Shown: in pieces, positions 1-40,722 of the stretch
Layout of the letters: every line of letters starts with the position of its first letter
Position numbering within the stretch: position 1 is the stretch's first letter
IMG/VR virus record: IMGVR_UViG_3300035179_000023
Location: 1 to 40,722 of that record
Reading direction: 5' to 3' (one strand)
DNA from: a virus
Length of the DNA: 40,722 nt
Notes under the pieces: generated by a model
Databases searched by the model: none
What the model was told of the DNA's origin: nothing
The model's input: only the letters and a program-made list of their open reading frames with translations
Program-made: the position numbers and the translations under genes

Positions 1-1
1 T

Positions 2-145
2 GAGGAAGCAGCACTAAATTATCTTTCTGACCAGCGTGAGGCGGATGAGAACACTGTGCTAATTTCAGCCACCAAGGGGTGGGGGCTGAGTAAGCTCCTG
101 GAGATAATCAGCCGGACCCTGAGCCAGACAATGCAGCCGGTTTAA
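2..145 (+). CDS. C-terminal end of an HflX-like GTPase (host, 5' truncated)
   Basis: The reading frame enters from the left edge and ends at TAA 143-145, giving 47 residues. It contains the segment VLISATKGWGLSKLLEII, which matches the G5/C-terminal end of the GTPase domain of HflX/Era-type GTPases (ISA-x-KG-x-GL-x-x-L). HflX is the likeliest member because the protein stops soon after this element. HflX-type GTPases bind ribosomes and act in stress recovery. This is chromosomal flank; a terminator-like hairpin follows. The family call rests on a short segment, so another translational GTPase is possible. Confidence 0.55.
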   Translation, partial: EEAALNYLSDQREADENTVLISATKGWGLSKLLEIISRTLSQTMQPV

Positions 146-213
146 TACTACGCACTATAATCAAAATCTAGGCGTCTAAAAATCCTTCTGAATGGTTTTA
201 TACGTTTAAAGGC

Positions 214-261
214 AATAGCAACAATTAGCCCCTTATTTTTGCTATTCTTTTTTATTTTTTA
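214..261 (+). terminator. Intrinsic terminator after the host GTPase gene
   Basis: AATAGCAA (214-221) is a perfect inverted repeat of TTGCTATT (239-246), with a 17-nt loop. It is followed by C and a T-rich run to 261. The position, 70 bases after the host stop codon and before the attachment core, fits a host terminator. Confidence 0.6.
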
Positions 262-301
262 GTAACCCTCCCCCTTGCCCAATATAGGCTATGCTTTGGG
301 A

Positions 302-314
302 CGCACTATAGATG
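302..314 (+). other. attL core candidate (13-bp direct repeat)
   Basis: CGCACTATAGATG here recurs at 39559-39571, which is the only other exact copy I found. It lies between the host terminator and the first phage promoter, left of the integrase gene, as expected for attL. The flanks of the two copies do not match, so the core is 13 bp at most. Confidence 0.6.
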
Positions 315-379
315 GTAAGCAACCCACCGATATTCTAGGACACACTATAACTATTGCAGGCTTAATCCCCCTGTCCGAT

Positions 380-406
380 TTGGACGAGGGGAATTTTATG
401 TATAAT
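380..406 (+). promoter_or_regulatory. Candidate early promoter with overlapping small inverted repeat
   Basis: A perfect -10 TATAAT (401-406) lies 15 bp after TTGGAC (380-385), or 16 bp after TTTGGA. The -35 is the right arm of the inverted repeat GTCC-GATTT-GGAC (373-385), a possible operator. It is placed to transcribe the 433 gene, its neighbours and the integrase. The 15-16 bp spacing is shorter than ideal. Confidence 0.45.
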
Positions 407-432
407 TAGGGCAAAAACAGTGGAGGACAAAA

Positions 433-801
433 ATGAGGGTCGATGAGCTACTAGAAACAACCAATGCGCTAGGGATAGCGCAGGCTGCCCTAATAAGGAC
501 TGATGTTTTGGAGACTAGGTTGCAAGGTAGTGACGCCGGGATTGCCGAGCTCAGGGGCGAGGTTAGAGAACTGGTTGAATTATTTGGCAGGTTCGTTCCA
601 ACAGTGGCAGAGCAAATAAGCGCTATGGTACTTATACCACTTTTGCAAAACTGTTTGCCCATAGGCAGCAGTTTCAGTCTAAGCTCCAAACCCGACCCAC
701 TAGCCCTAGACAGCTTAATTGAACAGGCAAAAACGATAATACCGAGGGTCAACCATAACGCCCGGTATTGCAACTGCCGACAAGCTGATATGAGGAGATA
801 A
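433..801 (+). CDS. Hypothetical phage protein, 122 aa
   Basis: The ATG at 433 follows GGAGGA with good spacing, and the gene is the first after the left attachment core. The N-terminal two thirds (about residues 1-75) is rich in Leu, Glu and Ala and probably helical. The C-terminal third is basic and includes a Cys pair (NARYCNC). I recognise no family. In the excised circular phage it would lie downstream of the HTH gene now at 39109 and upstream of the integrase, so it may belong to the lysogeny module. A minus-strand open frame covers the same bases but lacks a ribosome site and is low-complexity, so the + reading is preferred. Confidence 0.6.
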   Translation: MRVDELLETTNALGIAQAALIRTDVLETRLQGSDAGIAELRGEVRELVELFGRFVPTVAEQISAMVLIPLLQNCLPIGSSFSLSSKPDPLALDSLIEQAKTIIPRVNHNARYCNCRQADMRR

Positions 802-805
802 AACA

Positions 806-1009
806 ATGAGGCTGGATATTAAGGCACTACAAGGGAAACTACAAGATATAGACCCCACCGTCAAGGTGCGGCTGGACAGGCGTCAAGATGTAGCAACCTC
901 TATTAAGGAGACTGATAGCGGAAGTATTATCACTTTCAATCCCGCCCGATTTAGAAGCCCAAAAAAGCTGGAGGAACATCTTAATTGGTGCAAGGAGCAG
1001 ATAAGTTAG
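806..1009 (+). CDS. Small hypothetical phage protein, 67 aa
   Basis: It starts 4 bases after the previous stop, with GAGGAG upstream of ATG 806, so the two genes are probably translationally coupled. The product is basic and mixed alpha/beta in appearance (MRLDIKALQGKLQDIDPTVK start, helical end LEEHLNWCKEQIS). I see no recognised domain. Its position between attL and the integrase suggests a role in integration, excision or lysogeny control, perhaps an accessory DNA-binding protein, but nothing in the sequence proves it. Confidence 0.6.
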   Translation: MRLDIKALQGKLQDIDPTVKVRLDRRQDVATSIKETDSGSIITFNPARFRSPKKLEEHLNWCKEQIS

Positions 1010-1123
1010 TATGAGGAGTGAGGGCAGATGGTCATGGTTAGCCCTACAAACGATTTTTAGGCTGATGAAACTATCCCCCCCAAGGTTTTATACCTTCCTA
1101 AAACTGATTGGAGGAACACAGCA

Positions 1124-1288
1124 GTGCTACGGAACGACAAACAACTAGACGACTTGACCGCTATGCGACAAACCAGCCCACACTTGGTAAAGCCCGCATT
1201 CTGGCGGTGCAGATATTGCAGGTTGCTTCACCAAGGTACACCCCAAGGCAAACATCGCCCTATTAGCAAACAGGAGGTAAAGCCATGA
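1124..1288 (+). CDS. Small CxxC protein overlapping the integrase start, 54 aa
   Basis: The GTG at 1124 is preceded by GGAGGA (spacing about 8). The frame ends at TGA 1286-1288, overlapping the integrase ATG in an ATGA arrangement, which suggests coupled translation. The product is basic and contains a CRYC pair followed by His residues (LLHQGTPQGKHRP), a possible zinc-binding or DNA-contacting element. A small basic protein directly in front of an integrase may be an excisionase-type factor, but there is no recognisable Xis or MerR fold, so this is only a positional guess. Confidence 0.5.
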   Translation: MLRNDKQLDDLTAMRQTSPHLVKPAFWRCRYCRLLHQGTPQGKHRPISKQEVKP

Positions 1289-2286
1289 GCGATTTAGCTT
1301 CTATAATTAATCAACTAACGCCAGCCAACAAGCAACTGATTGAACAACTAATACGTGGATTGGCGCAACAGAATGGCGTTAAGATTGCCGAGGCAATGCA
1401 AATTGACCCGATAACCTATGTATCATTGTGGATAGCTAATCTCAAATCCGAGGGCAAGAGCCCACGCACTATAGCAGGCTATGTGACAGACGTCAGACGC
1501 TACCTTGCACACGACCCACGACCGACGGCAACAAGCATTGAGGTATATGTAGCCAAGCGCCTTGAAACGGTAAGCGCCTCACGGGTAGGCAACGAGCAGA
1601 AGGCACTCAAATCCTTTTTTGGCTACCTGCGCAAACGGGAGTTGTGGGCAACCAATCCATGCGCCGATATGCGCCTTGTAAGAGAGGCACGACGTGAGAT
1701 AGAATGCCCGACCGACGCAGAAATAACGGCGCTGCTCAACCACCGCCTGTGCCGGCACGAGGACGACCAAAAGTTTGCCCTGATGCTGGTTTTGCTTATC
1801 AACACCGGGTTGCGGATGGAAGAGGCACGCAGCACCCAACGCCAGCATATAGACCTGAAGCAGCAGGAGATACGGGTACTAGGCAAGGGCAACAAGGAAC
1901 GCACGGTGCCTATAAGCGCCTTTGTTGCCGGCTTGCTTGCTATCTATATGCAACAGAACTCAACGACTACTCCATACCTGTTCCCCGCCAATACCAAAGA
2001 GGGCTATTGGGGACACAGTGGCTTTTGGAAGGCGCTAAAACTGGCTTGCAAAAAGGTGGGCATACGACCCTTGCATCCACACATGCTACGACACTATTTT
2101 GCCACTAGGATGTTGGAAGATGGTGCAAAGCTGGAGGTTATAAGCAGAATGCTGGGACATACTAGCATAGCTATTACGGCTGATGTTTATCGACACATAC
2201 AAGCGCAAGAGTACCGGAACGAGCTTATGGCGCACGACCCGCTCAAGCGGTTATCATTACCAAAGAGAGGAGGTGATACGGCATAA
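1285..2286 (+). CDS. int: Tyrosine recombinase / phage integrase
   Basis: A 333-residue XerC/D-like integrase that would carry out recombination between phage and host attachment sites. The N-terminal SAM-like core-binding domain is at about residues 40-120 and the catalytic domain at 140-320. The catalytic set is visible: R177 (INTGLR), K201/K204 in the beta-hairpin KGNKERTVPI, H266-x-x-R269 (HPHMLRH), H292 (GHTS) and nucleophile Y302 (VYRHI). Length is normal for the family. The start overlaps the preceding small gene and has AGGAGG upstream. It lies about 1 kb inside attL, the usual place for a temperate phage integrase, and looks intact. Confidence 0.93.
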   Translation: MSDLASIINQLTPANKQLIEQLIRGLAQQNGVKIAEAMQIDPITYVSLWIANLKSEGKSPRTIAGYVTDVRRYLAHDPRPTATSIEVYVAKRLETVSASRVGNEQKALKSFFGYLRKRELWATNPCADMRLVREARREIECPTDAEITALLNHRLCRHEDDQKFALMLVLLINTGLRMEEARSTQRQHIDLKQQEIRVLGKGNKERTVPISAFVAGLLAIYMQQNSTTTPYLFPANTKEGYWGHSGFWKALKLACKKVGIRPLHPHMLRHYFATRMLEDGAKLEVISRMLGHTSIAITADVYRHIQAQEYRNELMAHDPLKRLSLPKRGGDTA

Positions 2287-2306
2287 AATAATGAGTCATA
2301 GTGAAG

Positions 2307-2334
2307 GAGAAAACCATAAGGTTGGAGCGCAATA
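2307..2334 (+). promoter_or_regulatory. Leader unit copy 1 (28-nt element before a Shine-Dalgarno)
   Basis: GAGAAAACC (2307-2315), eight variable bases, then GGAGCGC (from 2324): the same 17-nt spacing as five other copies between 2.3 and 4.1 kb. It ends just before a strong AAGGAGG at 2341-2347. The downstream half (GCAATA) is diverged from the GARCCA consensus. Confidence 0.45.
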
Positions 2335-2355
2335 TAGAAAAAGGAGGCAGCAAAA

Positions 2356-2430
2356 ATGCCAAAGAAAAAGAGGAAACAACACTTACCAAAACCTATTCAC
2401 CAATGGCATCACGACGTGATATTATCCTAA
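2356..2430 (+). CDS. Possible 24-aa basic leader peptide
   Basis: ATG 2356 follows a near-perfect AAAGGAGG with good spacing, the strongest ribosome site in this stretch. The frame ends at TAA 2428-2430 and overlaps the next gene's likely ATG at 2403. The peptide starts MPKKKRKQHL and is strongly basic and then His-rich. It may be a real small protein or a translated leader that feeds ribosomes to the 2403 gene. It is too short to judge further. Confidence 0.35.
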   Translation: MPKKKRKQHLPKPIHQWHHDVILS

Positions 2431-2759
2431 CCTTAATTGATTTAGTAATTGGGGGACTTCAGTGCGAAGTGGATGATATTGTAATTTATGACGACGTGTA
2501 TGGTTATTCAAAAGGGGCAGAAGGTCAATCGCAGGACATATCAGGCACAATCGATTACTTGCAAAAAGTAAAAAAGGAAATTGATACGTTGCTAAACAAA
2601 ATTGAGAACACCAAGCGTCATATGGAGGACGAATTACATGTTAGCAAGCGTGTCACCGAGATGTGGCACTCAGTGCACCATGAGTATATTTGCACTGATT
2701 GTGATACACGTCACACCACCTTCTATGGTGCACTAACCTGTAAATGCCAACTAAAATAA
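2403..2759 (+). CDS. Hypothetical phage protein with C-terminal zinc-ribbon-like motif, 118 aa
   Basis: I choose ATG 2403 (MASRRDIILTL). A GTG at 2301 would extend the protein by 34 residues but would read through the repeated leader unit. The protein has a hydrophobic first helix, a coiled-coil-like middle (YLQKVKKEIDTLLNKIENTK) and a C-terminal Cys motif CTDC...CKC with nearby His, suggesting a small zinc ribbon. Its start overlaps the 24-aa ORF at 2356, so translation may be coupled. It is followed at once by leader unit 2 and the transposase-domain gene. Function unknown. Confidence 0.6.
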   Translation: MASRRDIILTLIDLVIGGLQCEVDDIVIYDDVYGYSKGAEGQSQDISGTIDYLQKVKKEIDTLLNKIENTKRHMEDELHVSKRVTEMWHSVHHEYICTDCDTRHTTFYGALTCKCQLK

Positions 2760-2786
2760 AGAAAACCAAGAAACACGAGCGAAAGG
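2759..2786 (+). promoter_or_regulatory. Leader unit copy 2 (degenerate)
   Basis: AAGAAAACC (2759-2767), eight bases, then CGAGCGAAA (from 2776), again with 17-nt spacing and again leading into a Shine-Dalgarno (AAAGGAG) and an ATG (2795). It matches the unit consensus with one change in the first block and divergence after GAGCGA. Confidence 0.4.
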
Positions 2787-2794
2787 AGTTGAAA

Positions 2795-3598
2795 ATGAAT
2801 ACACTAGAAGCAATGACTGAAACATTATTAAGGATTGAAAAAACAAGGGTAGCATTACAGGTGCGACATACACACCTCAGTCTCGCAGGTCACGAGGACA
2901 AAATAACGGATGAAGCGATGGAACGCATCAAGGCAGTAGAGGATTGGATTAAGGGTATTGTCGCCTCCTTAATCCAAACACATCCAGCCTATCCTTGGTT
3001 TAGCAAAATCAAAGGGGTCGGCAATATAAATATAGCCAAAGTTGTAGGGCAAATAGATATTACAAAAGCTCCCACAATCTCATCACTGTGGAAATTTTGT
3101 GGGTATGCGCCTGAGAACGGGCACGCCGCCAAGCCAACAAAGGGTCAGAAGCTTCCCTATAACAGCCACCTAAAGCCACAATGCTGGGTGCTCGGCGATT
3201 GCCTTATAAAAACTGGGGGTGTTTATTACAACTTCTACATAGCCCAAAAGGAAAAGTTAGCTGTGAGATTTGCGAGCGTGGCAACTAAAGTATTGCCTAC
3301 ACCTGCTGGACAATGGTGCTGTAGCAACTGTGGACAATCATGGAGGCGCAAAATAGACATTGTGCCGTGTTGCGACAGTCAAACAATCATCAAAAAGCTG
3401 CGAGAGGAACCTATAGGGGTAATCTGGCAAGGGCACTTGCATTATATGGCTATGAGACTAATGATAAAGCGATTCCTAGCTTGCCTGTGGTTAGTATGGC
3501 GAGAGATGGAGGGTTTGCCTATAAGAAAACCTTACGCTATTGACCAGTTACGGCACGATGGGTTTGTTAACCCGTGGGAGATGATAGATAAAGAGTAA
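2795..3598 (+). CDS. IS110-type Transposase_20-domain protein lacking the RuvC-like domain
   Basis: 267 residues. ATG 2795 is chosen because AAAGGAG lies just upstream; an in-frame ATG at 2744 overlaps the previous gene. Residues 1-60 are helical. Residues 65-160 match the C-terminal Transposase_20 domain of IS110/IS1111 transposases: helix-hairpin-helix KIKGVGNINIAKVVGQI (71-87), then WKFCGYAPENG. A zinc-ribbon-like insert follows (C175-C176-x2-C179 and C192-C193). The conserved end HLHYMAMRLMIKRF...LWLVWREMEGLP is also found in phage relatives annotated as transposases. The N-terminal DEDD RuvC-like nuclease half is absent, so it is unlikely to be an active transposase; a DNA- or RNA-binding role is more likely. 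No terminal repeats of an insertion sequence surround it. Confidence 0.7.
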   Translation: MNTLEAMTETLLRIEKTRVALQVRHTHLSLAGHEDKITDEAMERIKAVEDWIKGIVASLIQTHPAYPWFSKIKGVGNINIAKVVGQIDITKAPTISSLWKFCGYAPENGHAAKPTKGQKLPYNSHLKPQCWVLGDCLIKTGGVYYNFYIAQKEKLAVRFASVATKVLPTPAGQWCCSNCGQSWRRKIDIVPCCDSQTIIKKLREEPIGVIWQGHLHYMAMRLMIKRFLACLWLVWREMEGLPIRKPYAIDQLRHDGFVNPWEMIDKE

Positions 3599-3702
3599 AG
3601 CCAGCGCTTACGAGAAAACCATTGCCAAGGAGCGAGCCATAGGGTAAGAGAAAACCACTTGTAGGGAGCGAACCAATTAAATAGAAAGGAGGTAATAATA
3701 TG
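3599..3702 (+). repeat. 100-bp leader repeat, copy A (contains leader units 3 and 4)
   Basis: This stretch, from the stop of the transposase-domain gene to the next ATG, is repeated with about three quarters identity at 4002-4104. It contains two tandem 28-nt units of the form GAGAAAACCA-N7-GAGCGARCCA, at 3612-3639 and 3648-3675 (period 36), then AATTAAATAG and an AAAGGAGG ribosome site. The conservation includes bases far from the ribosome site, so this is more than a shared Shine-Dalgarno. Confidence 0.7.
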
Positions 3703-3990
3703 CCAGAGAAGCAACGACTAGAAGGGGCGTTTGTCGTGGCGCTAGATACTATGGTGGAACGTATGCGAGCAAAGAGCCCAAACGAGGAGCTTATAAACAA
3801 TGCCAAGTATTCCTTGGATGTTTATAATGTGCTTTGTAAAGGCATCTCAGCAGACAACCACGCCAAAGCCTTGAACTTCCAAATCTTGCATACAATATTC
3901 CCAAACCCAAATGAACTCAGGGAACATCTTACAACGATAGCGCCCGAGTTGAAATTGCTTGACCAGCCAAAACAACGCAAGGCAAAGTAG
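3700..3990 (+). CDS. Hypothetical phage protein, 96 aa
   Basis: ATG 3700 follows AAAGGAGG at the end of leader repeat A. The product appears all-helical and is Lys/Glu-rich, with a basic end (QPKQRKAK). I see no motif of a known family. The gene is bracketed by the two copies of the 100-bp leader repeat, so it could have been duplicated or mobilised together with its leader, or both genes are regulated by the same factor. Confidence 0.6.
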   Translation: MPEKQRLEGAFVVALDTMVERMRAKSPNEELINNAKYSLDVYNVLCKGISADNHAKALNFQILHTIFPNPNELREHLTTIAPELKLLDQPKQRKAK

Positions 3991-4001
3991 GGCGGTAGTT
4001 T

Positions 4002-4104
4002 AGCCAGAAATTACGAGAAAACCAAGGACAAGGAGCGAGCCACGGGCAGAGAGAAAACCATCCGCAATGAGCGAACCAATTAAATAGGAAGGAGGAACAA
4101 CATG
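4002..4104 (+). repeat. 100-bp leader repeat, copy B (contains leader units 5 and 6)
   Basis: Second copy of the element at 3599-3702. Units at 4015-4042 and 4051-4078 have the same internal spacing (17 nt from GAGAAAACC to the GAGCG block) and the same 36-nt period. It ends with AATTAAATAG and GGAAGGAGG just before ATG 4102. Confidence 0.7.
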
Positions 4105-4311
4105 GCAAACCTAACATGGCTACAAGCGCAAGTTGACAGGGATGAGTGGGACAAACTAAACAAGCAAAGGTTAGCCCTCAAACTAAAGTGGGCGGACATA
4201 CTGCTGCCCGCTGCCAAGGCTTACCTCGCCACGCTTGTAATAGTTAGCCCGCCTGAACCGGCAAACGTTGCGTCAGACAAACCCCAAGCACCAAAGCACT
4301 CCAGCAAGTGA
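4102..4311 (+). CDS. Small hypothetical phage protein, 69 aa
   Basis: ATG 4102 follows GGAAGGAGG in leader repeat B. The product starts MANLTWLQAQVDRDEWDKLN, has a helical middle rich in Lys, Leu and Ala, and ends in a Pro/Ser/Lys tail. It does not resemble the 96-aa product of the other repeat-led gene, so only the leaders are duplicated, not the genes. No family recognised. Confidence 0.55.
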   Translation: MANLTWLQAQVDRDEWDKLNKQRLALKLKWADILLPAAKAYLATLVIVSPPEPANVASDKPQAPKHSSK

Positions 4312-4422
4312 ACACGCAAGGCGCAACTGGTTACGGACATGGGTGTTGGTCATGAGGAAACTGAGGTATCGCCAGAAAGCACTGGCTAGGCGACGTTTCC
4401 GAGTTGAGACAAGAAAACGTCT

Positions 4423-4532
4423 GGCAGCCCGCCCATCAGGGGAAATCGGGAGTAGGTCTTTTCAACCTATCACCTCCCCCTCCCGTGAGGCGCTCCCGAC
4501 TGTAATCGGGCATAGTGGTGGGCGGGTGTGCC
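4423..4532 (+). ncRNA. Structured non-coding RNA candidate 1
   Basis: The 275-bp gap between genes holds nested inverted repeats. The outer stem pairs GGCA plus CCCGCCCATCA (4423-4438) with TGGTGGGCGGG plus TGCC (4516-4532): 15 pairs with one G-U and a small bulge. Inside are a hairpin TAGGT/ACCTA (4453-4457 with 4465-4469), a CGGGAG/CTCCCG pairing (4447-4452 with 4480-4485), and a hairpin CCCGA/TCGGG (4495-4499 with 4506-4510). The whole forms a 110-nt multi-stem fold ending 54 bases before the next gene. It may be a small RNA or a 5' leader element. Confidence 0.5.
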
Positions 4533-4542
4533 AAACTTGCCT

Positions 4543-4570
4543 TGCAAAAAACTTGGCTCTATGCTAGACT
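4543..4570 (+). promoter_or_regulatory. Candidate promoter TTGCAA-N17-TAGACT
   Basis: TTGCAA (4543-4548) and TAGACT (4565-4570) have ideal 17-bp spacing. The 12-mer TGCTAGACTAAA here recurs at 22977-22988 in the same arrangement before another gene. The -10 is so close to the ribosome site that the transcript would start near the Shine-Dalgarno, a reason for caution. Confidence 0.4.
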
Positions 4571-4586
4571 AAAGGAGGCAACATAA

Positions 4587-4781
4587 ATGGCACGCAAAAT
4601 GTCAAACAAAGGCGCACCGCCAAGCAACGAACAGATGTCGCATATAATCAAGGCTCGCCCTGATATTTTAGTGGGCAAACCAATTATGTGTTCCAAGTGC
4701 AAGCAAGGCGGTGGCACACTGGTCAGGATTGACGACCATTACGAACACTCGCATTGTGCCCTTTATGGCAAAAAGGATTGA
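4587..4781 (+). CDS. Small zinc-ribbon-like protein, 64 aa
   Basis: ATG 4587 follows AAAGGAGG. The product has a basic N-terminus and the motif CSKCKQGGGT...HYEHSHC, which could form one zinc site (C-x2-C plus His/Cys). Such small Cys-rich proteins are common in the early regions of phages and usually have no known function. It is followed closely by a second Cys-rich gene, and with the 7052 product they form a set of small metal-binding early proteins. Confidence 0.6.
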   Translation: MARKMSNKGAPPSNEQMSHIIKARPDILVGKPIMCSKCKQGGGTLVRIDDHYEHSHCALYGKKD

Positions 4782-4784
4782 AAG

Positions 4785-4997
4785 ATGGCACTATTTATTT
4801 GCATAAAATGTGGATACTGTGCCCCCTGTGTTATTATAGCTGCATTGCATCAGGCAACGTGGCACTCACATCGTGATGTCTGTATATCGGAAGACCTGCG
4901 TGGGCTTGATGATGAAGATGTTGCACGTTGTTTGCCCTGTTTATTAGACAATACTATACCGTTAGAAGATTATTATCGTATGAGACATGAGAGGTAA
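4785..4997 (+). CDS. Small Cys-rich protein, 70 aa
   Basis: It starts 4 bases after the previous stop (ATG 4785, weak ribosome site GAAAG), so it is probably coupled. The motif CIKCGYCAPC near the N-terminus is followed by HSHRDVC and a later CLPC, giving two possible metal sites. The C-terminal half is acidic and helical. The nuclease gene follows directly and starts 2 bases beyond the stop. No family assigned. Confidence 0.55.
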   Translation: MALFICIKCGYCAPCVIIAALHQATWHSHRDVCISEDLRGLDDEDVARCLPCLLDNTIPLEDYYRMRHER

Positions 4998-4998
4998 G

Positions 4999-5727
4999 AT
5001 GCCAAAAACAACAGACAGCGCCACGCTCGCCCACAAGAGATACAAAAACAGCCAAGGACAGATAGTACCCGGTGTTACGACTATCATAAGCCTGCTGAAC
5101 AAACCTGCACTCATACATTGGGCATGGAATTTGGGGATGGAAGGCACAGACTACCGCAAGGTTACCGACAAGGCTGCCAACATAGGCACAATTACTCATT
5201 ACCTTGTAGAATGTTACCTCAAAGGTACTGAGCCAAGCCTTGATAATTTTACAACCATCAGCATCCACGCTGCGCAGATTGCTTTCAGCAACTTCAAGCA
5301 ATGGTGGGAACAACAGCAACTCAAAGTGGTAGCAAGCGAGTGTAGCCTTGTAAGCGAGGTGATGCAATGCGGGGGCACTTTGGATTGTGTGGCTGCGAAG
5401 TATTTTAATCTTGCCGACCTCCGACCCGGCGAGTTGTGGCTGGTGGATATCAAGACCAGCAAAGACATCTACGATGAAATGCGCTATCAATTGGCGGCAT
5501 ACTGGGCGATATGGAACGAGAACTATCCCGACCAGCCACTTACCAATGCACACATTATTCAGTTGAGCAAAGAAGACGGGCGGTTGGTGCATCACAGCTT
5601 TGATAGGTTGTTTACCGAGTTAGAGATTTTCAGGCACTTACGCATAGTCTATGGGCTACGCAAGGACAAAGACCCAAAGCGCAACCTTGACCGTGTGTTT
5701 AAGAAGCTGACATTGGATAGACTATGA
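4999..5727 (+). CDS. PD-(D/E)XK nuclease, RecB/Cas4-like
   Basis: 242 residues from ATG 4999 (GAGAGGTAAG upstream). The RecB-family core is visible: helical N-terminal half with HWAWNLGMEGTDYRK, then CGGTLDCV (the GxxD metal-binding aspartate), then LWLVDIKTSK (the D-x-K catalytic strand), then YQLAAYW (the conserved Q-x3-Y helix). Phage proteins of this type act as DNA exonucleases in recombination or DNA processing. It overlaps the next gene by 4 bases (ATGA). Length and all key residues are normal, so it is probably active. Confidence 0.8.
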   Translation: MPKTTDSATLAHKRYKNSQGQIVPGVTTIISLLNKPALIHWAWNLGMEGTDYRKVTDKAANIGTITHYLVECYLKGTEPSLDNFTTISIHAAQIAFSNFKQWWEQQQLKVVASECSLVSEVMQCGGTLDCVAAKYFNLADLRPGELWLVDIKTSKDIYDEMRYQLAAYWAIWNENYPDQPLTNAHIIQLSKEDGRLVHHSFDRLFTELEIFRHLRIVYGLRKDKDPKRNLDRVFKKLTLDRL

Positions 5728-6272
5728 CAAAGGCTAAAGTAAGACGAACAATTATATGCGATAACTGCCATGCTGAGTTTATACCAAAAACAGGGCACAA
5801 TCCTGAAAGGCGCTTTTGCTCTAAAAAATGTAGAGAAACTTACTGGATGATAGTTAGAAGAGAAACACCGCCACCTAAGCGTAATTGCGCATATTGTGGT
5901 AAAGAATTCCAACCCAAACGAAAAGGTAGTGTTTGTTGTAGTGGACTCTGCTTTGTAAAATATAATCACGACATAAAAAACTTTGGGGGTAGCCGCAGAA
6001 CAGCAATTGGATATGATAGTGGCACATGCTGGATATGCAGAAAGAGCGGTTTGAAAGGACGCCAGTTACATGTTCATCACATGCTCGGTCGAGAGACGGC
6101 AGGAGATATTATGCTAGTGGTCTTATGCAGAGGATGCCATTTATTAGCAGAAGAACTTGCTCGGAGGAAAATGTTGAAAGATGCAGATAAAATAGCAGAT
6201 TTGCTAACAATAGCACGATTCAGACAAGGATTGCCTGACGCCCGCACTGTGATAATTTACGAGGAACAATGA
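5724..6272 (+). CDS. HNH-like endonuclease with zinc-finger N-terminus
   Basis: 182 residues. Two tandem treble-clef-like zinc modules open the protein (CDNC...FCSKKC, residues about 12-36, and CAYCGKEF...CCSGLC, about 55-77). They are followed by an HNH-like core: CWICRKSGLKGRQLHVHHMLGR and LVVLCRGCH. The HH pair and the final CxxCH fit the metal-binding His and zinc ligands of HNH proteins. The ATGA overlap with the nuclease gene indicates coupling. Free-standing HNH proteins in phages cut or nick DNA; a homing role cannot be excluded, though no intron or intein is seen nearby. Confidence 0.7.
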   Translation: MTKAKVRRTIICDNCHAEFIPKTGHNPERRFCSKKCRETYWMIVRRETPPPKRNCAYCGKEFQPKRKGSVCCSGLCFVKYNHDIKNFGGSRRTAIGYDSGTCWICRKSGLKGRQLHVHHMLGRETAGDIMLVVLCRGCHLLAEELARRKMLKDADKIADLLTIARFRQGLPDARTVIIYEEQ

Positions 6273-6415
6273 ACAAAGAGGATAAGCAAAGGCTTATAAG
6301 CGCCTGCGAGAACAAAGGTTGGAGGATATCAAAACTAAAAGGGAAAGGAGGTAACCGACATGGCAAAGCCAGACAAGGTAGCAAGAGAAGCGGTGGAGAT
6401 AAAGCGTCTGACTGA
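6269..6415 (+). CDS. Possible small protein overlapping its neighbours, 48 aa
   Basis: ATG 6269 overlaps the HNH stop (ATGA) and follows GAGGAA. The first 30 residues (MNKEDKQRLISACENKGWRI and on) look like a genuine basic small protein. The last part runs through the ribosome site and into the start of the next gene in another frame. It could be a short gene or a relic whose 3' end was replaced. Marked uncertain. Confidence 0.3.
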   Translation: MNKEDKQRLISACENKGWRISKLKGKGGNRHGKARQGSKRSGGDKASD

Positions 6416-6722
6416 TTATGTAGCCGTTGGCAAAGGCGTCAACCTTGAAGGCGAGCGGATGGAACTGGAGGAGATACTTGGCAAAGATATTAAGCTAACC
6501 GACTTCGTATTTTTGACCAGCACAAAATATGAAAAGGAAAGCGGCAAAAGTGAGTTTGCCGTTATCCAGTTTGAACTTGAAGGCACGCTCTACACGACCA
6601 GTACCGGTGGCAGGGTTGTCGTGGATGCCCTAAAGCAGATGCCCAAAAATTACCTGCCCGTTACAATCAAGATTATCAAAGCCAAAAGCAAGGAAGGGAG
6701 ACGCTATTATTCAATAGAATAG
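6360..6722 (+). CDS. Possible single-stranded-DNA-binding-type protein, 120 aa
   Basis: ATG 6360 follows AAAGGAGGT with good spacing. The product is beta-rich, with alternating strands such as FAVIQFELEGTLYTTSTGG and LPVTIKIIKAKSKEGRRYYSIE, and a helical start. This pattern and its place among nuclease and polymerase genes suggest an OB-fold ssDNA-binding protein, but there is no acidic C-terminal tail of the classic SSB type and I recognise no exact family. If correct, it would coat single strands for the fused replication protein downstream. Confidence 0.45.
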   Translation: MAKPDKVAREAVEIKRLTDYVAVGKGVNLEGERMELEEILGKDIKLTDFVFLTSTKYEKESGKSEFAVIQFELEGTLYTTSTGGRVVVDALKQMPKNYLPVTIKIIKAKSKEGRRYYSIE

Positions 6723-6726
6723 AGTT

Positions 6727-6944
6727 GCTTGCTGGTGTCCCGGGGCGACAAGGCTGGGAGTTAAATGGACGAGATAGGGTATCGGTGCCGATTACGCCGT
6801 CAAACAGCCAGCAAGCCTGCCAGCCACGTAAGAGCAGTTTGGGCGGGTCGTGTAGGGGAAGTTGATAAGTTTTACCTCCCTACTCCGCCCCACTGGCTGG
6901 CAGGAAGCCTGAGCCGAGAGATGACATCAGAATTTGGCTCAGGC
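6727..6944 (+). ncRNA. Structured non-coding RNA candidate 2 (three consecutive long hairpins)
   Basis: The 330-bp gap holds three strong stems in a row. Stem 1 pairs GCTTGCTGG (6727-6735) with CCAGCAAGC (6808-6816), enclosing a small ATCGG/CCGAT hairpin. Stem 2 pairs CCTGCCAGCCA (6816-6826) with TGGCTGGCAGG (6894-6904), with inner stems GGGCGG/CCGCCC (6841-6846 with 6885-6890) and GTAGGG/CCCTAC (6852-6857 with 6878-6883). Stem 3 pairs GCCTGAGCC (6907-6915) with GGCTCAGGC (6936-6944). Three perfect 9-11 bp inverted repeats abutting each other are unlikely by chance. The remainder to 7051 is a spacer with a UUCG-type mini-hairpin before the next ribosome site. Confidence 0.6.
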
Positions 6945-7051
6945 AGGGTGAGGGTGTGAGCTATTATAGTTAGCAGTGGATAGCCTTAATGGTGATAGTT
7001 GCTAAAGACCACCAGCCCTTGCCCTTCCCTTCGGGAGTAAAGGAGGAGAGA

Positions 7052-7249
7052 ATGGAAGCTAAAAAAGATTATAAAATTGAATTTTGTATGTGTGGGCATC
7101 CAGAGTTAATTCCGACACAATGGAACCAACCTAAACCAGAACCCTGCCAAACAATAGGCAGTTGTCCAACCCATGATTATACCTGTCCTATTTGTGGCTT
7201 TGGCGTTGGTTGTGTCCCTCCATGTAATTGCGAGGAAAGGAGATTTTAG
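7052..7249 (+). CDS. Cys-rich zinc-binding small protein, 65 aa
   Basis: ATG 7052 (MEAKKDYKIEF) follows AAAGGAGG; an in-frame upstream start at 6989 has no ribosome site. The product contains eight Cys arranged as CMCGH...C...C...CPICGFGVGC...CNC, enough for two zinc sites. The following gene also begins with MEAK, perhaps by partial duplication of the start region. Function unknown; placement just before the replication gene suggests an early role. Confidence 0.6.
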   Translation: MEAKKDYKIEFCMCGHPELIPTQWNQPKPEPCQTIGSCPTHDYTCPICGFGVGCVPPCNCEERRF

Positions 7250-7414
7250 GTGGAAGCTAAAGAGAAAATCAAGTTGCTTTCAGGGCACCTATCAGAAATA
7301 GATATTACCACAATTAACAAGGCTCTTGAGGAAGCTAAGCAAGAGGGGATGAAGGGGGACAAGCTACGAAAGGACGCTCCCTTCAGGGAAAGGATTGAAT
7401 TTGTCACAGATTGA
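7250..7414 (+). CDS. Small helical protein overlapping the replication gene, 54 aa
   Basis: GTG 7250 follows the previous stop directly and has AAAGGAG upstream. The frame ends at TGA 7412-7414, inside the start of the large replication gene. The product is charged and helical, starts MEAKEKIKLLSGHLSEIDIT and contains a Lys/Glu-rich middle. The overlap suggests coupling with translation of the replication protein. No family recognised. Confidence 0.5.
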   Translation: MEAKEKIKLLSGHLSEIDITTINKALEEAKQEGMKGDKLRKDAPFRERIEFVTD

Positions 7415-10400
7415 TACTGCAAATTGGCAGCGCATGGATTACGTTCATTACTATACTAACGTATGGCATGCGCCTGTTATACCCATAGCTGAAAGCAAAA
7501 AGGCGCTGGTTAAATGGGCGCCCTACCAATCACGCCTGCCAACCGATGACGAACTGAAGGCGTGGTTTGTTGATGGGCAACCATGGGGTCTGGCTATTGT
7601 GTGTGGCGCCGTGGCGGGCAACTTGTTTAGCATTGATATAGATACCGATGCGCTATACAAGGAACTGTTCCAAGCCGGCGCATTCCCGCAGGGCGCCTGC
7701 ATCTATAAGTCGATGCGTGGCTACCACGTCATTATGCGTGCCGACATCATCCCATTTTGTATCAAGGAACACCACCCGTTGCTGGCGCCCGACTTTTGGG
7801 AGTTGGGCATAAGTGGCGACCGCACGCTGAGCAATGTGCCCAATACGCCCAAACGGGAATGGATAGAATTGTACGACGACCCCGTGTTGGTGCCCTATGA
7901 GGCATGGCTCAAAAAATACCTAAACTACAGCCGTGAGATGGAGGAGCATTACGGCGCAGAAATCAAGATGAAGTGCCCCTACCACGATGACGAACAAGCC
8001 AGCCTGTTTATCAACCAAGAAAAGGGCGTCTTTCATTGTTTTGGTTGTAATGCCAAGGGCACACTAGCACAGCTACTCACCGATAGTAGACAACAAAACT
8101 TCAAATTACCCGATGACGTTTGGGCACGAATAAGACAAAATCTATCGGTGCCCGCCATACGCCTGAGCGACAAGGTGGAGGAGGAGCATATTGAGGTTAT
8201 CATAGACCAACTACTTGAGGGAGGTGAAAATGCCACCGTCATCATTTCAGGCGACTTGGGCGTAGGCAAGACAACACTGGGTTTGTCCATAGCCATCCCG
8301 CTAGGGCAAGGCAAAATGGTACTCGGCAAACTGCGTGCGCCCAAAGCAAAGCGGGTTGCTTATATCAACTTTGAACAACGTGGTATGAGCATCCATCAAC
8401 AAGCCAAGGCAATGACGACAACATTGGGCGAGACGGAGAACCTCATCATACTGGATGGACGCAAGGTCAGGCTATGGGACAAGGATAGCATGGAACGTCT
8501 GTGGAATACCTTAATCATAGAAAAAGCTGAAGTGCTTATAATGGACAGCATCCAATCACTTGTTAGGGACTACAACAGCAAGGAGGAGGCGGATGAGGTA
8601 AGGGAGTTCGCCAGCAAAGTGGTGGACGAACTCCATTGCGCCGTTATCTTCTTGCATCACATAGCCAGCGGCGAGGATGCCGGCGCCGGTGCAGGACGTG
8701 CCAAAGGCACACTGGGCAAAATGCTCGCCGCCTATTGCGCCACCAAGCTACTCTATACAGGCTTGAGCGATAAGATAGAGGACAAATACTACGGCAGGGT
8801 GCAAGGGACAACAAGGGCTTGGGATATAGTGGATTGGTGCGTCGCCTATGAGGGCATCACCAAAACGGCAAACATCATTGATTGGCAGGACTTGGACAAG
8901 GAGACCAAAAAAGGGCTCGGTCGCCCATCTACCATAGACCTGCTTGACCAAGGTCTTATATTAGCAAGGCGCATGGGTAGAACAAAAAGCCAATGTGCTG
9001 ATGATATGGACATTGATATACGCTCCATACAGTACTATTTGGGGGGGGAACAATACCCGAGCGCCGAGAGCGAACAAAAGATAAACGATTGGATAACACA
9101 ACTAAAAAGCATCATATTAGACGATGCGCATCTTGATCAAAACAAAGATGAACAGGCACAAAACCGATGTGTCTCCGATGCGTCACCGATGCGTCCCGAT
9201 GCGCCTCATGAGGGCGACCAGCTACAGAGTGAGGAAAGACCCATGCCTAAGCCCTCTCCACTCAGGGGAGGGGGCGGGGGGGTATCTCTCATAGTATCTA
9301 AGATTAAAAATATAGAGGGGACAGAATTACACAAAGCGGGAATAGCCAAGAGTGTGAGTGAGGGGGGCGCACCCAACTGCGCCAAATGCACACTCAAAGG
9401 GTGTGTGCGGGTGGAAGGCTACGGCGAGGCAGCCAGCGGTATTATGTATGTTGGCGAGGCACCGGGCGAGGAGGAGGAAAAACAGGGCATGCCGTTTGTT
9501 GGCAGGGCGGGCAAGTTTCTGGACGAGTTGCTCGCCAGTATAGGCTTGGACAGGGGACAGGGCTATACGACCAATGTGTGCCTTTGTCGCCCGCCGGTAA
9601 AGAGCAAAAAGCAGACTGACCCCACGCCCACCAATGTCAAGTGCTGCAAACCTCGTCTTTTGGCTGACATAGCTCGCATACGCCCACATACCATTTACTT
9701 GCTTGGCGATACAGCGGTTAGCGCCTTGCTGCCAGCCTATTCTCTGGCTCGCTATCATGGCAAGAAGGTCGTTGTGGAGGGCATTACATATATTATTATG
9801 TATCACCCATCAGCGGGCTTACATAACCCTTACTATCGCCATATTCTTCTGAGTGATGTTGAACAATTGCCCAAATACCCGCCTGTTAGCGAGATAGATG
9901 GTAACTATAGCATTGCTGAGTTGAGTCCTGAGGACTTCAAGGAGGATTTGGTAACCATTGATACTGAAACTGTTGGTTTGTATGGCAGATTACTGGGTGG
10001 CGCTATCTGTTTGCAGCCAGCCTCAGCAGCCTATTATGTCGGCGATAAATTGACGGCATGCCTCAAGGATTGCCCAGAATGGCAGCGGTTCCTATTCCAT
10101 AACGCCAAGTATGACCTGCATATACTTAAGGCAAACGGCTATGATTGGCATGGTAAGGGGCTGGATGATACACAGTTATTGGCTTACTGTCTAGGCTACG
10201 AAAACACAGGCTTGAAAGTGCTTGAAACACAGGAACTAAACCTTGACCATCCTGATTATGAAGATATCAAGGGCACACTGGATAGTCTGCCTACCAAACA
10301 ACTGGCACGCTATTGCTGCCAAGATGCCGATGCCACACGCAGGTTGTGGGATTACTTGGTAAGTGTTGCCGATGAACGTGAAATGCGGCTTTACAACGAC

Positions 10401-11597
10401 ATTGAAAAGCCACTGTTGCCTGTGCTGGTTGATATGGAGTGCAAAGGCGTGCGGGTAGATTTGGATTATGTTCGGGAATGGGCAGCTAAACTTGAAGTGC
10501 AGCGCACCGACCTTGAAAAACAACTGGGCGATGAGTATGGACTTACGCCCAAACAGCTAAATAGCCCTAAACAACTTGGTGATTGGCTGCATGAACAGGG
10601 TGTGGATTTGCCAAAGACGGATAAGTCGGAACAATATGCTACAGGCAAGGAGATATTGGCGGGGCTCAAGGACAAGCACCCGGCTATACTAACCTTGATA
10701 AATTATCGGCAAACGGGCAAGCTGTTGATTACCTATGCGCAAGCCTATTTAAGACTAGCCGACAACAGCGGTTACTTGCATAGCCGCTATCATCAGGGCA
10801 AGGTGGTTACGGGACGATTATCATCATACGACCCCAATTTACAAAACTTGCCTCATACCTTTGATGCCCGGCGACCTTTCATTGCCAGCGAGGGCAACAA
10901 ACTGGTTAGTATGGACTTCAGTCAAATTGACACACGGGCAATGGCAGTGATAACCGGTAACAAGGCGTTGATGGAGGCATACCAAAACAGGGATATGGAT
11001 ATTCATAACTGGTTGGCTGATAAACTGTTTGGTGACCATGAGGACAAGCACCGCTATGTGGTCAAATCAGCCAATTATCTGTCTATGTATGGCGGGTCAG
11101 CCCGTGGTTTGCATACCTATCTGAATGCGCCTATGGGTCAGTTTGATGTGTGGGAGATGGGCGTACCGCCTAGCCTCAAGGAATGCGAGGAGATTATTGA
11201 GGCTTACTATACTCAACTGGCAGGGTTGAGAGAGTGGCAACAAGGCATTAAAAAGTGGGTACGGGAGCACTACTACGTAGAGGACTACTATGGCAGACGG
11301 CGTTATATTTACAAGGTTGCCAGCAGCAAACGTGAGATACGTGCCGAGGGCGAACGTGAGGCAATCAATTTTCCCATTGCCGGCACCGCCAGCGAGGTGT
11401 TTAAGATGGCAACGTCAAGGGCTGGCGTTATCTGGACGCCCGCTATCAACATACATGATGAGTTGGTGTTTGACTTGCCGGTGGTGCAACTGGATGAGCT
11501 TATACCAAAATTGCAAGGCGCCATGCAAGGCATTGCATTTCCTGTGCCTCTAGTGGTAAAATACAAGGTAGGAGATAATTTAGGAGAGTTGCTATGA
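7395..11597 (+). CDS. Fused replication protein: Prim-Pol, CHC2 zinc finger, RecA-like ATPase, UDG family 4, 3'-5' exonuclease, family-A DNA polymerase
   Basis: 1400 residues; start TTG 7395 or, better spaced from AAAGGA, TTG 7401. Domains in order: archaeo-eukaryotic Prim-Pol (about 20-170; D81-x-D83 and H111); DnaG-type CHC2 zinc finger (C194, H197, C215, C218); RepA/RecA-like ATPase (265-460; Walker A GDLGVGKTT 286-294, Walker B VLIMDS 380-385); an HTH-like stretch (508-550) and disordered linker (555-655); family-4 uracil-DNA glycosylase (660-825; GEAPG 687-691, Fe-S cysteines C662, C665, C731, C751, motif HPS 804-806); exonuclease (845-990; D856-x-E858, N903, D907, Y973-x3-D977); polymerase (1000-1400; motif A D1174, motif B K1224/Y1228, motif C H1354-D1355-E1356). 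All catalytic sets are intact. It would prime, unwind or translocate, remove uracil and copy DNA from one chain. Tyr at 1228 (Phe in E. coli Pol I) predicts good ddNTP use, as in T7. Confidence 0.9.
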   Translation: MNLSQIDTANWQRMDYVHYYTNVWHAPVIPIAESKKALVKWAPYQSRLPTDDELKAWFVDGQPWGLAIVCGAVAGNLFSIDIDTDALYKELFQAGAFPQGACIYKSMRGYHVIMRADIIPFCIKEHHPLLAPDFWELGISGDRTLSNVPNTPKREWIELYDDPVLVPYEAWLKKYLNYSREMEEHYGAEIKMKCPYHDDEQASLFINQEKGVFHCFGCNAKGTLAQLLTDSRQQNFKLPDDVWARIRQNLSVPAIRLSDKVEEEHIEVIIDQLLEGGENATVIISGDLGVGKTTLGLSIAIPLGQGKMVLGKLRAPKAKRVAYINFEQRGMSIHQQAKAMTTTLGETENLIILDGRKVRLWDKDSMERLWNTLIIEKAEVLIMDSIQSLVRDYNSKEEADEVREFASKVVDELHCAVIFLHHIASGEDAGAGAGRAKGTLGKMLAAYCATKLLYTGLSDKIEDKYYGRVQGTTRAWDIVDWCVAYEGITKTANIIDWQDLDKETKKGLGRPSTIDLLDQGLILARRMGRTKSQCADDMDIDIRSIQYYLGGEQYPSAESEQKINDWITQLKSIILDDAHLDQNKDEQAQNRCVSDASPMRPDAPHEGDQLQSEERPMPKPSPLRGGGGGVSLIVSKIKNIEGTELHKAGIAKSVSEGGAPNCAKCTLKGCVRVEGYGEAASGIMYVGEAPGEEEEKQGMPFVGRAGKFLDELLASIGLDRGQGYTTNVCLCRPPVKSKKQTDPTPTNVKCCKPRLLADIARIRPHTIYLLGDTAVSALLPAYSLARYHGKKVVVEGITYIIMYHPSAGLHNPYYRHILLSDVEQLPKYPPVSEIDGNYSIAELSPEDFKEDLVTIDTETVGLYGRLLGGAICLQPASAAYYVGDKLTACLKDCPEWQRFLFHNAKYDLHILKANGYDWHGKGLDDTQLLAYCLGYENTGLKVLETQELNLDHPDYEDIKGTLDSLPTKQLARYCCQDADATRRLWDYLVSVADEREMRLYNDIEKPLLPVLVDMECKGVRVDLDYVREWAAKLEVQRTDLEKQLGDEYGLTPKQLNSPKQLGDWLHEQGVDLPKTDKSEQYATGKEILAGLKDKHPAILTLINYRQTGKLLITYAQAYLRLADNSGYLHSRYHQGKVVTGRLSSYDPNLQNLPHTFDARRPFIASEGNKLVSMDFSQIDTRAMAVITGNKALMEAYQNRDMDIHNWLADKLFGDHEDKHRYVVKSANYLSMYGGSARGLHTYLNAPMGQFDVWEMGVPPSLKECEEIIEAYYTQLAGLREWQQGIKKWVREHYYVEDYYGRRRYIYKVASSKREIRAEGEREAINFPIAGTASEVFKMATSRAGVIWTPAINIHDELVFDLPVVQLDELIPKLQGAMQGIAFPVPLVVKYKVGDNLGELL

Positions 11598-11839
11598 TTA
11601 TACAACGCCTTAATGTATTCATCAAGAATGAGTTTTCTATTGATACTTTGCCTATGGGGGATTTCCACAGCCAAGCAAGCATAAACAATATGGGTGAGCT
11701 GACTGTGGAGCTTGTGGAGGTAGAATGGGTAGCACCCGACAAAACAAAGCGCAAGCCCAATGGCAAGGTTTATGTTATTAGGTTTAATCATGCTGAGACG
11801 CAAGTTATACGGTCGGCGTTGGGCAAAGGTGCGCAATGA
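11594..11839 (+). CDS. Small hypothetical protein between polymerase and phosphoesterase, 81 aa
   Basis: ATG 11594 overlaps the polymerase stop (ATGA) and itself overlaps the next start by 4 bases, so the three genes are translationally coupled. AGGAGAG lies upstream. The product is beta-rich (GELTVELVEVEWVAPDKT, KVYVIRF). The tight coupling suggests a helper of replication or repair. No family recognised. Confidence 0.6.
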   Translation: MIIQRLNVFIKNEFSIDTLPMGDFHSQASINNMGELTVELVEVEWVAPDKTKRKPNGKVYVIRFNHAETQVIRSALGKGAQ

Positions 11840-12918
11840 GACGTCCCGATTTAGAGTTTGACGCCGCCACAAAAGCTAGGTTTATTGCACAATATACTGA
11901 CCCTAACTTGAGCGTCAAGGATTTGATGCGCATCTGGGGGTATCCAAGTGGCACACTTTACCGCAAGGCGTTTGAGTTGGAACTGAAGCGTCCAAAGCAC
12001 AAGGGCGAGATACAGATAACGTTGGCACAAGCCCGCCAGTATTGTGAGCAGGTTAGCCGTGAATTGCCGCCCTACACCTTTGATGCGACCAAGGTTGTGC
12101 CTGTAGGTATGGGCAGAGTAATGGAACTAATCTTGTTCCTATGCGACCTCCATGCGGGCAGGCTTACCAAATCGTTTGATGCTGAGGTATTGGGCAACCG
12201 GTTGGAGGCTTTGGCTGAGCGTTTGATGAGTCGTGTCAAACTGCTGCAACATAGTTATATGATTACCAAACTGCATCTGTTCTTACTTGGTGATTGTGTT
12301 GTCGGTGAACAGGTGGGCAGGAACGTTACACTTGAGGAGTTGGAGCACATGGTGCTGTCGCAGGTGTATAACATCTGCATACCACAATTGGTAAGGTTTA
12401 CTAATCGTATCTTACTTGTGCCTATTAAGGTGCATGCCGTTAGAGGCAATCATGGACTAGCACAGAAGTATGGTGCAAGCAAGGCTGCCAACTGGGACAC
12501 AGTGGTCTATTTAGGTTGGCAGGCTAGGATGCAAGACAGGCGAGAGGTTACGTTCAATATTGCCACCACACAATGGTATAACTATGCTGTTGTGCGCAAA
12601 CTAACTTGGCTGTTGGTACATGGTGACCAGTTTTCTGTTGGTGGTGGCACACCCTATAACGGCATCAAGACCAAGGTAGACCGTTGGCATCAAAGTATGC
12701 CATTGCCGTTTGATTATGTGGCAGCCGGGCACTTGCACCACTTTGCTCAGATAGCGGAGACATGGCTGAGCGGGACATTGTTAACGGATGATGATTGGAG
12801 TCGTGAAGTACTGGGCAAGGCGGGAGACTGTGGGCAGTTGCTACTAGGCGTAACGGATGATGGTATTGAGTATGCCAGCCCGATATGGTTGGAGGATGTA
12901 GGTCATAGTGATGATTAG
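11836..12918 (+). CDS. Calcineurin-like metallophosphoesterase (Mre11/SbcD-like) with N-terminal HTH
   Basis: 360 residues. An HTH-like segment (about 24-50, SVKDLMRIWGYPSGTLYRK) precedes a complete metallophosphoesterase core: D104-x-H106 (CDLHAGR), G152-D153 (LLGDCV), G204-N205-H206 (RGNHG), H262-G-D264 (VHGDQ) and G298-H-x-H301 (AGHLHH). These are the metal ligands of Mre11/SbcD and related phage DNA-repair phosphoesterases, so a two-metal nuclease is likely. There is no SbcC-like ATPase partner in the window. The stop codon is embedded in the first of two palindromic operators. Confidence 0.82.
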   Translation: MRRPDLEFDAATKARFIAQYTDPNLSVKDLMRIWGYPSGTLYRKAFELELKRPKHKGEIQITLAQARQYCEQVSRELPPYTFDATKVVPVGMGRVMELILFLCDLHAGRLTKSFDAEVLGNRLEALAERLMSRVKLLQHSYMITKLHLFLLGDCVVGEQVGRNVTLEELEHMVLSQVYNICIPQLVRFTNRILLVPIKVHAVRGNHGLAQKYGASKAANWDTVVYLGWQARMQDRREVTFNIATTQWYNYAVVRKLTWLLVHGDQFSVGGGTPYNGIKTKVDRWHQSMPLPFDYVAAGHLHHFAQIAETWLSGTLLTDDDWSREVLGKAGDCGQLLLGVTDDGIEYASPIWLEDVGHSDD

Positions 12919-12952
12919 TACATTCGTACTAGATAGTAGTACACTTGTACTA
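12916..12952 (+). promoter_or_regulatory. Tandem palindromic operators
   Basis: TAGTAC-ATTC-GTACTA (12916-12931) and TAGTAC-ACTT-GTACTA (12937-12952) are two 16-bp sites with perfect 6-bp arms. Their starts are 21 bp apart, two helical turns, so dimers would bind on the same face. They lie at the 3' end of the phosphoesterase gene, upstream of the 13216 operon. The arms are exact and the loops differ, as expected of protein-binding sites. Confidence 0.65.
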
Positions 12953-13047
12953 GGTGGAGTAGCTCTCGACTCTATCTCTCTCATAGACTCTAGGCGTAAC
13001 TTCCAAAATCTGTGCCTAATCCTACGGGCTAACAACCTCTGCATAAC

Positions 13048-13152
13048 TCGCCTAAAAAGGAGAGAAAAGGCGATTTCAGGAGAAAATGATATGCCCGGCA
13101 CGCCTAGATTCCGAGGGGAGTGCCTCCGCAGGCACGGCGGCTCGCCTTTTTT
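13048..13152 (+). terminator. Intrinsic terminator with possible antiterminator pairing
   Basis: A hairpin GTGCCT-CCGC-AGGCAC (13120-13135) is followed directly by GGCG-GCT-CGCC (13136-13146) and six T (13147-13152). TCGCCTTTT (13142-13150) can alternatively pair with AAAAGGCGA (13065-13073), which can also pair with an upstream TCGCCT (13048-13053). Three mutually exclusive segments in a leader ahead of the 13216 operon look like attenuation. The rest of 12953-13215 is non-coding as far as I can see. Confidence 0.55.
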
Positions 13153-13215
13153 GGCTAGGGACGATGAAAAATTGAGAATAATTAATCCGATAAATCAAGG
13201 TAATTAAGGGGATAA

Positions 13216-13452
13216 ATGGGCGCTAGATATGTGGATAATGGCTGTAAATATCACCCTAAATGCTCGGACTGTCCCGAGCCCGTATGTATAGAGGATATAT
13301 CGCCTAACTCACGCATCAGACACTTACGTATGGAACGGAATATGGCAATCCGACAGGCAAGTAAACTGGGCATGGACGTTGCAAACTTATCGTTTGCCTT
13401 CAGTTTGGGTAAGCGCACCATACGACGGATATTGAAAGAGCCAGATGAATAA
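13216..13452 (+). CDS. Small zinc-binding/HTH regulator-like protein, 78 aa
   Basis: ATG 13216 follows AAGGGG. The N-terminus carries C-x4-C-x2-C-x4-C (CKYHPKCSDCPEPVC, residues 10-24), a common zinc motif in small phage and Chloroflexota proteins. It is followed by a basic helix and a resolvase-type HTH (VANLSFAFSLGKRTIRRILKE, about 55-75). It is probably a DNA-binding regulator or a terminase-associated factor. It sits downstream of tandem operators and a possible attenuator, which suggests that it is regulated and possibly a regulator. Confidence 0.65.
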   Translation: MGARYVDNGCKYHPKCSDCPEPVCIEDISPNSRIRHLRMERNMAIRQASKLGMDVANLSFAFSLGKRTIRRILKEPDE

Positions 13453-13621
13453 GCAAGAGATAGTTTGCGCCGACTGTGTACCGTGGATGCGTGGACAACC
13501 GCCCAATAGCATTGACGCCATTGTGACCGACCCACCTTACGGAATTGATAGCAATGAGGACTATTGCAAGATAGCCAAAGAGCGTCTTGCCGGTTGGAGG
13601 ATTGATAATGACCAACACTGA
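13445..13621 (+). pseudogene. Gutted DNA methyltransferase (motif IV DPPY retained, centre missing)
   Basis: ATG 13445 overlaps the previous stop by 8 bases. The 58-residue frame begins MNKQEIVCADCVPWMRGQPP, continues SIDAIVTDPPYGI (motif IV of N6-adenine/N4-cytosine methyltransferases), then jumps to NEDYCKIAKERLAG, the typical C-terminal helix of the same family. The 150-250 residues that normally lie between, and the FxGxG SAM-binding motif, are missing. The join is in frame, so an internal deletion left a short readable frame. It cannot be catalytic by itself. It ends just after the start of the PLP-enzyme gene. Confidence 0.75.
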
Positions 13622-14699
13622 GAGTGAACTTCAACCCTGCGAACGGTGTGGCAAAGTAAGCCCGCCCGCTGAAGATGAGAAGTATGACGATGTTTATCTG
13701 CCCGTCCGTGAGGGCAGTGTGGCAATGCGGTTTGGGTATGCGCAGGAGCGCTTATGTGGGCGTTGCGCCTGCGCCCAGTTTATTGGCAGCTATTGGAATG
13801 GCACACCCGACCGCACACGTACGCCCATCGAACAATACCTTGTATTTGATAGAGCGGTGTATGTCAAGCGGGACGACCTTTGGAACAAGGGCAAGTATGG
13901 CGGCGGTAACGCCAAGTTGCGAGGCGCCGAGGTTAGGCTGCGAGGCTTGAAGGAGAGCGGCATAACCCATGTGGCGGTAATGGATGCCAAAACAAGCAGG
14001 GCGGGATGGGGCATTGCCGAGCTGTGCAGGGATTTGGGGATGAAGTGTACGGATTTCTACGGGCGGTACAAAGGTGAGCTTACCACAACGCCCTATGACC
14101 GCAACCAGTTTGAGGCTGTCAGGGAGGAGGATATGTGGCAGTTGCCGCTCTTTCAAGCCAGAGCCCATGCAGCGGGCGCCCAAATAATTGCCATGCCCGC
14201 CAGCCGTGTTTACCCCATGTATTACAAAGCCAGAAAATACTGTCAAGAGAACAACATCTATTTGATGCCTATGGGCTTGCAGCTAACCGAGGCAATACTC
14301 AGCACTGCCGGTGAAGCCTCAGCGTTGTCCGATAGGTTGCGATGCGGGACGATTGTTTGCTGTGTGGCTACAGGCACTATGTTTGCCGGTTTGCTTTTGG
14401 GCTTGAGGGATACTGCTAGGATTATTGGTGTTTACATTGGAATGACAAGCGGTGAAATCAAAGGGAGGGTGGGAAGCGACCCCGAGGCGATAGTGAGGCG
14501 CCGCATAAAATCGCTGTTGCCCGATGGGTTCGAACCACCGCCGTTTGAAATTGCGCTGGCGGATAGGGAATACTATGCGGAGGACAATTACCCGTGCCCG
14601 TTCCCGTGCGATAAATGGTATGACCGCAAGGCGTGGCGGTGGATGGTCGAACACCTGCCTTATTTGGACAATTTGGTGCTGCTTTGGAATATAGGATGA
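13608..14699 (+). CDS. PLP-dependent enzyme, fold type II (ACC-deaminase/tryptophan-synthase-beta-like)
   Basis: 363 residues. ATG 13608 is chosen because GGAGG lies 7 bases upstream; an in-frame TTG at 13587 is less likely. The N-terminus has a zinc-ribbon-like part (C11-x2-C14, C50-x2-C53). Then comes the fold-II signature TPIEQYLVFDRAVYVKRDDL and YGGGNAKLRGAE, where K103 corresponds to the Schiff-base lysine of the GGNK-x-R motif. ATGTMFAGLLLGL (254-266) matches the phosphate-binding loop, and the end VLLWNIG resembles the family's C-terminus. It may act on an amino acid or on a modified base. A PLP enzyme is unusual in a phage; its neighbours are a methyltransferase remnant and a nucleotide kinase. 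The substrate is unknown. Confidence 0.7.
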   Translation: MTNTESELQPCERCGKVSPPAEDEKYDDVYLPVREGSVAMRFGYAQERLCGRCACAQFIGSYWNGTPDRTRTPIEQYLVFDRAVYVKRDDLWNKGKYGGGNAKLRGAEVRLRGLKESGITHVAVMDAKTSRAGWGIAELCRDLGMKCTDFYGRYKGELTTTPYDRNQFEAVREEDMWQLPLFQARAHAAGAQIIAMPASRVYPMYYKARKYCQENNIYLMPMGLQLTEAILSTAGEASALSDRLRCGTIVCCVATGTMFAGLLLGLRDTARIIGVYIGMTSGEIKGRVGSDPEAIVRRRIKSLLPDGFEPPPFEIALADREYYAEDNYPCPFPCDKWYDRKAWRWMVEHLPYLDNLVLLWNIG

Positions 14700-15226
14700 G
14701 ATACATAGGACTATCAGGCAAAATGGCAAGCGGCAAGAGTTTGGTGGCGACCTATTTGGTTGAACATCACGGCTTTACCGAACTTTGCTTTGCCAAAAAG
14801 ATGAAGGAGGTCTGCGCCGAGCTGTTCCCCCACGCCAAGTATGATAAGGATAGATGGTTGTTGATACAGGTGGGCGAGCTGCTGAGGGAGCTGGATGCCA
14901 ATGTTTGGATTAGGTTTGTGCTCCAAGACATCAAGCCTGATGCAAACATTGTAATTAGCGATGTGCGGTTGCCCAAGGAATACTGGGCGTTGCGCCGGTT
15001 AAACTTTGCCATGGTGAGGATGTATGTCAGCCGTCAATCACAACTAGCCTATATTGCCAAGGCTTACCCCGATATGCCCTTGGTGTTGCTGGATGATTAT
15101 ACCGAGACGGCGCTGGACAATTACCCTTTTGATTTTTGCATTGATAATGACCTTGCTGTGCCTTTGGAGGAGGTTTACAAACAGGTGGATATTATGTTGG
15201 AGGAAATCAAAATTGGAAGATATTAA
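14696..15226 (+). CDS. P-loop nucleotide kinase (dNMP-kinase-like)
   Basis: 176 residues from ATG 14696, overlapping the PLP gene's stop (ATGA). The Walker A motif GLSGKMASGKS is at residues 5-15, followed by helix VATYLVEHHGF. VISDVRLPKEY is placed like the second conserved Asp region of T4 gp1-type deoxynucleoside monophosphate kinases. Such kinases supply dNTPs or, in some phages, phosphorylate modified bases. Coupling with the PLP enzyme suggests a shared pathway. It overlaps the start of the terminase small-subunit gene. Confidence 0.7.
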   Translation: MRYIGLSGKMASGKSLVATYLVEHHGFTELCFAKKMKEVCAELFPHAKYDKDRWLLIQVGELLRELDANVWIRFVLQDIKPDANIVISDVRLPKEYWALRRLNFAMVRMYVSRQSQLAYIAKAYPDMPLVLLDDYTETALDNYPFDFCIDNDLAVPLEEVYKQVDIMLEEIKIGRY

Positions 15227-15659
15227 GCAGTTACCCGTTGGGCAGTCGACTATCAAGCGCCATCGTGGACGTCCTCCAGTACATGGGCTCTACAGCAAGT
15301 TTGTTCTCACCCCGCTAACCGAGGAGAAGCAAAAACAGGTATTGGAAATAGTTGCCGGGCAACGTGGGCTTATAGTCGCCAGCGACCAGATAGCGGTTAA
15401 CTTGCTGGCGAGGGTACTAGCGCAGATTGACCTCATGGGCAGGTGGTTATCGGAGCATGGGTTATTCACGGATGATGCCAGCGGCAGCGGTCGTTGTGCA
15501 GTAAGCCCTATATTGCCACAGTACCTAAACGCAATCAAGGTGGCAAGTCGCCTGTGTGACCAGTTGGGCTTGTCGCCCGAGGCGAGGGTCAGGTTGGGCA
15601 AGGGTGTGGCGCAGGTTGAGGATTTAGCCAGTAAGATAGCTCGTGCCAAGGAGGATTAA
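15213..15659 (+). CDS. terS: Terminase small subunit (probable)
   Basis: I place the start at TTG 15213, with GGAGGA 8 bases upstream, because the longer open frame from 15054 runs through the kinase gene and reads as low-quality sequence. The 148-residue product opens with a basic segment (IKRHRGRPPVHGLYSKF), then is helical. Size, basic N-terminus and position immediately before the large terminase fit a small terminase subunit that recognises phage DNA and loads the packaging motor. Sequence similarity to a named family is weak. Confidence 0.65.
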   Translation: MEDIKQLPVGQSTIKRHRGRPPVHGLYSKFVLTPLTEEKQKQVLEIVAGQRGLIVASDQIAVNLLARVLAQIDLMGRWLSEHGLFTDDASGSGRCAVSPILPQYLNAIKVASRLCDQLGLSPEARVRLGKGVAQVEDLASKIARAKED

Positions 15660-15660
15660 A

Positions 15661-17142
15661 ATGAAGCAAGTAACCGACGAACGGGCGATACAGTACGCCA
15701 GCGACCCCATATTGTTTGAGGAGGAGCAGTTTGTGCTGCCCGAGACACGTAAGCCTATTAAACTTGAGCCATGGCAAAGGGACTGGATTCTGAAGCCCTT
15801 GTTTTATGACCTCACCGCCGAGGGGGGACGCAAGTATAACATTGCCCTGATTGGACTTCCAAAGAAAAACGGCAAGAGCACGCTTGGTGCAGGCATAGGC
15901 GTTTGGTTCATGTATGCCGGGGAACGCTACGGCGAGATTATTATCGCCGCCAATGCCAAAGACCAAGCATCGATGATTATCTACACCAAAATGAGGCGGT
16001 CAATTACCCTTAATCCAAACCTAAAACAAGGCACCACCTTGCTCAAGGATGCTCTGGAGGTCAAAAGTACAGGAACCACAGCCCGATGTGTTGCCCACCA
16101 ATATGAGACGGCTGCTGGACTTAATCCAAATCTAACCATCTTTGATGAACTATGGGCGTTCAGCGACCGCAGATTTTATGATGAACTTACTGTTGTACCC
16201 ACCCGCAGAGACCCACTCATTGTTATTGTAACTTACGCCGGCTACGAGCAAAAGGGTTTGCTGTGGGAGCTTTACTGCGATGGTTTGGCTGGCACACCTA
16301 TTCTTGACACGGGCAGCCCTGATATTATAGTCAGACGGGGGGAAAAAGACCCGAGGATGTTTATGCTCTGGTCACATAAAAACTTGGCTAGTTGGGTAAC
16401 GCCTGAGTATCTTAAGAGTCAAAGGGGGAGATTGCCGCCCGAGGTTTATGCTAGGCTGCACGAGAATCGTTGGGTATCCCTCGCCAGCCAGTTTATTACG
16501 CCCGAGGATATAGCAGCTATGCACCTGCAACCGTGGATTATGCAGACGAGGGCTAGTCCTGATAGGTTATTACAATACATAGTAGCCACCGACCTCGGGC
16601 TATCGCATGACAGGACGGCTAGGGTGGTAGGGCATTACGACCCGCTTGATGGGCAAATCTATGTTGATAATATACGAGTATGGCAAGGCACGACTGACCA
16701 GCATGTTGATATTAGGGAGGTGGAGGAGGATTTGGTACAATGTGCCCACGATTTTAGGGCACACAAGCTGGTCATTGACCCGTGGCAGATGGAGTATGTT
16801 ATCCAGCGCCTCAAGAGTACCTATAGCGTGGTGCCGTTTAACCCCAATACTGAAATGCCCCACCTGTCGCAAATCTTTGTCAATATGCTACGCTCGCACC
16901 GCATTGTTTGTTACCAAGAGTCGGCGCTTGAGGAGGAATTGCGCAACACGATAATAAAACAGACAATGGCGGGGTGGCGCATTGACCACGTTGGGAAAAA
17001 GCACAATGATATTGTCATTGCCCTTGGAATGATGATGCGAGAAGCAGTCAAAGGGCAATATGCAGCCCTAGATATACCCGGTGAGGAGGAGTTTGTGAGC
17101 ACGCCGGTGGGCTTTAGGGGGATTAGAACACAGGAGTTTTAG
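15661..17142 (+). CDS. terL: Terminase large subunit (packaging ATPase/nuclease)
   Basis: 493 residues. ATG 15661 follows AAGGAGG at the end of the previous gene. The ATPase domain shows Walker A GLPKKNGKST (65-74) and Walker B LTIFDELW (159-166). The RNase-H-like nuclease domain has D311 (VATDLG), D373 (LVIDPW) and a late Asp in KKHNDIVIA. Domain order and length are normal for HK97/Terminase_1-type enzymes. It docks on the portal and cuts and pumps DNA into the procapsid. A promoter-bearing gap of 139 bases separates it from the portal gene. Confidence 0.92.
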   Translation: MKQVTDERAIQYASDPILFEEEQFVLPETRKPIKLEPWQRDWILKPLFYDLTAEGGRKYNIALIGLPKKNGKSTLGAGIGVWFMYAGERYGEIIIAANAKDQASMIIYTKMRRSITLNPNLKQGTTLLKDALEVKSTGTTARCVAHQYETAAGLNPNLTIFDELWAFSDRRFYDELTVVPTRRDPLIVIVTYAGYEQKGLLWELYCDGLAGTPILDTGSPDIIVRRGEKDPRMFMLWSHKNLASWVTPEYLKSQRGRLPPEVYARLHENRWVSLASQFITPEDIAAMHLQPWIMQTRASPDRLLQYIVATDLGLSHDRTARVVGHYDPLDGQIYVDNIRVWQGTTDQHVDIREVEEDLVQCAHDFRAHKLVIDPWQMEYVIQRLKSTYSVVPFNPNTEMPHLSQIFVNMLRSHRIVCYQESALEEELRNTIIKQTMAGWRIDHVGKKHNDIVIALGMMMREAVKGQYAALDIPGEEEFVSTPVGFRGIRTQEF

Positions 17143-17238
17143 ATGGATAAATCATTGAGCCGATGGTTTCATCAGCCTAAAAATTGATTGTAGGGTCTTA
17201 TGCGCTCGCAAGAGATGCAAGGTAGTGCCAAGTATAGG

Positions 17239-17267
17239 TTGCAAATCAAAAATGGATATGCTACAAT
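17239..17267 (+). promoter_or_regulatory. Candidate promoter TTGCAA-N17-TACAAT before the head genes
   Basis: TTGCAA (17239-17244) and TACAAT (17262-17267) are exactly 17 bp apart, just before the portal gene (ATG 17282, GGGGAGG ribosome site). It is the only sizeable gap in this part of the operon. The -35 matches three other candidate promoters in the phage. The short leader would start close to the ribosome site. Confidence 0.5.
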
Positions 17268-17281
17268 AGGGGAGGTTAGCA

Positions 17282-19888
17282 ATGGCATTCAAATTGTCTG
17301 ACTGGATTAGGTTTGGGCGCACCAAGCCGCCCGCCGTTGAACTTGGTGCCACAGGCACCGTCTTCTTCGCAGGGAGATTGTCGGAGGAGGAATATCTTGT
17401 CGACCTTCGGGGCGAGAAGGGGATAAAAGTCTACGACAGGATGCGCAGAAGCGATGGGCAGGTCAAGGCTGCGCTGTTGGCGTGCGAGTTACCCTTGCGT
17501 TCTGCTCATTGGGATATTGAGGCAGCCAGCGATAACAAGCAAGACCAAGTTATCGCTGATGCCGTTCGTGATAATTTGTTCAACAATATGACTATAACCT
17601 TTGATGACTTCCTCCGCCATATTCTGCTTATGCTCCCCTTTGGCTTTAGCGTTTTTGAGAAGGTGTGGGAGCTGAGAGAAGGTGTATGGTGTTGGCGCAA
17701 GTTTGCACCCCGGTTGCCCAAGACCATAGCCGAGTGGAAGTTTGATGATGAAGGTGGGCTGGCGGGCGTCAAGCAGCGCACATGGAAGGGCAACCTCTAT
17801 CAAGACATTGATATACCTGTTGATAAGTTGCTCGTGTTTACCAACAGCCGTGAAGGGAGTAACTATGAGGGTATCAGCTTGCTGCGAGCGGCTTACAAGC
17901 ATTGGTATTACAAAGACCAGCTTTATCGCATTGACGGCATTGCCGCTGAGCGCCACGGTGTGGGTTTGGCGGTGTTCCATTATCCATCAGCCACACCAAA
18001 GGAAGACAAGGATGCCGTTAGTGCTATAGGCGAACGCTTGCACGCCCACGAGCGGGCATACATAGCCCTGCCAGAGGAGATTAAGTTTGACCTGCAGGGC
18101 GTTGCCGGGCAGTTGCATGATATCAAGGGGTCGATTGAGCACCACGATATTATGATTGTGCGCAGCATACTTGCACAATTTATCAACCTTGGCGCCAGCG
18201 ATGTGGGGAGTTTTGCCCTGTCGCAAGACCAATCGGGCTTCTTCCTTATGGCGCTGCGGGCAATAGGCAAGAATATCTGCGATACATTCAACCGCCATGC
18301 TATCCAACAGCTTGTTGATTATAATTGGGAGGTTGTTAAATATCCCCAACTGACGGTCAGCGGGCTCGAATTTTATGATATTGCCAAATACAGTGTGGCG
18401 ATTAGCGCCTTGGTTAACAGTGGGCTTATAATGCCCGACCGCAACATTGAGGCTGAATTGAGGCGGCAACTGCGGTTGCCCGCCATCCGTGCGCCTGAAC
18501 AGGCGGTGGGTGGTAGGGAGATAAGATTAGCCGAATGGCGACCTTGGCGGCACCCCCGTGGCATGGAACAGCATTTAGCCTTGAATGACATCAAGCAAAA
18601 GTTTGATAGTGCCGAGGAGGAGTTTGTCAAGGCGTGCAAAAAAGTGCAGGACAAGCAAATTAGTGTACTGGTTAAACAGGTTGCCGATGCTATTGAGGCG
18701 GGCGATATAGATAAAGTGACAACTATAGGTGTGCCCTATGTTGAGAAACTGGCTGATGCTGTGGAGGAGGTGCTGATTGACCTGTATCAGTTTGGCAGGC
18801 AACAGGTGATGCAGGAGGCTGGACGTCAGCGGGGCAAGGTAACAGCACAAGAGCCCATTCTAGAGGGCGGGAAGTTAGCAGCCGGGGCGTTTATTAAAAC
18901 TAGGGCACGAGCGACGGCTGCCGTGCTCGGCTCAAAGTTGCGTTCAAGCATGGCGTGGGAGGCGCTAGGGCAGATAAGGCAGGGTGTGGTTGACCGTGCC
19001 GCATTGACATCAGTGCTGACCAGCCTATCAGATAGAGAATTGCAGGCTACCGCCAAGTTTAGTGTTACCGAGTCGTTTGACTTGGGCAGGGAGCAGCAAG
19101 CCAAGGAGATGTCGGATGAAATTGATAGGGTAATCTACAGTGCCATACTGGATGACAATACCTGTGGAGAGTGTATGGAGGTGGATGGTAAGGAGTACAA
19201 ATTCCCCAGCGCCGAATGGGATGAGGTTACGCCACCGTACAAAAAGTGTAGCGGGCACGAACGTTGCCGGTGCGTTGGCGTTTATGTGTTCAAGGGTGAG
19301 CATCCAGCGTTACCTATAGCGCCACCCAAGCCGCCGGTAGCGCCACTTGTGCCGCCGAGAGCAGAAGCGCCAATAGAGACTTTTGGCACAATCAGTAATA
19401 CAACCAAGGCTAGGGTGAATGAAGTTTACAGCCAACTGCCGCCCAAATCACAAGAAGGTATCAAGAAGATTGAGCTTTACAAGGAAAGGGGACGTACGGA
19501 TACCTTTGACCACGGCGAGTTTACCGTAGGTGCAGATTTTAATCCTCAAAATGGTGCGGTGCGTATCTTTGATGTTAACAAAAATAGCATGACCGATATA
19601 CAGTGGACACTCGGGCACGAGGCAGGGCATGCTGCTGAGCTCAGCGTATCACCGAAAAGTATGGATGCTTTTGTTAACGCAGTTGAGAGAGAAGGAACAA
19701 TAACCAATTATGCAAGGAATTGGTATGCCTCAAATATCGACCGAGGGATTGAGGAGAACTTTGCTGAGTGGCACAAGGCGTTTGTTATGCAGGTAGAGGG
19801 CAATATGGATGTTCTTAGAGCAAGTTATCCAGACAGTTACAAGGTATTCAACAGAATATGGATTGATGAATTGGGAGGCAAAGCATGA
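17282..19888 (+). CDS. Portal protein (DUF935/Mu gp29-like) fused to MuF head protein and a C-terminal zinc metallopeptidase
   Basis: 868 residues. The first about 430 form a DUF935 portal (FDDFLRHILLMLPFGFSVFEKVWE, SNYEGISLLRAAYKHWYYKD). A helical region (450-600) leads into a MuF domain with SVTESFDLGREQQAK and the cysteine set C628-x2-C631 and C656...C663/C665 (CSGHERCRC). A Pro-rich linker (about 676-700) precedes a final 160-residue domain with H779-E780-A-G-H783 and downstream EENFAEW (824-830), the pattern of a zinc metallopeptidase with a third Glu ligand. MuF proteins often carry variable C-terminal toxin or enzyme domains that enter the cell with the DNA. Here the whole is joined to the portal. 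Both ends have overlaps with neighbours, so the fusion is probably real. Confidence 0.88.
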   Translation: MAFKLSDWIRFGRTKPPAVELGATGTVFFAGRLSEEEYLVDLRGEKGIKVYDRMRRSDGQVKAALLACELPLRSAHWDIEAASDNKQDQVIADAVRDNLFNNMTITFDDFLRHILLMLPFGFSVFEKVWELREGVWCWRKFAPRLPKTIAEWKFDDEGGLAGVKQRTWKGNLYQDIDIPVDKLLVFTNSREGSNYEGISLLRAAYKHWYYKDQLYRIDGIAAERHGVGLAVFHYPSATPKEDKDAVSAIGERLHAHERAYIALPEEIKFDLQGVAGQLHDIKGSIEHHDIMIVRSILAQFINLGASDVGSFALSQDQSGFFLMALRAIGKNICDTFNRHAIQQLVDYNWEVVKYPQLTVSGLEFYDIAKYSVAISALVNSGLIMPDRNIEAELRRQLRLPAIRAPEQAVGGREIRLAEWRPWRHPRGMEQHLALNDIKQKFDSAEEEFVKACKKVQDKQISVLVKQVADAIEAGDIDKVTTIGVPYVEKLADAVEEVLIDLYQFGRQQVMQEAGRQRGKVTAQEPILEGGKLAAGAFIKTRARATAAVLGSKLRSSMAWEALGQIRQGVVDRAALTSVLTSLSDRELQATAKFSVTESFDLGREQQAKEMSDEIDRVIYSAILDDNTCGECMEVDGKEYKFPSAEWDEVTPPYKKCSGHERCRCVGVYVFKGEHPALPIAPPKPPVAPLVPPRAEAPIETFGTISNTTKARVNEVYSQLPPKSQEGIKKIELYKERGRTDTFDHGEFTVGADFNPQNGAVRIFDVNKNSMTDIQWTLGHEAGHAAELSVSPKSMDAFVNAVEREGTITNYARNWYASNIDRGIEENFAEWHKAFVMQVEGNMDVLRASYPDSYKVFNRIWIDELGGKA

Positions 19889-20055
19889 CAACAAAGCGTA
19901 TTGGGCTTGATACCAAGGGTAATGTGGTAGAAAAGTTGGAAGATGCGGTAGTGGTAATGGAGTCTGAACTTGATGCCAAAGGCAAGTTAGTGCGAGAGAC
20001 AACCTACCGTGCCGAAGGTAAGGAACTACCACCAATGACGGTCATAACTAAATAA
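19885..20055 (+). CDS. Small hypothetical protein after the portal-MuF gene, 56 aa
   Basis: ATG 19885 overlaps the previous stop (ATGA), with GGAGG upstream. The product is beta-like with alternating charged residues (MTTKRIGLDTKGNVVEKLED) and repeated D-x-KGK/DTKGN turns. If the metallopeptidase domain is toxic, an immunity role for this coupled small gene is conceivable, but nothing shows it. Otherwise it is a minor head component. Confidence 0.5.
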   Translation: MTTKRIGLDTKGNVVEKLEDAVVVMESELDAKGKLVRETTYRAEGKELPPMTVITK

Positions 20056-20078
20056 ACAAAAGGAAAAGGAGGACAACA

Positions 20079-20615
20079 ATGGAGAGGCAAGACATTGCAA
20101 ACTGGAAGTGTCACTACAAGCTGGAGAAGCGGGATGGTGATATAGACGCCTGCAAGACCCCGGAGGAACGGTTAGCCTTCTTAGAAAAAATTAAGCCTTA
20201 CGAGGTCATAGAGCATGAAGGCAATTGTATGCTCAATACTGGCATTGATGAGATGTGGGATTTGATAACGGGGGTGTACAATGCCACCATCGCCAACCGG
20301 TGCTTCGACAACACCAATGCCAAGATAGGCGTGGGCGACTCGGCTACTGGTGCTGCACCTACCCAGACAGACCTTCAGGCAGCGACCAACAAGACCTACA
20401 AGGGCATGGAAACTGGCTACCCGACATCTACCACCCAAAAGGCAACCTTCAAGGCTAGTTTTGGTGCAGCCGAGGCAAACTATGTTTGGAACGAATGGGT
20501 AGTCAAATCAACCAGTGGCACGCCGACCAACATCTGCCTAAATAGGAAGGTTGACAGTTTGGGCACAAAGACGACGGGCACGTGGACGTTGGAAGTTAGC
20601 ATAACGTTGAGCTAA
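20079..20615 (+). CDS. Virion structural protein, fibre-like fold, 178 aa
   Basis: ATG 20079 follows AAAGGAGG. The helical start is followed by the phage-structural pattern AKIGVGDSATGAAPTQTDLQ, then FKASFGAAEANYVWNEW and a C-terminal WTLEVSITLS strand. The arrangement IG-x-G...TD-L...EW resembles that of the protein at 34851 in the tail-fibre region, so the two are probably related in fold. Position in the head module is unusual. It may be a head decoration or fibre. Confidence 0.6.
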   Translation: MERQDIANWKCHYKLEKRDGDIDACKTPEERLAFLEKIKPYEVIEHEGNCMLNTGIDEMWDLITGVYNATIANRCFDNTNAKIGVGDSATGAAPTQTDLQAATNKTYKGMETGYPTSTTQKATFKASFGAAEANYVWNEWVVKSTSGTPTNICLNRKVDSLGTKTTGTWTLEVSITLS

Positions 20616-20627
20616 TAGGAGGTTGTT

Positions 20628-21416
20628 ATGGCAATTGCAACTTTAGACCAATATATTGCTGCCATCAAGCAATGTTGCCCGTGGACAAAAACTGCCTCGG
20701 CTGCGACATTGGCTGCCATCTTCTACACGGTATTTGACCAAGCTGGGTTACCCGGTGCTGGCGTGCTAAATATCGGCAACACGGCAAACGGGGTAGTTCC
20801 GACAGATGCAGTTGCGGGATATCCAGTAATCAATGCCTTCAGTGGCGACAAAGGATACTTCACGAGCTTGGAGTTTTCCAACTCGGTGGCGTGCCGTATA
20901 ATGCTTTTTGACAGAGTCTTTGCTGCTGGAGCTTACGCCTTCAATGCCGATATAACCCTTGCCTCTCAACCAAGCTATTCTAGCCGAGTGCCTAACGGCA
21001 CAGATTATAATGGGCTTGAGCTTTGGATTGAAGCAGTTACCGCCTTTACGGGCATCCCCGCAATTCAGATAAACTATTTAGACCAAGACGGCGAGGCAGG
21101 CGACACAGGCTCAATCGCCCAACCTGTTGCACTAACTATCAGGCGTGCCCAGATGATGCCTCTCGCCACTGGCGATTACGGCGTCCAGAGAATTGATAGA
21201 GTCAGATGCATAACAGCCACTGCGGGGACTTTCAATGTAATGGTATTGCGTCCCTTAATAACAGTAAGAGTGCCGCTTGCTGGATTTGGCGATGTTTACG
21301 ATTTACTGAGAACTGGAATGGTGCAAGTTTTTGCTGATAGTGCCCTATATGTTTTAATAGCAGCCGACAGCACATCATCTGGTATTCCGTTTCTTAATAT
21401 AGAGATAGCGAACTGA
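20628..21416 (+). CDS. Virion structural protein, 262 aa
   Basis: ATG 20628 follows AGGAGG. The protein begins with a short helical segment (LDQYIAAIKQCCPWTK) and then is beta-rich with many small and aromatic residues (GYFTSLEFSNSVACRIMLFDRVF, ALTIRRAQMMPLATGDYG). Such a composition suggests an extracellular or capsid-surface beta-sandwich. I cannot name a family. It is one of four genes placed between portal and protease. Confidence 0.55.
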   Translation: MAIATLDQYIAAIKQCCPWTKTASAATLAAIFYTVFDQAGLPGAGVLNIGNTANGVVPTDAVAGYPVINAFSGDKGYFTSLEFSNSVACRIMLFDRVFAAGAYAFNADITLASQPSYSSRVPNGTDYNGLELWIEAVTAFTGIPAIQINYLDQDGEAGDTGSIAQPVALTIRRAQMMPLATGDYGVQRIDRVRCITATAGTFNVMVLRPLITVRVPLAGFGDVYDLLRTGMVQVFADSALYVLIAADSTSSGIPFLNIEIAN

Positions 21417-21418
21417 TA

Positions 21419-22636
21419 ATGGCTAATATCTGGAGAAGACAACCAAGCAATAGATTAAGGTCAGCCTACTTCGTAGAGAAGCAAGGCACTTTAGCTTCTG
21501 TTCAGATTGCCAAGGGATTTTGGGAGTTTGTAGGCGAGGAACGCTTTAGCACAGATACCGGGGCAGGCATTGAGGCACTTGGCGATAGGTTTGTAATGGT
21601 TGCTGAGGCAGGTGGTGGTGTAGAAAGCCTTGGCGACAGAGGTCTGGGGGTGCTTGAAGTTGGCTCTGGTCTTGATACCTTGCTATCAGGTAATCCCATA
21701 GCCACGTTTGTAATTGCCGAGACTGGCGGCGGGACGGAAAGTATAATTGCTTACCTTGCCTCGCTGGTTAGTCCTGAAACAGGTCAAGGGGTAGAGACCC
21801 TTGGTAGTAGGGATTTGGGATTATATGAGGTCGGCACGGGCAGCGATGCCTTGGTGAGCCTAATAGCTATTTATCTTGCTACTGAGACTGGCGCCGGTAG
21901 CGATGCCCTATCGGCGTTGCTGAGTGTCATTACCACCTCGGAGGTTGGCACGGGTAGTGATGCCTTGGTTACCTTACTCGCTACTTTGATTGTCTCGGAG
22001 GTAGGTGCAGGCGGCGATGCCCTAGCCAGCTTACTCGCTGCCTATCTCGCCTCCGAAGCAGGTTCAGCAACTGATGCTATTGTTGGCTTGCTGGCTACAC
22101 TAATTATAGCCGAGGCTGGTCTGGGCGTTGATGCCTACGAGGAGTTATGGAAAGAGGGTGGTGTTGAAGCCAAGTTATCAGGCGATAGTGGGTCGGGTGT
22201 AGATATCCTCACTCAACTCCTTGTTAGTTTGGCTAAATCTGATACTGGCGCAGGTCAGGACGTTCTAATAACCTATCTTGCCAATCTACTCAAATCCGAT
22301 GTTGGTGAAGGGATTGAGGTTTTATTGAGCCGAGATATAATGCACACTGATGTTGGTGCTGCCCTTGAAGCGCTAACTATCTGGGCATCGGTTACAGCAG
22401 TTGATGATGGCATAAGCATTGAGGAGGCTATAAGGAGAATATGGATATTAGCCCGAGCTACCCTCACGGTACAAAACAAGGTCAAAGCTGCTGTAGATAC
22501 TACAAGCAAGGTTCGAGCCTTCACTGAAGTGGCTAGTAAGGTCAAAGCTACTGCTGATGCTACAAGGAAGATACGAGCCTTTGTTGAGGTAAGTGGTAAA
22601 ACGAAGACTGAGATTGAATTATCAGGTGGAGGGTAG
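21419..22636 (+). CDS. Repeat protein with 19-residue E-x-G-x-G-x-D-A-L units, 405 aa
   Basis: ATG 21419 lies 2 bases after the previous stop. About 15 tandem repeats run from residue 46 to 325, with consensus [ED]-x-G-x-G-x-[DE]-A-L-x2-L. Six in a row at 136, 155, 174, 193, 212 and 231 have an exact 19-residue (57-bp) period. A second repeat set (about 353-400) has 10-11-residue units KV[RK]A...E. The glycine turns and regular hydrophobic positions suggest a solenoid or fibrous shaft, probably on the virion surface. No catalytic domain seen. Confidence 0.6.
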   Translation: MANIWRRQPSNRLRSAYFVEKQGTLASVQIAKGFWEFVGEERFSTDTGAGIEALGDRFVMVAEAGGGVESLGDRGLGVLEVGSGLDTLLSGNPIATFVIAETGGGTESIIAYLASLVSPETGQGVETLGSRDLGLYEVGTGSDALVSLIAIYLATETGAGSDALSALLSVITTSEVGTGSDALVTLLATLIVSEVGAGGDALASLLAAYLASEAGSATDAIVGLLATLIIAEAGLGVDAYEELWKEGGVEAKLSGDSGSGVDILTQLLVSLAKSDTGAGQDVLITYLANLLKSDVGEGIEVLLSRDIMHTDVGAALEALTIWASVTAVDDGISIEEAIRRIWILARATLTVQNKVKAAVDTTSKVRAFTEVASKVKATADATRKIRAFVEVSGKTKTEIELSGGG

Positions 22637-22639
22637 CTT

Positions 22640-22939
22640 ATGAGGCAATATAATAGGGGGGATACCGTTTACATCAAATATAGGCACGAGACCTATGACC
22701 CTGCGACGGACACTTGGTCACTAGCCAACCCAGACACCGACTACCCCAAGATAACCATAATTGATAGCAAGGGTGTCGCCCAACTTGACGGTGCAGCAAT
22801 GAATCCAGTAGCCACTGGCAAGTTTGACAAGCAATATCAAAGCCTCTCTACTGCCGATACTGGACGATGGCACGGGTTCGTGGAGACTTGCAATGGCGGC
22901 TACAAGGACACAACGGATTTTGAATTTGAGGTGCGCTAG
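22640..22939 (+). CDS. Small Ig-like beta-sandwich virion protein, 99 aa
   Basis: ATG 22640 is 3 bases after the previous stop. The sequence shows the pattern of a short Ig-like fold: VYIKYRHETYD, then PKITIIDSKGVAQL, then TADTGRWHGFVETCNGGYKDTTDFEFEVR. Phage Ig-like domains decorate capsids or fibres and bind carbohydrate. It closes the four-gene accessory virion cluster. Confidence 0.5.
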   Translation: MRQYNRGDTVYIKYRHETYDPATDTWSLANPDTDYPKITIIDSKGVAQLDGAAMNPVATGKFDKQYQSLSTADTGRWHGFVETCNGGYKDTTDFEFEVR

Positions 22940-22956
22940 GACGTGCCAAACCTTGC

Positions 22957-22985
22957 TTGCATTTCAATTAAGGAGGTGCTAGACT
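22957..22985 (+). promoter_or_regulatory. Candidate promoter TTGCAT-N17-TAGACT
   Basis: TTGCAT (22957-22962) and TAGACT (22980-22985) are 17 bp apart. GTGCCAAAC and TGCTAGACTAAA recur in the same order upstream of the gene at 4587. If used, transcription would begin near ATG 22992, giving an almost leaderless mRNA. Alternatively the shared bases are a protein- or RNA-binding motif. Confidence 0.4.
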
Positions 22986-22991
22986 AAATAT

Positions 22992-24980
22992 ATGCCATAT
23001 CCAACAGAACATTCGTGCAGGCTAAAAAGCCCTGACCTGTTTGAGGCTGATAGTTTTAGGCGAATTAAGCAGGGTAACCTATCAATCATTATAGGCAGGC
23101 TCAAGGGTGCCACCACCACAACCACCCAAGCCTACAGATATAACAAGGACGAATGGAGTGAGGTGGACGCACGGGCGCATTGCGGGGAAGCCAATGGTGC
23201 ATTTGAATCGGCAACCGGGGAGGAAAAGATGGTAGATATAGAGGCAATCGATAGCATATCCAAGGCGTATGCCATGCACAATAAAATCCACGCCGATTAT
23301 GTTGATGCCCGTTGGGGACGTCGGCGCAAGGTTGAAATGCAAGCCGACCACGAGGCGGTAGTTAGACGCATACTGGCGCTCGGCGGGAGGCATCTAATCA
23401 AAGGCGAGGCGCTTGATGAGACGCTATCCGACGATTTGAAGGGGGCGTTCAAGTTGCGCTACCTGACCGATGGCGTCGCCCTTGTTGAAGGCACAAACCG
23501 CAGCACCGTGCAAATCCTGCGTACGGGCATTTTTCATCACCCCGCTTACGGGAAGTTTACCATCACACAGGATATATTAGATACTATGGTTGTCAACTTC
23601 CATGAACACAGACCCAAGTCGCCCACCGAGCTTGTGGTTGATTGGGAACATCTATCCTCGGCTGAACCACCCCAAAAGGCGCCGGCAGCCGGGTGGGTCA
23701 AGGATGTAACTACAACCGAGGGCAAGTTGTTTGCCGAGGTTGAATGGACAGAGCAGGCTGTCGGGGAGATAGGGAAAGGCGAGTATAGGTTTATTAGCCC
23801 TGAGTTTAATTTACATTACAAGGATAAAGAGACTGGCAAGGATATAGGCGCAACCTTGCTATCGGTGGCATTGACCAACCGTCCATTTATTGAAGGCATG
23901 AGCCCTGTAATGCTGAGCGAGCGCCTAGCTGATAATATATTTATGGAGGATACGACCAGCTATGAGGAGCGGTGGCGTAGGGTTCGAAGTGCCTATGATA
24001 AAGAGTTTGGTACACCTCAAGAGGCTGCTCGACGAGATTGGGTCGTGGAAATTTATGATGCCTATTGCATTGTTGAAAGGCTTGACGGACTTTACCGATT
24101 GCCCTATACGGTAACAGATGATATTGTTACCTTTGATAAACTTGCCGAAGTCAAGGTTGAAAAGCAATATGTGGAAATACAACTGACGGAACAGCAATTG
24201 GCTGAGTGGACTGTAGCCTACATAAACGATTTGCCTGATAGTGCCTTTGCTTACATAGAATCTGGGGGGGAGAAGGATGAGGATGGTAAAACTGTGCCAC
24301 GGGCGTTGCGCAACTTACCTTACAGGGATAAGGATGGCAAGGTGGACTTGCCTCACCTGCGCAATGCACTGTCACGCTTGCCACAAACAGACTTGACCCC
24401 CGAGGAGCAGGCAAAGGCTCGGAAGGTGCTCATCTCCGCCGCACAAGAGGCGGGCGTGGGTGAGTATAGTGAGCTGCCCAATGTAACTGAGGAACAATGG
24501 GCAGAAGCTAAAAAACTCAGAGAGGAGGAACGTATGGACAAAGAATTACGTAAGCTTCTAGGGCTTGGTGAGGACGCTGACCTGATAGCAGCGGTGAGCG
24601 GACTGAAAGCCAAGGCTGATGAAGCAGCAACCAATCTCGGTAAGGTAACCGATTTGGAAACTAAGGTTGCAGCAGCCGACAAGCGGGCGGTTGATGCCGA
24701 GGCAAAACTAACCAGTTATGAGGTTAGCAAGTTGGTCGACGATGCTATTGCTGCGGGCAGAATACTGCCCAAGCAAAAGGCGTGGGCGACAGACTATGCC
24801 TTGAAAGACCGCACCGGCTTTGATGCATATCTGCTGGCTGCCGAGCACAAGGCACCATCGACGGTTGTACTGGGTGCTGATGGCGAGCCTCTTAAGGAGC
24901 TTACCGAACAGGAACTTGCTATCGCCGCAAAGCTGGGCGTTAGCAGGGAAGCCTTGATAAAAGCCAAGGAAACGAAGTAA
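22992..24980 (+). CDS. Mu gpI-like head maturation protease with scaffold region
   Basis: 662 residues. An N-terminal segment (EHSCRL...LFEADSFRRIKQG) is typical of phage head-protease polyproteins. The Mu I-type protease domain is at about 165-315: HHPAYGKFTI, VVDWEHLSS (possible catalytic H220), GWVKDV, YRFISPEFN, LLSVALTNRPFIEGM. A central domain (320-400) is followed by a DUF6582-like domain (410-490; LPDSAFAYIESGG, LRNALSRL). The coiled-coil scaffold is at about 510-600. The protease would cleave scaffold and capsid proteins during head maturation. An internal start at 24534 could make the scaffold alone. Confidence 0.82.
   Translation: MPYPTEHSCRLKSPDLFEADSFRRIKQGNLSIIIGRLKGATTTTTQAYRYNKDEWSEVDARAHCGEANGAFESATGEEKMVDIEAIDSISKAYAMHNKIHADYVDARWGRRRKVEMQADHEAVVRRILALGGRHLIKGEALDETLSDDLKGAFKLRYLTDGVALVEGTNRSTVQILRTGIFHHPAYGKFTITQDILDTMVVNFHEHRPKSPTELVVDWEHLSSAEPPQKAPAAGWVKDVTTTEGKLFAEVEWTEQAVGEIGKGEYRFISPEFNLHYKDKETGKDIGATLLSVALTNRPFIEGMSPVMLSERLADNIFMEDTTSYEERWRRVRSAYDKEFGTPQEAARRDWVVEIYDAYCIVERLDGLYRLPYTVTDDIVTFDKLAEVKVEKQYVEIQLTEQQLAEWTVAYINDLPDSAFAYIESGGEKDEDGKTVPRALRNLPYRDKDGKVDLPHLRNALSRLPQTDLTPEEQAKARKVLISAAQEAGVGEYSELPNVTEEQWAEAKKLREEERMDKELRKLLGLGEDADLIAAVSGLKAKADEAATNLGKVTDLETKVAAADKRAVDAEAKLTSYEVSKLVDDAIAAGRILPKQKAWATDYALKDRTGFDAYLLAAEHKAPSTVVLGADGEPLKELTEQELAIAAKLGVSREALIKAKETK
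24534..24980 (+). CDS. Nested scaffold protein (internal start in the protease gene)
   Basis: ATG 24534 is Met515 of the protease frame and is preceded by a strong AGGAGG 5 bases upstream. Translation from it would give 148 residues beginning MDKELRKLLGLGEDAD, with a coiled coil. This mirrors Mu I/Z and lambda C/Nu3, where the scaffold is made from inside the protease gene. The inference rests on the ribosome site and the domain boundary. Confidence 0.55.
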   Translation: MDKELRKLLGLGEDADLIAAVSGLKAKADEAATNLGKVTDLETKVAAADKRAVDAEAKLTSYEVSKLVDDAIAAGRILPKQKAWATDYALKDRTGFDAYLLAAEHKAPSTVVLGADGEPLKELTEQELAIAAKLGVSREALIKAKETK

Positions 24981-25000
24981 AGGAAAGGAGTGTAACCTAA

Positions 25001-25885
25001 ATGGGAGCATTAAGTAAGAACAAGGATGTTCCTCGCAAGGCAGGTGAGTTGGAAAGCTTCCTTGTTGAGGATAACGTCCATATCTTCAAAGGCGCTTTAG
25101 TAAGTGTCAATTCCTCTGGTTATCTGATACCTGCTGGCGACACAGCCACCACCAAGTGTAAGGGTGTTGCCTATGAGGAATGCGACAACACTTTGGTCGG
25201 GCACACACAGGGCGGTAAGTCTTGCCGTGTGTATTGCAAGGGCGTCTTCAAGCTCGTTGCCTCAAGCATCGACCAATCAATGATTGGGTCAATTATGTAT
25301 GTGATAGATGACCAGACCGTTGATAATACAAGTGCCCAACTGATACCGGCAGGCATCTTGGTTGAGTGTGAGAGCAACACAGTCGGATGGATTGATGTTG
25401 GAGCGCTGCGTGAGGGCGTTACGGCAAACGTAACCCTTGAACTTGCAGTAGCACCTGTTGACCGAGCAGTTGAATCAGCAGGATGGGTGCAGAACATTTC
25501 AGGCTTATCAATGGCAAAGAATATCACTGGTAAGAAGGTGTATGTGCCCATAGAAGGCTTGGTGGTCGGCGATGTTATCACCAAGATGCACATGGCAGGT
25601 GGTATCGGGGCGAGTGTAGCGGGAGCGACTATACTGGATTGGAAGCTTTGCAAGGTGGTCGGGGCTGCCGGTGGTGATACCGACAGTGATATTCAGGCAG
25701 GCGACCAATTAAGCAAGACGGCTGACTACCTCGTAAATGAGGAGAAGGCAGTTGCTGCACCTAGCACTGTTGCGACCGACTCAGCCTATTACTTCTGCTT
25801 GACGGGTACTACCTTTGACGATAATACAAACGACATCGTCATCATCGCCTTGAGCCTTGAGGTAACAAGGACACGGGCTATCTAA
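25001..25885 (+). CDS. Capsid decoration protein (DUF2190-like), 294 aa
   Basis: ATG 25001 follows AAAGGAG. The product is beta-rich with two related halves. The first (about 1-130) has the pattern of head-decoration proteins (VHIFKGALVSVNSSGYLIPAG, KCKGVAYEECDN, CRVYCKGVFKL). The second (150-294) has a similar series ending in IALSLEVTRTRAI. Between protease and major capsid protein is the usual place for a decoration or capsid-stabilising protein. The family match is approximate. Confidence 0.65.
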   Translation: MGALSKNKDVPRKAGELESFLVEDNVHIFKGALVSVNSSGYLIPAGDTATTKCKGVAYEECDNTLVGHTQGGKSCRVYCKGVFKLVASSIDQSMIGSIMYVIDDQTVDNTSAQLIPAGILVECESNTVGWIDVGALREGVTANVTLELAVAPVDRAVESAGWVQNISGLSMAKNITGKKVYVPIEGLVVGDVITKMHMAGGIGASVAGATILDWKLCKVVGAAGGDTDSDIQAGDQLSKTADYLVNEEKAVAAPSTVATDSAYYFCLTGTTFDDNTNDIVIIALSLEVTRTRAI

Positions 25886-25912
25886 AATATGTAAGGAAAG
25901 GAGAAAACTAAC

Positions 25913-26833
25913 ATGATTGTAACAAGTGATTTCTTGGCTGGGCTTATGACCAACTTCCGTGCCATTTTCCAAACCTCACTGGCGGAATTTGATAAAGAGA
26001 TAGGGCTATGGAAACTTATAGCCACCATCTTCCCCAGCGTAACCGACATGGAGAGTTACAACTGGCTGGGCGAGGTTCCGCAGATGAGCGAGTGGAAGGA
26101 TGAGAGGAAGGTCTACGGGATTGGTGCTTACACCTACAGTTTGCGTAACAAGCACTTTGAGGCGACCATAGGTGTTGACCGTGATACGCTGGAGGATGAT
26201 AAATACGGTATGATTTCGCCTCGGGTCAAGAGCCTAGCCCGAAGGGCAATCCTCTTCTACAACCAACAGGTGTTCAGCCAACTTGATGACGGTGGAACAC
26301 TCAAGGCTTACGATGGCACGGCATTCTTTGCGGATAGCCGCACTATCGGCGCCAGCGCCAACATAGATAACAACTTGGCGGGCGATTACGGGAGCACCAC
26401 TGACCTTGTAAGGACAGGGATGCGGCTTGCGGTTGTAGCCATGCGAGGTTTCCAAGACGACCGTGGCGTGCCGATGAACCTTGTGCCTGACACCATAGTA
26501 TGCTCACCGACCAAGGAGTTCATCATCCGTGAGGCATTGCTACCGGCAGTGGCGGGCACGGAACGACCCGAGACAGCATTCTTCAGTGCACAGCGCATTA
26601 TAGCTACGCCGTGGATTGACGCTGCTGTTAACTATTGGTATGTTCTATGCACCACCGCCGAGGTCAAGCCTGTTATCCTCCAGAACAGGAAAGACCCCGA
26701 GTTTGTGGCAGCGGATGACCCCAAGTCGGACACTGTGTTTGATAAGAGATTGTTCAAGTATGGTGTTGATAGCAGGTTTGAGGTTGGCTATGCCGACCCA
26801 CGCACTGCTATCCGCATAGCATCAAGTGCCTAA
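25913..26833 (+). CDS. Major capsid protein (Mu gpT-like)
   Basis: 306 residues from ATG 25913 (AAGGAG upstream). The sequence follows the Mu gpT major head subunit: FLAGLMTNFRAIFQTSL, TDMESYNWLGEVPQMSEWKD, YTYSLRNKHFEATIGVDRDTLEDDKYG, then AYDGTAFFADSRTIGA and the C-terminal VDSRFEVGYADPRTAIR. Length equals that of gpT (about 305). It forms HK97-fold capsomers with the portal and decoration protein. A strong hairpin lies just after its stop codon. Confidence 0.9.
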   Translation: MIVTSDFLAGLMTNFRAIFQTSLAEFDKEIGLWKLIATIFPSVTDMESYNWLGEVPQMSEWKDERKVYGIGAYTYSLRNKHFEATIGVDRDTLEDDKYGMISPRVKSLARRAILFYNQQVFSQLDDGGTLKAYDGTAFFADSRTIGASANIDNNLAGDYGSTTDLVRTGMRLAVVAMRGFQDDRGVPMNLVPDTIVCSPTKEFIIREALLPAVAGTERPETAFFSAQRIIATPWIDAAVNYWYVLCTTAEVKPVILQNRKDPEFVAADDPKSDTVFDKRLFKYGVDSRFEVGYADPRTAIRIASSA

Positions 26834-26841
26834 AGTTTAGC

Positions 26842-26872
26842 CGGGGGGAGGAGATAATCAATCCTCCCCCCG
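26842..26872 (+). other. Strong mRNA hairpin after the capsid gene
   Basis: An 11-bp perfect G/C-rich stem (26842-26852 with 26862-26872) encloses a 9-nt loop, 8 bases after the capsid stop. No T-run follows, so it is not a classic terminator. It may stabilise the abundant capsid mRNA or cause partial termination before the tail genes. Confidence 0.65.
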
Positions 26873-26900
26873 CTACTTAGAAACAAAAGGAGGAAAGGGC

Positions 26901-27077
26901 GTGAGCAAAGAGGTAAACGTAACAGTAACAGGCTCGCTTGAATTAAGCGATGAGGATACCGAGTTGCTAAAACAAGCCAGCCCAACGCAGGTAATGCAGA
27001 CCTTGATTGGTCACGGTGTGCCATGCAAGGTCAAGGTTGGTATTAGACCTGCACCAAAGCCTGAAGTAGAGGGGTAA
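26901..27077 (+). CDS. Small hypothetical protein after the capsid gene, 58 aa
   Basis: GTG 26901 follows AGGAGGAAAG. The product begins MSKEVNVTVTGSLELSDEDT, has a beta strand followed by a helix and ends in a Pro/Lys-rich tail. It stops one base before the head-tail adaptor gene. No family recognised, but its place suggests a head-completion factor. Confidence 0.55.
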   Translation: MSKEVNVTVTGSLELSDEDTELLKQASPTQVMQTLIGHGVPCKVKVGIRPAPKPEVEG

Positions 27078-27078
27078 C

Positions 27079-27519
27079 ATGGCATATTGTGCTATAGCCG
27101 ATGTTCAGCGACTAAACCCAAAGCGTGTCTACGATGCCAGCAGCACACCGACAAGTACACAGGTAACTGCCCTGATTGACCAAGTGGCTGCTGAGATTGA
27201 TACCGTGCTTTTGAGTCGTGGGCTGTCTGTGCCTGTGACCATACCGACTGAGTTTGTTACTCATCTAAAACAAGTAAACGCCACTGGCGCCGCTGCCCTC
27301 GCTGAGATGGGAATGTTCCCTGAAAGTGCGGGCGTGATATCAACACCACAGGGCGAACGGCTGTGGAGGATTTACACGGGCATGATAGAGTATCTAAAAA
27401 AGGGCGATTTGCCCGTGGATACTCAACCGGGCGAGCCCCGTTCCTTTTTTACCGAGCACACCGAGGAGCCCGAACCCGATGAAGCATGGCGCCGGTCAAA
27501 GTTTGGCAAGGAATTTTGA
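27079..27519 (+). CDS. Head-tail connector (Mu gp36-like/gp6-like), 146 aa
   Basis: The sequence MAYCAIADVQRLNP...TSTQVTALIDQVAAEIDTVL is typical of gp36/gp6-type adaptors: a helical bundle with an N-terminal strand and a helix starting at the VTALID segment. It sits between the capsid genes and gpG-like protein, where the adaptor ring of the neck is normally encoded. The C-terminal 35 residues are acidic and proline-rich. Confidence 0.75.
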   Translation: MAYCAIADVQRLNPKRVYDASSTPTSTQVTALIDQVAAEIDTVLLSRGLSVPVTIPTEFVTHLKQVNATGAAALAEMGMFPESAGVISTPQGERLWRIYTGMIEYLKKGDLPVDTQPGEPRSFFTEHTEEPEPDEAWRRSKFGKEF

Positions 27520-27626
27520 TGATGATTAAATCTAGAAAAGGCACTCCTTCTTCTCAATACCAAACTATTGAGCCGTCTGTTTCATCCACCCAGTTTTCGA
27601 TTGTAGTGCGTCAGGAGGAAGGCTAA
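27519..27626 (+). CDS. Small ORF between connector and gpG-like genes, 35 aa
   Basis: ATG 27519 (or 27522) overlaps the connector stop and follows AAGGA. The frame ends just before the next gene, and its last codons overlap the next ribosome site. The product MMIKSRKGTPSSQYQTIEPS and on is Ser/Thr-rich and beta-like. It may be a truncated head-closure gene or a genuine small one. Confidence 0.4.
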   Translation: MMIKSRKGTPSSQYQTIEPSVSSTQFSIVVRQEEG

Positions 27627-27631
27627 AAACA

Positions 27632-28123
27632 ATGGCAGAGCCAATACTGACGTTTGATGTGATGGGTGACACACAGGTGATGCGTGGCTTCTCAAGGTTT
27701 GCCGATGGCATCAAGGATTTATCTGAGGCGTTCAAGGAGATAGCTGAGGACTTCCACAAGGGCGAACGCCAGCAGTTCCAAAGCGAAGGCGGCTATGGCG
27801 CCGGGGGATGGGTGCCCCTTGCGCCATCAACCATTGAGCGCAAGGAAAAGGGCGGCTATCCAATGGATATATTGGTGCGCACGGGCGAGTTGCGACAGGC
27901 TATGGCGGGCGAGGGCGGGGCTGCAATAGAGGAGATTCGCCCGTTGGAAATGCGGTTGGGTACGACCCTAGCCTATGCCCGCTTTCATCAGAAGGGCACA
28001 CGGGGAATGCCCGCCCGACCTATTATTATGCTGCCTGAGGAGCAAAAGACTAGGTGGCACAAGATAATCCAGAAGTATCTAGTCCAGCAAGCAAGGGAGG
28101 CGTTTGGAACGCCAGCATGGTGA
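27632..28123 (+). CDS. Phage virion morphogenesis protein (Mu gpG-like), 163 aa
   Basis: ATG 27632 follows AGGAGGAAGG. The family pattern is clear: GDTQVMRGFSRFADGIKDL at the start, then FQSEGGYGAGGWVPLAPSTIERK, LVRTGELRQAM, GTTLAYARFHQKGTRGMPARPIIML. gpG-like proteins act at the head-tail joint or tail completion. The order connector, gpG, tail completion, tube is as in other phages of this type. Confidence 0.85.
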   Translation: MAEPILTFDVMGDTQVMRGFSRFADGIKDLSEAFKEIAEDFHKGERQQFQSEGGYGAGGWVPLAPSTIERKEKGGYPMDILVRTGELRQAMAGEGGAAIEEIRPLEMRLGTTLAYARFHQKGTRGMPARPIIMLPEEQKTRWHKIIQKYLVQQAREAFGTPAW

Positions 28124-28136
28124 GGAGATTGTTTAG

Positions 28137-28595
28137 ATGGCTTTGAAACTTATGGAAGGGGCGGTGGACGCCGTCAAAAGCTACCTTGAGACTAATATGG
28201 TAGCCAAGTTGGGTACACTTGACCTTGAATACGGCGATTTTGCCCTTGAGGATATTGATAAGTGGTATGTTGCCGAACTGACTGCCATACCCGAGTATCC
28301 TGCCGTAGTTATCCTCGGTGATGCCAGCGATATAATAGGCGAGGGTGCTGGGTGGTGCAACAGCAAACATACAATAACCGTGGCGGTTATGGCTACCGAC
28401 CAAGATGCCGAGCGCCTGCGGCGCAGGCTTTACCGCTACATTCGGGCTTGCCTTGAATTACTGGTTGAGAGTCGTGCAAGCATTGGCTACATAGTTACCT
28501 TTGACCGTTTGGAGTTTAGCCCACTCTATGGAAGGGCGGGGACGTTTATGAGCGATGCCCGCCTGATTGTAAAATTGGGCAAATACGAAGTATAA
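28137..28595 (+). CDS. Tail terminator/completion protein (probable), 152 aa
   Basis: ATG 28137 follows GGAG. The product has the mixed alpha/beta size and composition of neck proteins of the gpU type (VKSYLETNMVAKLGTLDLE, ITVAVMATDQDAERLRRRLYRYIRAC, FMSDARLIVKL). Position directly before the tube genes supports the call; the sequence family match is weak. Confidence 0.6.
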   Translation: MALKLMEGAVDAVKSYLETNMVAKLGTLDLEYGDFALEDIDKWYVAELTAIPEYPAVVILGDASDIIGEGAGWCNSKHTITVAVMATDQDAERLRRRLYRYIRACLELLVESRASIGYIVTFDRLEFSPLYGRAGTFMSDARLIVKLGKYEV

Positions 28596-28615
28596 CAGGA
28601 GAGGAGGCTAACAAG

Positions 28616-29815
28616 ATGGGTTTACGAGCATTACGTAAAATACAGATTGGCGAGGAGGGAACGAAGGGCTCAGCAGTCGCAGCCACGGCAGCTTTGGTGG
28701 GGGCGCTTACAATGAAGTCAAGCCCGACAATCCACCGCCCTGTTGAGGAGAGAGGGGTTCTGGCAGAGTTTAGCCGTAGCGTTAAAGCGGCTAATCTTGC
28801 TGAATTATCTTTTGAGGGGGATGCCACGTTTGAGCAAATACTCTACCTGTTACACATGGGGATATTAGGCAATGTAACCCCTAGCGGCGCTGGCACAGCC
28901 CGACGTTGGCTGTTTACCCCGAGTATGACAGCGGCGGGAGTATTTGATAGTTTTACCATCGAGTACGGTGATGATGTCGAGCAATGGGAAACAGAATACT
29001 GCCTTGCCAAAGCCATAGAAATTAGTGGGACGATGAACGAGCCAATGAAACTACGGGGAACTATATTTGGTCGCAAGATGACAGTTTGCGATTTTACTGG
29101 GACTCTGATTCCACCCATCGTTGAGTCCATATTGACCCAGAGGGCTAGGCTGTATATTGATGCTGAGACGGACAAAATAGGCTCAACTGAGAAATCAGGT
29201 GCCCTAATAGCCTTTACCTTCGCCATAAACACAGGACTAGCGCCAAAGCGTTTCGCTGACGGAGGTATTGATTTTAGTGGCTATTCCGAGGCATTCAAAA
29301 GAGTTGACCTGAAGATGACCTTTGTTTTTAATGCTGGGGTTGAGGTTGAAAGGCTGAAGTTTGATGGCGAGACATTGCGGCTAATAAGGATAGAGGCACT
29401 AGGCAGTTCTGCACAGGCGGATGAGGATAGTACGGCTACTGTTGGGGCAGGTGGGTGGACTGATGTTGCCACATCGGTGCTTGTTAGCAGTAGTACACCC
29501 TTTACTGTGGACACGGTTATTAAGGTAGAGAGTGAACGGTTACTTGTTACTGCCAAACCCGATGGTACACATCTCACTGTTGTCCGGGGCTATGAGGGAA
29601 CAACACCTGCCGCCCATGCTGGAGCTATAGCAATCTACTTCGTTCATGATAAGAGACTGAGGCTTGATTTTTGTGGTATCTACACTGGTTGGGAAACATT
29701 GTCGGAGAGAGAGGGGGAGGATATAGTTGAGGTAACAATGAGCACTCAGAAGGGGACAATCTACACCAAACTGTTTGAGCTTGCGGTTACAAACAAAGTA
29801 ACCGCACTGCCGTAG
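28616..29815 (+). CDS. Major tail tube protein, paralogue 1 with inserted C-terminal domain, 399 aa
   Basis: ATG 28616 follows GAGAGGAGG. The N-terminal two thirds is closely similar along its length to the next gene's product (both begin MGLRALRKIQIGEE and share TMKSSPTIHRPVEERG and NLAELSFEGDATF). A beta-rich 80-residue insert (about residues 265-345; TVVRGYEGTTPAAH) lies before the shared LDFCGIYT end. Such inserts occur in phage tube and fibre proteins and are thought to bind carbohydrate or add surface knobs. Tail tube identity is inferred from position, copy arrangement and beta-rich composition. Confidence 0.7.
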   Translation: MGLRALRKIQIGEEGTKGSAVAATAALVGALTMKSSPTIHRPVEERGVLAEFSRSVKAANLAELSFEGDATFEQILYLLHMGILGNVTPSGAGTARRWLFTPSMTAAGVFDSFTIEYGDDVEQWETEYCLAKAIEISGTMNEPMKLRGTIFGRKMTVCDFTGTLIPPIVESILTQRARLYIDAETDKIGSTEKSGALIAFTFAINTGLAPKRFADGGIDFSGYSEAFKRVDLKMTFVFNAGVEVERLKFDGETLRLIRIEALGSSAQADEDSTATVGAGGWTDVATSVLVSSSTPFTVDTVIKVESERLLVTAKPDGTHLTVVRGYEGTTPAAHAGAIAIYFVHDKRLRLDFCGIYTGWETLSEREGEDIVEVTMSTQKGTIYTKLFELAVTNKVTALP

Positions 29816-29826
29816 AGGAGGAAACA

Positions 29827-30816
29827 ATGGGATTAAGAGCATTACGTAAAATACAAATTGGTGAGGAGACCACAGGGAAAGGTACAGCGATGCCCGCTAC
29901 TGCTGCCTTGCTCGGCACACTGACGATGAAGTCGAGTCCGACAATCCACCGTCCAGTAGAGGAACGGGGGTCGTTGGCTGAATTTGCCCGCAGTATCAAT
30001 GTAGCTAATCTAGCGGAACTATCCTTTGAGGGGGATGCCACCTTCCAACAAATACTCTATCTACTGCACATGGGCGTGTTGGGCAATGTTACTCCCGCCG
30101 CTGATGGTACTAACGGCAAAAAGTGGACATTTACTCCTGCAATGCTGGCTGCTGGCGTATTTGATGCCTTCACCATTGAATATGGTGATGATGTGCAGGC
30201 GTGGGAGACCGAGTTTTGTATGGCAAGGTCAATTGAAATTAGCGGTGCGATGAACGAGGCGATGCACATGAGAGCAAGCATCTTTGGCAGGAAGATGACC
30301 GCTACAACCTTCACCCCGGCGCTACAACCGCCATCGGTTGAAAGCATCCCATTCCAAAAAGCAAAATTGTATATTGATGCTGAGGCTGGCACAATCGGCA
30401 CAACCGAGAAGGCAAGCAGTCTAATTGCCTGCACCTATGCCATCAAAACGGGATTGGGCTTCAAGCGTTATGCCGATGGCAGCATTGATTTTACCACCTA
30501 CAGCGAGCAATTTAAGGGCGTTGACCTGAAAATGACCTTTGCCTTCAACACGGGTGCCGAGGCGGAACGGGTGCTGTTTGATGGCGAGACCCTCCGATTG
30601 GTGCGCATACGGGCAGACGGCAGCGCTATTGCAGGTGGTTCGCCTTCACAACACCGTCTAGACCTTGACTTCTGTGGCATCTATACTGACTTTGCCACCC
30701 TTGCTGAAAGGGATGGCGAGGATATTGTTGAGGTAACAATGTCCACGCAGCGAGGAGCGACCTATACCAAGTTGTTTGAGATAACCGTTATCAATACCCT
30801 AGACACATTGCCGTAA
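29827..30816 (+). CDS. Major tail tube protein, paralogue 2, 329 aa
   Basis: ATG 29827 follows GAGGAGG, 11 bases after paralogue 1. The product aligns without large gaps to paralogue 1, apart from lacking its insert. The conserved core includes EYGDDVQAWETEF, FGRKMTATTFT, VDLKMTFAFNTGAE and the end FCGIYTDFATLAERDGEDIVEVTMS. It is probably the plain tube subunit, with paralogue 1 as a decorated minor or alternate subunit. Position before the chaperone and tape-measure genes is standard. Confidence 0.72.
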   Translation: MGLRALRKIQIGEETTGKGTAMPATAALLGTLTMKSSPTIHRPVEERGSLAEFARSINVANLAELSFEGDATFQQILYLLHMGVLGNVTPAADGTNGKKWTFTPAMLAAGVFDAFTIEYGDDVQAWETEFCMARSIEISGAMNEAMHMRASIFGRKMTATTFTPALQPPSVESIPFQKAKLYIDAEAGTIGTTEKASSLIACTYAIKTGLGFKRYADGSIDFTTYSEQFKGVDLKMTFAFNTGAEAERVLFDGETLRLVRIRADGSAIAGGSPSQHRLDLDFCGIYTDFATLAERDGEDIVEVTMSTQRGATYTKLFEITVINTLDTLP

Positions 30817-30835
30817 GGATAAAAAGGAGGATAGT

Positions 30836-31174
30836 ATGGGGCATTTTGTTACCGATGAGGTTGACCGCATCGATTTGGGGGAGGGCGACTGGGTTGATAT
30901 CAAACGCCAGATGAGTTACGGGGACGACCAAAAGCTCGTCGCCAGCTACATGAATGTGCAGGCACGAGTAAGAGCGGGTGAGCCGGATGTTGATATTAGT
31001 CTGGGAACCGGCAATATCACACTTCTGGCTCTCAACATCAAAGATTGGAATTTGAAGGACGAAAGCGGGCAACTTATGCCTATAGCTGAGACAACCATTC
31101 AGCGACTAAATAAATCCACAGCTACCAAGCTGGTTGAGGAAATTAACAGGCGGAATCCACCCCCAAAAGTTTAG
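30836..31174 (+). CDS. Tail assembly chaperone, short form (gpG-type), 112 aa
   Basis: ATG 30836 follows AAAGGAGG. The product starts MGHFVTDEVDRIDLGEGDWV and ends at TAG 31172-31174. Its position between tube and tape-measure genes, helical second half and a slippery heptamer just before the stop mark it as the 0-frame product of the tail chaperone pair. It helps load tube subunits around the tape measure and is not in the finished virion. Confidence 0.75.
   Translation: MGHFVTDEVDRIDLGEGDWVDIKRQMSYGDDQKLVASYMNVQARVRAGEPDVDISLGTGNITLLALNIKDWNLKDESGQLMPIAETTIQRLNKSTATKLVEEINRRNPPPKV
31162..31168 (+). other. Programmed -1 frameshift site C_CCA_AAA
   Basis: In the 0 frame the codons are CCC CCA AAA GTT TAG. 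The heptamer C-CCA-AAA fits X-XXY-YYZ, so both tRNAs can re-pair after a -1 slip (CCC, AAA). The -1 frame is open across the site and leads into the 31189 open frame. The site lies two codons before the 0-frame stop, as in many siphoviruses. Confidence 0.8.
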
Positions 31175-31377
31175 ACTTTGATGAGGAATTGTGGGCGGCG
31201 CTGGAGTCAGGACAGGGGCACTCACCACCCGCCTACATTGAATATAGGGTGATGAAGGAGATGGGATGGAGTTATGAGGAACTGATGGCATGCCCAAGAA
31301 CGGTTGTGGGCGATATTATTCGCTACATGAACACCGAGGGCAAGTTTGAACAGCGGAAGGCGAAGGATATAGAGTAA
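31168..31377 (+). CDS. Frameshift extension of the tail chaperone (gpGT-type)
   Basis: The -1 frame after the slippery site reads SLDFDEELWAALESGQG and continues to TAA 31375-31377. The full fusion would start at 30836 and be about 180 residues. The extension has no good ribosome site of its own; an in-frame TTG at 31189 is not convincing. The WSYEELMACP-type helical extension is like other gpT parts that bind the tape measure. The stop overlaps the tape-measure start (TAATG). Confidence 0.75.
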   Translation, partial: SLDFDEELWAALESGQGHSPPAYIEYRVMKEMGWSYEELMACPRTVVGDIIRYMNTEGKFEQRKAKDIE

Positions 31378-33044
31378 TGGCGGAAGCAGAAGTAAGCATT
31401 TTAATCCGAGCCAAGGACGAAGCCACAAAGACCTTGCAGGGCATACAAGGCAATATTGAGGGTATGTCCAAACAACTCAAGATAGCTGGTGCGGCTATGG
31501 TCGTCACGGGCGGCGCTATTGTTGCCGGGCTCACTATGGCTGCTAAAGCCGCCGCCGAGGAGGAAGCGGGCATTGCCAAATTATCAACGGCAATGGCGAA
31601 TGTTGGCATCAGTTACGAAACCAACAAGGCAAGCCTTGAGGCTTACATTGATGCCCAGATGCGGACAACCGCCTATGCCGATGATGAGCAACGAGCGGCG
31701 CTGGCGGCACTCATCCCGATGACGGGTGACCTTGCCAAGGCGCAGGAGTTATTATCTCTCAGCATGGATTTAGCCCGGTGGAAGGGGATGGGTTTGGTTA
31801 GCGCCTCTGAGATTGTGGGCAAGGTTAGCGCTGGCAATACTGGCATCTTGAGCCGATATGGTATTGTGGTCAAGGAGGGTGCTACGGCAACCGACGCACT
31901 AGCCCAAATGCAGAGTATGTGCGCTGGACAAGCGGAGACCTACGGCAAAACAACCTCTGGGCAACTAGACATACTCAAAAACAGCGTTGATGACGTCAAG
32001 GAATCCATTGGTGCAGTGCTTACTACTGCGCTATCCCCCCTGATGCAAAAGGTGACTGAGTTTATTCCCAAGATACAAGAGTGGATTGCACAGCACCCGA
32101 CACTGGTCAAGGCGCTTACGTTAGGCGCTCTTGCGTTGGGGTTGATTCTAATCCCTCTGGGCACCTTTCTAATAATGCTTCCTATGTTGGCAAGTGGCAT
32201 AGGTATGGTAACCACCGCAGCATCCCCATGGCTAATCATTATAATAGCGGTTATCGCAGGACTTGCAGCACTAGTCGCTATTGGTGTGCTTGTCTACAAG
32301 AACTGGGATAAGATATGCGAGTGGGCGGGCAAAGTGAGAGATTGGTTTGTCAAGTTGGGTGATACGATTATGGGTGGTCTTAAAAAGGCACTTGACTGGC
32401 TGAAAGATATGTTGGACAAACTTATTAGTCCATTTAAGACAGCTTGGGATTGGATCAATAAGCTAATTAAGGGCAGCGGTCTTGAAGATTTGACGAGAGC
32501 CTTTGATGCGGCGGCGTGGGGCGCAGAGGCTTTTGGCGGTGCTCTTGTTTCACAGGCACAGCAGGCAGATGTACTAGCCAAAAGCGTTGACGGGCTTACT
32601 GCGAGCACCAAGGACTACACCGCTGTCATGCAAGAGGAATATAAGATTGCGACACAATACCGAGGCTTATCCTACGAAGAACAACTAAAGAAGTATGAGG
32701 AGGAGGGCGGTTATGCACCTTGGGTGTCGGAAAAAGCTATTGCCGCCGACATTACCGCTGCGTACGCAAGTGTGGGTCGACAAGCTGCCAATCAAGCCAT
32801 CATTGCCGGAGCGGTAGCAACAGGCACTTGGGGAGCTGGAGCGGTGGCGGCGGCACAGAGCGTTTCATGGTATCAACGGGGCGGTGTTGTACCGAGGACG
32901 GGGTTGGCTATACTGCACGCCGGGGAGACGGTGTTGCCCGCCGATACCATGATAACTATACCAATCTACCTTGACGGTGACCTAATTGCCAAAAAGATGA
33001 TTAAACGAATAGGCAATAAATTGCAATTGCAGGGTGTGACGTAA
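31377..33044 (+). CDS. Tape measure protein, 555 aa
   Basis: ATG 31377 overlaps the chaperone stop. The protein has the tape-measure layout: an N-terminal coiled coil (ILIRAKDEATKTLQGIQGNIEGMSKQ), an Ala-rich helical body, strong hydrophobic segments at about 245-320 (LALGLILIPLGTFLIMLPML, WLIIIIAVIAGLAALVAIGV) and a glycine-containing C-terminus. By the usual length relation it predicts a short siphovirus tail of roughly 80 nm. The hydrophobic part may form a membrane channel at DNA injection. Confidence 0.85.
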   Translation: MAEAEVSILIRAKDEATKTLQGIQGNIEGMSKQLKIAGAAMVVTGGAIVAGLTMAAKAAAEEEAGIAKLSTAMANVGISYETNKASLEAYIDAQMRTTAYADDEQRAALAALIPMTGDLAKAQELLSLSMDLARWKGMGLVSASEIVGKVSAGNTGILSRYGIVVKEGATATDALAQMQSMCAGQAETYGKTTSGQLDILKNSVDDVKESIGAVLTTALSPLMQKVTEFIPKIQEWIAQHPTLVKALTLGALALGLILIPLGTFLIMLPMLASGIGMVTTAASPWLIIIIAVIAGLAALVAIGVLVYKNWDKICEWAGKVRDWFVKLGDTIMGGLKKALDWLKDMLDKLISPFKTAWDWINKLIKGSGLEDLTRAFDAAAWGAEAFGGALVSQAQQADVLAKSVDGLTASTKDYTAVMQEEYKIATQYRGLSYEEQLKKYEEEGGYAPWVSEKAIAADITAAYASVGRQAANQAIIAGAVATGTWGAGAVAAAQSVSWYQRGGVVPRTGLAILHAGETVLPADTMITIPIYLDGDLIAKKMIKRIGNKLQLQGVT

Positions 33045-33295
33045 TGATGGATGAAAATAGTATTGCTGATGTGGCAAAGATGTTCTACCAATGGCTTGAC
33101 GATAACGAAACCCTCATTAAGAGATTGTGGTCTCGTTATGGACAAGTTGTGGTGTCAATGTGTAACAATGCAGAAAACAAGCCAATGATTACCCGTAGTT
33201 TTGCCTCGTTTATGCTTGGCTATTGGAAGGGTCAGGAGACGGCAAAATTAGATGGGCTTATGGAAGATAATGCCTTACCGAAGCAGGGAGCATAA
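33044..33295 (+). CDS. Small hypothetical tail-module protein, 83 aa
   Basis: ATG 33044 overlaps the tape-measure stop (TAATG). The product begins MMDENSIADVAKMFYQWLDD and is fully helical with aromatic residues. No family recognised. Being between tape measure and hub, it may be a tail-tip or assembly component. Confidence 0.5.
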   Translation: MMDENSIADVAKMFYQWLDDNETLIKRLWSRYGQVVVSMCNNAENKPMITRSFASFMLGYWKGQETAKLDGLMEDNALPKQGA

Positions 33296-33298
33296 CCG

Positions 33299-34849
33299 AT
33301 GCAGGTTAAAATTAAGGTTGGCGGCATTGATATAAGCAGCAAGGTGAGAGAGGAATCGTTGAGCATTGAAAGCGTCATAACGTACGCCATAGACACCTGC
33401 GAGTTTGTGGTGGAGGGCGATGTGACTATTGCCGATAAAGCCGAGATAATCATTTCAAACCTAGCCGAGACGGTGCGCTATTTTGCAGGCTATATGGCTC
33501 AGGTGGCAAGGGCAAGGGAGGGCATCACAAAGGTATTTGTCTGCCAAGCGCAGGACTACACAGTATTGCTTGACACAGTGTTGGTTAACAAAATCTACGA
33601 CAACAAAACAGATAAGGAAATTATCATAGACCTCTTTACTACATACCTGCCTGAGATTGATACCGCCACTTATGTTGACACCGGGCTGACGAATGTTCAT
33701 GTTGTTTACAACCGCATACCGTTGAGGCAGGCGGTGGAGCAATTGGCGGGGAACTCAGCCTATGATTGGTACGTAGATTATAATAAGAAGCTCCACTATT
33801 TCGCTCCCGAAGCCAATGCAGCGCCTTTTGAATTGTCCGATGCGCCGAATATGTCAACATCCTACCCTTACAGCGAGTTCAATTACACAAGGGATGCCAC
33901 CAAAATTATCAATTCAGTAATCGTTGAGGGTGGGACTTACTTGTCTGAAGATAGTAGTTTTGAGCTTGAGGGCAACGCCCAGACCAAGGAACTACTCATG
34001 CCGTACAAGATGCACAAGCCGACAACCGCCACCAAACTGCAGGTTTACAAAAACACTGGCACAGATGCATCGCCAATATGGACAGAACAGACGGTCGGCA
34101 CGGACTACCTTGATACCATGCCTGCCTATGATTGCTTGCACAACTATCAGGAGAAGCTGGTCAAGTTTTACGTTGCACCCCCTCTCTTGAAACGGGCGGT
34201 CAAAGTAACGGGAAGGTATGATGTTCCCCTGCTCTGCCGGGTTAAATCGCAAGCCTCCTATAATGCCTATGGAAGATGGCAGGAGGGCAAGGTTGTCAAT
34301 CGGAACATTGATAATTTGGATTGGGCGAAGTTGGTGGGCAAGGGCGTTTTGGTTGAGCATGCCTTCATGAAGGAACGGGGCAGCCTTGTGTGCGAGCAGG
34401 ATGGCTTGCTATCGGGACAACGGGTCAAGATTGATAATGCCCTGCGTGGCATCAGCAATTATTACCTGATACGCCAAGTGACAACCCGAATACTGGGCGG
34501 TCAATACTGCCGATATGAGGTGGAGTTCGGCGAGTGGAACCCCGACCTTGTTGATTTACTGCTACGAATAAAATGGCAGATGGCGGAGTATAAGAGGCGT
34601 GAGGAGGAGGTGACGGCTGAGACCGTAATATTGATTGAGGTGTTGGAGCAATCAGAAGCATTGGACTTGACTGAAGCAACACAGTTCGCCTCCGATGCGC
34701 CACCTGTTTACAAGATGGTGGGTCATACTGGCATAGCACACGAGCTGCTGACGCTTGCCGAGAGTCAGCCTGCACCGGTAAGCCACACCAAGAATAACTA
34801 CCTTTGGGATGCCGCCGATGCCAAATGGGATTTTGCAACATGGGGGTGA
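33299..34849 (+). CDS. Tail hub/baseplate-like protein, 516 aa
   Basis: ATG 33299 starts 3 bases after the previous stop. The N-terminal part (VKIKVGGIDISSKVREESLSIES, then YAIDTCEFVVEGDV and IISNLAETVRYFAGYM) matches the beta-barrel pattern of phage tail hub proteins (gp27/gpD-like). Next is a stretch with NRIPLRQAVEQLAGNSAYDWYVDYN, a repeated hub feature. The C-terminal part carries an ADAKWDFATW end similar to exposed fibre attachment segments. It probably forms the tail tip to which fibres bind. Confidence 0.72.
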   Translation: MQVKIKVGGIDISSKVREESLSIESVITYAIDTCEFVVEGDVTIADKAEIIISNLAETVRYFAGYMAQVARAREGITKVFVCQAQDYTVLLDTVLVNKIYDNKTDKEIIIDLFTTYLPEIDTATYVDTGLTNVHVVYNRIPLRQAVEQLAGNSAYDWYVDYNKKLHYFAPEANAAPFELSDAPNMSTSYPYSEFNYTRDATKIINSVIVEGGTYLSEDSSFELEGNAQTKELLMPYKMHKPTTATKLQVYKNTGTDASPIWTEQTVGTDYLDTMPAYDCLHNYQEKLVKFYVAPPLLKRAVKVTGRYDVPLLCRVKSQASYNAYGRWQEGKVVNRNIDNLDWAKLVGKGVLVEHAFMKERGSLVCEQDGLLSGQRVKIDNALRGISNYYLIRQVTTRILGGQYCRYEVEFGEWNPDLVDLLLRIKWQMAEYKRREEEVTAETVILIEVLEQSEALDLTEATQFASDAPPVYKMVGHTGIAHELLTLAESQPAPVSHTKNNYLWDAADAKWDFATWG

Positions 34850-34850
34850 T

Positions 34851-35336
34851 ATGATGAATTTGTTTAAGAGACACGAAGCACTAAAAATTAAGGCAAAATG
34901 CCGACTTACGATAACCGACCCAAAGACGGGCAAGGTCGTCAAGGTCATTGAGCGTAAGAATATCATCGTCAACAATGGTAGATACTTGATTGGCGATTAT
35001 CTCATTGACTTGAGCACCGTCTACGACGTCGGCATAACCTATATGGAGATAGGCACGGGCACGACGACGCCAACTATCACCGATGTAGCGCTCACAACCT
35101 ACGCCGCCAGAAAAGCGGTAACGAGCCGAACACGAGCACTCAAAGATGTTACCATATCAACCTTCTGGGCGGCGGCGCAATGCGCATATAACATCAAGGA
35201 AGCGGGGGAGTGGGGCAACGCCAACGCAGCCGCAGGTCAGGCAACCGGGCAGTTGTTTAGCCACTGGCTTATCAGCTTTGACAACTCGGCAGGCAATTAC
35301 GACCTGACCTTTGATTACATACTGACGATAGGGTGA
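34851..35336 (+). CDS. Tail fibre-type protein, 161 aa
   Basis: I choose ATG 34851 (MMNLFKRHEA) with GGGGGTGAT upstream; a longer open frame from 34809 overlaps the hub gene. The sequence has the pattern MEIGTGTTTPTITDVALTTY, then REAGEWGN-like EAGEWGNANA and LFSHWLISFDNS, typical of small phage tail proteins with a jelly-roll-like fold. A similar pattern occurs in the 20079 product. Confidence 0.6.
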   Translation: MMNLFKRHEALKIKAKCRLTITDPKTGKVVKVIERKNIIVNNGRYLIGDYLIDLSTVYDVGITYMEIGTGTTTPTITDVALTTYAARKAVTSRTRALKDVTISTFWAAAQCAYNIKEAGEWGNANAAAGQATGQLFSHWLISFDNSAGNYDLTFDYILTIG

Positions 35337-35345
35337 GGTGATACG

Positions 35346-35846
35346 ATGCCAATAGCAACAGGGCAACAGATATTAGCTGCCGATGTAAACGTCGAGTTTG
35401 CGAAAATAAAAAGAATTCGCAAGACTGCCGACGAGGTAGTCAATAACTCCAGCGTCTTACAGAATGATGACGAACTGCTACTGGCTATGGGAGCTAATGA
35501 GGTATGGGAATTTTCCGCCTTAATTTATTGCGATATTCGGGCTAATTCTGATTTCAAACATACTTTCACTGTGCCAACTGGAGCTACAGGCAAATGGTTT
35601 AATTATAAAATAGTCGTAGATACGGCTGGAACTACTAATAATCCTATAACTGCAACAGCATTTGGAACTGCAGTTAGTATTATAACGGGTAGCGATAAGC
35701 TAGGTAGTTTTCATCAAATCTGGGGTCTAGTAATAAATGGAGTTAACGCTGGAAATCTTCAATATCAATGGGCACAGAATACAGCTTATGCTGAGAATAC
35801 CAAAGTGCTGACTAATGCTTGTCTTATAGCTCATCAGCTAGCCTAA
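35346..35846 (+). CDS. Receptor-binding/tail fibre-like protein, 166 aa
   Basis: ATG 35346 follows GAGGTGAT. The segment RKTADEVVNNSSVLQNDDELLLAMG is typical of a widespread phage fibre-tip domain. The beta-rich remainder (WEFSALIYCDIRANSDFKHTF) fits a trimer-forming head. The bases are clearly more AT-rich and the codons differ from the neighbouring tail genes, suggesting recent replacement of a host-specificity module. Confidence 0.55.
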   Translation: MPIATGQQILAADVNVEFAKIKRIRKTADEVVNNSSVLQNDDELLLAMGANEVWEFSALIYCDIRANSDFKHTFTVPTGATGKWFNYKIVVDTAGTTNNPITATAFGTAVSIITGSDKLGSFHQIWGLVINGVNAGNLQYQWAQNTAYAENTKVLTNACLIAHQLA

Positions 35847-35862
35847 AAAGGAGAAAGATAAT

Positions 35863-36135
35863 ATGCCAGAGGTAAAACAGGGATACGCAGGACTAGAAGC
35901 TAGAACTGAGGTCATAAAATACTGGGAAGCTCTAGGTTATAGGATGCTCCACGACAACTTTGATGACCTAAAGTGGAAACACGGTGACCCCATAGTAGGT
36001 ACGATGACCTTTACCGATGAACCTGAGCCTATTGTTCCAATACCCGAACCATCTAGAGACCTTGCAGCCGAGATAGACATGCTCAAGGCTGATATTGACG
36101 CTATTAAGGCACAGTTGACCATCGAGGGGGCATAA
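35863..36135 (+). CDS. Hypothetical protein with C-terminal coiled coil, 90 aa
   Basis: ATG 35863 follows AAAGGAG. It begins MPEVKQGYAGLEARTEVIKY, contains WEALGYRML, has a Pro-rich linker (EPEPIVPIPEPS) and a C-terminal coiled coil (AAEIDMLKADIDAIKAQL). The coiled coil suggests oligomerisation, perhaps a fibre-attached or assembly protein. A WEALGY motif also occurs in the 36485 product. Confidence 0.5.
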   Translation: MPEVKQGYAGLEARTEVIKYWEALGYRMLHDNFDDLKWKHGDPIVGTMTFTDEPEPIVPIPEPSRDLAAEIDMLKADIDAIKAQLTIEGA

Positions 36136-36485
36136 TGGCTGACGACATTGGGGCAAAGCTGGAGGAGATTAAGCTGGTATTGGAGCGGAGTGAGTTGAGG
36201 CTTGACAACCTTGAAGGCACGTTGGGCGACTTCCACGGTATCATCCACGACTTCGAGACCTTGCTCGGCAATCATATGGCAGACTACAGTACCAAGTTTG
36301 GGCGGTTACGGGCTACTGTTGAGAACCAAGAAAAGATAAACACAGAGCGTGATAAAGTCCTCCACACAAAGATTGACGTTTATAAATGGGGTCTCCTTCT
36401 GGTCGCCTCGTTTACCGCCCTTTGTTTGGCGGGCTTTATCACACTGTGTATACGGCTAATAGGTATGCTAATAGGAGGGGGATAA
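36135..36485 (+). CDS. XhlA-like coiled-coil membrane protein, 116 aa
   Basis: ATG 36135 overlaps the previous stop (TAATG). Residues 1-80 are a coiled coil; residues about 84-113 form one C-terminal transmembrane helix (WGLLLVASFTALCLAGFITL). This is the layout of hemolysin/XhlA-type lysis-associated proteins. It is the first of four small membrane-type genes, probably the lysis cassette. Confidence 0.65.
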   Translation: MADDIGAKLEEIKLVLERSELRLDNLEGTLGDFHGIIHDFETLLGNHMADYSTKFGRLRATVENQEKINTERDKVLHTKIDVYKWGLLLVASFTALCLAGFITLCIRLIGMLIGGG

Positions 36486-37294
36486 TGAGCAATCTGATTT
36501 ACATTGCCTTTGCCGCCCTCGCAGGTGGCATAGCAGTTGCCCTGTTGGGGTGGCTTGATAGCCACGAGCCCTTCAACCCTCGCAAGTTTGGGGGCTCAGC
36601 GGTACGTGCTTTTGTGGCTGGGATTGTTTTTGCTACGAGTTATCATGCAGTACCAATAATAAACACGCTTGATATTTTCTTTGCTTTTTTGGGCGGCGCC
36701 GGCATTGATGTGCTGGGCAACCGCATTGCAGGCAGCCTCGGCAACGGCAGTTTCCCGGTTCCTCAAAACAACATACCCAAACAAAAGGTAATCAAGATGC
36801 CTGAGCAAAAGATAGTCATAGCTCGCCCGCCCGTAATAGCCGTCGGTGAGACGATAGCAACCCTCGCAACGCCACCTCCAGTATTCGGAAGTTTTGAGTT
36901 TTGGGAGGCGCTTGGCTATGGCGATGAAAGGGCAATGTTATTTGAGCGGCAATACAAGGAAAAGGCGCAACTTGAGGTTAGCGTAAAGGGGCTGTTAAAA
37001 ATGGAAGCCGATAAGGTTATAAGACTTTATAATGCCCAGAAGTTTGTGGATTCTCTGGGTGGGGCTACTACACTCGGCTCCAGCTACCCGTATATCTTAT
37101 CCTATGAGGAATACATCGCAAGGTATCCCAAATATAAAAAATCCAAGGTGGAATACTATGCTGAAAGGTTGCCAAACGAGCCACCTGTCAACACTGAGCT
37201 GGCGCCCACTTTTGAGCTGAGGGAGTGGCAAGGCGAGACGTGGGCGATAGCGGGCTGGCAAGCCATAAAAGTCAGATTGCCGACAGAGGACTAA
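36485..37294 (+). CDS. Membrane protein with N-terminal holin-like segments, 269 aa
   Basis: ATG 36485 overlaps the previous stop; an upstream in-frame start at 36386 lies inside the previous gene. Two to three hydrophobic helices fill residues 1-75 (LIYIAFAALAGGIAVALLGW, AFVAGIVFATSYHAV, FFAFLGGAGIDVLG). A Pro/Lys linker and a soluble C-terminal domain follow (FEFWEALGYGDERAML and on), with no catalytic motif I recognise. It might be a holin fused to a cytoplasmic or surface domain. Confidence 0.5.
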   Translation: MSNLIYIAFAALAGGIAVALLGWLDSHEPFNPRKFGGSAVRAFVAGIVFATSYHAVPIINTLDIFFAFLGGAGIDVLGNRIAGSLGNGSFPVPQNNIPKQKVIKMPEQKIVIARPPVIAVGETIATLATPPPVFGSFEFWEALGYGDERAMLFERQYKEKAQLEVSVKGLLKMEADKVIRLYNAQKFVDSLGGATTLGSSYPYILSYEEYIARYPKYKKSKVEYYAERLPNEPPVNTELAPTFELREWQGETWAIAGWQAIKVRLPTED

Positions 37295-37295
37295 A

Positions 37296-37499
37296 ATGAT
37301 AGGCAAAGTTTGCCATGCAATACTTTGGTTTCTGGGCTTCCCCGCTGGCGAGCATATAAGCGATATGCTTGCCCGACAAAAACTCAGGCTAGGCAAGGGA
37401 TGGTGGGCATTCCCCATACTGACCATAGCGGGTTTTCTAACCGTAGCAGTGTGGCTAACAATACACATAGCAACCTTCAAACTGAGGAGGAAAGAATAA
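37296..37499 (+). CDS. Small membrane protein, 67 aa
   Basis: ATG 37296 is 1 base after the previous stop. The product has a short hydrophobic start (VCHAILWFLGF), a charged middle and a clear transmembrane helix (about 39-60, WWAFPILTIAGFLTVAVWLT), ending in Arg/Lys. This could be a holin or pinholin-type protein. Confidence 0.5.
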   Translation: MIGKVCHAILWFLGFPAGEHISDMLARQKLRLGKGWWAFPILTIAGFLTVAVWLTIHIATFKLRRKE

Positions 37500-37765
37500 T
37501 GCCATATCCACCACAAGAGATACGGGATAAACTTAATCCCAGCCTAGAAACACTAATCTCGGCGCTACACAGTCTAACTGATGACCAATTAGACGGCGGG
37601 GTGGAATATGTGCTTGTGTGCCTGATGGTTGCACTATGGATACCCCGCTACCGCAACTTTGTGCGTGTGGTGGGCAACCTAGTACTGGCAGTGCTAGAAT
37701 ACTACCGCAGGGTCGGGGTGCCGTACGAGGATAGCAAAATAGCGGAGCACGGAGATATATTTTGA
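37499..37765 (+). CDS. Hypothetical small protein with hydrophobic segments, 88 aa
   Basis: ATG 37499 overlaps the previous stop, with GAGGAGGAAAG upstream. The sequence begins MPYPPQEIRDKLNPSLETLI and has two moderately hydrophobic helices (YVLVCLMVALWIP, FVRVVGNLVLAVLEYY). No known lysin motif. The arrangement with the preceding genes suggests a membrane or lysis role. Confidence 0.5.
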   Translation: MPYPPQEIRDKLNPSLETLISALHSLTDDQLDGGVEYVLVCLMVALWIPRYRNFVRVVGNLVLAVLEYYRRVGVPYEDSKIAEHGDIF

Positions 37766-38175
37766 TGGCAATGCGTATTTATTTAGCCGGCAGCATAACT
37801 GATGTGCCCTTGAAGCAAGCCATAGAATGGCGTAGGCGTGCCGCCCAGCAATTGCAGGACGCAGGCTTTGTTGTCATCTCTCCATTGCGCACAGGCGTGG
37901 CTGACCTAGTGGATGAGCGGGCGGTGTTTATGCGAGACAAAATTGACTGCACACGGTCTGATATAATGCTGCTTAATCTAATCGGTGCAGACCATATAAC
38001 CATCGGTTCGGTGTGCGAGTTGTCGTGGGCATATCTAACCGGGCTTTTCTGTGTGGTGGTTATGGGGCAGGGCAACCCGCACCGCCATGCGTTTATTGAG
38101 CAGCAAGCCTCCATCATTCTTGAGGATATTGATGAGGCTGTTGACTACATAATTGCCACGTTTGGAGGGCTGTAA
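37765..38175 (+). CDS. Nucleoside 2-deoxyribosyltransferase-like protein, 136 aa
   Basis: I start at ATG 37765, overlapping the previous stop (TGATG); ATG 37771 is an alternative. The family pattern is clear: MRIYLAGSITD at the start (substrate loop), WRRRAAQQLQDAGFVVISPLR, then MRDKIDCTRSDIMLLNLIG (the conserved D-x3-SD element), then IGSVCELSWAYLTG with the catalytic-type Glu, and NPHRHAFIEQQ. These enzymes exchange or hydrolyse nucleobases from deoxynucleosides. In a phage it could remodel nucleotide pools or modified bases. Its place after the lysis genes is unusual. Confidence 0.72.
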   Translation: MAMRIYLAGSITDVPLKQAIEWRRRAAQQLQDAGFVVISPLRTGVADLVDERAVFMRDKIDCTRSDIMLLNLIGADHITIGSVCELSWAYLTGLFCVVVMGQGNPHRHAFIEQQASIILEDIDEAVDYIIATFGGL

Positions 38176-38351
38176 TGGGTATGCCCTCGCTTTTCAATTT
38201 TATCTTCCTCAGTCGTCGACAGGCGATAAATTGGTGCAAGCGCCACAATTGCAAGGTAGTCAAAGAGGAGTCTGGTCGCTTTACCGTGCAGGATTGCACC
38301 GGGCGCCTGCTGCGGGTTAGGTTTGCTAGTAAGTATGATAAAGCGGCATAG
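38175..38351 (+). CDS. Small hypothetical protein, 58 aa
   Basis: ATG 38175 overlaps the previous stop (TAATG). The product is very basic (MGMPSLFNFIFLSRRQAINW and on) with CKRHNC and a later Cys, possibly metal-binding. Its last codons form the first copy of a 22-bp tandem repeat. No family recognised. Confidence 0.5.
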   Translation: MGMPSLFNFIFLSRRQAINWCKRHNCKVVKEESGRFTVQDCTGRLLRVRFASKYDKAA

Positions 38352-38412
38352 CGGTTTTCTAACACCGGCATAGCGGTTTTCTAACACCGGCATAGCGGTT
38401 TTGCAGTGGACA
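38347..38412 (+). repeat. 22-bp tandem direct repeats (three copies)
   Basis: CATAGCGGTTTTCTAACACC plus GG starts at 38347 and 38369, with a third copy at 38391 that diverges after CATAGCGGTTTT. The exact 22-bp period (two helical turns) suggests protein-binding iterons. The first copy overlaps the stop codon of the preceding gene. The rest of 38413-38539 shows no gene. Confidence 0.8.
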
Positions 38413-38539
38413 ACCTTTCTCACAGGCACAAAAGATATGATGGTCGGGCAAACAACCCAAAGGTTGTTAGCCCATAAAATGCAAGCTACACATAGATAAC
38501 AGGCGTAAACATACGAGCGGGGAAGGCAATGCAAGTTAC

Positions 38540-38575
38540 GGGCACTTTTTAGGTTGCTAAAGTGCCCTGTTTTAT
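38540..38575 (+). terminator. Intrinsic terminator at the end of the late operon
   Basis: GGGCACTTT (38540-38548) and AAAGTGCCC (38559-38567) form a perfect 9-bp stem with a 10-nt loop, followed by TGTTTTATT. It separates the late operon from the lipoprotein gene. Confidence 0.85.
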
Positions 38576-38586
38576 TGCTGGCTGAG

Positions 38587-38616
38587 TTGCATCCTGAAAA
38601 TGGTTGATGGTAGAAT
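38587..38616 (+). promoter_or_regulatory. Promoter of the lipoprotein moron, TTGCAT-N18-TAGAAT
   Basis: TTGCAT (38587-38592) and TAGAAT (38611-38616) are 18 bp apart, directly between a terminator and the lipoprotein gene. The predicted start near 38623 leaves the GAGGAGG ribosome site in the transcript. This arrangement indicates independent, probably lysogenic, expression. Confidence 0.65.
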
Positions 38617-38642
38617 TCGGGCATAGATGAGGAGGCAGATAA

Positions 38643-39104
38643 ATGATAAAGTGGTTAGCAATAATAACCTTGACCCTTCTATTTGTAATAGTAGGGGCAG
38701 GCTGTGGTGGCGCACCGACGGCAGCACCGGGGGGGACAGTCCCACAGCCACCAGCCGCATCTGAAGAACAGCCCATACCCGCACCGGCAAAGCAAGCCAC
38801 GTTTGAGCCTATAACCATAACAGGCTCAGGCGATAAGACAAGCCCACCGTTCATGGTAACGACAAATGAGTGGGTTATTGATTGGTCTTATGTGCCTAAC
38901 CTTGAGTACCCCAAAATGGCAGTCTTCGGATTTTTTGTTTACCCTAGAGGCAAAACAGCGGGTTCCGTAGCATCGGCATCCTTCGCTGATGAAAAGGGCA
39001 CAACTTATTGTTACGCCGATGCAGGCGAATACTATGTTGATGTAATCGCAGCCAACATTGAAAGTTGGACAATAACTATATCGCCCCCCAACAAAGGAGG
39101 TTGA
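38643..39104 (+). CDS. Secreted lipoprotein (moron), 153 aa
   Basis: ATG 38643 follows GAGGAGG. The N-terminus is a lipoprotein signal peptide (MIKWLAIITLTLLFVIVGAGC) with lipobox VGAGC and the modified Cys at residue 21. A Pro/Ala-rich linker (to about 50) precedes a beta-rich domain (FEPITITGSGDKTSPPFMVT, WVIDWSYVP, VDVIAANIESWTITISPP). It has its own promoter and terminator-isolated position, a moron layout. Surface lipoproteins of this kind often block superinfection or alter the lysogen's surface. The domain family is unknown to me. Confidence 0.75.
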   Translation: MIKWLAIITLTLLFVIVGAGCGGAPTAAPGGTVPQPPAASEEQPIPAPAKQATFEPITITGSGDKTSPPFMVTTNEWVIDWSYVPNLEYPKMAVFGFFVYPRGKTAGSVASASFADEKGTTYCYADAGEYYVDVIAANIESWTITISPPNKGG

Positions 39105-39108
39105 CATA

Positions 39109-39579
39109 ATGCCACAAATTAAAAAATTAGACAACGGAAAGGTACTTGAGTTGCTGCGGGTATCCGAACGCCCAACCGACCAAGTAATAGCCAATCAACT
39201 CGGCGTCAGTAGAGAGGCAATACGCCTAAAGCGCCACCAATTTATACAGCAAGGTTTGATAAACGACAAGCCAGCCAAAAAGGGTGTATTAAGCACAAAG
39301 CAACCGACAGCAGTGCCACAATTGAATTTGGAACAAATCATAGAGGTTGTATTGGTTGCCTTTGAACGAGCTAAGGAGTACCCGAAGGTCGCAGCCGAGT
39401 TGGAACAATACAAGCGAGGCTACAGCAATCTGAAAGAAGCCATTGCCGGGGCAAACAAAGTCGAACAGAGGCGCAAAGAACAGGAGCAACGTTTCAAGCT
39501 TGCACGACAGCAGGGCGAGCTAAAGGTGGAGATACCTAGCACAGCCAATGATGAACGCCGCACTATAGATGTTATGTAA
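39109..39579 (+). CDS. HTH DNA-binding protein spanning attR (candidate repressor), 156 aa
   Basis: ATG 39109 follows AAAGGAGG, 4 bases after the lipoprotein stop, so the two share a promoter. Residues about 20-50 form an HTH (PTDQVIANQLGVSREAIRLKRHQFIQQGLI); the rest is a long helical, probably dimerising, segment. The 13-bp attR core lies in codons 151-155, so the last residues (VM, stop) come from host DNA. In the rejoined phage circle the same frame would continue for about 33 different residues, to TAG 407-409. It is the only HTH protein of repressor type at a prophage end here, and there is no divergent repressor elsewhere, so it is a good lysogeny-regulator candidate. Confidence 0.6.
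   Translation: MPQIKKLDNGKVLELLRVSERPTDQVIANQLGVSREAIRLKRHQFIQQGLINDKPAKKGVLSTKQPTAVPQLNLEQIIEVVLVAFERAKEYPKVAAELEQYKRGYSNLKEAIAGANKVEQRRKEQEQRFKLARQQGELKVEIPSTANDERRTIDVM
39559..39571 (+). other. attR core candidate (13-bp direct repeat)
   Basis: Exact copy of 302-314, inside the last codons of the HTH gene. Downstream sequence differs from that following attL, as expected if one side is host and the other phage. Confidence 0.6.
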
Positions 39580-39705
39580 GTAAGATAGCTGCTGAATTAG
39601 CCCGCTTTGAGCCTTCCCCGGCCTATGGGCTTCAGCTTGATTTTGAGGGCAAGGCGAAGGGCGGTAGACAATTAGCATGGCGCTTAAATTACCGCCGTAA
39701 ATTGC
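39572..39705 (+). other. Host-side gap right of attR
   Basis: 134 bases without a recognised gene. A + frame from about 39555 to 39728 is open (SKIAAELARFEPSPAYGLQL and on, ending LLICLPTC) but has no start codon in reach. It could be chance or the tail of an older element integrated at this site. Confidence 0.35.
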
Positions 39706-39906
39706 TTATCTGCCTTCCAACTTGTTAAGCCTATCTTCTATTTCTTTCAATTGCTTATAGAGTACTTCGCCAACCCCTTCAGCTACCTTATCTGCTAGAT
39801 CGTGCTGAGCCTGTAGCTGGTCCGGGTCTACTTTTCTTTTTGGGATCAAATGAACCCCCCATATCTTTTCCTTTAATTCCTTGACTAATTCGCTTTTACT
39901 TTTCAC
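39706..39906 (-). CDS. Small host protein, helical, 66 aa
   Basis: On the minus strand, GTG at 39906 has AAGGAGGT with 8-nt spacing; an ATG ten codons upstream (39936) lacks a ribosome site and would place the Shine-Dalgarno inside the gene. The product begins MKSKSELVKELKEKIWGVHL, has a basic middle (PKRKVDPDQ) and a long amphipathic helix, LYKQLKEIEDRLNKLEG. No family recognised. It converges on the left host gene across the integration site. Confidence 0.55.
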   Translation of the reverse strand: MKSKSELVKELKEKIWGVHLIPKRKVDPDQLQAQHDLADKVAEGVGEVLYKQLKEIEDRLNKLEGR

Positions 39907-40015
39907 TGCTAACGACCTCCTTCCATCCTCATTCATTTATAACTCCTAGTAATTATACAACACAATTAGTCCTTTTGGTGCATTTAGTATTATGTCAACT
40001 ATCTTTTTATGCTAC

Positions 40016-40044
40016 AAAATAAAAAAGCGGGTCTTTAGACCCGC
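40016..40044 (-). terminator. Intrinsic terminator of the minus-strand oxidoreductase gene
   Basis: GCGGGTC (40027-40033) and GACCCGC (40038-40044) form a 7-bp stem with loop TTTA. On the minus strand it is followed by a T-rich run (complement of the A-rich 40016-40026). It lies about 35 bases after the gene's stop. Confidence 0.75.
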
Positions 40045-40078
40045 CCCCCCCCATATAATTAAATTAAGATTTTACCGC

Positions 40079-40722
40079 TTAAAACAGGTCTTCTAGCTCC
40101 CGGTTGCCCTCGGGCATCTGACCGTGTTGGGCGATATACTGCTGCAAGAGTTCGCTCTCCCGCTTGGTGTACATCGGTTCCTCTTTATACATGAAGTACC
40201 GAGCCTTTTCACGAACCTCCAGTTGCTCCCCTAGCTCCCGGTGCAGGTTCATCGCTCCCTTAATGTAAATAACATTCTTCTCTTCATCCAGAAGTTGATA
40301 CACTCCCTCCACCTCAGGAACCTGGCTCACGTTCTCCGAGGTGAACTCCACCCACAGCTCCTCCTTCGGTGCCAAAATTGGCTTGGAGAAAAGGAGCCTG
40401 AGGTCACATCTAAGACAGCGCTTGGCCTCTGCCGTGGCTACTTCTGGGCTAAGAGGTAACTCCGCCCGTCTCAGCCCGGCATACTGGGGCGTAGGTGGAT
40501 AGTAAGCAGCCGGCAGGCGCTTTAGGTCAGCAAACCCCTCCTCGCGCCCCAGCCAGTGCTTTGGTTCCTCAGGCGGCAGCAGAGGTTCATCAATGACCCC
40601 GTCGCCGCCAAGATACCGGTCAATGGTTTCAGCGGCTTTTCTGCCTGAGGCGACTGCCTGAATGCATGACCGGGAGGAATCGCCGCGATACACGGCTAAC
40701 CGGTCAACCAGAAGTTTGAAGA
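40079..40722 (-). CDS. FAD-dependent/Fe-S oxidoreductase-like protein, C-terminal part (host, truncated by the window)
   Basis: The frame runs from the right edge to TAA 40081-40079 and starts outside the window. The first residues (YRGDSSRSCIQAVASGRKAAETIDRYLGGDG) match the C-terminal FAD-binding end of glutamate-synthase-small-subunit-like oxidoreductases (GDxxxG...AIA-x-GR-x-AA-x-ID-x-YLGG). A CLRCDL iron-sulphur-type motif follows. The last about 75 residues (VEGVYQLLDEEKNVIYIKGA and on to GNRELEDLF) resemble a degenerate GIY-YIG-like tail that I associate with Chloroflexota proteins. It would act in cytoplasmic electron transfer. The family call is good; the exact enzyme is unclear. Confidence 0.65.
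   Translation of the reverse strand, partial: FKLLVDRLAVYRGDSSRSCIQAVASGRKAAETIDRYLGGDGVIDEPLLPPEEPKHWLGREEGFADLKRLPAAYYPPTPQYAGLRRAELPLSPEVATAEAKRCLRCDLRLLFSKPILAPKEELWVEFTSENVSQVPEVEGVYQLLDEEKNVIYIKGAMNLHRELGEQLEVREKARYFMYKEEPMYTKRESELLQQYIAQHGQMPEGNRELEDLF

Follow-up and report, generated by a model that had tools for sequence, protein, structure and literature searches.

One open reading frame of the window (the whole 40,722-nucleotide stretch of viral DNA analyzed here) probably encodes a single-chain replicase. Our preferred reading, to which we assign a probability of roughly three in four, is that gene fusion in a tailed phage produced a modular protein for priming, unwinding, and copying DNA, and that the linker between its two halves is a former intergenic region that possibly still functions as an origin or operator. 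The frame extends from 7395 to 11597 and its translation is free of internal stops, as a preliminary description of this DNA had stated. Within it, the fused replicase gene (7401..11597, + strand; 1398 codons) probably starts at a TTG at 7401 in preference to 7395; AGGGAAAGGA is located 6 nt before this codon, and the ATG of the homologue in the related viral contig L102 aligns with it. The domains follow one another in the order AEP Prim-Pol, CHC2 zinc finger, RepA/DnaB-like ATPase, Xre-type HTH, linker, family-4 uracil-DNA glycosylase (UDG), 3′–5′ exonuclease, and family-A DNA polymerase (PolA). All Pfam matches exceed the curated cut-offs and fall at residues 23–115 (Prim-Pol), 186–237 (CHC2), 262–424 (AAA_25), 675–812 (UDG), 850–989 (exonuclease), and 1025–1397 (DNA_pol_A). 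Together with the sequence motifs, these matches bear out the domain list of the preliminary description, which had overlooked the HTH and the unusual linker. Codon usage supports the fused frame in both halves, with a signal that collapses at approximately 9135–9375. Of the ORFs scanned in the window, none besides this one was recognized as a primase, helicase, or polymerase.

The N-terminal half opens with the AEP Prim-Pol domain (7422..7946, +), which matches PF09250 at 24.2 bits against a cut-off of 22.8 and carries a DxD motif (SIDIDT, residues 77–82) and a KSMRGYH motif (residues 103–109). These first two motifs are present, but the third Prim-Pol carboxylate was not located in an alignment with relatives; the earlier claim that every catalytic motif is in place therefore holds for the listed motifs of all domains and stops short of this carboxylate. 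In a structural model of the first 593 residues (pLDDT averaging 68, near 90 for the Prim-Pol region and low in places), residues 8–182 match pRN1 ORF904 (1rni) with a Z of 16.1 and an rmsd of 2.9 over 170 residues. The Prim-Pol is followed by a CHC2/DnaG-type zinc finger (7950..8105, +; CPYH...CFGC; PF01807, 7e-11) and by a RepA/DnaB-like ATPase of RecA fold, a putative hexameric replicative helicase (8193..8858, +; PF13481, 2e-15), with Walker A (GDLGVGKTT) and Walker B (LIMDS) motifs. The hexameric RSF1010 helicase RepA is matched both by the ATPase profile (1g8y, E 1e-5) and by the modeled ATPase (1olo; Z 16.0, rmsd 3.6, 189 residues). We place an Xre/lambda-repressor-like HTH after the ATPase (8931..9125, +; approximately residues 511–575) because the profile of this region matches structures of lambda-repressor-like HTH proteins (e.g. 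8tac, E 4e-6); the model shows helices at residues 511–589. In three relatives (L105, L107, and L111), the primase-helicase gene lacks a CHC2 zinc finger, and another residue stands in for the histidine of the second Prim-Pol motif (RKGGGYGMLLRS type). Members of the clade may therefore not all use the same mechanism in their primase half.

The C-terminal half begins with the family-4 UDG domain (9378..9830, +; PF03167, 3e-28), which matches the T. thermophilus type-4 UDG 1ui0 with an E of 4e-25. It continues with the 3′–5′ exonuclease (9942..10361, +; DTET, HNAKYDL, and YCCQD; PF01612, 4e-9) and the family-A polymerase (10467..11585, +; PF00476, 4e-76). Motifs A, B, and C of the polymerase read SMDFSQIDTRAM, RYVVKSANYLSMYG, and IHDEL, and a C-terminal model matches Bst Pol I (3ht3) with a TM of 0.75 by target. 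The order UDG, exonuclease, PolA is that of phrog_17, a common phage family whose profile covers residues 676–1398 at 1.3e-105. The same order is found in the phrog_17 polymerases SPO1 gp31, PaBG gp205, and Serbin, and has been described for PaBG gp205 (PMC7412058). These polymerases are stand-alone proteins, mostly of 760–970 aa, without a primase-helicase half; in 80 viral loci UDG-exonuclease-PolA is a separate ORF, mostly of this size, in whose frame nothing matched the N-terminal half. Because the corresponding half is fused to a primase-helicase in the window and in L102, and does not stand alone, we regard the chain as a variant rather than a plain member of phrog_17.

The state of the UDG motifs differs between fused and unfused phages. 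The window retains intact GEAPGE and YHPSA motifs as well as all four 4Fe-4S cysteines (660, 663, 729, and 749), and both motifs are likewise intact in L102. In the phages with split genes they are degenerate (FNAPST/YDPKR in L101, and also in L105, L106, L107, and L111), and the motif of the SPO1 group is degenerate as well (QENP). Given this difference, uracil excision is a plausible activity of the fused chains, and within the clade it is doubtful for their split counterparts. The degenerate motifs of the split phages and the SPO1 group would fit a UDG domain that lacks glycosylase activity and serves instead as a structural or DNA-binding module, as is apparently the case in several related phage polymerases; for the present chain we consider this rather unlikely, as the window and L102 keep GEAPGE, YHPSA, and the Fe-S cysteines.

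Relatives of the phage were gathered through its terminase, and two fused examples were found, the window and L102. The latter is an independent viral contig with a terminase 71% identical to that of the window, and it carries the same fused frame without a stop, 65% identical across residues 5–1400. It supports the reality of the single chain, for which the preliminary description had suggested a search for full-length homologues in viral metagenomes. In L101 (terminase 67% identical), a 613-aa Prim-Pol/zinc finger/ATPase/HTH protein is followed by two small ORFs and then by a 755-aa UDG-Pol protein. In L105, L107, and L111 (terminase about 54% identical), the two halves are separate adjacent genes, and in L107 the stop of the first overlaps the start of the second as TGATG. 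Since these four members of the same terminase clade have separate genes, the two neighbors appear to have fused recently; the ancestral order was most likely primase-helicase followed by UDG-Pol, which became one gene in the lineage of the window and L102. On this sequence evidence, the gene fusion is real and recently formed.

The preliminary description had named separately encoded homologues, combined with an assembly error at the junction, as grounds for giving up the single chain. Separate genes do occur in L101, L105, L107, and L111, but the open junction is no assembly error, since an error in one contig is excluded by the sharing of the fused frame between two diverged contigs. One could still suppose that the join between two genes is an artefact of sequencing or assembly (an indel in one of the G tracts or among the 11-bp repeats), or that an intergenic region is open by chance: relatives carry two genes, the linker has no coding signal, it contains a G7 tract and 11-bp repeats, a G8 tract immediately precedes it, and a Shine-Dalgarno sequence and ATG lie at 9243. 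This is very improbable in the face of the same unbroken frame in the independent contig L102, where the linker indels are in frame. An artefact caused by an indel in the G8 tract is ruled out, as frame 0 is coding both before the tract and, clearly, after it, and the chance of an open linker frame is about 0.015 for the window and 0.04 for L102.

The linker at the fusion site (9117..9365, +; approximately residues 573–655, 80–83 codons) shows no amino-acid constraint and appears to be a former intergenic region. Differences between the window and L102 amount to 0.47/0.40/0.42 by codon position, with no third-position excess, compared with 0.16/0.13/0.51 in the ATPase and 0.29/0.21/0.55 in the polymerase; every domain has a third-position excess. 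Because its codon positions differ nearly evenly, the linker drifts like non-coding DNA. The two linker indels between these phages (42 and 36 nt) are both multiples of 3 and keep the frame. No terminator-like site was found at the junction on the + strand. A possible internal ATG for a separate UDG-Pol is present at 9243..9245 (+), preceded by GAGGA at a 7-nt spacing; L102 does not share it but has other candidates for an internal start. With its good Shine-Dalgarno sequence this ATG could yield free UDG-Pol, and the full chain may therefore not be the sole product.

These features bear on whether the product is a polyprotein, that is, one chain from which cleavage within the linker (or internal initiation alongside it) gives a primase-helicase and a UDG-polymerase. 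Plasmodium Prex (Pfprex) offers a model, being a processed polyprotein according to a passage of PMC7689252. A linker of variable length and without amino-acid constraint, very low pLDDT where the modeled linker starts, and possible internal starts in both fused phages would agree with such processing. Against it, the internal starts lie at different positions in the two phages, read-through seems to be maintained, and neither a protease site nor a protease gene was identified. We therefore entertain a polyprotein tentatively, as something less than probable.

The linker also contains repeats. An iteron-like array, CCGATGCGTC (9164..9205, +), has a period of 11 and 3.8 copies (TRF score 55, or 68 as a 22-bp period), and none of 300 shuffles matched its quality. 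In the alignment, three CCGATRC boxes are in register between the window and L102. Further downstream lie a GC-rich hairpin and G tracts (9252..9280, +), with a G tract present in L102 too, and an AT-rich block of 19 nt, AGTATCTAAGATTAAAAAT (9293..9311, +), which reads VSKIKN and is identical in L102. This block may mark where the polymerase gene once started, or it may be an unwinding element; its identity proves little alone, because the conserved domains hold identical runs that are equally long or longer. Between the genes of the unfused L101, six copies of AAAAGTGGCAT are followed by AT-rich DNA and form the strongest tandem array of that stretch. Repeat arrays are thus found at the junction in all three of the nearest phages (the window, L102, and L101).

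Because the CCGAT repeats are kept in L102, and L101 has other repeats and AT-rich DNA, the linker may be an iteron-type phage origin or an HTH operator trapped in the fused gene; the origin reading draws on repeats and AT-rich DNA in these three related phages. Xre-type HTH domains commonly bind operators, which would suit an operator for autoregulation by the HTH, and L105, L107, and L111 have no tandem array at the junction. That the repeats are such an operator, or a chance minisatellite, and not an origin has in our judgment somewhat less than an even chance. The repeats and AT-rich DNA of L101 and the conserved boxes of L102 resemble iteron origins, and, since a period of 11 nt does not fit the codon frame, selection on the repeats, if any, acts at the DNA level. 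We also considered phase variation, in which the copy number of the 11-bp repeat would shift the frame, and rejected it, as no second allele was seen. The most far-reaching version of the origin reading is a self-contained one-gene replicon, whose chain would recognize the origin in its own linker, unwind, prime, copy, proofread, and remove uracil, the origin being kept as DNA and its translation free to drift; we regard this as doubtful.

In the fused replicase that we favor, a single chain would have arisen once the primase-helicase gene, which lay upstream, lost its stop codon and the UDG-exonuclease-PolA gene downstream of it lost its start codon. Judging from the protein families and folds, the HTH would anchor the protein on repeats in its own gene, the RepA/DnaB-like ATPase would unwind the DNA, and the zinc finger and Prim-Pol would lay primers. 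PolA with its proofreading exonuclease would extend these primers, the UDG domain would excise uracil from the strand at the fork, and the linker possibly still serves as replication origin or operator. The activities of all domains are predictions from sequence, and from them we infer that the chain would couple these steps physically, as had been proposed. A RepA-like ring would carry six polymerases, and full chains may therefore mix with shorter UDG-Pol proteins from internal starts or proteolysis.

The all-in-one chain had been put forward as undescribed. This overstated its novelty, as one-chain replicases are published and UDG-exonuclease-PolA is standard for phrog_17, but UDG, AEP, a hexameric-type helicase, and PolA in one chain, or such a chain with a possible origin-bearing linker, were not found in the literature and collections searched. 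In the 'four-in-one replicase' of lactococcal phage 1706, GP55, a helicase, an AEP primase, a 3′–5′ exonuclease, and a family-B polymerase share a chain of 1317 aa, and the protein, mainly as a dimer, synthesizes DNA de novo (PMC12205980). At the level of architecture it is alike, a phage chain of similar size with primase, helicase, 3′–5′ exonuclease, and polymerase domains. However, GP55 has a family-B polymerase, places its SF3 helicase first, and is described with no mention of a UDG, whereas the window chain has a family-A polymerase (PF00476) and a RepA-like ATPase; since the protein families differ, the resemblance is convergent.

According to passages of PMC7689252, the 1606-aa PolA polyprotein of TOSV comprises a DUF927 primase/helicase region, an exonuclease, and PolA, and is fused or split among relatives. 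TOSV/Pyrovirus 3173 and Prex, as presented there, resemble our chain in that a primase/helicase region precedes the exonuclease and family-A polymerase, all in one chain in some relatives and with a separate ORF in others. They differ in that the N-terminal region of TOSV is of DUF927 type, and the same passages make no mention of UDG or AEP Prim-Pol for them (PMC7689252). The window chain has no Pfam match to DUF927, which sets it apart from the TOSV/Prex type, and its polymerase matches Prex (2e-28) more weakly than Taq (1e-51). The AEP fold is common to the chain and to pRN1 ORF904 and the NrS-1 Prim-Pol (Z 16). ORF904 joins a Prim-Pol to a helicase-type ATPase; neither it nor the NrS-1 protein is known to carry a fused PolA or UDG, and the helicase class differs. 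RSF1010 RepA has the ATPase fold in common with the chain (Z 16), but is free-standing where the fold here is a module. As far as its domains tell, the window chain works like known one-chain replicases and belongs to none of their families. It adds a second, apparently independent route to single-chain phage replicases, through a family-A polymerase, a RepA-like helicase, and a UDG. Because this clade contains fused as well as unfused phages, natural pairs make it possible to test directly what fusion does to priming, unwinding, and synthesis and, if the linker is an origin, one gene would encode both a replicase and its start site.

Searches of larger collections returned few relatives. None of the records among 50,697 phages covered 80% of the chain, and a DNA-level search of the phage collection gave no match. 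Prim-Pol was present in 9 of 50 other UDG-Pol records, always as a separate ORF of 613–772 aa. Viral contigs scanned with the whole chain gave short CHC2 matches only, and with either half none; in profile scans of viral contigs, L101 and L102 were the only clear relatives, and L121 was a distant polymerase match. A scan of genome contigs with the fused pair yielded no relative, and one with the terminase a single distant relative (L122), too weak for naming a host. Among the UDG-Pol frames, that of L100 (4446–7733) is extended at its N terminus by about 185 residues that have no Pfam match. L032 carries two tandem UDG-exonuclease-PolA genes (2566–4815 and 4944–7268), each matching nearly the whole query, and the upstream copy contains UDG, exonuclease, and PolA; L033, L034, and L049 are arranged likewise. 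Two adjacent replicative polymerases are unusual.

Upstream of the replicase, the window encodes a putative single-strand DNA-binding protein (6360..6722, +; phrog_6243). A homologue lies upstream of the replicase in L102, L107, and L111, and a similar ORF is found in the L101 contig. A PLP-dependent enzyme (13587–14699; phrog_7093, PALP) adjoins a deoxynucleoside monophosphate kinase (14633–15226), an order that is kept in L101 and L102, and the two are possibly parts of a modified-base pathway. Between the portal and protease genes, the window has about 3.7 kb of extra DNA (19313–22991) relative to L101 and L102, where the gap is 40–53 nt; this DNA lengthens the portal ORF by 191 codons and contains ORFs that have no Pfam match. 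The strongest tandem array of the window is a perfect 22-bp repeat, CGGCATAGCGGTTTTCTAACAC, in 2.7 copies at 38344–38402. Near the left end, a tyrosine integrase (1285–2286) and an IS110-like transposase (2744–3598) suggest a temperate phage.
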